Source: a virus
IMG/VR virus record: IMGVR_UViG_3300011253_000870
Coordinates: 1 to 38,607 of that record
Length of the DNA: 38,607 bases
Direction: 5' to 3' (one strand)
The notes below the pieces were generated by a model. It searched no databases. It was given only the letters and a program-made list of their open reading frames with translations, and was not told where the DNA came from. The position numbers and the translations under genes were made by a program. Positions 1 through 38,607 of this stretch are shown here, one piece after another. Within the stretch, counting starts at the first letter, position 1, and every line of letters begins with the position of its first letter.

Positions 1-101
1 CTTCTAACAAAGGTAATAATCTCTTCTGCTAGTACATCCCTTGCTCTAGCGTCAAAGTTCCGTGGTATCCTAACTATAAAGCTCTGATCCGGTTCTGACA
101 T
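1..101 (-). CDS. 5' part of an end-spanning virion protein gene
   Basis: The first ATG (99-101) overlaps the portal stop codon in a TAATG junction. The frame stays open to base 1, giving 33 residues plus two bases. If the window ends are joined, the frame continues at 38607 with no stop and ends at 38283, for a 141-residue protein. This part begins MSEPDQSFIVRIPRN. Its place directly after the portal and before a gp10-like protein and the scaffold suggests a head-completion or connector component. I do not recognise the family. The gene is cut only by the window ends, not by a mutation. Confidence 0.8.
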   Translation of the reverse strand, partial: MSEPDQSFIVRIPRNFDARARDVLAEEIITFVR

Positions 102-1639
102 TACTCACCTAGTTCTTCATCTCTCTGAGACTGAATAGGGTCTTTGCTCATTTCATCTGGTTGCTTTTCTGGTCCACTGGGTGCTGTAATCATCATGTTC
201 TCGAATGCTTCTTCCGACTCTGTATCTAATTCTTCTATCCATTTATCTAGTTGAGCGTCTGTTAGATCTGGCATGATCTTTGCTAGTGCCTGTTTCTTAG
301 TCATAAGGCTTAGCTCTCTCAACATCTTAACTTCTTCAAGCTTTTCTTTATCTGTCTTGAGTATCTTCATTTCAGCGAACTTGATAGAGAATGATTCATC
401 AAATGTGTGTGAGAATTGTCTAGATTCATCAACCATACCACCTGTAGACCATACAGATTGTACTCTATTCAACTTCTCCCATAACTTATCTTCAACATGT
501 CTGAATAGCTCTGTCTGTTCTTTTCTAACCGCTGTAGTATCACCTTCATCCATTGCCTTAGCAAATCCAGAAGCTTCACGACCAGGCATCATTTGCCCAC
601 CACCGGTTGTCTTAATACCGATAGATGCGAAGTAAGCACTTAACTCAAACTCTACTAGTTGTAGCTGTGCTTCAATGTTTATTTGTGGATCGATTGTGCC
701 GATCTCTGGAGTCCCTCTAGTACCACCCTCAATTGAATCGCCTAGGTTTACCATAGCGTCTGGGTTGAGTTCAACACCGTCTAGGTCTGTGTTACGTGAC
801 CATATAATAGAATGCGACAGAAATTGTACTGAATAGTTAAGATCTGCGAGTAATTTAGGGATAAGGACGGAGATATCTAGTCCTAGTTGATTTGCGAAAG
901 GGATGAGTTGGAATATACTAGAGTTAACATAAGTCTGTGGTATAACGCCAAACTCATTTACACCTGATTCAAGCCCGTGAGCTGACATCATGTCCATTCT
1001 GATAGTGCCTTCACTATCAAAAATAAGTACTTCGTTGTCAGAGAATGCTTGATATATATTGACGGTTCTTATATTATGTTTCTGCTGTTCTATGTTTGTA
1101 CCATTTGCAGAAGTGGTTGTGTGGTCCATTATCTGCTCACTACCTAGTAGCTTTATGAATACGGTCATTTTCAATGGGTCTACTGGATCATCGGAGAATG
1201 GTAAGAACAAGTGATTAGGAATAGCCCTAACCTTTTGCTTTCTACCTTCTAAATAAGGTTCGATGGCACATGAATTCATTGCATTAAGCAGCTGATTCGC
1301 GTGCATCATTACCGTATCTATACCAGATATCTTTGTTAGACTATCCATTAAGTCTATGTCTTTTTGACTATCAGCATTTCTGATGGGCGCTTCAATGTAT
1401 ACTTTTGACAGTTTATCCGTGGCTTTTTTCATCACATTGATGGACGGGATACGTTGGAGGCAGCGTCTAAGGGCGGAGGGAGAAAAGATCTCTTGCCGAA
1501 GCGAATCTTCAATTTCCCTCTTTAGTTGACCTTCAAAAATGTTAAAAACTCTTTGATTAAATTGTAAGTACTCCATATTAGCCTGTATGTGACTAACTAA
1601 TTCTGGTATTAAATCTACTAATGGTTTCTGAGTACTCAT
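101..1639 (-). CDS. Portal protein
   Basis: A 512-residue protein encoded directly after the large terminase gene, the standard place of the portal, the dodecameric ring at the capsid vertex through which DNA enters and leaves. The size fits portal proteins. The N-terminal half is mixed alpha/beta. The C-terminal part (about residues 380-480) is long, charged and helical, as expected for the stem, crown and clip. The acidic, polar tail after about residue 470 looks disordered. I see no catalytic motif and base the call on gene order, length and composition rather than a signature. The stop overlaps the next start by one base, so the two are translationally coupled. Confidence 0.8.
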   Translation of the reverse strand: MSTQKPLVDLIPELVSHIQANMEYLQFNQRVFNIFEGQLKREIEDSLRQEIFSPSALRRCLQRIPSINVMKKATDKLSKVYIEAPIRNADSQKDIDLMDSLTKISGIDTVMMHANQLLNAMNSCAIEPYLEGRKQKVRAIPNHLFLPFSDDPVDPLKMTVFIKLLGSEQIMDHTTTSANGTNIEQQKHNIRTVNIYQAFSDNEVLIFDSEGTIRMDMMSAHGLESGVNEFGVIPQTYVNSSIFQLIPFANQLGLDISVLIPKLLADLNYSVQFLSHSIIWSRNTDLDGVELNPDAMVNLGDSIEGGTRGTPEIGTIDPQINIEAQLQLVEFELSAYFASIGIKTTGGGQMMPGREASGFAKAMDEGDTTAVRKEQTELFRHVEDKLWEKLNRVQSVWSTGGMVDESRQFSHTFDESFSIKFAEMKILKTDKEKLEEVKMLRELSLMTKKQALAKIMPDLTDAQLDKWIEELDTESEEAFENMMITAPSGPEKQPDEMSKDPIQSQRDEELGE

Positions 1640-1647
1640 TTTAGTCC

Positions 1648-2856
1648 TTATTTATAAGTTACACTAGCTCTAGTTCTTGGCTTCTGTAGTGGGAAGAAGT
1701 GCCAGCATATATAACCCAAGGTATCTGTTATATGTCCGAGCATTTCATCTTTGTTATCGTACACTAATTGCTCTAAGTTCTTTACTAGGTTTATACACTT
1801 ACTGTCAATTACAATTCTGTTCTGTTCAAATAACCGGTTTACATTGTTGTTGCGGTCCTTAACGAACGGGTTTCTAAAGTTTAAAACATTCAATCCGGCT
1901 CTAGATAGTATCTCATGATCTGTATTTGTTGAACTACTCTTTCTTCTATTGCCTGTTTCATCCGAGACTACATTGATCAGTCTACCAGGATGCTTCTTAA
2001 TCATTTCTTTACTAGCTTTAAATGTGTTCGAGTCTTCTTGGTGCATTTCGTCAAAGATATAGATTGTATCACCAACAACATTGCAGTACACACCGCATAA
2101 AGGATGCACGTTAAAATCAAGACCGACGAACAAATAGCTGCCATTGTCATTAACACTTTTAACATGCTTATTCCTATCAAACTGGTAGAACACTTTACCA
2201 GAAGTTAAATTCACAAATTGTCCATCAAGTTCTTGTTGAGCTAGTTTACTGTCGTATTGCTCTCTAAGATCATCTACATAGCTTGCTTTGATATGCATAG
2301 AATTGTCTGATGTCTTTGAATAGACTACCGCAGATGATTTAGGCGGCTTTTGAACAAATCTCTCATATAACCAATTAAAACCATTGGGTGTAGTAGTGCC
2401 CTTCCATTGGCAAGGTCCTTTAGGGTCTCGTATACGTCCGATCATGACTTGATATGCTTCTTCTTTATAGAAAGCACACTCATCTCCCCATCCCCATCCA
2501 AACTCGATACCACGAAGTAAATCATACTTCTCCATCGATAGTGCATATATTACGGTTTCTTCTGGACCTACCAAGATAACACCGTCTTGCATCTTATACT
2601 GAAACTCTATTCCCATTTCATCCAACAGTTCAAAAAGCTTACTTAATGTTGCTTTCTTCAGCTGTGAGTAAGAGTTCGCTGTAATCAAACCCTTTACGTG
2701 TGGGTGTGTCACCGCCATATAAATTGCCCATAACGCACCTGCATGGGTTTTGCCGGAACCTAATCCACCACAAAATAATGTGTACTCTTCGTTATGACTC
2801 ATGAATTCCATCTGAGCCGTAGATAACTTAATATCAGTCGGTTCCTGTGTTTCCAT
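1648..2856 (-). CDS. terL: Terminase large subunit (ATPase-nuclease)
   Basis: The packaging motor that translocates DNA into the prohead and cuts the concatemer. The N-terminal ATPase has a Walker A loop GGLGSGKT near residue 30 and a Walker B-like hydrophobic strand ending in GDE in the stretch GWGWGDECAFY near residue 120. The C-terminal RNase H-like nuclease has its first acidic residue in FVGLDFNVH (about residue 247), a second in SDETGNR, and a late aspartate in HITDTLGY. About 402 residues, slightly compact for the family. Three consecutive ATGs are possible starts; the third (2856) has the best spacing from GAGG. It overlaps the small subunit gene by 23 bases. Confidence 0.93.
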   Translation of the reverse strand: METQEPTDIKLSTAQMEFMSHNEEYTLFCGGLGSGKTHAGALWAIYMAVTHPHVKGLITANSYSQLKKATLSKLFELLDEMGIEFQYKMQDGVILVGPEETVIYALSMEKYDLLRGIEFGWGWGDECAFYKEEAYQVMIGRIRDPKGPCQWKGTTTPNGFNWLYERFVQKPPKSSAVVYSKTSDNSMHIKASYVDDLREQYDSKLAQQELDGQFVNLTSGKVFYQFDRNKHVKSVNDNGSYLFVGLDFNVHPLCGVYCNVVGDTIYIFDEMHQEDSNTFKASKEMIKKHPGRLINVVSDETGNRRKSSSTNTDHEILSRAGLNVLNFRNPFVKDRNNNVNRLFEQNRIVIDSKCINLVKNLEQLVYDNKDEMLGHITDTLGYICWHFFPLQKPRTRASVTYK

Positions 2857-3271
2857 CATCATCCTCGGGTACTACCGCTAAAGGTATTGCATTATTACGC
2901 TCCGAAAAACTAAACGAAGGCGCTTGTGGTTTCTCTTCTGCTTCTTCCTTGTCAGGTTGATACAGACCGCCAATCTTGGCTTGTAGGTTTACAGCATCGA
3001 TAGCAACTTTAATTTTGCCATCTGCTAACGCTCTATTATATAGATGATCATTCCTTAACATAAGCTTAACACGTAGTTCTTCACGGTTTTCTTTCTGCAT
3101 ATTAGCCATATCTTTCAATATACCACGGCATTGACGTTCTATAGAGTGTTTGGAGCAATTATACTTGGTAGCAAGCGATTGACTGAATTGACCGATATCT
3201 TGACCCAGGCGCAAATGCTCCTGAATGTCTTCTTCTCGTTCAATCATTTGTCTTTTCGTAGCTTTAGCCAA
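2834..3271 (-). CDS. terS: Terminase small subunit
   Basis: A 145-residue protein directly upstream of, and overlapping, the large terminase gene. Residues about 15-55 look like a helix-turn-helix DNA-binding domain (pattern SQSLATKYNCSKHSIERQ). A helical oligomerisation segment follows (about 55-100), then a charged, proline-rich tail that ends in an acidic stretch. This is the usual plan of small terminases, which bind the packaging site and regulate the motor. It is the first gene of the long minus-strand structural operon and has a promoter-like sequence 11-40 bases upstream. Confidence 0.85.
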   Translation of the reverse strand: MAKATKRQMIEREEDIQEHLRLGQDIGQFSQSLATKYNCSKHSIERQCRGILKDMANMQKENREELRVKLMLRNDHLYNRALADGKIKVAIDAVNLQAKIGGLYQPDKEEAEEKPQAPSFSFSERNNAIPLAVVPEDDDGNTGTD

Positions 3272-3281
3272 ATTAATTACC

Positions 3282-3311
3282 CCTATACCTATACTTGTTC
3301 ATTATTGTCAA
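3282..3311 (-). promoter_or_regulatory. Promoter of the terminase/structural operon
   Basis: Read on the minus strand: TTGACA (3306-3311), an 18-base spacer and TATAGG (3282-3287), 11 bases before the terS start. Spacer and flanks are shared with a second site at 7915-7944: 28 of 32 bases from TTGACA onward agree, and both are preceded by GTTTTATT. Conservation of the spacer, not only of the hexamers, suggests an activator site or a dedicated phage promoter class. Confidence 0.65.
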
Positions 3312-3339
3312 ATAAAACATATATATATGAAGGATATTA

Positions 3340-3395
3340 GCATATTATAATATTGTAATATACAGAAACACTAATAATAACGGAGACTTAAAAAA
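3340..3395 (+). promoter_or_regulatory. Possible promoter/leader of the lysis cassette
   Basis: This AT-rich stretch holds a perfect 12-bp palindrome, ATATTATAATAT (3342-3353), that contains a TATAAT -10-like hexamer (3346-3351). I see no -35 hexamer at the right distance. The plus-strand amidase gene starts at 3396 after an ACGGAG ribosome site. A -10 without a -35 could suit the phage's own sigma-like factor, but this is only inference. Confidence 0.3.
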
Positions 3396-3842
3396 ATGTT
3401 AAAAAAAGTGAAAAAACTTGTACTTCATTGCTCAGATTCTAGTGATTCTATCGATCTGGGGGTCAAAGAGATACGTCAATGGCATACGGATACACCACCA
3501 AAAGGCAACGGATGGAGCGATATTGGCTATCATTTTGTTATCAGAAGAGATGGTAGGATCGAACGTGGTAGAGCTGAGACGGTTCAAGGGGCTCATGTTA
3601 GAGGGCATAACGAGGATAGTATAGGAATCTGTTGGGTCGGTAGAAAGACAGCATCTGACAAGCAACTAATGGCAATTAAGAAGTTATTACGGGGACTTAT
3701 GGACAAATATGAGTTACAAGCCTATGATATATATGGACACACGGAGTTAGACAGCAAAAAGACATGCCCTAACTTGGATATGAACTTTGTACGGTTACAG
3801 GCACTATTTACAATCGAGGGATATAATGTTGACGAACTTTAA
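3396..3842 (+). CDS. N-acetylmuramoyl-L-alanine amidase (T7 lysozyme-like endolysin)
   Basis: The endolysin: a zinc amidase cutting the bond between N-acetylmuramic acid and L-alanine in peptidoglycan. At 148 residues it matches T7 lysozyme (about 150) and the Amidase_2 fold. The residues expected from T7 are present: zinc ligands H11 (LHCSDS), H115 (YGHTEL) and C124 (KTCPN), catalytic Y45 (GWSDIGYHF) and K122. The GAHVRGHNEDSIGICWVG stretch (65-82) is typical of the family. No signal peptide is seen, so it needs a holin for export. It opens the plus-strand cassette and overlaps the next gene by 17 bases. In T7 such an enzyme also inhibits host RNA polymerase; nothing here tests that. Confidence 0.93.
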   Translation: MLKKVKKLVLHCSDSSDSIDLGVKEIRQWHTDTPPKGNGWSDIGYHFVIRRDGRIERGRAETVQGAHVRGHNEDSIGICWVGRKTASDKQLMAIKKLLRGLMDKYELQAYDIYGHTELDSKKTCPNLDMNFVRLQALFTIEGYNVDEL

Positions 3843-4032
3843 AGAACAAGCAAAGAAGATAGTAAAGATATTCAGGTTAACTGATGATAAAGGACTGTTG
3901 TCACTGACTAATATAACAATGATGATAGTAATGTATAAACTAGCAAGTACACCAGCACTCAACTTCACTGATATTACGGCGTTGGGTTTAGGTGTATTAA
4001 GCTACCAAGCGAAAAGGGTTATAGACAAATGA
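3826..4032 (+). CDS. Small membrane protein, holin candidate
   Basis: 68 residues starting at ATG 3826 after GAGGG, inside the end of the amidase gene. A basic N-terminal helix (MLTNFKEQAKKIVKIF) is followed by two modestly hydrophobic stretches, about residues 24-40 and 46-60. Size, two possible membrane segments and position directly behind the endolysin fit a class II-like holin. No holin family signature is recognised, and the hydrophobicity is weaker than usual. Confidence 0.55.
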   Translation: MLTNFKEQAKKIVKIFRLTDDKGLLSLTNITMMIVMYKLASTPALNFTDITALGLGVLSYQAKRVIDK

Positions 4033-4190
4033 AAATAACAAGAATACTACTACTGATTTTATTGGCAGGAATTATACTATATCAACAGAGTATGCTTAAG
4101 CAGAGTTATGCTTATAATGATATGGTATATAAAGCATTCAAGACTTGCATTAGTACTCAAGCTCAGATGCAGGGGGTTGATGCTATATGA
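4029..4190 (+). CDS. Tiny single-span membrane protein
   Basis: 53 residues, ATGA-coupled to the preceding gene (ATG 4029) and to the next. The N-terminus is a typical uncleaved signal anchor (KITRILLLILLAGIILY, residues 2-18), followed by a polar periplasmic part with one cysteine (C40). This N-in topology resembles an inner-membrane spanin, but at about 35 residues the outer part is too short to cross the periplasm alone. It could also be a holin regulator. The function is unknown. Confidence 0.6.
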   Translation: MKITRILLLILLAGIILYQQSMLKQSYAYNDMVYKAFKTCISTQAQMQGVDAI

Positions 4191-4333
4191 GACCTATCTA
4201 TGATTCGTTAGTACTATCTGTCGCATGGGGTTTACTGGGTGCATTCACTAGTAGCACTAGTTCATCATTTGTATGCGGTGTGGCATGTTATATATATATG
4301 GTAGAATTTGAACGTGAAAGGACTAAACTATGA
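4187..4333 (+). CDS. Tiny membrane protein
   Basis: 48 residues, with ATGA junctions on both sides (ATG 4187; stop overlapping the next ATG at 4330). Residues about 8-38 are hydrophobic and rich in small residues, with a serine/threonine patch in the middle, so it may form two short spans. The C-terminus is charged (EFERERTK). Its place between membrane proteins in the lysis cassette points to a lysis accessory role, but there is no family match. Confidence 0.55.
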   Translation: MRPIYDSLVLSVAWGLLGAFTSSTSSSFVCGVACYIYMVEFERERTKL

Positions 4334-4680
4334 AGCCACAGAGTGCTAAAAACAAGGGTAGGCGGTTCCAGCAATATTGTAGGGATATTCTCTTGAATGC
4401 GGCTTCGAGTTTAGAGCCTGATGATATACGGTCTACATCTATGGGTGCTGCCGGTGAGGATATTCTTTTAAGTCCAGCTGCGCGGAAAATCTACCCCTAC
4501 TCAATAGAATGTAAAAATGTTGAGAAGCTTAGTATATGGAGTGCTATCGGTCAAGCAATCGACAACTGTGGTAACTATATACCAATGGTAATATTTAAGA
4601 AGAACAACCATAAGGCTTGGGTATGTATCCCATTAGAAGATTTTATGGATATAGCTCACAACCACAAAGAGGAATTCTAA
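4330..4680 (+). CDS. PD-(D/E)XK-like nuclease (resolvase-type)
   Basis: 116 residues. The N-terminus (KNKGRRFQQYCRDIL) is basic with an invariant-looking glutamine. It is followed by GAAGEDILLS, where the aspartate would be the metal ligand, and by SIECKNVEKL, the E-x-K half of the PD-(D/E)XK site. A glutamine in IGQAIDNCG fits the post-motif helix. The size and motif spacing match small phage endonucleases related to archaeal Holliday-junction resolvases, which trim or resolve replication and packaging intermediates. The lysis-cassette location is unusual; it may act late, on concatemers. Confidence 0.6.
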   Translation: MKPQSAKNKGRRFQQYCRDILLNAASSLEPDDIRSTSMGAAGEDILLSPAARKIYPYSIECKNVEKLSIWSAIGQAIDNCGNYIPMVIFKKNNHKAWVCIPLEDFMDIAHNHKEEF

Positions 4681-5099
4681 TGACTAAGATATTAAATAGA
4701 AAAGGCTGGGTCGCGGTCGGGGTTTATTCTCTTATATTACTCGCGGGCGGGTTCTACGCTGGCAACCGGAACTTCTCAGAAAAGACAACAGTTGTTGAAA
4801 AGGAAAAATCCAAAGAGACAGTTGATATAGTCGAGAAGATAGTCGAAAATCCTGACGGCACTAAGACCACTTGGCGCACGCGTAAAGAAACTGTTAAGAA
4901 GGACGCATCCAAGAAGGCTGTTATCGTTAAGAAAGATAATGATTACCTAGTCGGTCTATCATATAACTTGGGTGGTGTGTTTGGTGTCCGGGAAGTTTAC
5001 ACGTTAAGTGTAGATAAGAAGGTATTCAGCAACGCATATGCTGGTATATACGCTACTAATACTGGTGAATATGGTGTAGGCATCAAGATGAGCTTCTAA
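4680..5099 (+). CDS. Membrane-anchored periplasmic protein, spanin-like candidate
   Basis: 139 residues; ATG 4680 overlaps the previous stop. One N-terminal membrane span (about residues 9-27, WVAVGVYSLILLAGGFYAG) is followed by a highly charged, Lys/Glu/Val-rich segment (33-85) that could be extended or coiled. The C-terminal part (about 87-139) alternates small and aromatic residues and ends in phenylalanine, as in beta-strands that associate with membranes. An inner-membrane anchor plus a long periplasmic rod is what a spanin needs, but no lipobox partner is seen and the fold differs from Rz. It is the last gene of the cassette and overlaps the opposite-strand gene at its stop. Confidence 0.5.
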   Translation: MTKILNRKGWVAVGVYSLILLAGGFYAGNRNFSEKTTVVEKEKSKETVDIVEKIVENPDGTKTTWRTRKETVKKDASKKAVIVKKDNDYLVGLSYNLGGVFGVREVYTLSVDKKVFSNAYAGIYATNTGEYGVGIKMSF

Positions 5100-5362
5100 T
5101 CCTCTGTGTTAGAGTTGACGGTGTAAGAATTGAGCAAATCCTCAAGGGTAGCCTTAGATATGGCTTTAGGTAAAATCGCGGCTAATTTACCGAGTTCAGC
5201 CCTTCTAATCGAAAATAGGGGCTCTTCACCTTCCTTAATTGTATAGCTCATATACGTAGGAAAGGTCTTATTCAGCTTGTTTCCGACCCTGACGTTCAAT
5301 GTTACTACATGAACCGTATCACTATCGTATGCATCTATCTGTAATTGCTTTGTTTTTATCAT
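5096..5362 (-). CDS. Hypothetical small acidic protein
   Basis: 88 residues, start coupled to the upstream gene by ATGA, preceded by GAGGG. The N-terminal half is predicted beta (KQLQIDAYDSDTVHVVTLNVRVG); the C-terminal half is helical and acidic. No motif is recognised. It is the second gene of a two-gene minus-strand operon behind a strong promoter, so probably an early host-directed or regulatory protein; this is inference from context only. Confidence 0.6.
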   Translation of the reverse strand: MIKTKQLQIDAYDSDTVHVVTLNVRVGNKLNKTFPTYMSYTIKEGEEPLFSIRRAELGKLAAILPKAISKATLEDLLNSYTVNSNTED

Positions 5363-5634
5363 TTTATTACCCTCATATTAGCTTCGCGGAAATGGTCATG
5401 GTAGGCTGTTTTGACCGCAGCACTGTTTCTGTCAAGATAAGCCCTGACCGTATTTGAGTCCATCGGGTGCAATCCATCTTCATCTGTGTAACTCTCGAAG
5501 ATATCAGCTATCTCAATAACTAAATCCTCATCTTCACCGGCTTCTAATACCTTTAGGACCGATATAGCTACCAGCCACATCATCTCTGGATCATCCGCAT
5601 TTCTTATTAGTTTATCCCAATCAAATGGTTCCAT
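5359..5634 (-). CDS. Hypothetical acidic helical protein
   Basis: 91 residues from ATG 5634, chosen because AGGAGGA lies at ideal spacing and the promoter at 5654-5682 would place the start of transcription just upstream; a longer frame back to 5685 would overlap that promoter. The protein is helical and very acidic (LEAGEDEDLVIEIADIFESY), which can indicate a DNA mimic or protein binder, but no family is recognised. Confidence 0.6.
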   Translation of the reverse strand: MEPFDWDKLIRNADDPEMMWLVAISVLKVLEAGEDEDLVIEIADIFESYTDEDGLHPMDSNTVRAYLDRNSAAVKTAYHDHFREANMRVIK

Positions 5635-5653
5635 ATTTCCTCCTAGTACATCC

Positions 5654-5682
5654 ATTATAGCAATAAAACCGGTTAAAGTCAA
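5654..5682 (-). promoter_or_regulatory. Sigma70-type promoter
   Basis: On the minus strand: TTGACT (5677-5682), a 17-base spacer and TATAAT (5654-5659), followed 6-13 bases later by the AGGAGGA ribosome site of the gene starting at 5634. Eleven of twelve hexamer bases are consensus. The spacer contains the palindrome AACCGGTT (5667-5674), a possible operator. Confidence 0.85.
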
Positions 5683-5689
5683 CACTTAT

Positions 5690-5958
5690 TTTAAATAATG
5701 TGCGAAGCACTGTCGCGTTGCAGCTTGCCTGCTACAAGACGTACTTAACCTTATCTTAACCTAATATATTCAATAGTGACGTATATTGGCACTTGTGTCT
5801 AATAAATAGACAGTATCACTAGTATTTACATTTAGCTATATATGTATTATCTGATAGTTGTGACACAAAATGTGGCCGCGATTGTATCATTTTATGGTCT
5901 AATATAGACAGACCTGTGCTTAAATGCCAGTCCCTAACGGGATCAACTGGTTGCACAT
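5690..5958 (-). ncRNA. Candidate structured noncoding RNA 1 (about 270 nt)
   Basis: This stretch has no credible reading frame but is preceded by a perfect consensus promoter on the minus strand. Several helices can be drawn: 5927-5930 with 5947-5950 enclosing TCCC/GGGA (5931-5934/5939-5942); GGTCT/AGACC (5896-5900/5910-5914); TAGTGA/TCACTA (5774-5779/5816-5821) enclosing TGTCTA/TAGACA (5796-5801/5807-5812); and GTGC/GCAC (5700-5703/5707-5710). The last one abuts TGTCGCGTT, an element repeated in the second gene-free region. The downstream operon has its own promoter, so this RNA is not needed merely as its leader. No known RNA family is recognised. Confidence 0.45.
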
Positions 5959-5964
5959 TAATTA

Positions 5965-5993
5965 ATTATAACACTATTCTGGTATGTTGTCAA
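5965..5993 (-). promoter_or_regulatory. Perfect sigma70 promoter facing a gene-free region
   Basis: On the minus strand: TTGACA (5988-5993), 17 bases, TATAAT (5965-5970), all twelve hexamer bases consensus. Transcription would start near 5958 and read about 320 bases before the first plausible start codon at 5634. Confidence 0.85.
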
Positions 5994-6276
5994 GTACTAT
6001 TTGCACTTTTTTGGGATTTTTTTGATTTTTGGCTCATATTGGTCAGATTATTTGATTTTTTTTGCTAAAACCCAGGAGGACCCTACCAATACCAGCGACT
6101 TCAGAGGGTACACACCTACAATACACCTGTCAAGTGCTTTGTATCAATGTAGTACAAACAATATTATTTGCTTGACACGGGGAAAATAAAACGATCTCAT
6201 TAGTTATTGTAACAGTTGTTCTAATCCCCCATAGTGCATCAGTTCCACTTGTAGGAACCCTTATCATATACCCTCT
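5994..6276. other. Gene-free stretch with T-rich runs
   Basis: I find no gene here. The plus strand has T-rich tracts at 6006-6062. A hairpin GTTCC/GGAAC (6242-6246/6254-6258) lies just downstream of the minus-strand operon that ends at 6277 and may help end its transcript, although no clean T-run follows. A TTGACA at 6172-6177 (plus) lacks a good -10. Confidence 0.5.
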
Positions 6277-6516
6277 CTAGTTCCACGTCTTGTCTAGCTT
6301 CTTACATACCCATGCTAACTTCTTCTTATATACCTTATGTTGTTGTAGGTAGTATGCTACATGCTCATCCCTAGCCCCTGCTATTAGCTCCTGCATGTTA
6401 TCTAGTACTATGATATAGTCTTCCCTTGCCTTAGTATATATCTCATGCATAGTATGCTCCATATCTACCCCTTGGTCTAATGGACCCCTATATATAGCCC
6501 CTCTATATACGCTCAT
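6277..6516 (-). CDS. Hypothetical small protein
   Basis: 79 residues. The N-terminus (SVYRGAIYRGPLDQGVD) is unstructured in appearance; residues about 20-79 look helical and charged and end in a basic lysine-rich helix. No family is recognised. It is the last gene of the five-gene minus-strand operon, and its ATG overlaps the preceding stop by one base. Confidence 0.6.
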   Translation of the reverse strand: MSVYRGAIYRGPLDQGVDMEHTMHEIYTKAREDYIIVLDNMQELIAGARDEHVAYYLQQHKVYKKKLAWVCKKLDKTWN

Positions 6517-6662
6517 TATAGCCCCCTTGATTGTATAGCTCTAACTACTTCCTGTATCGGGGCATCCTGTATAGCACCTAATACATAACCGGTATATGCG
6601 ATTGTAGCAAAAATAAACACCGTAAATAACAACATTTCTATATATAAGCTTTTATCTTTCAT
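6516..6662 (-). CDS. Tiny membrane protein
   Basis: 48 residues. ATG 6662 overlaps the previous stop (ATGA) and follows GGAGGAATT; the stop shares one base with the next ATG, so gene order and coupling support it strongly. After MKDKSLYIE comes one membrane span (about residues 10-30, MLLFTVFIFATIAYTGYVLGA), then a short cytoplasmic or periplasmic helix. Function unknown. Confidence 0.65.
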   Translation of the reverse strand: MKDKSLYIEMLLFTVFIFATIAYTGYVLGAIQDAPIQEVVRAIQSRGL

Positions 6663-6895
6663 AATTCCTCCATTATAGCGTTTTTACTTATAAACATGAA
6701 TAACTCTTCATTAGTAATACTATATAACACTTCCCAGTCATTGTCAAGTACATTTACATGTAAAATATCAATATCTACTAATTTGTCTCTGTAAATCGGT
6801 CCTTTTGGAGTATCAGCTTCTAGGACTTTCTCATATTCGACTTCATACACTAAACCTACCGTAATATCGTCTAATTCTAAGATTGTATTCTTCAT
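6659..6895 (-). CDS. Hypothetical small acidic protein
   Basis: 78 residues, ATGA-coupled to its neighbours on both sides. It is acidic with alternating beta-strand patterns (LELDDITVGLVYEVEYEKV, then VDIDILHVNVLDNDWEVLY). No recognisable domain; probably a small single-domain beta protein of the early minus-strand operon. Confidence 0.6.
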   Translation of the reverse strand: MKNTILELDDITVGLVYEVEYEKVLEADTPKGPIYRDKLVDIDILHVNVLDNDWEVLYSITNEELFMFISKNAIMEEL

Positions 6896-7089
6896 AGTTT
6901 ACCTACCTTGATAAGTGTATATTCTGCTGTAGTATCTCTTAGCATATCTTCGATCTGAAAATATTGAAGCTTCTCACAATCAATACCGAAGTCAGAAATC
7001 CATATATCCGTATCAGGTTGATTCAAATAGATAGATTCGTAACCGAACCCATCATCTTGCCAGAACGCTTGCAATAACCAAACATCCAT
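6892..7089 (-). CDS. Hypothetical small acidic protein
   Basis: 65 residues, rich in aromatic residues and aspartate (MDVWLLQAFWQDDGFGYES). The stop and start codons overlap those of both neighbours. Its C-terminus (TLIKVGKL) resembles that of the upstream gene (VVIKVGA), and the two genes share the 12-base string CTACCTTGATAA at their ends (plus-strand reading). No family match. Confidence 0.6.
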   Translation of the reverse strand: MDVWLLQAFWQDDGFGYESIYLNQPDTDIWISDFGIDCEKLQYFQIEDMLRDTTAEYTLIKVGKL

Positions 7090-7274
7090 TATGCACCTAC
7101 CTTGATAACTACTTGATTTAACTTCCTTTTCTGTGTATTTAATGATCCAGTCGCTTTAACTAACATATGGAAGTGATATCTGAAACCGTCAAAATCACCC
7201 TTATCATTAGCTACATTCATACTCTCTTTATGAAATTCTACTCTGTCTTGGTAATGCTCTATTAATGTTTTCAT
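7089..7274 (-). CDS. Hypothetical small basic protein
   Basis: 61 residues, the first gene of the minus-strand operon 7274-6277. It follows AAGGAGATAAG and a consensus promoter at 7299-7327. It is helical with several histidines (HYQDRVEFHKESMN, FRYHFHMLVK) and a basic C-terminus. No family is recognised. Confidence 0.65.
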   Translation of the reverse strand: MKTLIEHYQDRVEFHKESMNVANDKGDFDGFRYHFHMLVKATGSLNTQKRKLNQVVIKVGA

Positions 7275-7298
7275 CTTATCTCCTTAGTGTCTGTCTTA

Positions 7299-7327
7299 AT
7301 TATACTAACTTATCGGTTATATGTCAA
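7299..7327 (-). promoter_or_regulatory. Perfect sigma70 promoter of the 7274-6277 operon
   Basis: On the minus strand: TTGACA (7322-7327), 17 bases, TATAAT (7299-7304), all consensus, about 25 bases before the first start codon. A host-type promoter of this quality suggests immediate-early expression. Confidence 0.9.
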
Positions 7328-7329
7328 GA

Positions 7330-7905
7330 AACTTTAGTAAATAATGAAAAAACAACAACTGAGTAATATCAATAGGTTAGAGCTAGTTCCTAAGCTTTGT
7401 ATATAGAATATACCTTTAGGCGGATAACGACCTTTTATCCAATTAAGAGTATAATGATACGGTCTATCTTATTCCCTCTATATATAATGCACTTTCGTGC
7501 TGTCGCGTTAACGAACCATTTGGTGAGTTGACAAGACGAATCCTTTGTTGAGAGCCCTAAGGGGCTTAACTATACAGGCTCGATTTGTTTGTATAACTGA
7601 TTGAACTGCACGAGGTATTAAGTTGTTTTAAATAATAGGAAGCCAAACTCTCTAGAACAGAAAGTAGCTGAAGTCGAAGGTAGTTAGGTTACGCGCCTAA
7701 TCGCTGGATTAACAAGGGTTCTATATATACAGCTAACTCAATATAAAACATTTTAACAGTGTTGCTATGGTAAGGCCGCAATAGGCTCTTTTCTGTTTCT
7801 TAGTCTACCAGTTCACTGGGCAGGGTTCTCACCTTTATCGCCTAGTCTCTCATTAATCGTGCTCTGGGTCTCTTCTATGGCTGATTATTCCCGAACACTT
7901 AAGGG
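7330..7905 (-). ncRNA. Candidate large structured noncoding RNA 2 (about 575 nt)
   Basis: There is no credible reading frame over this length, in a genome where genes otherwise overlap. A promoter shared with the terminase operon (7915-7944) points into it on the minus strand. Possible helices: CCAG/CTGG (7808-7811/7816-7819); AACAGAAA with TTTCTGTT (7656-7663/7790-7797, long range); AGTTAG with CTAACT (7682-7687/7733-7738) enclosing TAATC/GATTA (7698-7702/7707-7711); TATACA/TGTATA (7571-7576/7590-7595); AGCCC/GGGCT (7553-7557/7562-7566); GCAC/GTGC (7489-7492/7497-7500), whose loop is a GNRA tetraloop (GAAA) only on the minus strand; GGATAA/TTATCC (7422-7427/7435-7440); GTATAT/ATATAC (7399-7404/7408-7413). 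On the minus strand it ends near a T-rich run (7346-7352). Length and density of helices recall large ornate phage RNAs such as GOLLD or ROOL, but I recognise no family consensus. Confidence 0.5.
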
Positions 7906-7914
7906 TTTTCTTCC

Positions 7915-7944
7915 CCTATACTTATATATGTTCATTAATGTCAA
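7915..7944 (-). promoter_or_regulatory. Promoter of candidate RNA 2, same class as the terS promoter
   Basis: On the minus strand: TTGACA (7939-7944), 18 bases, TATAGG (7915-7920). The spacer segment TAATGAACA and the start region TATAGGGG are identical to those in the terS promoter at 3282-3311. Confidence 0.65.
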
Positions 7945-7952
7945 AATAAAAC

Positions 7953-7980
7953 GTGTAAACATAGTGTAAGTTATGTGTAA
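7953..7980 (+). repeat. Three GTGTAA direct repeats with 11-bp period
   Basis: GTGTAA occurs at 7953, 7964 and 7975, exactly one helical turn apart, so three protein copies would bind one face of the DNA. The array lies between divergent promoters. A very A-rich tract (8001-8031) follows. It could be iterons of a replication origin with an unwinding element, or an operator for both transcription units. Confidence 0.55.
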
Positions 7981-8065
7981 GTATTGCTAAAAAGCAAACG
8001 ATATCAATAAGATAAAAATAATTAAAAAAAAGATCACACCGCCACTCAGTTGTAATACGGTCCAT

Positions 8066-8128
8066 TTGACAAAATAATGAAATAAAAGCTAAAGTATTGT
8101 TGATATTTGTCGATAAGTTTGTTAGAAT
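8066..8128 (+). promoter_or_regulatory. Tandem sigma70 promoters of the early operon
   Basis: Proximal promoter: TTGATA (8100-8105), 17 bases, TAGAAT (8123-8128), ten of twelve consensus bases, with the AAGGAGG ribosome site starting at 8142. Upstream lies a perfect TTGACA (8066-8071) with a weaker TAAAGT (8090-8095) after 18 bases. Together they drive the plus-strand early genes and face the 7915-7944 promoter. Confidence 0.75.
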
Positions 8129-8153
8129 GTATATAACAGTTAAGGAGGATATA

Positions 8154-8357
8154 ATGAATAAATGGATATCAGTGGGAACTATAAGAATTGACGAACACGG
8201 TGAACGAAGGTTTGAATTAGATGATTCAACAGCAATCCAGTTTAAGGTAGAACTACCACCGGACTTTAATGGTTATCAATCGACTCAAGAAGAGAAAGAC
8301 GCTGCCGATATATTCTATATAAACAAGTGGTTAAGAATTCACTTAGGGAGAAAGTAG
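8154..8357 (+). CDS. Small protein with W-x-x-x-GT-x-R N-terminal module
   Basis: 67 residues from ATG 8154, chosen because AAGGAGG lies at ideal distance; an upstream TTG frame would overlap the promoter. The N-terminus NKWISVGTIRIDEHGERRFELD is a beta-hairpin-like module that recurs in the protein encoded at 11366-11647 (KKWNGLGTLRVAKNGKRKLVLD). The rest is polar and ends in a basic helix (INKWLRIHLGRK). First gene of the early operon. Function unknown; the small beta module with basic residues could bind nucleic acid. Confidence 0.7.
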   Translation: MNKWISVGTIRIDEHGERRFELDDSTAIQFKVELPPDFNGYQSTQEEKDAADIFYINKWLRIHLGRK

Positions 8358-8833
8358 TGAAAGATGTGGATAAGATAATCAATAGTATAGCTAAGAAGTA
8401 CGCCAAGTATGCTGAGAAGAAAGGTATTATGATTGGAGACTTGAAGCAAGTAGGGTACACCGGTTATCTTGAGGGTATCGATCAGTTCGACCCTGAACGC
8501 GGTATGTCTGAAAATAGCTACATATACTTTTTAGTGCGGAATAAAGTTGACAGATTCGTTAATAAGGGTATATACTGTAATTACATCATAGCCGGTGAAG
8601 AGACTAACGCTAACGAGATAGAAGACTTTAGCATAAACTTAGAAGCGGCGGTTTACCTTAAGCAAGTAAATAAAAGAATAAAAAAGCTTGACAAACGTAG
8701 TAGATCGGTGTTACTATATAAAGTAGAGGGATATAGTGATAGAGAAGTTGGATTGAAGATTGGGTGTTCCAAAAGGAATGCCACAGTAATTAAGAACAAG
8801 AGTATTAAACTAATAACGTCCGTGGAGGACTAA
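8357..8833 (+). CDS. RNA polymerase sigma factor-like protein
   Basis: 158 residues from GTG 8357, which overlaps the previous stop (TAGTG) and follows AGGGAG; a longer GTG start at 8327 has no good ribosome site. Residues about 28-66 match sigma-70 region 2: DLKQVGYTGYLEGIDQFDPERG corresponds to the core-binding 2.1-2.2 helices, and SYIYFLVRNKVDRF to 2.3-2.4. Residues 103-152 match region 4, with the helix-turn-helix YSDREVGLKIGCSKRNATVIK. Such two-region factors direct RNA polymerase to alternative promoters. As the second early gene it is well placed to activate later phage promoters. Region 3 and a region 1.1 are missing, as in small or ECF-like sigma factors. Confidence 0.8.
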   Translation: MKDVDKIINSIAKKYAKYAEKKGIMIGDLKQVGYTGYLEGIDQFDPERGMSENSYIYFLVRNKVDRFVNKGIYCNYIIAGEETNANEIEDFSINLEAAVYLKQVNKRIKKLDKRSRSVLLYKVEGYSDREVGLKIGCSKRNATVIKNKSIKLITSVED

Positions 8834-8847
8834 CAAAGGAGAATAAC

Positions 8848-9030
8848 ATGGGAACAACAATACTACTAGTAGCAGGTTTTCTGTTTTCAATCGACACAGC
8901 TGTACAAATTGATAACGCGATTATTGAAGACTCAAGACTAGACCGTATCGAAAAGGTACTAAAGCTAGAAGAGTGTGTGGTTAAGCCACAAATTGAAAGA
9001 GAAGAGTCTCAAGGTTTAGACTGCGAGTAA
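8848..9030 (+). CDS. Small protein with N-terminal membrane segment
   Basis: 60 residues after AAAGGAG. Residues 3-20 are hydrophobic (TTILLVAGFLFSIDTAVQ), either a signal sequence or a membrane anchor. The remainder is charged with two cysteines (C43 and C59). It is the last gene before an intrinsic terminator. No family is recognised. Confidence 0.6.
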   Translation: MGTTILLVAGFLFSIDTAVQIDNAIIEDSRLDRIEKVLKLEECVVKPQIEREESQGLDCE

Positions 9031-9035
9031 TTAAT

Positions 9036-9059
9036 AGGGGGAGCAATCCCCTTGTTTTT
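9036..9059 (+). terminator. Intrinsic terminator/attenuator behind the sigma-like operon
   Basis: Stem AGGGG (9036-9040), a 7-base loop, CCCCT (9048-9052), then TGTTTTT. The next gene starts only 14 bases downstream with its own AAGGAGG site, so this acts inside the early gene block rather than at its end. Confidence 0.75.
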
Positions 9060-9072
9060 AAAGGAGGAACGT

Positions 9073-9327
9073 ATGAAAGTTGTGGTAGACAATACCAAAG
9101 AAGAAGATCTATTAGTTAGAACATGGATCATAGGCGAGAATTCATCGGGCGCGCTACGGTTAATCATAACCAGCGAAGACAGTATAATAGGCGCAACGGA
9201 CTTTATGAGTAGACAAGACATTATGGACTACTTAGCGGTTCAATTAAATGTAGAGATTAAAGATTTAGAGGCAAGACAATTTGAAGACACTAACCCGTTG
9301 TATTTAGTGGAGGATGAAAATGATTAA
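9073..9327 (+). CDS. Hypothetical small acidic protein
   Basis: 84 residues from ATG 9073 after AAAGGAGGA; an upstream TTG would lie in the terminator. The N-terminal half is beta-like (MKVVVDNTKEEDLLVRTWII ... ALRLIITSED), the C-terminal part acidic and helical. No domain is recognised. Confidence 0.65.
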   Translation: MKVVVDNTKEEDLLVRTWIIGENSSGALRLIITSEDSIIGATDFMSRQDIMDYLAVQLNVEIKDLEARQFEDTNPLYLVEDEND

Positions 9328-9691
9328 GAAGATAGAGAGGCCAGACTGGACACACGAAGAATATAGCAGGGTAAAATTAAAGCGCTGGTTCGACAAGCAC
9401 ATAGAGCCAATCAATGCGATGCTTGAGGGTGCGGTTGAGGTTTATGCAAATGTGCCGAATGATAACAAGCCCGTTGTTTGGGTCCTGAATGGTAATTTAC
9501 CCGACGAAACCCACAAAGCCCTACTCATAAACATTGAGCCAATCAAAAAACAGACAAGAGAAGAGAGGCTTGAGGATGTATTGAGGCGCATTGTCGAAAA
9601 CCATGAAGATGAGCCACATATAACAGAGCTTTATTTGGGTGATTTGAAAGATGCCAAGCAAGCACTAGAGGGGGGCGAAAATGGAGATTAA
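9320..9691 (+). CDS. Hypothetical protein
   Basis: 123 residues from ATG 9320 (GTGGAGG at good spacing), overlapping the previous stop. Features: a charged, tryptophan-containing N-terminus (IERPDWTHEEYSRVKLKRWF), a predicted beta-strand (PVVWVLNG) and an acidic helical C-terminus. No catalytic pattern is recognised; transcribed with the early genes. Confidence 0.65.
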   Translation: MIKKIERPDWTHEEYSRVKLKRWFDKHIEPINAMLEGAVEVYANVPNDNKPVVWVLNGNLPDETHKALLINIEPIKKQTREERLEDVLRRIVENHEDEPHITELYLGDLKDAKQALEGGENGD

Positions 9692-9788
9692 GATATCAAA
9701 CACCGGCGATATCAATATAACAGACGATGAACCGGTACTGACAGAACTAGAAGATGTAACAGAGCTACTAACGAAGGAAGAAGAATGA
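9681..9788 (+). CDS. Very small acidic protein
   Basis: 35 residues; ATG 9681 lies after AGGGGG and overlaps the previous gene, and the stop overlaps the next ATG at 9785. Composition is acidic (11 Asp/Glu) with a few beta-prone residues. It is supported only by its ribosome site and the tight coupling with both neighbours. Confidence 0.5.
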   Translation: MEIKISNTGDINITDDEPVLTELEDVTELLTKEEE

Positions 9789-10042
9789 AGGCAGAAGAAG
9801 CGAGAGAATTGGTTAAGCAATATAACGAAGAGAAGGCTCAAGAAGAGTTAAACAAGACCGTAGACAACATCAGGAAGGCTGCAACACTAGGCAAAACCGC
9901 ATACTTTACTTCATTTAAATATGAGAAAAATGTTGACAAAGTGAAAGAATTAGGGTATACTGTTAAAGTAAGAAGTAAGGTTCCTAATGAAGCAGAACAA
10001 AAGTATGAATCTTATTACGATATAACATGGGATGAGGTATGA
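9785..10042 (+). CDS. Hypothetical protein
   Basis: 85 residues, coupled to both neighbours. The first 30 residues form a charged helix (EEARELVKQYNEEKAQEEL); the rest has short strands (KTAYFTSFKYEKNVDKVKELGYTVKV) ending in YYDITWDEV. No family is recognised. The gene carries a promoter-like sequence for the following secreted-protein genes. Confidence 0.65.
   Translation: MKAEEARELVKQYNEEKAQEELNKTVDNIRKAATLGKTAYFTSFKYEKNVDKVKELGYTVKVRSKVPNEAEQKYESYYDITWDEV
9933..9961 (+). promoter_or_regulatory. Possible internal promoter for the secreted protein and subtilase
   Basis: TTGACA (9933-9938), 17 bases, TATACT (9956-9961): eleven of twelve consensus bases, 78 bases before the start of the secreted protein. 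It lies in coding sequence, so chance is possible. A second, weaker candidate (TTGACA 10132-10137, TACAGT 10155-10160) sits before the subtilase gene. Confidence 0.45.
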
Positions 10043-10335
10043 AAACTATAATACTATCACTACTAATATCAACCAGCGCATTAGCTGACACATTCTACAA
10101 AGAAGAAAAGATGGTTATTTGTAATTATGACTTGACAATTCCGTTAAAAGATGGTACAGTTAAGTTTATAGCAGTGCCACTAATAGGTAAACAAGCTTAT
10201 AAAGTTAGAGACGATTACGGACACGTACTACTAGGGGTAGATTTTAGTAAGGATTTAAAAAAGATCAATCAAGATCATTGGTACAACCACAAATTCATTG
10301 ACAACGTTGATGAATACAAATGTAAGGACATGTAA
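10039..10335 (+). CDS. Small secreted protein next to the subtilase
   Basis: 98 residues with a clear signal peptide: basic start, hydrophobic core MKTIILSLLISTSALA, and an AxA-type cleavage site after residue 16. The mature part (about 82 residues) has two cysteines (C28, C95) that could form a disulphide, and beta-prone segments. It ends directly before the subtilisin-like gene. I know no family. Because that protease lacks a propeptide, this protein could be its chaperone or inhibitor supplied in trans; this is inference from adjacency only. Confidence 0.7.
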   Translation: MKTIILSLLISTSALADTFYKEEKMVICNYDLTIPLKDGTVKFIAVPLIGKQAYKVRDDYGHVLLGVDFSKDLKKINQDHWYNHKFIDNVDEYKCKDM

Positions 10336-11070
10336 ATGAGGGTACAAAACAAACTACTAACGCTAGGTTTGATAGCATTATCTATCTTCCTATTAGGTCT
10401 AACAGCCGAGTCTAAGACAAAGAGAGCCAAGCTATTCAAGGTAGCTATCATTGATTCGGGCTTTGGTTTCGAGACGGAGCTAAACAAGAAAGCTTTCAAG
10501 ATCTGCAAAACCGGTTCTTTTGACTTTATCTCTAACCTACCGATGGTAGGTGATGATGAATTGGGACACGGCACCTCGGTAATGGGTTTAGTAAACCGTA
10601 GAGCTAACACAAAGAACATGTGCTTCCTAGTATATAAAGTATTCGGTAGTTCACCTTATGGAGACTCGAACAATATACGAAAAGCAATGGTAGCTGCATA
10701 TAGAAACGGAGCTAAGGTTATTAATATGTCTTTAGGTGGTAATCAGCATTCTATACAAGAGCGTGAAATCATTAAGGAAATTACAGGACGCGGTGTTAAG
10801 ATATTTGTCGCAGCAGGTAATGCAAGCAAGAATCTAAACGTGACATGTAACTCTTATCCGGTATGTTATAAGAACTTAAACATGAACTTAATCCCCGTCG
10901 GTGCTACAGATGAAGATGTAGATGTTGCAAAGTACAGTAACCGAGGTGTTAAGATTAGTGTATACAAGTACGGTAGAACAATAAGTGGATCACGTGGTAC
11001 ATCTTTCGCGGCACCTAGAGCAACGGGTGACTATATTAAATCGCTTAACCTAGATAAAAAGAGTAAGTAA
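10336..11070 (+). CDS. Subtilisin-like serine protease (S8), secreted or membrane-tethered
   Basis: 244 residues with the full S8 triad in order: D40 (VAIIDSG), H78 (GHGTSVMG), the oxyanion asparagine N162 (VAAGN) and S223 (GTSFAAP). An N-terminal hydrophobic segment (residues 6-24) is a signal peptide or anchor. The catalytic domain begins at about residue 33, so the usual inhibitor I9 propeptide of about 70 residues is missing. It is a minimal subtilase, since most are 270 residues or more. Cysteines (C57, C96, C171, C177) could form disulphides outside the cytoplasm. The gene follows the secreted-protein gene directly and its stop overlaps the next ATG. Possible roles: cleaving host envelope proteins, superinfection exclusion or release. 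Confidence 0.9.
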   Translation: MRVQNKLLTLGLIALSIFLLGLTAESKTKRAKLFKVAIIDSGFGFETELNKKAFKICKTGSFDFISNLPMVGDDELGHGTSVMGLVNRRANTKNMCFLVYKVFGSSPYGDSNNIRKAMVAAYRNGAKVINMSLGGNQHSIQEREIIKEITGRGVKIFVAAGNASKNLNVTCNSYPVCYKNLNMNLIPVGATDEDVDVAKYSNRGVKISVYKYGRTISGSRGTSFAAPRATGDYIKSLNLDKKSK

Positions 11071-11351
11071 TGGATAACGTCTTCAAGAGAATAGAGGAAT
11101 TAATTAACGGAGTTGCAGAGCCACAAGACTCAGCGGAGTATGCCCTAGTGAAAGCTTATACTAGAGGTGAAGGTGGAGAACCCCTGATTAATATTTGTAT
11201 CGACATGAAGGAAGAAATGCAGTACTACAAAGAGGCGGAGTTTGAGATGTTTATTTTAGGCTTTGCAATGGGACAGAAAGACTACCTAGATAAAGTAGGA
11301 GGACTCGACCTAACAAAATTTATGAAAGACGATAACGATACAACACACTAA
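11070..11351 (+). CDS. Hypothetical acidic protein
   Basis: 93 residues, ATG overlapping the subtilase stop. Helical and acidic throughout, with patterns such as DMKEEMQYYKEAEFEMFILGFAMGQKDYLDK. No family is recognised. Coupling to the protease gene suggests joint expression. Confidence 0.6.
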   Translation: MDNVFKRIEELINGVAEPQDSAEYALVKAYTRGEGGEPLINICIDMKEEMQYYKEAEFEMFILGFAMGQKDYLDKVGGLDLTKFMKDDNDTTH

Positions 11352-11365
11352 CACAGGAGAAAAGA

Positions 11366-11647
11366 ATGAGTAAAAAATGGAACGGACTAGGAACACTACG
11401 AGTAGCAAAGAACGGTAAGCGTAAGCTGGTACTAGATTCAAGAATAGCAACAATCACATATACAGATGGTTCTGTATACACGCCAGACAAGTTTAGAACG
11501 GCAATTTGTCGTGATGCAGTTGAGTCTGCACAAAACTTAGCAGAGCGCGGTATCATCGATGCTGACGAACTGGCTAAGAAATTAGCATTTATCGATGAGA
11601 AAAGCATCAAGCTAGATGTCGTAATTCCTCCCACTGACGATAACTAG
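11366..11647 (+). CDS. Second protein with the W-x-x-x-GT-x-R module
   Basis: 93 residues after AGGAGAAAAG. The N-terminus (KKWNGLGTLRVAKNGKRKLVLD) is clearly like that of the first early gene at 8154. A polar helical region follows (residues about 45-75), then a short beta-strand (IKLDVVIPP). It is the last gene before a strong terminator. The basic hairpin module may bind nucleic acid; no known family is recognised. Confidence 0.65.
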   Translation: MSKKWNGLGTLRVAKNGKRKLVLDSRIATITYTDGSVYTPDKFRTAICRDAVESAQNLAERGIIDADELAKKLAFIDEKSIKLDVVIPPTDDN

Positions 11648-11659
11648 AAAGAAAACGCG

Positions 11660-11705
11660 CAACCCGTGTTAACGGTTGGGTTGATAGGCTACTATCTTTT
11701 TTTTT
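11660..11705 (+). terminator. Intrinsic terminator inside the early gene block
   Basis: A first stem CAACCC/GGGTTG (11660-11665/11678-11683) overlaps by one base a second, terminator-type stem GATAG/CTATC (11683-11687/11692-11696) followed by nine T residues. The overlap means they may compete, like an antiterminator and terminator. The ClpP-like gene starts 20 bases later and no promoter fits between. Confidence 0.8.
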
Positions 11706-11724
11706 AACTTTTAAGGAGATTAAC

Positions 11725-12267
11725 ATGAGTGCAGAATTAGCTATAAAATTGAATTCAGATCATAACATTGATGTTACCACTGGTGTTATTCACATAAGCG
11801 GTGATGTAGATGCTGACATGTACGACAAGGTAGTACAAGATATTTCTCTACTGTCTCAATTCAACCCGGATGCACTGAATAACCTAACTATATACCTGTC
11901 AACATACGGCGGTGATGTATACTTTGCATTTGCTATTTATGATTATTTGAAACTAACAACAGCTAACCTAAAGATTGTATGCAGCGGACCGGTAATGAGC
12001 GCCGGTGTATTGATACTACAGGCAGCTACGGAGCGCGTGATGATGCCTAATGCTCACCTACTTGTACACTTCGGTATGGAAGTAAACGACAACCAACAGA
12101 CTAAGCACCAACATGAGCAGTTAACTAAAGAAATTAAGAACTTATTCATTAAGAGATGTACAGCTAAGGAACAAACTATAAAGAGATGGTTCTCAAAAGA
12201 GAGCTACTTCAACACAAAGAGAGCTGTCGAGGTAGGATTAATTGACCGGGTAGTTAGTTATGAGTAA
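11725..12267 (+). CDS. ClpP-like (S14) protease
   Basis: 180 residues of the Clp/crotonase fold. The glycine-rich turn STYGGDV (59-65) matches ClpP's NSPGG. The nucleophile is S92 in GPVMSAG and the histidine H115 in AHLLVHFG. The C-terminal AVEVGLIDRVV is the ClpP ending AVEYGLVD. By hand alignment the usual acidic residue in the handle-to-C-terminal region (ERDT in E. coli ClpP) is replaced by tryptophan (KRWF), so the triad may be incomplete or rearranged. Phage ClpP-like proteins often mature proheads, but this one is encoded among early genes, far from the capsid genes and on the other strand. It follows AAGGAG and overlaps the next gene by 8 bases. Confidence 0.85.
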   Translation: MSAELAIKLNSDHNIDVTTGVIHISGDVDADMYDKVVQDISLLSQFNPDALNNLTIYLSTYGGDVYFAFAIYDYLKLTTANLKIVCSGPVMSAGVLILQAATERVMMPNAHLLVHFGMEVNDNQQTKHQHEQLTKEIKNLFIKRCTAKEQTIKRWFSKESYFNTKRAVEVGLIDRVVSYE

Positions 12268-12730
12268 GGGAAAGAAGTCATTAAAGGGCGTGATGGAGTG
12301 GAAACAAGAGTACGGTGATAAGCTCAATGAAGAAGAGACTAAATGGATCAGCCAGTTTTATCACGAATATGAAGGTGGTCAAGCTAACCAATACGATGAA
12401 CCGATACTAACGACAACCGAGCAGATCAAGGAGGCTAGAAGAAACTATAACACTCTATACAGAGACGGTTTTAATGTCTCAAAGATGTTAAACGTACAGG
12501 AGTCTATAGACGATTCACAACAAGAAGTGTATGAGTTAGCATCAGATGAAATAGACTGGGAGACGGCCTACAATCAACAAGGCGAAGTTGTAGCGGCTGA
12601 GATCATAATGATACAAACTATCAGAGATTTAGATGCCGGACAGGATAAAAAAGTTGTATTATCTAGGTTCTATGTTAAGATGAGAAGACTAAGTAAAACA
12701 GTTCAACAAGAAAAAAGGAAACAAAGATGA
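12260..12730 (+). CDS. Hypothetical helical protein
   Basis: 156 residues, start overlapping the ClpP-like stop. Highly charged and helical, acidic in the centre (EIDWETAYNQQ) and basic at the C-terminus (KMRRLSKTVQQEKRKQR). No family is recognised. Tight coupling with the ClpP-like gene makes an adaptor or substrate role imaginable, but nothing in the sequence shows it. Confidence 0.6.
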   Translation: MSKGKKSLKGVMEWKQEYGDKLNEEETKWISQFYHEYEGGQANQYDEPILTTTEQIKEARRNYNTLYRDGFNVSKMLNVQESIDDSQQEVYELASDEIDWETAYNQQGEVVAAEIIMIQTIRDLDAGQDKKVVLSRFYVKMRRLSKTVQQEKRKQR

Positions 12731-12915
12731 AAATGAAAAAGATCAGTACCGAACAATTCTTAGAAGATAAGTATAAAGAACTACAGGTTGTTAGATCTAC
12801 AATGTCTGAGTTTGAAAGACGGTTAAGTGAGATCGTAAACGCTAAAGATATAGCCGATGAGAGTAAGATCGTTTTGATAAGATCTGCATACACTAGAACA
12901 CTAGGAGAAGTGTAA
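12727..12915 (+). CDS. Hypothetical small helical protein
   Basis: 62 residues, ATGA-coupled upstream and sharing one base with the next ATG. Lysine- and glutamate-rich; probably two helices or a short coiled coil (EDKYKELQVVRSTMSEFERRL). Function unknown. Confidence 0.6.
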   Translation: MKMKKISTEQFLEDKYKELQVVRSTMSEFERRLSEIVNAKDIADESKIVLIRSAYTRTLGEV

Positions 12916-13634
12916 TGGATATTTTAAAAGACAAGAACCGTAGGATATTAGTCATTAGTGACTTACATATTCCCTATGAACACCCTGACAGTCTTGCGTA
13001 TTTAAAGGCTCTAAAGAAAGAGATTAACCCTACTAGAGTTGTCTCACTTGGAGATGAGCTTGATAAACACGCCCTTTCTTACCATGATAATAACCCAGAC
13101 CTTCCAAGTGCCGGGGATGAATTAGCCATGTCTATAGAGAGACTACAGGCTTACTACAAACTATTCCCTAAAATGGATATTGTAGAATCTAACCACGGTA
13201 GTATGGTATACAGAAAAGCATTGACTCATGGTTTACCTAAAGCTTATGTGAAGGACTACAATCAAGTATTAGGAGCACCTAAAGGGTGGGTTTGGCATGA
13301 GAACTTAATGTTGCAGTATAAAGACAATGCGCCTATATTTATAACTCACGGTATGTCAGCTAATGTTATGAAAGTTGTTGAACAGTACGGTATGAATGTA
13401 GTACAGGGTCACTTTCACTCTACATATTCGATAGGATATATGTCTAACCCAACTCATTTACTTTGGGGATTACAAGGTGGGTGTATGGTTGATCAGAAGA
13501 GTCTTGCATTTGCATACTCTAAGTTATTTAGAAAGCGTTTCATTATAGGATGCTCAGCAATCATAGACGGCCAGCCTGTATTGTATCCTATGATCCTAAA
13601 CGAAGATGGACGCTGGGTTGGAAAGTTAGTATGA
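12915..13634 (+). CDS. Metallophosphoesterase
   Basis: 239 residues with the complete calcineurin-like signature in order: D16-x-H18 (SDLH), G46-D47 (LGDELD), N93-H94 (ESNHG), H145 (ITHG) and G165-H166-x-H168 (GHFHS). This binds two metals and hydrolyses phosphomonoesters or diesters. Phage members include DNA-repair-type nucleases and nucleotide phosphatases; the substrate cannot be read here. Its neighbours (pyrophosphohydrolase, Cas4-like nuclease) suggest nucleic acid or nucleotide metabolism. The stop overlaps the next start. Confidence 0.88.
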   Translation: MDILKDKNRRILVISDLHIPYEHPDSLAYLKALKKEINPTRVVSLGDELDKHALSYHDNNPDLPSAGDELAMSIERLQAYYKLFPKMDIVESNHGSMVYRKALTHGLPKAYVKDYNQVLGAPKGWVWHENLMLQYKDNAPIFITHGMSANVMKVVEQYGMNVVQGHFHSTYSIGYMSNPTHLLWGLQGGCMVDQKSLAFAYSKLFRKRFIIGCSAIIDGQPVLYPMILNEDGRWVGKLV

Positions 13635-13795
13635 GACCTTACGGTGAGATCATGTGTGAGATGGAACCATTACTAGAAGAGATGTGTGATGATCACGAGA
13701 TGCAATTACACGAGGTATTAGGAGCCGTTGAAGCATGGGTTAAATTTCATAGACCAGACGCAATAGAGGAATTGGAGGACTACGATGAAGTATGA
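13631..13795 (+). CDS. Hypothetical small acidic protein
   Basis: 54 residues from ATG 13631 overlapping the phosphoesterase stop. Very acidic, helical, methionine-rich N-terminus (MCEMEPLLEEMCDDHEMQLH). Overlaps the next gene by 11 bases. No family is recognised. Confidence 0.6.
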   Translation: MRPYGEIMCEMEPLLEEMCDDHEMQLHEVLGAVEAWVKFHRPDAIEELEDYDEV

Positions 13796-14111
13796 AGACA
13801 GACAAGAATTAAAGAGATTATCTTTGTTAGCATTCGGGAGAACCGGTAGATACAAGACCATTATGAGGCGTGGACGTAAAGAGTTCAACACTGATGGTTC
13901 ATTTAAACACACTGTACCTATTACAGTACAAGAGATAACCGACACGATGAATTATATACTAGAACAGAGAGAAGCAAATCAACAACGTATTTTGGAGGAA
14001 TTAAATGGGAGATCGATTAACGAAGGAACAAGTGAAACAGCACGACAAGATGGTGGAACAGAGACAGTTAGAGAGAGCCCAGAAGTTAGTGAGTCAAGCG
14101 ATAAAGCATGA
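13785..14111 (+). CDS. Hypothetical protein with overprinted C-terminus
   Basis: 108 residues; ATG 13785 follows GGAGGAC. The N-terminal half is basic (KYEDRQELKRLSLLAFGRTGRYKT, IMRRGRKEF) and may bind nucleic acid. After a helix (about 46-75) the last 35 residues are low-complexity Ser/Glu/Thr, encoded in the 107 bases where this frame overlaps the pyrophosphohydrolase gene. The tail is therefore probably a by-product of the overlap. Confidence 0.6.
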   Translation: MKYEDRQELKRLSLLAFGRTGRYKTIMRRGRKEFNTDGSFKHTVPITVQEITDTMNYILEQREANQQRILEELNGRSINEGTSETARQDGGTETVRESPEVSESSDKA

Positions 14112-14406
14112 TGGTGGTGCGGATAAGCCACCGATGGGTTTAATACCACAGACTGCACTTAAAGAAGTCGCAAAGGTTCTTGATTTTGGTGCATCTAAAT
14201 ACTCAGCACATAATTGGAGAAACGGATTTGACCACAGTAGATTGTATGATGCGGTTCTAAGACACGTAGGGGCTTACATTGACGGTGAAGACTTAGATGA
14301 AGACTCTGGTTTATCTCACATAGCACACGCTACTTGTGGGTGTTTAATGTTACTAGAGCATATCCTAAAAGATATGGGTAATGACGATAGGTATAAAGGT
14401 GAGTAA
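14005..14406 (+). CDS. MazG-like dATP/dGTP pyrophosphohydrolase family protein (DUF5664)
   Basis: 133 residues; ATG 14005 is preceded by GGAGGAATTAA, a strong ribosome site inside the previous gene. The core KEVAKVLDFGASKYSAHNWRNG (about 53-74), then RLYDAVLRHVGAYIDGEDLDEDSGLSHIAHATCGCLMLLEHI (79-120), is the typical pattern of the family annotated as dATP/dGTP diphosphohydrolase. Its acidic residues and histidines bind metal in an all-helical MazG-like fold. Members clean or shape dNTP pools, and relatives act in phages with 2-aminoadenine DNA. No PurZ-like gene is seen here, so modified DNA should not be assumed. Confidence 0.8.
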   Translation: MGDRLTKEQVKQHDKMVEQRQLERAQKLVSQAIKHDGGADKPPMGLIPQTALKEVAKVLDFGASKYSAHNWRNGFDHSRLYDAVLRHVGAYIDGEDLDEDSGLSHIAHATCGCLMLLEHILKDMGNDDRYKGE

Positions 14407-15334
14407 ACTAATTAGTTATAGTGCGTGGACTAAATATCATATGTGCGGTAAGATGTATGATATCCACTATAATAAGAGACTAAGACCGAAGGGTACTACT
14501 TCAGCTCTATTGTTTGGAGTTGCTATGGATGAAGCTCTCAACGCCTTACTACTAAAGACCGGTGACCCCGTTGAGGTATTTAAAGAGAACTTTACCTATG
14601 AAATGTGTAAGGATATCAGGTGGTTCAAAGCTGACCTAGATCCAGAGATACTAACAGAAGAACAGTTAAACAAAGTTAAAGGTAAAAGCGAAGGGTATAT
14701 CACATGGGCTTGTATGAGAGTCAAAGGAAGAATGTTAATAGAACAATATATAGAGCAAATCATACCGCTCATAACGGAGGTACATGATGTCCAGCTGGAA
14801 ACCACGCGCCCCGGATTCATCGATGCCATCTTATCCCTTAGAGGCTACGGTATGGTACTCATTGACCACAAAACTAGTTCACGATACTACAAGAGAGACG
14901 CTGTTACGAGCAGTAGCCAACTGGCACTATACGCAAAACAGACCGGTCTTAGCAAAGCGGGTTTTATCGTGCTGCACAAACAAATCAATAAGAATAAAGT
15001 CAAAACCTGTAGAGACTGCGGATCTAGTACTACGACATCACACAAGACTTGCAACCAAACTGTTGCTGGTGTTAGGTGCCACGGTGGGTTTGATATACTA
15101 CTTAACCCTCAAGCCCTTATACAAGTTATTGTTGATGATATTCCGGTTGCCACGCAGGATGCTGTTGAGAAGTCGGTTCAACAAACAGAAAAGGCTATTG
15201 CCGCCGGATCGTTTCCGATGAACTTGAACCAGTGTGATAATGTATTCGGCAGAAGATGTCCTTATTATGACCTATGTAGAACAGGTGACAAGACTGGATT
15301 AGAGAAGGCTAAAGAAAGGGTCAAGAAGAAATGA
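14381..15334 (+). CDS. Cas4/RecB-like PD-(D/E)XK exonuclease with Fe-S cysteines
   Basis: 317 residues. The nuclease core is GFIDAIL (D148) and VLIDHKTSS (D162, K164), followed by a QxxxY-type helix SSQLALYAKQTG (179-190). Four cysteines match a Cas4/AddB iron-sulphur cluster: C22 (YHMCGKMY) and C285, C293, C299 (CPYYDLC). An extra zinc-ribbon-like insertion lies between them (C210, C213, C224, C233). The enzyme probably resects DNA ends for the Erf annealing protein encoded further on. The start could be ATG 14381 or GTG 14399; the second gives the family-like N-terminus VSKLISYSAW. It overlaps the previous gene. Confidence 0.85.
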   Translation: MTIGIKVSKLISYSAWTKYHMCGKMYDIHYNKRLRPKGTTSALLFGVAMDEALNALLLKTGDPVEVFKENFTYEMCKDIRWFKADLDPEILTEEQLNKVKGKSEGYITWACMRVKGRMLIEQYIEQIIPLITEVHDVQLETTRPGFIDAILSLRGYGMVLIDHKTSSRYYKRDAVTSSSQLALYAKQTGLSKAGFIVLHKQINKNKVKTCRDCGSSTTTSHKTCNQTVAGVRCHGGFDILLNPQALIQVIVDDIPVATQDAVEKSVQQTEKAIAAGSFPMNLNQCDNVFGRRCPYYDLCRTGDKTGLEKAKERVKKK

Positions 15335-15573
15335 ATACTATCGGATGGATAGGAACCCAACTACTAGCTTGGTGCGGTTTACCAGCTGTAATAGATGTAG
15401 TTCAAAGTGGAACAGCTGTGGGATACTCTATAGTCTTTTTGCTTATGTGGTTATCAGGAGAAATATTATCATTAATTTATGTACTGAATATGAAGGAGAT
15501 ACCGGTACCTATACTAGTCAACTATTTTATTAACATTTTTTTAATTTCAATCATAGTGTATTACAAGATATAG
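15331..15573 (+). CDS. Three-span membrane protein, PQ-loop/SemiSWEET-like
   Basis: 80 residues with three hydrophobic spans (about 5-20, 31-51, 57-78). The arrangement GTQLLAWCGLPAVIDVVQSGTAVGYS then LLMWLSGEILSLIYVL resembles one PQ-loop triple-helix bundle, the unit of bacterial SemiSWEET sugar transporters, with the proline of the PQ motif kept but not the glutamine. It starts on the stop of the nuclease gene. A transport role is only suggested by this resemblance; an otherwise unknown membrane protein is the alternative. Confidence 0.55.
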   Translation: MNTIGWIGTQLLAWCGLPAVIDVVQSGTAVGYSIVFLLMWLSGEILSLIYVLNMKEIPVPILVNYFINIFLISIIVYYKI

Positions 15574-15574
15574 C

Positions 15575-15603
15575 TTGACAAATGAGTTAAAGTTTGATAT
15601 AAT
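15575..15603 (+). promoter_or_regulatory. Perfect sigma70 promoter of the replication operon
   Basis: TTGACA (15575-15580), 17 bases, TATAAT (15598-15603), all twelve bases consensus, directly behind the stop codon at 15573. The Erf-like gene starts at 15627 after AAAGGAG. The promoter drives annealase, primase-helicase and polymerase. Confidence 0.92.
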
Positions 15604-15626
15604 ATAACAATAAAGGAGAATAGAAC

Positions 15627-16076
15627 ATGGATCAAAAACAACCAGAAGAAGTAAAAACAAACTTACTGCTACAGAAGATGGCAGCTGCTAAAGCAGATAT
15701 GAGTAAACTAGTCAAATCGGCTAAGAACCCATTCTTCAATTCAAACTATGCAGACTTAGGTGCCCACCTTGCGACAGTAGAACCGGCACTAACTAAACAC
15801 GGTTTAATCTTAACACAACCTACTGGTGGAAACCAATTGGGTAACTTTGTGGTATCAAGAATTAGTGATATCTCAACCGGTGAGTTTCTAGAGGCATCTA
15901 TTAAGCTTCCAGAATTAAACGATATGCAGAAGTTAGGTAGTGCCATCACTTACGCTAGACGTTACACATTAGGTTCTTTGCTTGCAATGGCAGCCGAGGA
16001 TGATGATGGAAACAGTGCTAGTGGTTTGAAAGCTAAGGGTAAGCCTAGTAAGAAGGGGTCTTCTAATGACTTCTAG
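15627..16076 (+). CDS. erf: Erf-family single-strand annealing recombinase
   Basis: 149 residues. Two family hallmarks are clear: NPFFNSNYADLGAHLATVEPALTKHGL (about 34-60) and MQKLGSAITYARRYTLGSLLAMAAEDDDGN (about 104-133). Erf proteins form rings that anneal complementary single strands, for genome circularisation or recombination in phages such as P22. The C-terminal tail is short and basic, so this is a minimal form (P22 Erf is about 205 residues). It leads the replication operon and works logically with the Cas4-like nuclease. The terminal bases overlap the next gene. Confidence 0.92.
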   Translation: MDQKQPEEVKTNLLLQKMAAAKADMSKLVKSAKNPFFNSNYADLGAHLATVEPALTKHGLILTQPTGGNQLGNFVVSRISDISTGEFLEASIKLPELNDMQKLGSAITYARRYTLGSLLAMAAEDDDGNSASGLKAKGKPSKKGSSNDF

Positions 16077-16257
16077 GGATAAGACAGAAATATTATTCGC
16101 CCTGATATTAGGGTTGGGCGGAGGGTTCGTAATAGGGTCATTCGGCTCTGCCTACGGAATATCAATACCGGTAATACTAATAAGCGCAGCACTGTTCGGG
16201 TTCTTCGCTGTCCCACCCATGGCTAAGACATTAGCTGGTAACAATGAAGAAGATTAG
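16066..16257 (+). CDS. Small two-span membrane protein
   Basis: 63 residues, ATG inside the end of the Erf gene. Two glycine-rich hydrophobic segments (about 9-30 and 33-54) are separated by a tight turn; the last residues are acidic (NNEED). The small-residue packing is like that of ring-forming or hairpin membrane proteins. Its presence in the replication operon could mean membrane attachment of replication, but the function is unknown. Confidence 0.6.
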   Translation: MTSRDKTEILFALILGLGGGFVIGSFGSAYGISIPVILISAALFGFFAVPPMAKTLAGNNEED

Positions 16258-16311
16258 TCATTATATTCAGTGGGGGTCCTTGTGGCTCCCGGTTTTCGTG
16301 GAGGAAACATC

Positions 16312-16551
16312 ATGCAATGTAAATGTGGTAAAGAAACAAAAACAGTTACCTTTAAAACCTTCAGCTACGAGTACTGTGAAGACTGTAAAATTGAAGTAAC
16401 AGAAGAAGCTGAAACCAAAGGAATACCTATGCCTAAATTCGTGGGTGAATTCGCCGGGTTAGAGATACTAGACAAGCCTAGAAAGACCAAACAATATAAA
16501 TATTCAAATGGTTATTGGGCATGGACCCATGATTCAGAAGGAGCTGACTAA
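16312..16551 (+). CDS. Small zinc-ribbon protein
   Basis: 79 residues from ATG 16312 after GGAGG. The N-terminal 30 residues hold a C-x-C and C-x-x-C pair (MQCKCGKET, YCEDCKIE), the pattern of a zinc ribbon. The rest is polar and aromatic. The start shares one base with no upstream gene but the stop overlaps the primase-helicase ATG. A GC-rich hairpin (GGG/CCC, 16272-16290) lies just before the ribosome site. Confidence 0.7.
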   Translation: MQCKCGKETKTVTFKTFSYEYCEDCKIEVTEEAETKGIPMPKFVGEFAGLEILDKPRKTKQYKYSNGYWAWTHDSEGAD

Positions 16552-18038
16552 TGAAATTCTCAGTATCAAAGGGTAACCAAAACTTCAAACCGGTAGACGA
16601 TTCTTTTGTAGACTTCGCTACCCACATGACTTTCTATAACTATTCAATGTCTACTTTTAAAGACAATGACCGTAAGAACAAGAACTTTCTATTTGCTGAA
16701 GCAGTAGCTCTAGACTTCGACGGAGGGTTAACTATAGCAGAAGCCAAGCTTAGGTTCGCACAGTATCAACATATCATAGCACCAACTAGATCACATCAGG
16801 TTGTAAAGCATGGTATTAAGTGTGACAGATTCAGGGTTGTTATCCCGTTAGATAAACCGGTTGATAGTATAGCCGACTATGAAGAGACCGTTAAGGCATT
16901 ACTCAAAGCTAACCCAGAAGCAGACAAGGCTTGTAAAGACCCAGCTAGAATGTTCTATCCATCAACTCATGTTGAGTCTATTAGATATGAAGGTCAAACT
17001 ATACCAACTAGAAAGGCTAAACCTAAAGAGAAGAAAGAACCAACCAAGGCTATCATAGGACAGAAGGGCAAGCTATTACCGGATACTTTACGCTTCCTAC
17101 TCTTCGGTGCTCCAGCTGGTGAGAGAAACCACACATTATTCGCCGCTGCTAAAGATATGCAGGGTCAGGGGTATACAATTGGTGAAGCTACACTAAATAT
17201 AAGTAATATGATCGAACACGGTGGTGACTGGGCACATAGCGACCTATCAGAAAAGGACATAGAGACTATAGAGAATGCTTATAGTACAGAGACTAAGGAT
17301 GATGTTAGAGTAAAGGACAGACCGAGTTTTAACTTTCAATCAATCGGTGATCTATATGAAGCAGATCTTAAGGTTGAATGGTTGGCTAAAGAGTTATTGA
17401 TAGCCGGTGGTATATCACTATTAGCTGCTAGACCCAAGTCTGGTAAGTCTACATTGGTTAGACAATTAGCTAAGGCTGTATGTAAAGGTGAAGAGTTCTT
17501 AGGGCGTGAAGTAGAGAAGGGTAGGGTTGCTTATCTTGCGCTAGAGGAACATCCTGCCATGCTACAGCACCAATTCAAGACTATCGGATTGACTAAAGAT
17601 GATGATATAATGTTACATGTTGGTCCTATCTATGGTGAGAACAGAGCTGATACACTAATCGGATACCTTAAAGACTATGAAGCTAAGCTGGTTGTTATTG
17701 ATACACTAGCCCTATTTGCTGGTATCGAAGACAGTAACTCATACGATAAGGTTAACAAGTCGATGGAACAGGTTAGACGTATAGCAAGGGAAACTAACTC
17801 TCATGTGATGCTTATACACCATACTACGAAGTCTGATGTCACTAGTACTAACTCTATCATGGGTTCACAAGCCTACTTAGGAGCAGTAGACACGGCTATG
17901 ATTATCAATTGTACCGGACCGAAACGATTCTTAACTTCTGTGGGACGGGGCTTGTCAAACTTCAACAACTGTGAGATACTCTTTGATAAGGAAAAAGAAA
18001 CCTACACATTAGGAGTCGAACTTGATACAGAGTTTTAA
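16551..18038 (+). CDS. Primase-helicase (PrimPol-like domain plus RepA-type ATPase)
   Basis: 495 residues in two parts. Residues about 25-155 resemble an archaeo-eukaryotic primase/PrimPol domain: AVALDFDGG (D55, D57 metal ligands), PTRSHQ (S81-H82) and CDRFRVVIPLDKPV, then DPARMFYPS. Residues about 265-495 are a RecA-fold helicase of the RepA/AAA_25 type: Walker A ARPKSGKST (K299), Walker B KLVVIDTLALF (D384) and the sensor VMLIHHT. The fusion would prime synthesis and unwind DNA ahead of the phage polymerase. The gene ends 17 bases inside the polymerase gene. Confidence 0.9.
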   Translation: MKFSVSKGNQNFKPVDDSFVDFATHMTFYNYSMSTFKDNDRKNKNFLFAEAVALDFDGGLTIAEAKLRFAQYQHIIAPTRSHQVVKHGIKCDRFRVVIPLDKPVDSIADYEETVKALLKANPEADKACKDPARMFYPSTHVESIRYEGQTIPTRKAKPKEKKEPTKAIIGQKGKLLPDTLRFLLFGAPAGERNHTLFAAAKDMQGQGYTIGEATLNISNMIEHGGDWAHSDLSEKDIETIENAYSTETKDDVRVKDRPSFNFQSIGDLYEADLKVEWLAKELLIAGGISLLAARPKSGKSTLVRQLAKAVCKGEEFLGREVEKGRVAYLALEEHPAMLQHQFKTIGLTKDDDIMLHVGPIYGENRADTLIGYLKDYEAKLVVIDTLALFAGIEDSNSYDKVNKSMEQVRRIARETNSHVMLIHHTTKSDVTSTNSIMGSQAYLGAVDTAMIINCTGPKRFLTSVGRGLSNFNNCEILFDKEKETYTLGVELDTEF

Positions 18039-20169
18039 TAAGCTGGTATACGGCAAGGATGAGAGAGAACGAATAACTGGTATTGAGCTTGGTGAGAATG
18101 ACGCTACTATATACTACTCTAATGGTACATCTGAAATAGAAGAGTTTGAACGGTACATAGTATTCAAGTCACATCAACTCAAGGGAAAATGTGGTAAGTT
18201 ACATGGTGAACAAGCCTTCAAGCATTTCTCTAAATACAAATCAAAGAAAGAGTTCTGGGAAGCTAAGAGACAAGCACCATACCCTCATTACTTCTGTCCT
18301 AGAGATGATCATCAACAGTACATGCTAAAGACCGGTGCGACTATGTATAAGGGTATGAAGTACGATGATCTAACTATACTATCATTTGATATTGAGACTA
18401 ACGGTCTATTGATTAACAATGACTCAGTTACATACATGATCAGTGCCACAATGAAGGATGCATTTGGTAGGTCCACTAAACTATTCAGCTTAGATAATTA
18501 CTCAACTCAACAGGATATGATTAGAGCATTCTGCGCATACGTTACAGCTCACAATCCAGATGTATTAACTGGACATAACATACTAGGATATGATATACCT
18601 TTTCTACAGAAGTGCTACGGTAAACAGCTACCTCTAGGTAGAGATGGATCGGGTGTAAAGATATCAGGTCGGGAGAGGATATTTAGAAAGGACGGACACC
18701 GTACCTACAGCTTCACTAATGCTAAGGTACACGGTAGAGAGATAGTAGACACATTCTATCTTGCAATGAAGTATGACTTTCAAAACAAATACAACTCATA
18801 TGGACTAAAGAGTATTATCGAGCAAGAGGGTATGATAACTGAAGGGAGACAGTTTTATGATGCTGCTACTATTAAAGACAATTGGAAGATCGACTCTGAG
18901 CGCCAAAAGATTAAAGAGTACTGTATCAATGATAGTCAAGATTCTCTCAATCTATGTGACCTTATGCTCCCGAATTACTTCTATTATGTACAAGCTTTAC
19001 CGTTGGGGTTACAAGAGGCCGTACTTACCGCAACAGGTTCTCAAATTAATGCCATTATGGTTAGATCATACTTGCAGGATAGAATGGCTATACCAGAAGC
19101 TTCAGAGTCCTCTAGTTTTGAGGGCGCAATCAGCTTCGGTAATCCGGGCATATATTCTGATATTAATAAAGTCGATGTTGCGTCGCTATACCCCTCGATC
19201 ATCTTAGAGTACGGTATATTTGATAGGAAGAAAGACCCACAAGGTAACTTCTTAAACATCGTTAAGGAATTAACAACAGACCGGTTAAAGAACAAGGCTT
19301 TAGCTAAAGAAACAGGAGACAGGTACTACAGTGATATGGAACAAGCCCAAAAGATTCTCATTAACTCGGCATACGGTTTCATGGGGGCACCAGGACTTAA
19401 CTTTAACAGTCCAGAGAATGCTGCCAAGGTCACGAGGTACGGTAGGGAGATACTACAGAAGGGCATCGACTGGGTGTCCGATAAAGGATATACACTAGTT
19501 AACGTTGACACGGACTCTTTTGCGTACACTACAAGTAGTAGGTTATCCGAGCGTGACTTTGAAGCCCAATTGGATGAGATCAATGCGCTGTTTCCTGATG
19601 GTATTAGTTGGGAGAATGATGGACAGTTTAAGAGGTTTATTGTAGTAAAGACTAAGAACTATGTCTTACAGGATTACGAAAAGAATGTAGTAATTAAAGG
19701 CAGCGGACTTAAGGCTACTATGAAAGAACCGGCTTTGAAGGAATTCATTGCAGAGTTCATTACTAGGATGCTTAATAACCAAAGAGAGAACCGGTTGATT
19801 GAACTATATAATGATTATGCTAAAGAGATACTGGATATAGATGATATAACTAGATGGAGTAGCAAGAAGACTATAACAAAAGCTATACTTACGGGAGAGA
19901 GAACTAATGAAACTAAGATACGAGAAGCTTTTCAGGGTCAGGTATTCGATGAAGGGGACAGGATATACACGTTTTTTGATCATGATGATAGCATATGCCT
20001 TAATACTAACTTCGTGGGCACTTATTCAGTGGACCGGTTGTTGTTGAAACTATACAATACGGTTAAGATATTCAGTACTGTATTTGATATTAGTGTATTC
20101 CCTAATTATAAACTCAAGAGAAACAAAGAGTTACTAGCCCAGTTAGAACAACCAGACTTAGCTGTATAA
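18022..20169 (+). CDS. DNA polymerase, family B, with 3'-5' exonuclease
   Basis: 715 residues, compact for the family. Exonuclease motifs: Exo I SFDIET (D123, E125), Exo II HNILGYDIPF (D191), Exo III YCINDSQD (Y300, D304). Polymerase motifs: A DVASLYPSI (D385), B KILINSAYGF (K444, N448), C VDTDS (D496, D498) and the KxY-type KTKNY (545-547). All catalytic residues are intact. Only about 60 residues separate motifs A and B, so no long TPR insertions of protein-primed polymerases are seen. The best start is TTG 18022 with AGGAG at seven bases; no good ATG lies near. Last gene of the replication operon. Confidence 0.95.
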   Translation: MIQSFNKLVYGKDERERITGIELGENDATIYYSNGTSEIEEFERYIVFKSHQLKGKCGKLHGEQAFKHFSKYKSKKEFWEAKRQAPYPHYFCPRDDHQQYMLKTGATMYKGMKYDDLTILSFDIETNGLLINNDSVTYMISATMKDAFGRSTKLFSLDNYSTQQDMIRAFCAYVTAHNPDVLTGHNILGYDIPFLQKCYGKQLPLGRDGSGVKISGRERIFRKDGHRTYSFTNAKVHGREIVDTFYLAMKYDFQNKYNSYGLKSIIEQEGMITEGRQFYDAATIKDNWKIDSERQKIKEYCINDSQDSLNLCDLMLPNYFYYVQALPLGLQEAVLTATGSQINAIMVRSYLQDRMAIPEASESSSFEGAISFGNPGIYSDINKVDVASLYPSIILEYGIFDRKKDPQGNFLNIVKELTTDRLKNKALAKETGDRYYSDMEQAQKILINSAYGFMGAPGLNFNSPENAAKVTRYGREILQKGIDWVSDKGYTLVNVDTDSFAYTTSSRLSERDFEAQLDEINALFPDGISWENDGQFKRFIVVKTKNYVLQDYEKNVVIKGSGLKATMKEPALKEFIAEFITRMLNNQRENRLIELYNDYAKEILDIDDITRWSSKKTITKAILTGERTNETKIREAFQGQVFDEGDRIYTFFDHDDSICLNTNFVGTYSVDRLLLKLYNTVKIFSTVFDISVFPNYKLKRNKELLAQLEQPDLAV

Positions 20170-20176
20170 AAGAATA

Positions 20177-20209
20177 CCCCCAACCGCAGGAGACAACATT
20201 GGGAGGGGG
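20177..20209. terminator. Stem-loop between convergent operons
   Basis: CCCCC (20177-20181) pairs with GGGGG (20205-20209), extended by AA/TT with a bulge. On the minus strand it is followed by TATTCTTTT, so it may end the structural operon; on the plus strand no T-run follows, but it may still stop polymerase transcripts. Confidence 0.55.
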
Positions 20210-20228
20210 CATCCAGTAAAGTTTTATA

Positions 20229-20939
20229 TTACCAAGATACTATGATCTTACCAGATCCGCCTGATCCAGCTGTGTTACCACCAGTTGATCCTCCACCACC
20301 TGCACCAGTATTAGCTCCAGCAGATACACCGTTATTACCACTATGAGCACCACCTGCACCACCGTTACCGAACGGACCAGCGCCACCACCAGATCCGCCA
20401 CCGTTAGGGACTGATGTTGCACCAGCTGCACCACCGCTGTAATGTATACCACTACCACCAGCAAAACCCAGTTCTACAATTGAAAAGCTTACAGCACCAC
20501 CCATAGTACACCCAGGAATTGCTCTACCAGCGTCTTTAAACTTATAGTTGACACTATCATTTGAACCATCTACAGCGAGTCCTGTAGCACCCTTAAATAT
20601 TAAAGTACTAGAAGTTGTTGTAGCAGGTGTAAAGCTACTTTGAGAACCGTTACTACTTGATGTAGGCTCTTGACTATCAGGACTACCACCAGCTCCTACT
20701 ATTATAGTCACACTTTCACCAGGAACAACAGGTACAGTATAACTACCATAAGGTGCTCCGTTACCACCCATACCTATATTATTACCACCCGAAGTGCTCT
20801 TCTCAGAACCACCCTGTCCTCCGCCGCAACCGGATACTGTTACAACCGAAACACCATTAGGTACTGTCCATGCTGTAGACGCTGCTGTGAACTCCTGAAT
20901 CCTGTCTGTATCTTCAAAATGTATATTACTTGCACTCAT
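20229..20939 (-). CDS. Glycine-rich tail tip/receptor-binding protein
   Basis: 236 residues. The N-terminal FTAASTAWTVPNGVSVVTVSG (about 18-38) is the entry strand of glycine-rich adhesin domains, followed by CGGGQGG and, in the C-terminal 90 residues, runs of GGGSGGGAG type. Such poly-glycine sandwich domains (as in T4-like gp38 adhesins) present loops that bind host receptors. It is the last gene of the tail operon, where receptor-binding proteins usually sit. Start after AAGGAG. A likely host-range determinant. Confidence 0.75.
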   Translation of the reverse strand: MSASNIHFEDTDRIQEFTAASTAWTVPNGVSVVTVSGCGGGQGGSEKSTSGGNNIGMGGNGAPYGSYTVPVVPGESVTIIVGAGGSPDSQEPTSSSNGSQSSFTPATTTSSTLIFKGATGLAVDGSNDSVNYKFKDAGRAIPGCTMGGAVSFSIVELGFAGGSGIHYSGGAAGATSVPNGGGSGGGAGPFGNGGAGGAHSGNNGVSAGANTGAGGGGSTGGNTAGSGGSGKIIVSW

Positions 20940-20949
20940 GTTTGTCTCC

Positions 20950-21459
20950 TTATACTAGATCGCCGTAGACACTAACGTGAAAATCACCCTGATCTACTTG
21001 TTTCTGTACTAATTGAATTCTATATAAATCGTTCTGAGTTAATACTTCACCACCACTTACAAAGCTAAATGAACTAGAGATTGATCCAACGGTTGATGTT
21101 GTAACTTGTGGTGTTGTAGCTAGTACCGAGTTCCAGTTGACACCGTTATCTGTGCTCACTTCTATGTCTAACTCTATAGTACCAGACGTTGAAGCCTCTA
21201 ATAACGTAACTATAACACTAATTATAGAACCATCAGAAGGGGCTTTGTATACAGGACATCTCTCATTGATTTGTGCAAGAGAATAACTACCGACATCACC
21301 GGTAAAGTTAACGTCTATGATATCGAATTTTCCACTCTCACCTAATAGATCAATCCTTGAATCAAAGTCTTCTTGGTTAGTTCTGATCTGTGTGAATATC
21401 TCTTCTTTTGTTGGTTGACCTGCTACTATATCCGCCGGGTCTAATGCTGTATAAGCCAC
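20950..21459 (-). CDS. Tail fibre/tip-associated protein
   Basis: 169 residues from GTG 21459 after GGAGATATAA. The N-terminal 40 residues look like a helical attachment segment (KEEIFTQIRTNQEDFDSRIDLLGE). Residues 45-169 are beta-rich, with a repeated small-residue pattern like a jelly-roll (IELDIEVSTDNGVNWNSVL). Between the tip protein and the glycine-rich adhesin, it may be the trimeric stalk that holds the adhesin. No family is recognised with certainty. Confidence 0.55.
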   Translation of the reverse strand: MAYTALDPADIVAGQPTKEEIFTQIRTNQEDFDSRIDLLGESGKFDIIDVNFTGDVGSYSLAQINERCPVYKAPSDGSIISVIVTLLEASTSGTIELDIEVSTDNGVNWNSVLATTPQVTTSTVGSISSSFSFVSGGEVLTQNDLYRIQLVQKQVDQGDFHVSVYGDLV

Positions 21460-21468
21460 TTATATCTC

Positions 21469-24009
21469 CTATGATATTAAATTAATTCCTGCTGTTTCTT
21501 CTTCATCGTCAATGATACCTTGTGTATCTGTTATATATCCGTATTTTATCTTCTCTTCGCTTGTAGATGATGCGTAGTCTGGTGCTGTATTAGGTGTGAT
21601 GATACTTGATGCGTTGTATATGTTAGCTACATCATTCAGTATTAAGACAACCTCGTTACCGTTTGCAGTCTTACCAACAACCTTCATAATCTTCTGTCTA
21701 GATGATGGATCTCCTAATCTTTTGTATAGTCTTTCTATATCTAACTTGATGCTGTCGCCTATCTCATGTACATCTAATCTCAAGTCACCCTTAATAGTAA
21801 CCTCGGTCTTACCTAAACGGTTATAGTATACCTCTCTATTAGCTCTAGTTTGAGCTTCGGTCTGGTTGTATAGTCTTGCATCTATCTCACTACTCGCTTC
21901 TGTACCTAAATAGTTCTTAACAAAGTCTGAGCTGTATCTGACAACAGAATTACCTTCTTCAAGATTGGCCCTACTTACGTCTAGGTGTCTATAGTTGACT
22001 ACTGAGTTTTGAAATAATCTACCAGTTACCGATTGAACAGACCATGAAGTTATCTCTTTATCAGATACTGTTGATACATCATCGGCGATTACTGCTAATA
22101 ATGAACTGTATTTAATGTCTAAATTGTTGTCGGTTGTTATAGTTGATAGGACCGATTGATTAACAGCATCAAGTACTTGTTTAACTGTAGTAGATGATGG
22201 ACCAGGTGATAGTGGTAAAGGTAATGATATCACTTGGGGGCTAGCTGATTGACCAACTATAAAGCTACTTTCATCTATATCGGTTAACCCTATAGTTGCT
22301 AGTGCATCCTTGATTACTTGAGGTGCTGTCTTTATCCATGTCCCGGTTGCTGTCCCGTCTTCTGTCCTACCTAGAGCGTCTACGCTTAAGATGGTATCGT
22401 CACCCACGTATTCTGGACTCTTATACTGTGCAGCTTGGCTGGTTGTCGCTTGATCGAATGCCGTTCTTATCGTTATAGTAGTATCGTCTACATCTAATAT
22501 CTCATAGTATGTACTATTACCGGACTCTGGTCTTATCCAGTCCCTTGATTTTATTGTTTCATCTAATCTTGCACCTGTGTATGTGATAGTTCTTGATGCA
22601 TTTGTGAATGTTAATGTGTTAGGTATTGCTCTGATCCGGGCTAGGTTGAACTCTACATCATCGTCTAATGTAAGGCTTAATTCACTGGAATTAGTTAGCT
22701 CAAAACCATCAGCGTTGACTAGATTTGAATCTATGAATACCTTTTGAACCGGTGGTCTGCTAACGATTGAGCTGATAGTTGGTGTAAATATAAGGTTCCG
22801 CACTAATACAACTGTTGTACCTGTTGCAAATGAGCTGATAGCTATTCTTTCACCTGTATCAAATTCTAGTAAGTCACCTACTACTAAGTCGGTTGTATCT
22901 GATAACTCAACTCTATTCAATTGCTTTATAGATAGTAATGTCTTAGCAAGTTCTGAACACTCATGATCTGCTATTAGAAAGTCTCTGTTCTTTAAGACTG
23001 TGGGTATCTCTGGATTAACCGTGATTGTTACAGCTGATACGTTGAAGTCTGGTTCATTTGAAAGTGTTGCGGATGTATCACTAGCTACCGCTTCTATGGT
23101 GAACTCTTGAGTACCGACTGTTACCGCATCACCGGGGCTTAAATCAGCTAGGAAGCTTGTACCGGTCCCTGTTAATGTATCACTACCAGTAGAAGCTGCA
23201 CCCGTACCAGTGATTAGGTATCCATCACCTATCTGATCGATTGACTGAAGCTTTAATCCATCTACTCTACCGTAGATCCATCTCTTGTAGTCACCCTTAA
23301 CTGAGTCATTTACTGTATCAGTATCATCGTATACGCTCTGGGGTATGTTCTGTTTGAGATCGAATATGTTATCTTTAATTTTGAATGTTACTTTATCACT
23401 CCCGAAGGTCTTATCTGATACTCTACCTCTAAATAGAAGCTTAGCGTCTGAATAATCTAAGTCGCGGTTCCATGAATATATACGAACCAGTTGGTTCTCG
23501 AAGTAATACTTGTCGAATATATCATCAAACTGTCCATCATTAATAAGGACTAGATCACCCTTACCGACTAATGAAGTTAACTTCTGATCAATCCCGACCT
23601 TCTGCTTGTATCCGGGACTCTTCTCTATTATACCGGTATATGGTACAACTGTATCACCATCTTCGAGGTTCCATGATGCATCTATAGGACCGTTAGAGTA
23701 GAAGAATCTGTATGTAACGATCATCTCTACATCTGCTGGATCTTCCAGACTAGGGTTCTTAATTGATACTTCACCAGCTTGTGGGTCATAGAAGAATGTA
23801 CCAGCTATAACGTTAATTAGTGCGTCAACTCTAGTGAGTTCTACATCAGCTATCTTTAAACTAGATACAAAGTGCGGTACTACTTTAGAGTATACATCAG
23901 ATCCTTCATCTACCCACGCTACTAGTCTTGCTGTAGCATGAACATGGGCTAGGGTTATCTTCTCACTAGCTTGTGCTGTTATGAATTCTGTTCTACTTTG
24001 AAATGACAT
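21469..24009 (-). CDS. Large tail tip/baseplate hub protein
   Basis: 846 residues, the largest gene in the window, and start after AGGACC. Overall beta-rich. The order after tape measure, two distal-tail-like proteins and a collar protein is that of the siphophage tail tip. The N-terminal region (1-240) resembles a hub domain (VRIYSWNRDLDYSDAKLLFRGRVSDKTF). The middle has repeated small beta modules (TGTGTSFLADLSPGDAVTVGTQEFTI and similar at about 275-560). The C-terminal part (about 640-790) recalls phage tail proteins that join the central spike. No enzymatic motif is seen. Confidence 0.65.
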   Translation of the reverse strand: MSFQSRTEFITAQASEKITLAHVHATARLVAWVDEGSDVYSKVVPHFVSSLKIADVELTRVDALINVIAGTFFYDPQAGEVSIKNPSLEDPADVEMIVTYRFFYSNGPIDASWNLEDGDTVVPYTGIIEKSPGYKQKVGIDQKLTSLVGKGDLVLINDGQFDDIFDKYYFENQLVRIYSWNRDLDYSDAKLLFRGRVSDKTFGSDKVTFKIKDNIFDLKQNIPQSVYDDTDTVNDSVKGDYKRWIYGRVDGLKLQSIDQIGDGYLITGTGAASTGSDTLTGTGTSFLADLSPGDAVTVGTQEFTIEAVASDTSATLSNEPDFNVSAVTITVNPEIPTVLKNRDFLIADHECSELAKTLLSIKQLNRVELSDTTDLVVGDLLEFDTGERIAISSFATGTTVVLVRNLIFTPTISSIVSRPPVQKVFIDSNLVNADGFELTNSSELSLTLDDDVEFNLARIRAIPNTLTFTNASRTITYTGARLDETIKSRDWIRPESGNSTYYEILDVDDTTITIRTAFDQATTSQAAQYKSPEYVGDDTILSVDALGRTEDGTATGTWIKTAPQVIKDALATIGLTDIDESSFIVGQSASPQVISLPLPLSPGPSSTTVKQVLDAVNQSVLSTITTDNNLDIKYSSLLAVIADDVSTVSDKEITSWSVQSVTGRLFQNSVVNYRHLDVSRANLEEGNSVVRYSSDFVKNYLGTEASSEIDARLYNQTEAQTRANREVYYNRLGKTEVTIKGDLRLDVHEIGDSIKLDIERLYKRLGDPSSRQKIMKVVGKTANGNEVVLILNDVANIYNASSIITPNTAPDYASSTSEEKIKYGYITDTQGIIDDEEETAGINLIS

Positions 24010-24017
24010 TTAAGGTC

Positions 24018-25247
24018 CTAATATTTTATATAGTATTTAAAGGATAAGTTTAGAGGTCTTGTTTCATCATCAGATGATGTTACACCATGAGTGTGCGAAC
24101 CACCGGAAGCAACCGGTATGGTTCCTTGATTAGCTTCGCCCCCAGCAGTTCCTTTCCCTGATCCAGCTTCACCAGCAGATGTCGCGGTGATTGTATGTCC
24201 GTGTGAACTTCCGGTAGTGTTTGTTCCTAAACCATTAACATCCGTAGCATCTGCTTGCTCAGAACCAATATTGTCGCCCGTATTACCACCAGTGGCCGTT
24301 GCAACACGAGTTCCAGCGTTCGGGTCATTACCTGCTCCATCATCTATACCTCTAGCAAACTTACCTCTCATGTCAGGTAAATTAAATGTTGTACTACCAT
24401 CTCCCTCCCCATATGCATCACCAAGAAGTGCGTATAGGTTAGAATATGTTACTCTAGACACAGGATTTCCGTCACAATAAAGGTACCCGGTAGGGGCTAT
24501 ATTCGAGGCACTGATGATTACAGTTGCTACAGGATTACCTGCGGCAGCTGGTGTTACTGCTACCCAGTTACTTCCATCCCACTCCAGACTATCCCCTATA
24601 CTGGGAGAAGAAGTTGTTGTATCGACATCGTTTAAATCATCTATTCCTAAATCAACAGCACCGGTTTGAGAGTTAACAGATGTTACCGTTGATGTGTTGT
24701 CAATCTTTTGCCATACACCAGTCTCTGTGAATATAGCCCAGTCTCCTACTTCCCAGTCAGTAATACCGTCTAGGTTTGTAGCTCCTGCCACCGATACGTT
24801 AAAGTAATGCCCGGCTGATCCTACACCAGAAGCTAATGATGGTGAGTTGCTATCTGCATCCCAATTACCCTGAAATGAAAGACCGGCTGCTAATCCTTCT
24901 ATAGCCGTCTCTAATGATTGAATGTTTTCTTTAACTGATTCACCCGATGCTATAATAGACCCGGTATAACTACCCATATCCGTATCACCGGCTGATGTTC
25001 CTTGAGTAGTCCTAATAGCATCTGTCTCAGTAACCGTTGCTATTTCAATCCAATTTGTACCGTTGTAATATCTTACAGAGCCGTCTGTTGAGTTTATATA
25101 TATATTACCCAGTACGGGAGATCCGTCATTACCTGCTTCATATCCGGCATCATCTATATATGTATTTAAGTCTGATGCACTTATGTTCCCAATAGTTGGT
25201 GTGGTAGACGATGATGCGTTATCGTAAAAGTTGATGATCCTAGCCAT
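24018..25247 (-). CDS. Tail collar fibre protein
   Basis: 409 residues. About residues 240-305 form a phage tail collar domain (PTGYLYCDGNPVSRVTYSNL, then STTFNLPDMRGKFARGID), as in T4 gp12 and microcystin-dependent proteins. The C-terminal region has histidine pairs (SSHGHT, SHTHG) like the zinc-binding trimer tip of gp12 and ends ETRPLN-like before YYIKY. The N-terminal 120 residues hold a GNIYINSTDGSVRYYNGTNW module and a GTSAGDTDMGSYTGSIIA repeat unit shared with the fibre encoded at 34161-35606. A host-binding fibre is likely. Confidence 0.85.
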   Translation of the reverse strand: MARIINFYDNASSSTTPTIGNISASDLNTYIDDAGYEAGNDGSPVLGNIYINSTDGSVRYYNGTNWIEIATVTETDAIRTTQGTSAGDTDMGSYTGSIIASGESVKENIQSLETAIEGLAAGLSFQGNWDADSNSPSLASGVGSAGHYFNVSVAGATNLDGITDWEVGDWAIFTETGVWQKIDNTSTVTSVNSQTGAVDLGIDDLNDVDTTTSSPSIGDSLEWDGSNWVAVTPAAAGNPVATVIISASNIAPTGYLYCDGNPVSRVTYSNLYALLGDAYGEGDGSTTFNLPDMRGKFARGIDDGAGNDPNAGTRVATATGGNTGDNIGSEQADATDVNGLGTNTTGSSHGHTITATSAGEAGSGKGTAGGEANQGTIPVASGGSHTHGVTSSDDETRPLNLSFKYYIKY

Positions 25248-25705
25248 TATAGTTTCTCCTTAAATTCATATATTTCAATTCCAGCTGGTTCGATCATATC
25301 GTTAGCCGCCGGTGTTATTGTATCGTATACCTTGTTATCCCATGATCTGCATATACCTACGAAGTTAACTCCGCTAAGCGTATGCCCTACCATCTCGAAC
25401 TCAATTATGTAGTCTTGATACTCAGCTTCATCTGGTACCAGTAGGGGTAGGTTCTCTGTGTCGAATCTCATAAAACCGTGTGAATAGTCTTCTGATGTTG
25501 CTGCGTTTATTTCTGTATAATCTATAGTAACTTCTTTGAGAAGGGTTGAACCGTTCTTTATTCTGCAAGTGAAGACACCATCAACTAGAGTACCTTGTCG
25601 GTAAACCCACGGTCTGATGTGTGCTACGGATGTATCTTTACTAATCCTAATGGTCTGTTCAAATACAACACCAGGGTATAGTTCATCTAATATTAATGTA
25701 CTCAT
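25247..25705 (-). CDS. Tail protein (fibre base or upper tip component)
   Basis: 152 residues from ATG 25705, which overlaps the previous stop as ATGA with GGTGGA upstream; another in-frame ATG lies six bases earlier. The protein is all beta in pattern with an immunoglobulin-like feel (FEQTIRISKDTSVAHIRPWVYRQG). It lies between the distal-tail-like protein and the collar fibre, as do BppU-type attachment proteins. No sure family. Confidence 0.55.
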   Translation of the reverse strand: MSTLILDELYPGVVFEQTIRISKDTSVAHIRPWVYRQGTLVDGVFTCRIKNGSTLLKEVTIDYTEINAATSEDYSHGFMRFDTENLPLLVPDEAEYQDYIIEFEMVGHTLSGVNFVGICRSWDNKVYDTITPAANDMIEPAGIEIYEFKEKL

Positions 25706-26472
25706 ATACATTCCACCATTGATAGTTTAGCGTTATACAACTGTCCACCAGCTGCTGACCATGAAGGCATCTTGTTAATGTAACCGTACATACTCAATCT
25801 GAAACCACCATCATTCATAGCTGAGCTATCTTTATCTAGGATGATCCAAACAGGCTTAGTTATACCGTGGTATAAGAACATATCATCTAGAGTCTCTGTC
25901 TCATCTTTAGTACAGCTGTCTATGTTGCCGCCTATTGACTTTGAGAGGTTTCTAGAGTCGATGAATCTTTGACCGTATTCGTTAGTAGTTACATCTGAAT
26001 TGTCTGTATGTCCATATTTAAAGGACGCGATTGATATACTGTTCTGTGGTAAGTTAATACGTTGACCTAAGAATACATTCCCAAGCTCTGAGTAAGAAGA
26101 ACCGGTTAGTTCTATTTGCCAGTATCTATCTGATACTTCTGTTATATATTCAATACCCATGTTATGCTCAGCACTTAGAGTCACATTGATTGGTGTTGAT
26201 AGGCTGAAGTCTGTTGTAACTGAGCTTTTGAATACAGCTGTAATGATACCTAACTCACCTGTAGGGTCTCCTACTAGAGCTATTGTATCAACCGGGCTGG
26301 TTGTAGTCTGATCCACAAGGATAGTAACCGATGCTGTAGTTGATTGAAACTTGATACTAGGTGATGCGTTCAATAGATTAGATAAGGGGTACTGAGCGTT
26401 CGCTGTACCGGATGTTACTGATAGTACAGATGTGTCCATATTGTTTACTGATAGAAAGTTAATCCCCGACAT
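25702..26472 (-). CDS. Distal tail-like protein
   Basis: 256 residues. The first 140 residues are beta-rich and Ser/Thr-rich, resembling a discoidin or jelly-roll domain (SPSIKFQSTTASVTILVDQT, DRYWQIELTGSSYSELGNVFLG). The second half (about 150-256) contains the compact fold expected of a distal tail protein. It follows the tape measure directly, the normal site of Dit. The call rests mainly on position. Confidence 0.6.
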   Translation of the reverse strand: MSGINFLSVNNMDTSVLSVTSGTANAQYPLSNLLNASPSIKFQSTTASVTILVDQTTTSPVDTIALVGDPTGELGIITAVFKSSVTTDFSLSTPINVTLSAEHNMGIEYITEVSDRYWQIELTGSSYSELGNVFLGQRINLPQNSISIASFKYGHTDNSDVTTNEYGQRFIDSRNLSKSIGGNIDSCTKDETETLDDMFLYHGITKPVWIILDKDSSAMNDGGFRLSMYGYINKMPSWSAAGGQLYNAKLSMVECI

Positions 26473-28298
26473 TATATGTTCTCCCCTAATACTAGACCGT
26501 CTGCTACTTGTCTAGATACTGATTTACCAACTGCTTCTCCGTCTAATTGAACTGTAGTGTGTACTACTATCTCTTGTCCACCACCAGCTCCTGCACCATT
26601 AGCTACATCAAATAATTGACTCTGTTGTCTACGGTTTAAGATCATCTCACCACTGTTTACATTAGCCTGTACGTTATCACCGGTAAAGCTGTTACCAGGT
26701 ACGATACCACCCTGTTCAAATGAGGGGTTTGTATTGGCTATCTTGTTTACATTAGCCGCCGTTGATACAGCAACCGCTGCTGCTGCTGCAATGTTAAAGG
26801 GGTAAGGAACATCAGCCCATGCGCTCTGTATTGCACTATAACCATCAATTGTTGCTTGGTAGATCGCATATCCTTTACCTACAGCTGCTAGTTCTTTATT
26901 ACTAGAGGTTGCTAATATGAGGGCGTCCTTCTCTAGTCTTGCGAAGTTCTCAACACTCTGCTTCTTAATCTTAGCTTTAGCGTCTGCTTCTGTCTTAGCT
27001 CTGGCTATAGATAGTCTAGACCGTTTATCTTCTTCGGACTCTTTTTTGTTGGCTAGTGCTGTTTCTTTTTCTAAGCTTACTTTTAGGTTCTTTGTTGTAT
27101 TATCAACTGCTTTATTAATAGCTACTTGGTTGTCAACCGTTGCCTGCGCTGATGCTAATGCTTCATTCTTAGTAGCTGTGAATACATCCTTAACACCTTG
27201 AAGGTTCTCTTTAATAACTGCATACCCTGATGTATCATTACCTAGAAACTTATTGATTGCTTCACCAGCTCCTAATACTACTTCAGCTAAAGATATCCAA
27301 CCTATGATTACTGAGTTAAGACCGGCTTTGATTAGATCAACTGCTATACTTAAACCGTTCCATGTGCTAGTTAGGAACTTGATTGAACCCCCGACTATAT
27401 CTATAAGGTCCGGTAAGAAGCTAAGAGCTTTATTCATAGCCTCCTGTACAACCCCGCTCTTCTGAATTTCTTGAACCCATAGAGTCATTGTTGTAGTTGC
27501 AGCTTTTAGTGCCGGACTTAAGTCCTTAGCTACATCAGCTGCGAATAGAGATACGTTATCCTTTAATGTACTTATACGACCGTCTAGCGTTTGTGATCTC
27601 TTAACCATACCGTCAAATGCAAATCCACCCTTTTGGGATAGTGAAGCAAATGCCTTCTCGAAGTCTTTGAAGCTTACCTTACCGGCTGATACTAAATCTT
27701 TAACAGCTGATTCTGCAACACCCATTGTCTTAGCAATAGCCGGTCCTATGGGAATAGCTCTCTCTTGGAACTGTAGCAATCTCTCACCGGTTAGTTTACC
27801 AGCTGCTGATACTTGACCGTAGATAAGAGCAATCTCTTTCATTGGTTTACCGGATGCTGCTGCCACATCACCGATCTTCTGTAGTTTATCCTGTACTTGA
27901 TCTGCTGCAAAACCGAAACCTAATAGACCCTGTGCCGCTTCTGCTATACCTTGCAATTGAAACGGAGTTCCAGCTGAGAATACTTTTAACTCTTCTACTA
28001 GAGTATTAGCAGCACCAGCTGAACCTGTTAAGATCTCAAACTGAGTGTTCATCGTTTCCATGTCTTTAGCACTCTGCACGAATGCATCACCCATATCCAC
28101 TAATCCACCGATTAGTTTAGATACGCCGATTGCTGCTATGTTGCCTGCAAATGACTTGAATGCACTACCAGACTGCTTTAGTTGAAGCTGTAGCTTTTGC
28201 ACACCGGTTTGAGTCTTACCTAAACTATTATTGAGTTTATTAGTATTACTGATAGCTTTATCTGCTGCTAGGCTAATTTTGATGTTAATATCAGACAT
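26472..28298 (-). CDS. Tape-measure protein (TP901 type)
   Basis: 608 residues from ATG 28298, which lies inside the end of the chaperone frame; an upstream in-frame ATG (28349) lacks context. The N-terminal 60 residues are coiled-coil (KAISNTNKLNNSLGKTQTGVQKLQLQLK). Residues about 70-260 carry the TP901 core (MNTQFEILTGSAG, EELKVFSAGTPFQLQGI, GKLTGERLLQFQERAIPIGPAIAKTMG). A hydrophobic stretch (about 300-375) could help DNA cross the inner membrane, and a charged coil follows. At the known ratio of about 0.15 nm per residue the tail would be near 90 nm. Confidence 0.92.
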   Translation of the reverse strand: MSDINIKISLAADKAISNTNKLNNSLGKTQTGVQKLQLQLKQSGSAFKSFAGNIAAIGVSKLIGGLVDMGDAFVQSAKDMETMNTQFEILTGSAGAANTLVEELKVFSAGTPFQLQGIAEAAQGLLGFGFAADQVQDKLQKIGDVAAASGKPMKEIALIYGQVSAAGKLTGERLLQFQERAIPIGPAIAKTMGVAESAVKDLVSAGKVSFKDFEKAFASLSQKGGFAFDGMVKRSQTLDGRISTLKDNVSLFAADVAKDLSPALKAATTTMTLWVQEIQKSGVVQEAMNKALSFLPDLIDIVGGSIKFLTSTWNGLSIAVDLIKAGLNSVIIGWISLAEVVLGAGEAINKFLGNDTSGYAVIKENLQGVKDVFTATKNEALASAQATVDNQVAINKAVDNTTKNLKVSLEKETALANKKESEEDKRSRLSIARAKTEADAKAKIKKQSVENFARLEKDALILATSSNKELAAVGKGYAIYQATIDGYSAIQSAWADVPYPFNIAAAAAVAVSTAANVNKIANTNPSFEQGGIVPGNSFTGDNVQANVNSGEMILNRRQQSQLFDVANGAGAGGGQEIVVHTTVQLDGEAVGKSVSRQVADGLVLGENI

Positions 28299-28764
28299 TC
28301 TTCTTTCTTTCCTTTTGGTTCTCTCTGTGCTGCTTCTCACGTCTTTCAAATGATAATTGATCTAGTACGTTGAAAATTTCTATGATCTGGGCTGGTTGTT
28401 CTGTATACGGACCGTTGTATGGTAGTATTCCATGTTTCTCAAATGCATTGTGCATGTTTACAGCGAATGAGAAATTGTCGTATTTAAACCGGCTTAGATC
28501 GCCTGAGAGTCTTAGATTAAGTGACCTTGCTATATCTGCCCTAGTCTTTATACTTAACTGTTGTTGTAGCTTCTGAATCTGCTCATCAGTGAACCCCCTC
28601 TCTAGGAGTCTAGGGTCTATTGAGTTGTCTTGATCCATTGAATGAAACTGCCCAACAATATTGATATAATCGTGAGTAGATAATGAGGATACATCGTAGA
28701 TTTTCCAGTGGATGTAATCCCATAAAGGTCCTAATGAGAACCAGTTACTATCTACTTCTTGGAC
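28291..28764 (-). CDS. Tail assembly chaperone, frameshifted extension (T part of G-T)
   Basis: This frame is entered by a -1 shift at 28764-28770 and reads without a stop to 28291, adding about 157 residues to the first 128 of the upstream protein (about 285 in total). It contains an internal ATG (28638) without a good ribosome site, so independent translation is unlikely. The T domain is helical and basic at the end (QRENQKERKKNV) and would recruit tail tube subunits to the tape measure, as in lambda gpGT. Its last eight bases overlap the tape-measure start. Confidence 0.85.
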   Translation of the reverse strand, partial: VQEVDSNWFSLGPLWDYIHWKIYDVSSLSTHDYINIVGQFHSMDQDNSIDPRLLERGFTDEQIQKLQQQLSIKTRADIARSLNLRLSGDLSRFKYDNFSFAVNMHNAFEKHGILPYNGPYTEQPAQIIEIFNVLDQLSFERREKQHRENQKERKKNV

Positions 28765-28770
28765 TTTTTT
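28727..28770 (-). promoter_or_regulatory. Programmed -1 frameshift site
   Basis: The minus-strand heptamer A-AAA-AAG (28770-28764) is in exact zero-frame phase and is the best-known slippery type in bacteria (as in dnaX). The zero frame stops 9-12 bases later. A stem GGTTCT/AGGACC with a four-base loop (28742-28727) lies 21 bases downstream and may stimulate slipping. Confidence 0.85.
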
Positions 28771-29147
28771 TCCTTTACAAACTCCACACCTTCAAGCTTG
28801 TCACCGGTAACTGGATTTTGGAATTCCTTAGGGATACCGTTTAATAGTGAAATGGCTACTAGTTGCATCTCTTGAGACTCTTCTAGGTTTAGGAGGTCAT
28901 TCATGCATTCTTTAGATACAATCCCTTCTTCCATTTCTAACTCGTACTTTGAACCGTCTGATTCTTCAATACCTTCTACTTCTTTTAGAGAACATTGTAA
29001 TGCGTAGAAAGCTGCGCTCATCTGGTTTCCTGACATGATCATCCCTTGGCATGTACTCTTCTGTTCAAAAGTAAGTGGGCTAATCTTCACCGTTAGATCA
29101 TGTATCTTTACCGGTATCTTGTCTGTAGTTTTATATATTCGTGCCAT
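28752..29147 (-). CDS. Tail assembly chaperone (G-type)
   Basis: 131 residues from ATG 29147, chosen because AGGAGACAACC precedes it; the longer frame to 29189 would run through the stem-loop behind the tail tube gene. The sequence RIYKTTDKIPVKIHDLTVKISPLTFEQK is the typical start of lambda-gpG-like chaperones that coat the tape measure during tail assembly. It ends KEKKSKK over the slippery heptamer. Position between tail tube and tape measure is canonical. Confidence 0.88.
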   Translation of the reverse strand: MARIYKTTDKIPVKIHDLTVKISPLTFEQKSTCQGMIMSGNQMSAAFYALQCSLKEVEGIEESDGSKYELEMEEGIVSKECMNDLLNLEESQEMQLVAISLLNGIPKEFQNPVTGDKLEGVEFVKEKKSKK

Positions 29148-29172
29148 GGTTGTCTCCTGACTGGTTAAAATG

Positions 29173-29203
29173 CCGGGAGGCTCTTTCAAGCCTTAACCCC
29201 CGG
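29173..29203 (-). terminator. Stem-loop/attenuator behind the tail tube gene
   Basis: On the minus strand CCGGG (29203-29199) pairs with CCCGG (29177-29173) around an inner AGGCT/AGCCT stem with one bulge; ATTTT follows. Lying between an abundant structural gene and a low-dose chaperone gene, it probably lowers downstream expression or protects the mRNA end. Confidence 0.7.
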
Positions 29204-29216
29204 TTTATTAAATTCT

Positions 29217-30395
29217 CTAGAATACTGCTATTACGATCTCATCAGTTGCGGCATCTGAACCACGACCTGCTGTGAAAGCAATTGCATCTTGTAGTACTTC
29301 ATCTTGATCAGATTCGCCTAACTCTGTAGTAACACATGCCGGTAAGTGGAATGCAACTACTTGCGACTTCTCACCATCTACTGCTGTAGGTACGTGAGCT
29401 GATGCGAATAAAGTATACTCGGTGTTTAGATCGAACTTATTGAATTGACCTAAATCATCATCCTGCTTATAAGGATTACATGTACCGGTGACTGTTCTCT
29501 CAACTACACGAGATGAGATACGACCATTTGGTGAGCATGTAGATGTAACGAAACCCATGCTGTTCTCAACAGAGAATGATAGTTCATTAACCTGTATAGC
29601 AACACTGTCTTGATAGACACAAGCTTCCAATATAATTGGTGGTAATGCATCTTGATAGTCAGCTGTAAACGGTGATGATGCTAGACTGCGATCATAAGTT
29701 AGACCCTCAAAAGCGAAGTTTAAGCTTGCTAGTTGACCTGTAGTGAAGTTCTCTAGCGATATAGAGCCAACCTTTGCTCCTACAGCAGCTTCTAGGACAG
29801 CATCTTCAATATACTTAGATATCGATAAAGACGGGTGCCCACTGTTCGCAACATTATACATAACACCTTTTGCAAGTTCTACGTTGTCAGCTGGTGCTGA
29901 GTCCATAGCAATTGCTAGTGTAATGTTCGCTGCTGAAGCAGTTGAGTCTACGGCAGAAATAGGGCTAACGTGGTAGTCGCCTGATTCTTTAATCATTACA
30001 ATGTCGTTAACTTGATACTTTGAAATATCAGCGTCTTCGATTTGAATTACTGTTGTTGAATGTCCTGTTTTAGATGTTGAAGCGGCAACTGTAGTACGCG
30101 CACCTAGTCCAGATCTCATTAATAGATCCCATTCTGGTACGTCTCCTTCAGCTTCTCCGGCTCTCATTTCAACAGGTACTGCACCAGATACAGACTTAGT
30201 TCCTGTACGTGGCGTAACTTTACCGATTGTTCCATTGAAGACATCTCTTTCGAGAAGTTCTTTAGCTGGTGTAATTTCAGCTCCATCTGTTAGTGTCTGT
30301 ACATAGCTTGTAGCAGCACTTGGGGCTTCGTATACACCTTCTACGGACTCTTCTTCAACGGCATATACGGTATTTCTTTTAACTGTTGTAGCCAT
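29217..30395 (-). CDS. Major tail tube protein
   Basis: 392 residues after AGGAGAATTAA. The sequence starts TTVKRNTVYAVEEESVEGVYE, runs through a beta-rich tube fold and ends FTAGRGSDAATDEIVIAVF, which is the usual C-terminus of this type of tail tube protein. The position between terminator-type protein and chaperones is that of the tail tube. The extra length (others are near 200-300) suggests an added domain (about 110-200, ISKYQVNDIVMIKESG) that may decorate the outside of the tube. Composition (acidic, Ala/Thr-rich) is that of abundant virion proteins. Confidence 0.85.
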   Translation of the reverse strand: MATTVKRNTVYAVEEESVEGVYEAPSAATSYVQTLTDGAEITPAKELLERDVFNGTIGKVTPRTGTKSVSGAVPVEMRAGEAEGDVPEWDLLMRSGLGARTTVAASTSKTGHSTTVIQIEDADISKYQVNDIVMIKESGDYHVSPISAVDSTASAANITLAIAMDSAPADNVELAKGVMYNVANSGHPSLSISKYIEDAVLEAAVGAKVGSISLENFTTGQLASLNFAFEGLTYDRSLASSPFTADYQDALPPIILEACVYQDSVAIQVNELSFSVENSMGFVTSTCSPNGRISSRVVERTVTGTCNPYKQDDDLGQFNKFDLNTEYTLFASAHVPTAVDGEKSQVVAFHLPACVTTELGESDQDEVLQDAIAFTAGRGSDAATDEIVIAVF

Positions 30396-30404
30396 TTAAT
30401 TCTC

Positions 30405-30857
30405 CTATATTAAAGTAAAACGGTATAAAATGTTAATTGAGGCTTTCATAACCACTACCTTCTCTTCATCTAAATACTCAGCGTCTTCTACATTCAAGTC
30501 TGTTATATTCATAACTATAGAAGGTACACCAGCTTTGGTGTTAATGAGGTCCTTATATATGTCAAGAAACAGGTCTTGAAGTTCTGTGCGCTTTGCTTGT
30601 TTATCAGCATCACTGATGCCGTCATCGATAAACGCTTTAGTAAGTACTACCTGAAACACCTGTTCCATGGTTACATACTTAGTCACGGAGTCAGTTTCAA
30701 ATGAGGCTTGAGGTATGACACCGTACCGGTTATGGTTTTGATTGAAATTGTTTTGACTGACATCAATTAAGAACGGTAATTCACTGAATTCCGAACCTAG
30801 GACCGTTGAGACCCTTGTCTTGATACCTGCCAATAAATCATTAATTAATACACTCAT
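30405..30857 (-). CDS. Tail terminator/completion protein
   Basis: 150 residues, start overlapping the previous stop. Mixed alpha/beta: an N-terminal helix (INDLLAGIKTRVSTVLGSEF), a central beta-strand pair (SVTKYVTMEQVFQVVLT) and a C-terminal strand (KASINILYRFTL). Length and position just before the tail tube gene fit the tail terminator that caps the tube and joins it to the head. Confidence 0.65.
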   Translation of the reverse strand: MSVLINDLLAGIKTRVSTVLGSEFSELPFLIDVSQNNFNQNHNRYGVIPQASFETDSVTKYVTMEQVFQVVLTKAFIDDGISDADKQAKRTELQDLFLDIYKDLINTKAGVPSIVMNITDLNVEDAEYLDEEKVVVMKASINILYRFTLI

Positions 30858-31687
30858 CGTGTGAACCTTATAGACTTATGTGGGTTTAGCTTTTCATCAG
30901 CATCTACTGCACCATCATCGTCTTTATCCATGCTAATCTTAGCAGCACTGAATGTCTTGTTGTATAAGTTCATATATTCTTTATGCTTATTCCACCAGTT
31001 GTCGTCTACATCATCTGACAATAAGAAGAATATCTTTGAAAGGGCTAGGTATGTAGCTGCCTCTCTTATTTCATATATATCTAATAAATCCCATTGAGTT
31101 ATGTTCTCATAGTTACCATCTGCATCATATTTGATATAACCTTCGTTACGCATGATTTGAACCATTAGGTTACGTGCAGCAACGTGGTGTACGATGTGGG
31201 AAGTCTGTCCAGCCGCTATTATGCGTGGATCTAGGATGCTAGGGAATTCTCTCTTAAGCATTTGATCATCACTGAATACTAAGTTAAGACCGGCTAGTTC
31301 TGCTGTGTTACCGTTATCGTATGATGCTCTAATCCAATAAGAAGTATCTGAATTAACTTCTACTAGTGAGTCTTCTAAGTCTGCTCTATCCCATGAGATA
31401 AAACCGGATCTTGACAAGCCTTGTGTCTCATCTTGATGCGTTAATGATACCCATGATGTACCGTTATATACTTCTAAAGTCAGTTCTGAGCTTGAAGCGT
31501 CTGCTGTATCTAACTCGGCATACACAGCATTGATCGGTTTACGGAACCCTATGTATAGGAAGTCTGTTGCTGGTGCCATAGCTAATGTAAATGAATCTCT
31601 CAAGTAATCAGCTGCTTCATTTGAATGATCCGTGAATGTTGAGGCATTGTCCTCTAATACGGTTAATTTAACTCTTGCATCTATCAT
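30854..31687 (-). CDS. Head-tail adaptor with N-terminal beta domain and EF-hand loop
   Basis: 277 residues in two parts. Residues 1-135 form a beta-sandwich-like domain (ELTLEVYNGTSWVSLTH, SYWIRASYDNG). Residues about 140-250 are helical and look like a head-tail adaptor (VAARNLMVQIMRNEGYIKYD, LLDIYEIREAATYLALSKIFFLL). Close to the C-terminus DKDDDGAVDADE matches the 12-residue EF-hand calcium loop at positions 1, 3, 5, 6, 8 and 12. Adaptor proteins form the ring below the portal. Position between head and tail genes agrees. Confidence 0.65.
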   Translation of the reverse strand: MIDARVKLTVLEDNASTFTDHSNEAADYLRDSFTLAMAPATDFLYIGFRKPINAVYAELDTADASSSELTLEVYNGTSWVSLTHQDETQGLSRSGFISWDRADLEDSLVEVNSDTSYWIRASYDNGNTAELAGLNLVFSDDQMLKREFPSILDPRIIAAGQTSHIVHHVAARNLMVQIMRNEGYIKYDADGNYENITQWDLLDIYEIREAATYLALSKIFFLLSDDVDDNWWNKHKEYMNLYNKTFSAAKISMDKDDDGAVDADEKLNPHKSIRFTR

Positions 31688-31908
31688 TTAAATATACCTT
31701 CCCAAAATCTTGATAGGGTGGCTATGATACCGATTAGTATACCAGCCCCCTTTAGTTTCCAATTGTCAGCTTTTAGACTGTCTACGTCTTTTGTGTTCTC
31801 ATCTACATCTTCTCTAAGGGATTTGATCTTTACGTTATCCTTAGCTTGATTGATTCTTATATCTACTACCGCTTCGTGTATCTCTTTGAGTAATTGTTCT
31901 TGCTTCAT
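31684..31908 (-). CDS. Coiled-coil protein with C-terminal membrane span (XhlA-like)
   Basis: 74 residues from ATG 31908 (ATGA with the upstream stop, GGGGAAG in front). A heptad-like coil (KEIHEAVVDIRINQAKDNVKIKSLREDVDENTKDVDSLK in two parts) is followed by a single span (about 54-68, AGILIGIIATLSRFW). This plan resembles the XhlA/hemolysin proteins that assist holins in Gram-positive phages. Here it sits between a papain-like protein and an adaptor in the late operon. Confidence 0.6.
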   Translation of the reverse strand: MKQEQLLKEIHEAVVDIRINQAKDNVKIKSLREDVDENTKDVDSLKADNWKLKGAGILIGIIATLSRFWEGIFK

Positions 31909-32387
31909 ATCTTCCCCATAATCTTTGCGCACATCTTAGTTGGCGATGTCATGCTGTAATAAATTCCGCTAACTTTACCTACCGCTTCAACACAGAATAG
32001 GTGTGAAGACCTCTCCCAAGGATTGTGTTCTGGTAGCTTCTCTTTAAACAATATCAATCTTATAAATCTATATGCGAAGTATGCTATACCGTACCAATCG
32101 TAAGGTTTTCCCCACAAGTCCATCATTTCAGATACTATTTCAGTACTAGGTCTGTCGCCCTGTTCGCATTCTAGTTTATATAATTCTTCGTTAATCTCTA
32201 ACCACTTATAGTATGGTACTATCCTGACACCACTACCAAATACAGACTCAACGACCATCTTTTCGTTTATTAGTAATGCAACGTGTGACGGTCTGTTTTC
32301 TACATCTAAATTTTCATACTTAGACGCCCAAGCAATCAGTTTAGAACCGATTTTTTTATTGCGACTGAATAAGTATTGTATCTTCAT
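31905..32387 (-). CDS. Permuted papain-fold (YiiX/NlpC-P60-like) enzyme
   Basis: 160 residues. The pattern is that of circularly permuted NlpC/P60 proteins: histidine first in RPSHVALLI (H35), then an acidic residue in KMVVESVFGSGVRIV (E47), and the cysteine last in HLFCVEAVG (C132). Such enzymes hydrolyse or transfer amide and thioester bonds, in cell-wall peptides or lipids. No signal peptide is seen. It overlaps the XhlA-like gene downstream; together they could form a second envelope-active unit in the virion operon, perhaps for entry. Confidence 0.7.
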   Translation of the reverse strand: MKIQYLFSRNKKIGSKLIAWASKYENLDVENRPSHVALLINEKMVVESVFGSGVRIVPYYKWLEINEELYKLECEQGDRPSTEIVSEMMDLWGKPYDWYGIAYFAYRFIRLILFKEKLPEHNPWERSSHLFCVEAVGKVSGIYYSMTSPTKMCAKIMGKI

Positions 32388-32890
32388 TATACGCCTATGT
32401 AGTTGGTTATTTTAAGTTTGAAAGCATCAAGTCTTTCATCTGTCACAAACGGTGCTAGTTCTACAGGAATACCGTCAGCTTTCAGAGTATCTATTTCATG
32501 AATAACTTCATACAAAGAACCAGATTGTCCGTATCTCATTACACCTTGTAGATAATCAGCAACATCTTTTGTTTTGTTTAATACAGTTATACCCATTGTT
32601 ATATTTTCAGCAGCATAAGTAACCATTATCTCTTGGAAGAATTCTATAGCGTTTTGAACTATGATCTCGTATGGTGCTAGAGGATTTTCTAATGGCGGAG
32701 TATATACCTCGTAACCAGAAGTCGAGCTAGGCATATCGAAGAAGTTCATTGTATTTATTTGTTGTAGTTTAACCGAAGATTCGTTGTGAGTGTTCACTAA
32801 GTATCTAGAGTTAGCGTCGGTGTTTCCTTCTTGTTGAACTATGTAATTAACCTTATCGGGGTTTGCGTCTACTATTTCCTGTAATGTCAC
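32387..32890 (-). CDS. Hypothetical virion-operon protein
   Basis: 167 residues, coupled to both neighbours. Mixed composition, with a polar N-terminal half and a helical C-terminal half (PLAPYEIIVQNAIEFFQEIMVTYAAE in two helices). No family is recognised. Its position between a fibre-like protein and the papain-like enzyme suggests a structural or assembly role. Confidence 0.5.
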   Translation of the reverse strand: MTLQEIVDANPDKVNYIVQQEGNTDANSRYLVNTHNESSVKLQQINTMNFFDMPSSTSGYEVYTPPLENPLAPYEIIVQNAIEFFQEIMVTYAAENITMGITVLNKTKDVADYLQGVMRYGQSGSLYEVIHEIDTLKADGIPVELAPFVTDERLDAFKLKITNYIGV

Positions 32891-34161
32891 GGATTCTCTC
32901 CTATGTATTCAATAATAAAATTTGTTCTTACACCTAATATGTTACAAACTGCTGCTGCCTCGTTATTAAATACACCACAACGTAATTTATCTCCGGCTAC
33001 CGCATCATAAGTAAAGGCCGCCGTACAGCTACCAAAGTTAGAGGCGTCGCTACTACGAGTATAGGCGTGTGAATATGATTTATCTATATCGATAAAGCCA
33101 CCACCACCGGTAGAAGATTGCCAGAAAGCATTGGGTTGTACACGACCATTTGCGGTTCTTTGAACGTTAACCTTGCTTGTTATTCTATATCTTCCTGCTT
33201 TGTCAAGAGTAATTTCGCTATCCCCTGGAGTGTGAGTAAAACAGTCGGAGTCAAATAAGTCCTGATCGTTCCAGTTTATTATTGTTGTAGCAACACCTGT
33301 TACTGTTTGATTAGCACCACTTACTAGCTCTGATATACCGCCTTGTAGTAGGTCTGCTCTAGATTTATCGCTATCTCCGTTAATCATAAAGTTTGCAAAT
33401 TGAGCATCTAGCTTAACAACCACAAACGCCACCGGAAGAGTTAGTGTGTAGTCGTTTAATATTGGTCCTTGTGCTTGTAGTTCCAAATAATCATTCGCTG
33501 TTGCTGTGTATAGAAATCCTGAATGAAAATTAAAGTCTAAATTTAAAGCGTTGTTGTTGTTACCTGCCGAACCGTAATTACTGGATTCAGAACCTAGAAT
33601 TGCTGAGTCAATCCCGTTAACAATTACTCTACCTTCTGCTGGTAATGGGTTATCTTCAGCAAATGCTCCAAAGCTGTAGTAACAATAATATGTACCGGTT
33701 TCTTTTAGCCTAACTTGCGTGTTAGCACCAGGGTTTATATCTATAACACTCGTTTGTGTTGCTATTGTTTCTTGTAATGGATATGCAGTCCATGTTGTCG
33801 GTATTACCGAACCTATTGTTAAAAAGTTTCCTTGAAGAGCCGGCATTGCGTCCGGTAAAGCATCAAGTATTGTTTTTGTTGTATCGATTGCTTCTTTAAC
33901 GTTGCTTGCACCTAGTTGTGCGTTTGTGTCATCGAAAGCTATATCATCTGCTCGAAGTTGACGCCAGTCATTGTTACCAGCGCCATATTTATAATGAATA
34001 AGTTGAGTATCTTGGTTAAAGTAGAAAGTGTTTTGAGGCGCAGCATTACCATCAGGCAACCCCGAACCGGCGCAAAGATAATATAAGATGTTACCATCGT
34101 TATCCCGAACAGCTAAGCCGTCCTGGTCTATGTCAAAAGCATTGTCTACATTAATAGCCAT
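32887..34161 (-). CDS. Virion fibre/decoration protein with C1q-like beta domain
   Basis: 424 residues. The N-terminus holds a DGLAVRDNDGNILYYLCAG module and a TQLIHYKYGAGNNDWRQL strand pair similar to modules in the next fibre and in the collar protein. Two jelly-roll-like domains follow (about 115-250 and 285-424). Each has the strand pattern of TNF/C1q folds (LKETGTYYCYYSFGAF; LDKAGRYRITSKVNV; AFTYDAVAGDKLRCGVF). Such domains trimerise and bind carbohydrate. Encoded between capsid and adaptor genes, it may be a head or neck fibre. Confidence 0.65.
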   Translation of the reverse strand: MAINVDNAFDIDQDGLAVRDNDGNILYYLCAGSGLPDGNAAPQNTFYFNQDTQLIHYKYGAGNNDWRQLRADDIAFDDTNAQLGASNVKEAIDTTKTILDALPDAMPALQGNFLTIGSVIPTTWTAYPLQETIATQTSVIDINPGANTQVRLKETGTYYCYYSFGAFAEDNPLPAEGRVIVNGIDSAILGSESSNYGSAGNNNNALNLDFNFHSGFLYTATANDYLELQAQGPILNDYTLTLPVAFVVVKLDAQFANFMINGDSDKSRADLLQGGISELVSGANQTVTGVATTIINWNDQDLFDSDCFTHTPGDSEITLDKAGRYRITSKVNVQRTANGRVQPNAFWQSSTGGGGFIDIDKSYSHAYTRSSDASNFGSCTAAFTYDAVAGDKLRCGVFNNEAAAVCNILGVRTNFIIEYIGENP

Positions 34162-35606
34162 TAGATATTAGTTACCTGTATACGTCTAGCTCTCACGGTT
34201 ACACCGGCTGTAGAAGATGAAACCATTAGTCTCATGTTACCACCACTGATATCTACTGAAACACTTAGGTTAAAGTTAGAACCAACTTTTAGTTTGGCAT
34301 AAACAGTATCATCAACTAGAGTACCGTTGTTAAGTCCGTAAACCTCAATTGCTTGCTTGTTAGCTGGTGTTGCTTCTTCAAAAGCCTCGACAATCCATTT
34401 ACAAGCTGACGCTTCAGCAACCGGTACAGCATCTACCGCAGTAGCTGTGGTAATTCCTGTCACTTCAACAACTCTTAAGCCACCTAGAAAGTCTGTAACT
34501 TTTTGTATAGCACTCTTAACAGTTTCTGTTGCCGTGAGTAGTATTGCACCAAAACCAGTAAAGGCTCCAAGATTTGTGCTGTTCTCAGGGACACCCGATA
34601 AGCTAATTAAATCATCGACGTTCTGATCAATTTCAGAGATTACACCGTCTTGAGTTTCATCCTTAGATTCTAATTGTTGAAGTGCCGACTTCGTAGTGGA
34701 ACCATCAGCAATTACAGATCCCGTGAATGTGCCGTTGTCTGTTGAATTCTCTGGCATTCCTGATAAAGTAATTAAGTCATCAACGTTAGCATCTGTTTCT
34801 TCGTAAGCCGTTTCGACCTGTTGAAGTGCAGACTTGACCGAGCTATTATCTGCTATAGTCGATCCGCTAAATACGCCGAGTGAAGTATCACCCTGTGATG
34901 TACCTAAAACACTATCTTGTGCGTCGTTATTACCGTCAACTTTAGAAATTGCTGATTGAACGGAATCAGCAGCAGTAACGTCACCACTTGATGCACTGTA
35001 TGGCGATCTTAAAGAGATACCGTCAGCAAAAGCGAAGTCCATATCCGCAACTTTAATACAAGCCGAACCATCATAAGTTATGATCGCTTGACCTTCTTGA
35101 CCTGCTGGGTCTGGTAAGTTATAACGAACAGCAAACATATCTTGAGCTACAGGGGCATCACCAGCTGCTGCTATAGTTATTGCTGTTGCACTACTAACTG
35201 CTGTAATTTCCCAAAGATCACAACCACCATCAAGTATGTAATGACCTACAGTAAAATCTGTACCATCGGCACCACCGTCATTGTCTGACCATGCTGTTGG
35301 ATCTGTAACACCGGCTGATAGAACTTGTCCTGTGTGAGCATCTACTCTTTCAGGTCGCCAGTTACCAATAGCGTTACCACCGGAACCTAATAGTTCCCAA
35401 TCAGCAGGAGCACCGGCATTTGCAATCTTACGATATGTTTCACCAGTTCCACCACGTAAATATAGTGAACCGATAGGGGCATCGCCCTGTTTTCCAGCAA
35501 CACCATCAGGCGCGGCTGAACCGGCTAATACGGCAGCTTGTACTGCGACACCATTCTCATCGAATATGCCTAAGCCTAACTCCACATTAAATAAGTCTCT
35601 TGACAT
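34161..35606 (-). CDS. Repeat-containing virion fibre protein
   Basis: 481 residues after GGGAGGATAA. The N-terminal 75 residues (GSLYLRGGTGETYRKI, DWELLGSG) act as an attachment module. About 205-370 is made of four related units of 42-58 residues, each ending in a VKSALQQVE-type helix (215-224, 257-265, 305-313, 363-370). A beta domain (about 375-481) closes the chain. This looks like an elongated trimeric fibre made of repeats. Position within the head genes suggests a head or neck fibre. Confidence 0.65.
   Translation of the reverse strand: MSRDLFNVELGLGIFDENGVAVQAAVLAGSAAPDGVAGKQGDAPIGSLYLRGGTGETYRKIANAGAPADWELLGSGGNAIGNWRPERVDAHTGQVLSAGVTDPTAWSDNDGGADGTDFTVGHYILDGGCDLWEITAVSSATAITIAAAGDAPVAQDMFAVRYNLPDPAGQEGQAIITYDGSACIKVADMDFAFADGISLRSPYSASSGDVTAADSVQSAISKVDGNNDAQDSVLGTSQGDTSLGVFSGSTIADNSSVKSALQQVETAYEETDANVDDLITLSGMPENSTDNGTFTGSVIADGSTTKSALQQLESKDETQDGVISEIDQNVDDLISLSGVPENSTNLGAFTGFGAILLTATETVKSAIQKVTDFLGGLRVVEVTGITTATAVDAVPVAEASACKWIVEAFEEATPANKQAIEVYGLNNGTLVDDTVYAKLKVGSNFNLSVSVDISGGNMRLMVSSSTAGVTVRARRIQVTNI
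34497..34994 (-). repeat. Coding repeats of the virion fibre
   Basis: Four degenerate units in the fibre gene, with the shared pattern LG/LSG, STxLGxFTGSxIAD, then VKSALQQVE. They have diverged at the DNA level and in length (42-58 codons), so they are old internal duplications rather than a recent expansion. Confidence 0.7.
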
Positions 35607-35619
35607 TTATCCTCCCTCT

Positions 35620-36054
35620 TTAGGGCGTTATTGCCCTTAAAAACGTAACTACTACATCGAAAATTTCATTATTTGTTATTTCTAAAAACGCATCAACCGA
35701 GTCATCTGTTACTGACACCGCTACGTCTATAGAACCGCCCATTCTTTCTGACACCATGTCTGTCACGGTACCAGCATTATTCTGCGCAACTAGTTTCATT
35801 GACTTGGTTACGGTTATTGGGTCATCTTTAAAGTTTATTATATAATCTATTCTGCTAAATGTTGAAAGTAAATTAGTGTCAACAACAACTGTTGAACTTG
35901 CAGGAATAACTAGTACCCCAGACCTTTGCCATACAAACGCTTCTGATGAATTAACAACGGTGACAGCTTGTACTGTTAGAGAGTCATCTATTGGATCATC
36001 CCTGTAAGATTTATGGTGTGAGTCTCTTAAATTCTTGAATTTAGTTCCGGCCAT
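35620..36054 (-). CDS. Hypothetical beta-rich virion protein
   Basis: 144 residues, almost wholly beta in pattern (SLTVQAVTVVNSSEAFVW, GVLVIPASSTVVVDTN, IDVAVSVTDDSVDAFLEI). It may be a capsid decoration or stabilising protein, given its place two genes after the capsid gene, but no family is recognised. Start codon shares one base with the previous stop. Confidence 0.55.
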   Translation of the reverse strand: MAGTKFKNLRDSHHKSYRDDPIDDSLTVQAVTVVNSSEAFVWQRSGVLVIPASSTVVVDTNLLSTFSRIDYIINFKDDPITVTKSMKLVAQNNAGTVTDMVSERMGGSIDVAVSVTDDSVDAFLEITNNEIFDVVVTFLRAITP

Positions 36055-36245
36055 TACTTAGCCTTCTTTATAATGTTTTTAAAATCTGCTTCGTACCATG
36101 CGACCCACTCGCCCTTTACGAATTGTATATCAAAGAAATGTAGCTTTGATTCTAGCTTGCGTTGGATAATCAACATCTGCTTAGTCAATTCACCACGGGA
36201 TTTAGCCGTAATTGATGTAGGGACTGTTAGTATAGATGTATTCAT
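36054..36245 (-). CDS. Hypothetical small protein
   Basis: 63 residues directly after the stem-loop behind the capsid gene. It combines an N-terminal polar stretch, a helix (GELTKQMLIIQRKLESKL) and an aromatic beta-hairpin (HFFDIQFVKGEWVAWYEADF). Function unknown; possibly structural. Confidence 0.55.
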   Translation of the reverse strand: MNTSILTVPTSITAKSRGELTKQMLIIQRKLESKLHFFDIQFVKGEWVAWYEADFKNIIKKAK

Positions 36246-36261
36246 TGTTATCCTTTAGAAA

Positions 36262-36289
36262 GAAAACCCAGGGGTTGTGACCCCCAGGC
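36262..36289 (-). terminator. Intrinsic terminator/attenuator behind the capsid gene
   Basis: On the minus strand a 9-bp stem (36288-36280 with 36276-36268, two G-T wobbles) with loop CACA is followed by TTTTCTTTCT. The wobble pairs exist only in the minus-strand RNA. Placed nine bases after the capsid stop codon, it should reduce read-through into the fibre genes. Confidence 0.75.
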
Positions 36290-36297
36290 TAATTAAA

Positions 36298-37158
36298 TTA
36301 TGCACCTACAAGGTAAACTTGTAACTCACCAGCTTGAAGAACAGTTTGACCCATTCCTAATGCAAAAGAGTATTCAGTCTTCTGTAGACCCAACTGGGAA
36401 CGTCTAGACTCAAATTTAACTTCTTGTTGAACTGCAACAGCAACTGCTTTCTTCTGGTAGAAACAAGCTTCGTTACTTGCAAGACTGTTGTGAACAATTA
36501 CACGGAAACCGTAGATTTGTCCAACTTCACCTTGTAGTAAAGCTTCTCTTGAACCATACTTGTCAGCATTTCTGAAGTTATCAAGATTGATGATGTCTTC
36601 TTCCATTTCTGGTGGAACAACCATGAATCTGTCTGATTGATCAGCATTTGCTCTGTTTAACAATCTACGAGCACGTGCAACATCTTCTAAAGTTAAAGAA
36701 GCACCTGCACCAGCAGCGTTGCTATCTAAACCGAAAAGGTGTCCAGCAGTAGCTAATTTAGCTTGTACTAGGATTTGATTATCCATATATACACCATAAG
36801 ATTTACCGGCTGATTCAGCAAGTTCACCTTCGATGTTTATACGAGATTGCTCAGAAACTCTATCTGGAATTTCATAAACAATTGATGTCCAGTCAGAAAG
36901 ATCGATAGTATCAACAGCGAAAGTAGTCGTTTGACTTGGAGTCTGTGTTACACCATCAGCGTTTTGAGCAGCAGGACCAGCAAAAGAAGCTGATATGCGT
37001 GGAAGTTCGATTGATTTGATACCTTTTTCAGCAAGATCTGAACGATCAACAACTGTAGGTCTTAGTTTTGCGGAATGGATTAGTTCGTCTTGTACGATAG
37101 AACTGATGATATCCATTTCTGTTGAGCCGGTATTAGCGGCACTAGTCATTGTAGCCAT
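36298..37158 (-). CDS. Major capsid protein (HK97 fold)
   Basis: 286 residues after AGGAGAATATA. The central part LTLEDVARARRLLNRANADQSDRFMVVPPEMEEDII (in two halves, about 155-192) and the later GQIYGFRVIVHNSLASN (about 218-234) are typical of HK97-fold coat proteins of short-tailed and long-tailed phages. An N-arm (about 1-60) and a strand-rich P domain near the C-terminus are in order. It follows the scaffold gene and is followed by a terminator, as expected for the most abundant virion protein. No separate protease gene lies in this head module. Confidence 0.85.
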   Translation of the reverse strand: MATMTSAANTGSTEMDIISSIVQDELIHSAKLRPTVVDRSDLAEKGIKSIELPRISASFAGPAAQNADGVTQTPSQTTTFAVDTIDLSDWTSIVYEIPDRVSEQSRINIEGELAESAGKSYGVYMDNQILVQAKLATAGHLFGLDSNAAGAGASLTLEDVARARRLLNRANADQSDRFMVVPPEMEEDIINLDNFRNADKYGSREALLQGEVGQIYGFRVIVHNSLASNEACFYQKKAVAVAVQQEVKFESRRSQLGLQKTEYSFALGMGQTVLQAGELQVYLVGA

Positions 37159-37170
37159 TATATTCTCCTA

Positions 37171-37758
37171 TTAAGATTTGACTTGTTTAAGTAATTCACG
37201 TTTCTCAGCAGTTGTCATTTGTGACAGCTCCTTTTGAATCGTCTTTATTGGTGAAGCAGGAACCATAGTTGAATTTGCACCAGCTGGTTTATTTAGTAAT
37301 ATACCGTGCTCTTCGCGGAACTCGTTAGCCACAGCTAATAGACTTTCTTGATCAATTACCCCATATTCGTTAACTTCAATTGCATCAACATTCGCGTGAA
37401 CTAGGTACTTGTCGTTAGATAATCCTAACTGATCTTTCAAAGCTTGCTTCTTGGTGTTCTTATTGAACTCTTCTTTAGACTTAACAAAGTCTTGTCGAGC
37501 ATCTGTGGCTTCAGCTTTGTACTTTTCTGCTAACTCTTTCCACTGATCATTCTCTCTCATTCTCTCTTCTTCAAGTGCTTTCAGCTTAGCCTCATACTCA
37601 GCTGCTCGCGCCTTCTCTGATTTGAGACTGGCTTTGAACTTATGCATATCCGTGGTTACTTCTTCGTATGCCTTTTTGCTAACAAAATCATTCTTTTCTC
37701 CAGCAACTACTGACTCCTGATCTGAACTGTCACCGACAGGCTTGTTATCTGTTGACAT
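37171..37758 (-). CDS. Capsid scaffolding protein
   Basis: 195 residues after AAGGAG. Highly charged, Lys/Glu-rich and helical: a long coil about residues 27-100 (KASLKSEKARAAEYEAKLK, EERMRENDQWKELAEKY), then a central domain and a basic C-terminal helix (TTAEKRELLKQVKS), which is the usual capsid-binding end of scaffolds. It directly precedes the capsid gene. A short perfect inverted repeat CGTAT/ATACG (37770-37782) lies just before its ribosome site. Confidence 0.85.
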   Translation of the reverse strand: MSTDNKPVGDSSDQESVVAGEKNDFVSKKAYEEVTTDMHKFKASLKSEKARAAEYEAKLKALEEERMRENDQWKELAEKYKAEATDARQDFVKSKEEFNKNTKKQALKDQLGLSNDKYLVHANVDAIEVNEYGVIDQESLLAVANEFREEHGILLNKPAGANSTMVPASPIKTIQKELSQMTTAEKRELLKQVKS

Positions 37759-37797
37759 TATTATCTCCTTCGTATACTATACGTTGTTTATTATTGT

Positions 37798-38283
37798 TTA
37801 TTGCTTGGCTAACTTCTTAGTCAGCTTCGCAAATGCTTCCTTTAAAATCTGTTTAAATTCTTTAGTTGCTAAACTCAAAAACAGGTGACCGTTGTCTGCT
37901 AGGTGTTGAGCCTTTTCTTGATCAACCGGTGCAACTGCTATTTCATATTCATTCGGTGTTATCTTTCTTACATGCGTCTTATTCAATAAACTACCGGTTC
38001 TCGTTAAGTTGGCTTTAGCTGGTGTTGTCTTACCGGTTAATACCCCTCGTTTCTTATCATTCCTTCTGCGCTTTTTACTGCTAGGTTCTAACTTTAACTT
38101 CTCTATCTTACTAGAGTTAGTATTGAGGCTATCGACACCATACCCAGCTCTGGTTCTTTTAACTATCTGTTTCTTAGCGGCAACGGCTATATCCTTAACC
38201 ATGGCACCACCTTTGAGGTCTCGGGCGAATGTCTCAAGCTTTCTCATCAATGCTGCTATCTCTCTCTCACTATTATCAGCCAT
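37798..38283 (-). CDS. Head-tail joining/virion morphogenesis protein (HK97 gp10- or Mu gpG-like)
   Basis: 161 residues. Family-like elements: a helical start (REIAALMRKLETFARDL), KKQIVKRTRAGYGVD, then a basic loop, LTRTGSLLNKTHV (the R-T-G-x-L motif) and a final HLADNGHLFLSLATKEFKQI, which recalls the RPFLGLS ending of Mu gpG relatives. These act in head-tail joining. It shares one base with the stop of the end-spanning gene. Confidence 0.7.
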   Translation of the reverse strand: MADNSEREIAALMRKLETFARDLKGGAMVKDIAVAAKKQIVKRTRAGYGVDSLNTNSSKIEKLKLEPSSKKRRRNDKKRGVLTGKTTPAKANLTRTGSLLNKTHVRKITPNEYEIAVAPVDQEKAQHLADNGHLFLSLATKEFKQILKEAFAKLTKKLAKQ

Positions 38284-38607
38284 TAACCGAATATTCCCCT
38301 TCTTATTCCTAGTGCAGATCTAACCGCATCTACTATTAAACTCAAATCTGAAGCAGATATTCCCATGAAGTCTCTACCCTTTTGTCTGTTCCAAGATGCT
38401 TTATCATTGGCGAAACTGTCAGACAATCCTATCTTAACAAACCCTACTCCACTTGACTTGACTACCATTGAACTGAGCATATCGTCTGTAAGGGTTAAAT
38501 CCACCAATGAACTCTTGCCTGTTGCCGTGAACTCAATTGACTCCGTGTAACTTTTGGAGTATCGACTAAAGGGACTGTTATTCTTATCTAAACCGTTCTT
38601 AGTTCTA
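38283..38607 (-). CDS. 3' part of the end-spanning virion protein gene
   Basis: The frame is open from base 38607 to the stop at 38283 and is in phase with the frame that leaves the window at base 1 (codon of bases 2, 1 and 38607). The joined product has 141 residues. This part holds SPFSRYSKSYTESIEF, then a beta-like VDLTLTDDMLSSMVVKSSG, and a C-terminal GISASDLSLIVDAVRSAL helix. The role is probably head completion or tail attachment, from its position; I have no family name. Confidence 0.8.
   Translation of the reverse strand, partial: RTKNGLDKNNSPFSRYSKSYTESIEFTATGKSSLVDLTLTDDMLSSMVVKSSGVGFVKIGLSDSFANDKASWNRQKGRDFMGISASDLSLIVDAVRSALGIRRGIFG

Follow-up and report, generated by a model that had tools for sequence, protein, structure and literature searches.

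The gene-free stretch and its setting

The window, which is the whole of IMG/VR record IMGVR_UViG_3300011253_000870 (38,607 nt), carries the genes of a tailed phage (terminase, major head protein, tail fibre, primase/helicase and DNA polymerase). A second contig with identical TerL and DNA polymerase spans both window ends, which makes a complete, circularly permuted genome probable. The window has no tRNA genes (ARAGORN), and a search of genomes with TerL for the host gave only 27% identical, uninformative matches.

Positions 7275-8153 (879 nt) form the boundary between early genes read leftward (7274 down to 5096) and genes read rightward (8154 to 20169). The rightward block starts with a short ORF, followed by a σ70-like gene at 8357-8833. 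(The products of the early rightward genes include this σ70 region 2 protein, 8357-8833 on the plus strand, and a subtilase-family, Peptidase_S8, protein, 10336-11070 on the plus strand.) A first, sequence-only reading had described the region as free of genes, and it is: no gene lies in this gap, the next largest of the genome has 495 nt, and the longest ORF, at 47 aa, is as long as in shuffled sequence (50.9 +/- 13.3 aa). Decayed genes were also considered and rejected, tblastx of the stretch giving nothing credible and protein-level similarity to relatives being absent. The features of the stretch are:

7275-8153, no strand assigned: gene-free, flanked by early gene blocks that diverge from it; no other gap in the genome is as large, and its ORFs are shuffle-like
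7345-7920, minus strand: core, candidate RNA1, with gene-like G+C between A+T-rich flanks, a local but not global folding signal and no Rfam match
7393-7734, minus strand: domain with a closing 16-nt inverted repeat (7719-7734 and 7393-7408, 88% complementary), z = -2.7 on both strands
7859-7898, minus strand: hairpin of GUGUUCGGG ... CCCAGAGCAC close to the RNA1 5' end, present in two predicted folds (segment 7815-7935, z = -2.4)
7915-7944, minus strand: TTGACA-17/18-(G)TATAGG, a promoter-like site that would read into the region, with exact -35 and poor -10, like the block upstream of terS at 3311
7953-7980, minus strand: TTACAC three times at 11-bp intervals, immediately before the -35 (the exact double site occurs only here)
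7299-7327, minus strand: consensus promoter (12/12, TTGACA-17-TATAAT) of the leftward genes, pointing out of the region

The G+C content of the core (7345-7920) is 0.389, against 0.396 for the genome and 0.262 and 0.271 for the adjoining spacers. The core is thus gene-like in composition between two A+T-rich flanks, and not just A+T-rich spacer. No homologue of it was found in phage and plasmid records, nor in relatives with blastn or nhmmer. The sequence matches at 7913-8032 belong to the A+T-rich flank with the promoter; a similar block stands before terS at 3280-3408, and both end in TTTGACA-N17-GTATAGGGG, and the best of 400 shuffles scores lower than this likeness. Assignment of the block upstream of terS as a late promoter is uncertain (TATAGGGG in it also resembles the terS ribosome-binding site).

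Folding and promoters of the core

The sequence-only reading proposed a structured RNA on the minus strand and called for a comparison of its folding with that of shuffled sequence. The region as a whole folds no better than its shuffles (z = -0.36 for the minus and -0.50 for the plus strand, with 200 shuffles each). The individual elements that had been pointed out are present but not exceptional. An 8-bp pairing over about 130 nt exists (7797 with 7663, 126 nt between), but such long-range pairings are no commoner than chance: 8 were found against 4.64 +/- 2.89 expected, and 163 of 1000 shuffles reach 8. The GNRA hairpin on the minus strand only, GCAC-GAAA-GUGC at 7500-7489(-), is likewise present, but 87 of 1000 shuffles have one (p~0.09). 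A promoter reading into the region does have an exact TTGACA as its -35 at 7944-7939(-), but its -10 is poor (GTATAG at spacing 17 or TATAGG at spacing 18, the final T missing) and the site is absent from the promoter scan list. A promoter of its own is plausible for RNA1. The TTACAC repeats upstream (25 copies of TTACAC occur in the genome, counting both strands) are possibly a regulator site. In the interval 4900-8300 there are no minus-strand terminator-like sites; RNA1 could end at ~7350, where a weak A+U hairpin is followed by U6.

Pairing count, GNRA hairpin, promoter and whole-region fold would not, by themselves, carry the claim of a structured RNA. What does exceed chance is the gene-like G+C of the core beside A+T-rich flanks, together with two segments that fold well locally: 7973-7854 on the minus strand (z = -3.4) and 7613-7494 (z = -3.0 on the minus and -4.0 on the plus strand). 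(The domain 7390-7737 has z = -2.7 on both strands, as a segment picked after the data were seen.) Moreover, the four-helix RNA of three relatives that is described below, which does show compensatory changes, has a z of only -0.24 to -1.15, so that an unremarkable z is compatible with an RNA in the window.

A second gene-free stretch and a shared two-hairpin module

The leftward genes are interrupted by a second gene-free stretch, which is also preceded and followed by promoters and which shares a short module with RNA1:

5965-5993, minus strand: consensus promoter (12/12, TG-extended; TTGACA-17-TATAAT) before RNA2
5690-5960, minus strand: candidate RNA2, the second gene-free stretch, behind a consensus promoter; z = -3.3 and -3.1 in two runs
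5654-5682, minus strand: promoter (11/12, TG-extended; from the promoter scan) directly behind RNA2, before the gene at 5634
7484-7538, minus strand: module copy 1, in RNA1 (55 nt), two stem-loops 1 nt apart, the second with a GAAA loop
5695-5741, minus strand: module copy 2, in RNA2 (47 nt), with the same flanks and with 2 of the 4 pairs of stem B swapped

The first bases of RNA2, UAAUGUGC, are predicted to pair with GCACAUUA at 5703-5696, near the next promoter. This 8-bp helix starts at the expected transcription start and closes the molecule. Rfam has no match to RNA2 on the minus strand (a sub-threshold snoRNA match lies on the other strand only). RNA2 is probably an RNA gene or a leader, to judge by its predicted fold and its promoter.

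Both module copies (7538-7484 in RNA1 and 5741-5695 in RNA2) read CGUCUUGU ... AACGCGACAG ... CAUUAU. Stem A is formed in both by GUC.UGU with ACG.GAC and is followed by one unpaired A and then by stem B; the tip of stem A differs between the copies and is paired in each (AAC/GUU and ACC/GGU; GCAG/CUGC). Stem B is GCAC-GAAA-GUGC in RNA1 and GUGC-UUC-GCAC in RNA2, which is to say that two of its four pairs are changed on both sides. (The copies were misaligned by MAFFT, and stem B was compared by hand.) The word match alone is reached by 33 of 5000 shuffles and by 27 of 2881 random segment pairs (p~0.007-0.009); taking the occurrence of both stems in both copies into account would be expected to reduce this value. 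As to strand, two features are specific to the minus strand, namely the U-G pair of stem A (on the plus strand a mismatch, A-C) and the GAAA loop, yet the plus strand gives copy 1 a slightly better fold. When RNA2 is folded end to end, its 5' end takes up the 3' half of stem B, so that two folds compete there.

A covariance model of stem A (R2) finds no further copies in relatives. A candidate third copy in relative L008 near 1332 (GCGACA plus a hairpin), which R2 misses, is only suggestive. At 1243-1400 the same contig has a promoter (TTGACA, TACAAT) and then a potentially self-closing leader of about 110 nt before a gene; the region around this promoter is 68% alike to the second gene-free stretch of the window.

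The same place in related phages

About 25 relatives were collected through TerL searches and two more through a resolvase search that returned mostly unrelated phages; a search with the sigma factor gave none. In most relatives whose contig covers the place, with a TerL only ~50-66% identical to that of the window, 500-1600 nt beside the early gene blocks are gene-free (gap lengths are approximate, genes having been called by a simple codon-usage script). Across 13 such stretches, 120-nt windows have a mean z of -0.73 against -0.11 for coding windows of the same phages (Mann-Whitney p = 4e-7, for windows that overlap by half). The excess of structure is nearly as strong on the opposite strand, and family-wide folding thus leaves the strand open.

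Palindromes close to GTMTCANNNTGAKAC (for example GTCTCATTATGAGAC) occur in the gene-free stretches of seven relatives (L056, L058, L061, L014, L006, L157 and L158) and not in that of the window; they are likely to be an operator. The gene-free stretch of G001 (L052 1-1210 plus the contig end 41548-41917, circularity being assumed) contains a unit, a few hundred bases long, in two diverged copies.

Three relatives share a four-helix domain at the same place (L054 8395-8510, L008 549-664 and L006 381-503, all on the plus strand, which is the strand of terL and corresponds to the minus strand of the window). The domain lies behind TTGACA-17-TATAAT in L054, TTGACA-17-TACACT in L006 and a weaker promoter candidate in L008. 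RNAalifold gives 25 pairs, 11 of which have both partners exchanged, with pairing preserved, in at least one sequence, and the four helices can be drawn by hand in all three, with few mismatches at helix ends. The closing stem is GUGG/CCAC, UUGG/CCAA and GAGG/CCUC in the three relatives; hairpin P2 has a different stem in each; P3 is found in all three; and P4 is CUGGGG/CCCCAG, CUAGGU/GCCUAG and CUAG/CUAG. Linkers such as GAGAGNCGAG are conserved. Covariation of this kind in three sequences is good evidence for an RNA, short of formal proof. The RNA is absent from Rfam, and a degenerate-pattern scan of IMG/VR returned only these three contigs. (Downstream of it, L008 and L054 have UAUUCCUGUGCCCAAA in common. 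Just behind it in L008, at 899-994 on the plus strand, a 31-codon hydrophobic ORF with a good ribosome-binding site possibly encodes a membrane micropeptide.)

A covariance model of the four-helix RNA (R1) was run against the window and gave no match, whether or not filters were applied (best score 4.9 bits). RNA1 resembles it in lying at the same place and on the same strand behind a promoter-like site. The place and strand singled out by the sequence-only reading thus agree with those of the relatives' RNA, but the RNA of the window is a different one.

Comparison with known RNAs

The large phage RNAs GOLLD and ROOL have extensive conserved secondary structure with covariation, form homo-multimeric RNA cages and are expressed in infection. 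Both often, as a tendency, lie near tRNA islands (PMC12286853). RNA1 was initially likened to them as a single ornate RNA of 575 nt, and the likeness consists in being a long gene-free RNA candidate in a phage genome. That RNA1 is a diverged member of GOLLD, ROOL or HEARO, as its size and phage setting might suggest, is nevertheless very improbable: the recommended Infernal search with the models of these three families gave no match at gathering score or at E-values up to 10, and no tRNA genes are nearby. A single ornate RNA of their style is unsupported on these grounds, and also because global folding equals that of shuffles and no homologue of RNA1 was detected against which its proposed helices could be compared. 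The remark, made at the same time, that no family pattern is recognised holds for Rfam as a whole, RNA1 having no match at any E-value up to 10.

A second comparison is with the put sites of phage HK022, whose RNA antiterminates through the zinc-binding domain of the polymerase β' subunit. HK022 has two similar put sites of two stem-loops each behind its early promoters, with putR ~270 nt behind the start (PMC9378689). The window similarly has two mutually similar sites, each of two predicted stem-loops, roughly 370-430 and 220-265 nt behind the presumed starts. On the other hand, stem B of the window has only 4 bp and is much shorter, both copies are leftward whereas put has one site per direction, and each module lies inside a much longer structured RNA. 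With the stem-A model R2, HK022 25000-40751 gives no credible match, and by sequence the module is not a member of put. (Rfam also has no match in that HK022 segment and therefore cannot test put membership.)

Interpretation

The stretch is likely to be a structured RNA locus; the phage group is little known, and the relatives add a new candidate RNA. The computed support for this reading is the lack of genes, the conserved position, local structure, the relatives' covarying RNA and the module that is present twice with a compensatory stem B. The proposal of a structured minus-strand RNA locus thus survives in its position, in the family-wide local structure, in the relatives' RNA and in the repeated module, but not as one giant ornate RNA. 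More specifically, the reading places a leftward-transcribed structured RNA in the early control region of this tailed phage, as one of two such units in the genome (with the put-like leader included as one version), and it has about an even chance of being right; leftward transcription and function we infer. Against it count the shuffle-like fold of the whole region, the lack of detected RNA1 homologues, a module with only two copies and a word match of p~0.01, the near-equal excess of structure on the opposite strand, the poor -10 at 7944 and the A+U hairpin at ~7350.

Each unit would consist of a promoter, a structured gene-free RNA and then a strong promoter with genes. RNA1 and RNA2 might be long leaders of leftward transcripts: no good terminator stands behind either, and transcripts should therefore run on into the genes. 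The module might bind to polymerase during elongation, or to some factor of phage or host, and confer read-through of pauses and terminators as the HK022 put RNA does. This antitermination-like action in cis is a tentative suggestion by analogy, preferred because no good terminator closes either RNA and because the layout of the module resembles put; the 4-bp stem B, the leftward orientation of both copies and the absence of an HK022 sequence match speak against it.

Nearly as likely as action in cis, though still improbable when taken singly, is that RNA1 and RNA2 are discrete trans-acting molecules, processed or terminated, that bind a host or phage protein (as decoy, anti-defence or regulatory RNAs), with the module as a candidate binding site. 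This reading shares its RNAs with the first and departs from it in their action alone. An 8-bp helix that begins at the expected start joins the two ends of RNA2; a strong promoter of their own behind each RNA means that the genes need no RNA leader; and RNA content varies among relatives, as would be expected in an arms race. The missing intrinsic terminators argue against discrete molecules, as does the want of a known target.

Somewhat less probable is a control region acting as DNA (operators, divergent promoters, perhaps a replication origin) in which RNA structure is incidental. It would account for divergent early promoters at both ends, the TTACAC repeats at 7953-7980, the GTMTCANNNTGAKAC palindromes in the relatives' stretch and a folding signal that is not confined to one strand. 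Against it, compensatory changes such as those of the relatives' RNA and of module stem B are expected of RNA and not of DNA sites, and the core is 575 nt long, over and above the promoter flanks. Unselected spacer or decayed genes would fit global folding and ORF lengths that equal those of shuffles and a core sequence that is unconserved among relatives. That explanation is distinctly unlikely given that long gene-free stretches are kept here in otherwise packed genomes, that protein-level similarity to relatives is lacking, and that local structure is in excess and a module is shared.

To return to the structured RNA locus, it may be, though this is speculative, that this group of phages keeps, at one fixed position of its early control region, structured RNA genes that change quickly and differ by lineage (a four-helix RNA in three relatives, and in the window two RNAs with a put-like module in common), and that these constitute a new class of phage RNA acting on the host transcription machinery or on host defence. 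Phage RNAs other than tRNAs are poorly catalogued, and if a locus keeps its place while its RNA is exchanged, that would account for the failure of similarity searches to find such RNAs. The two-hairpin module has a size that allows a direct test of antitermination.
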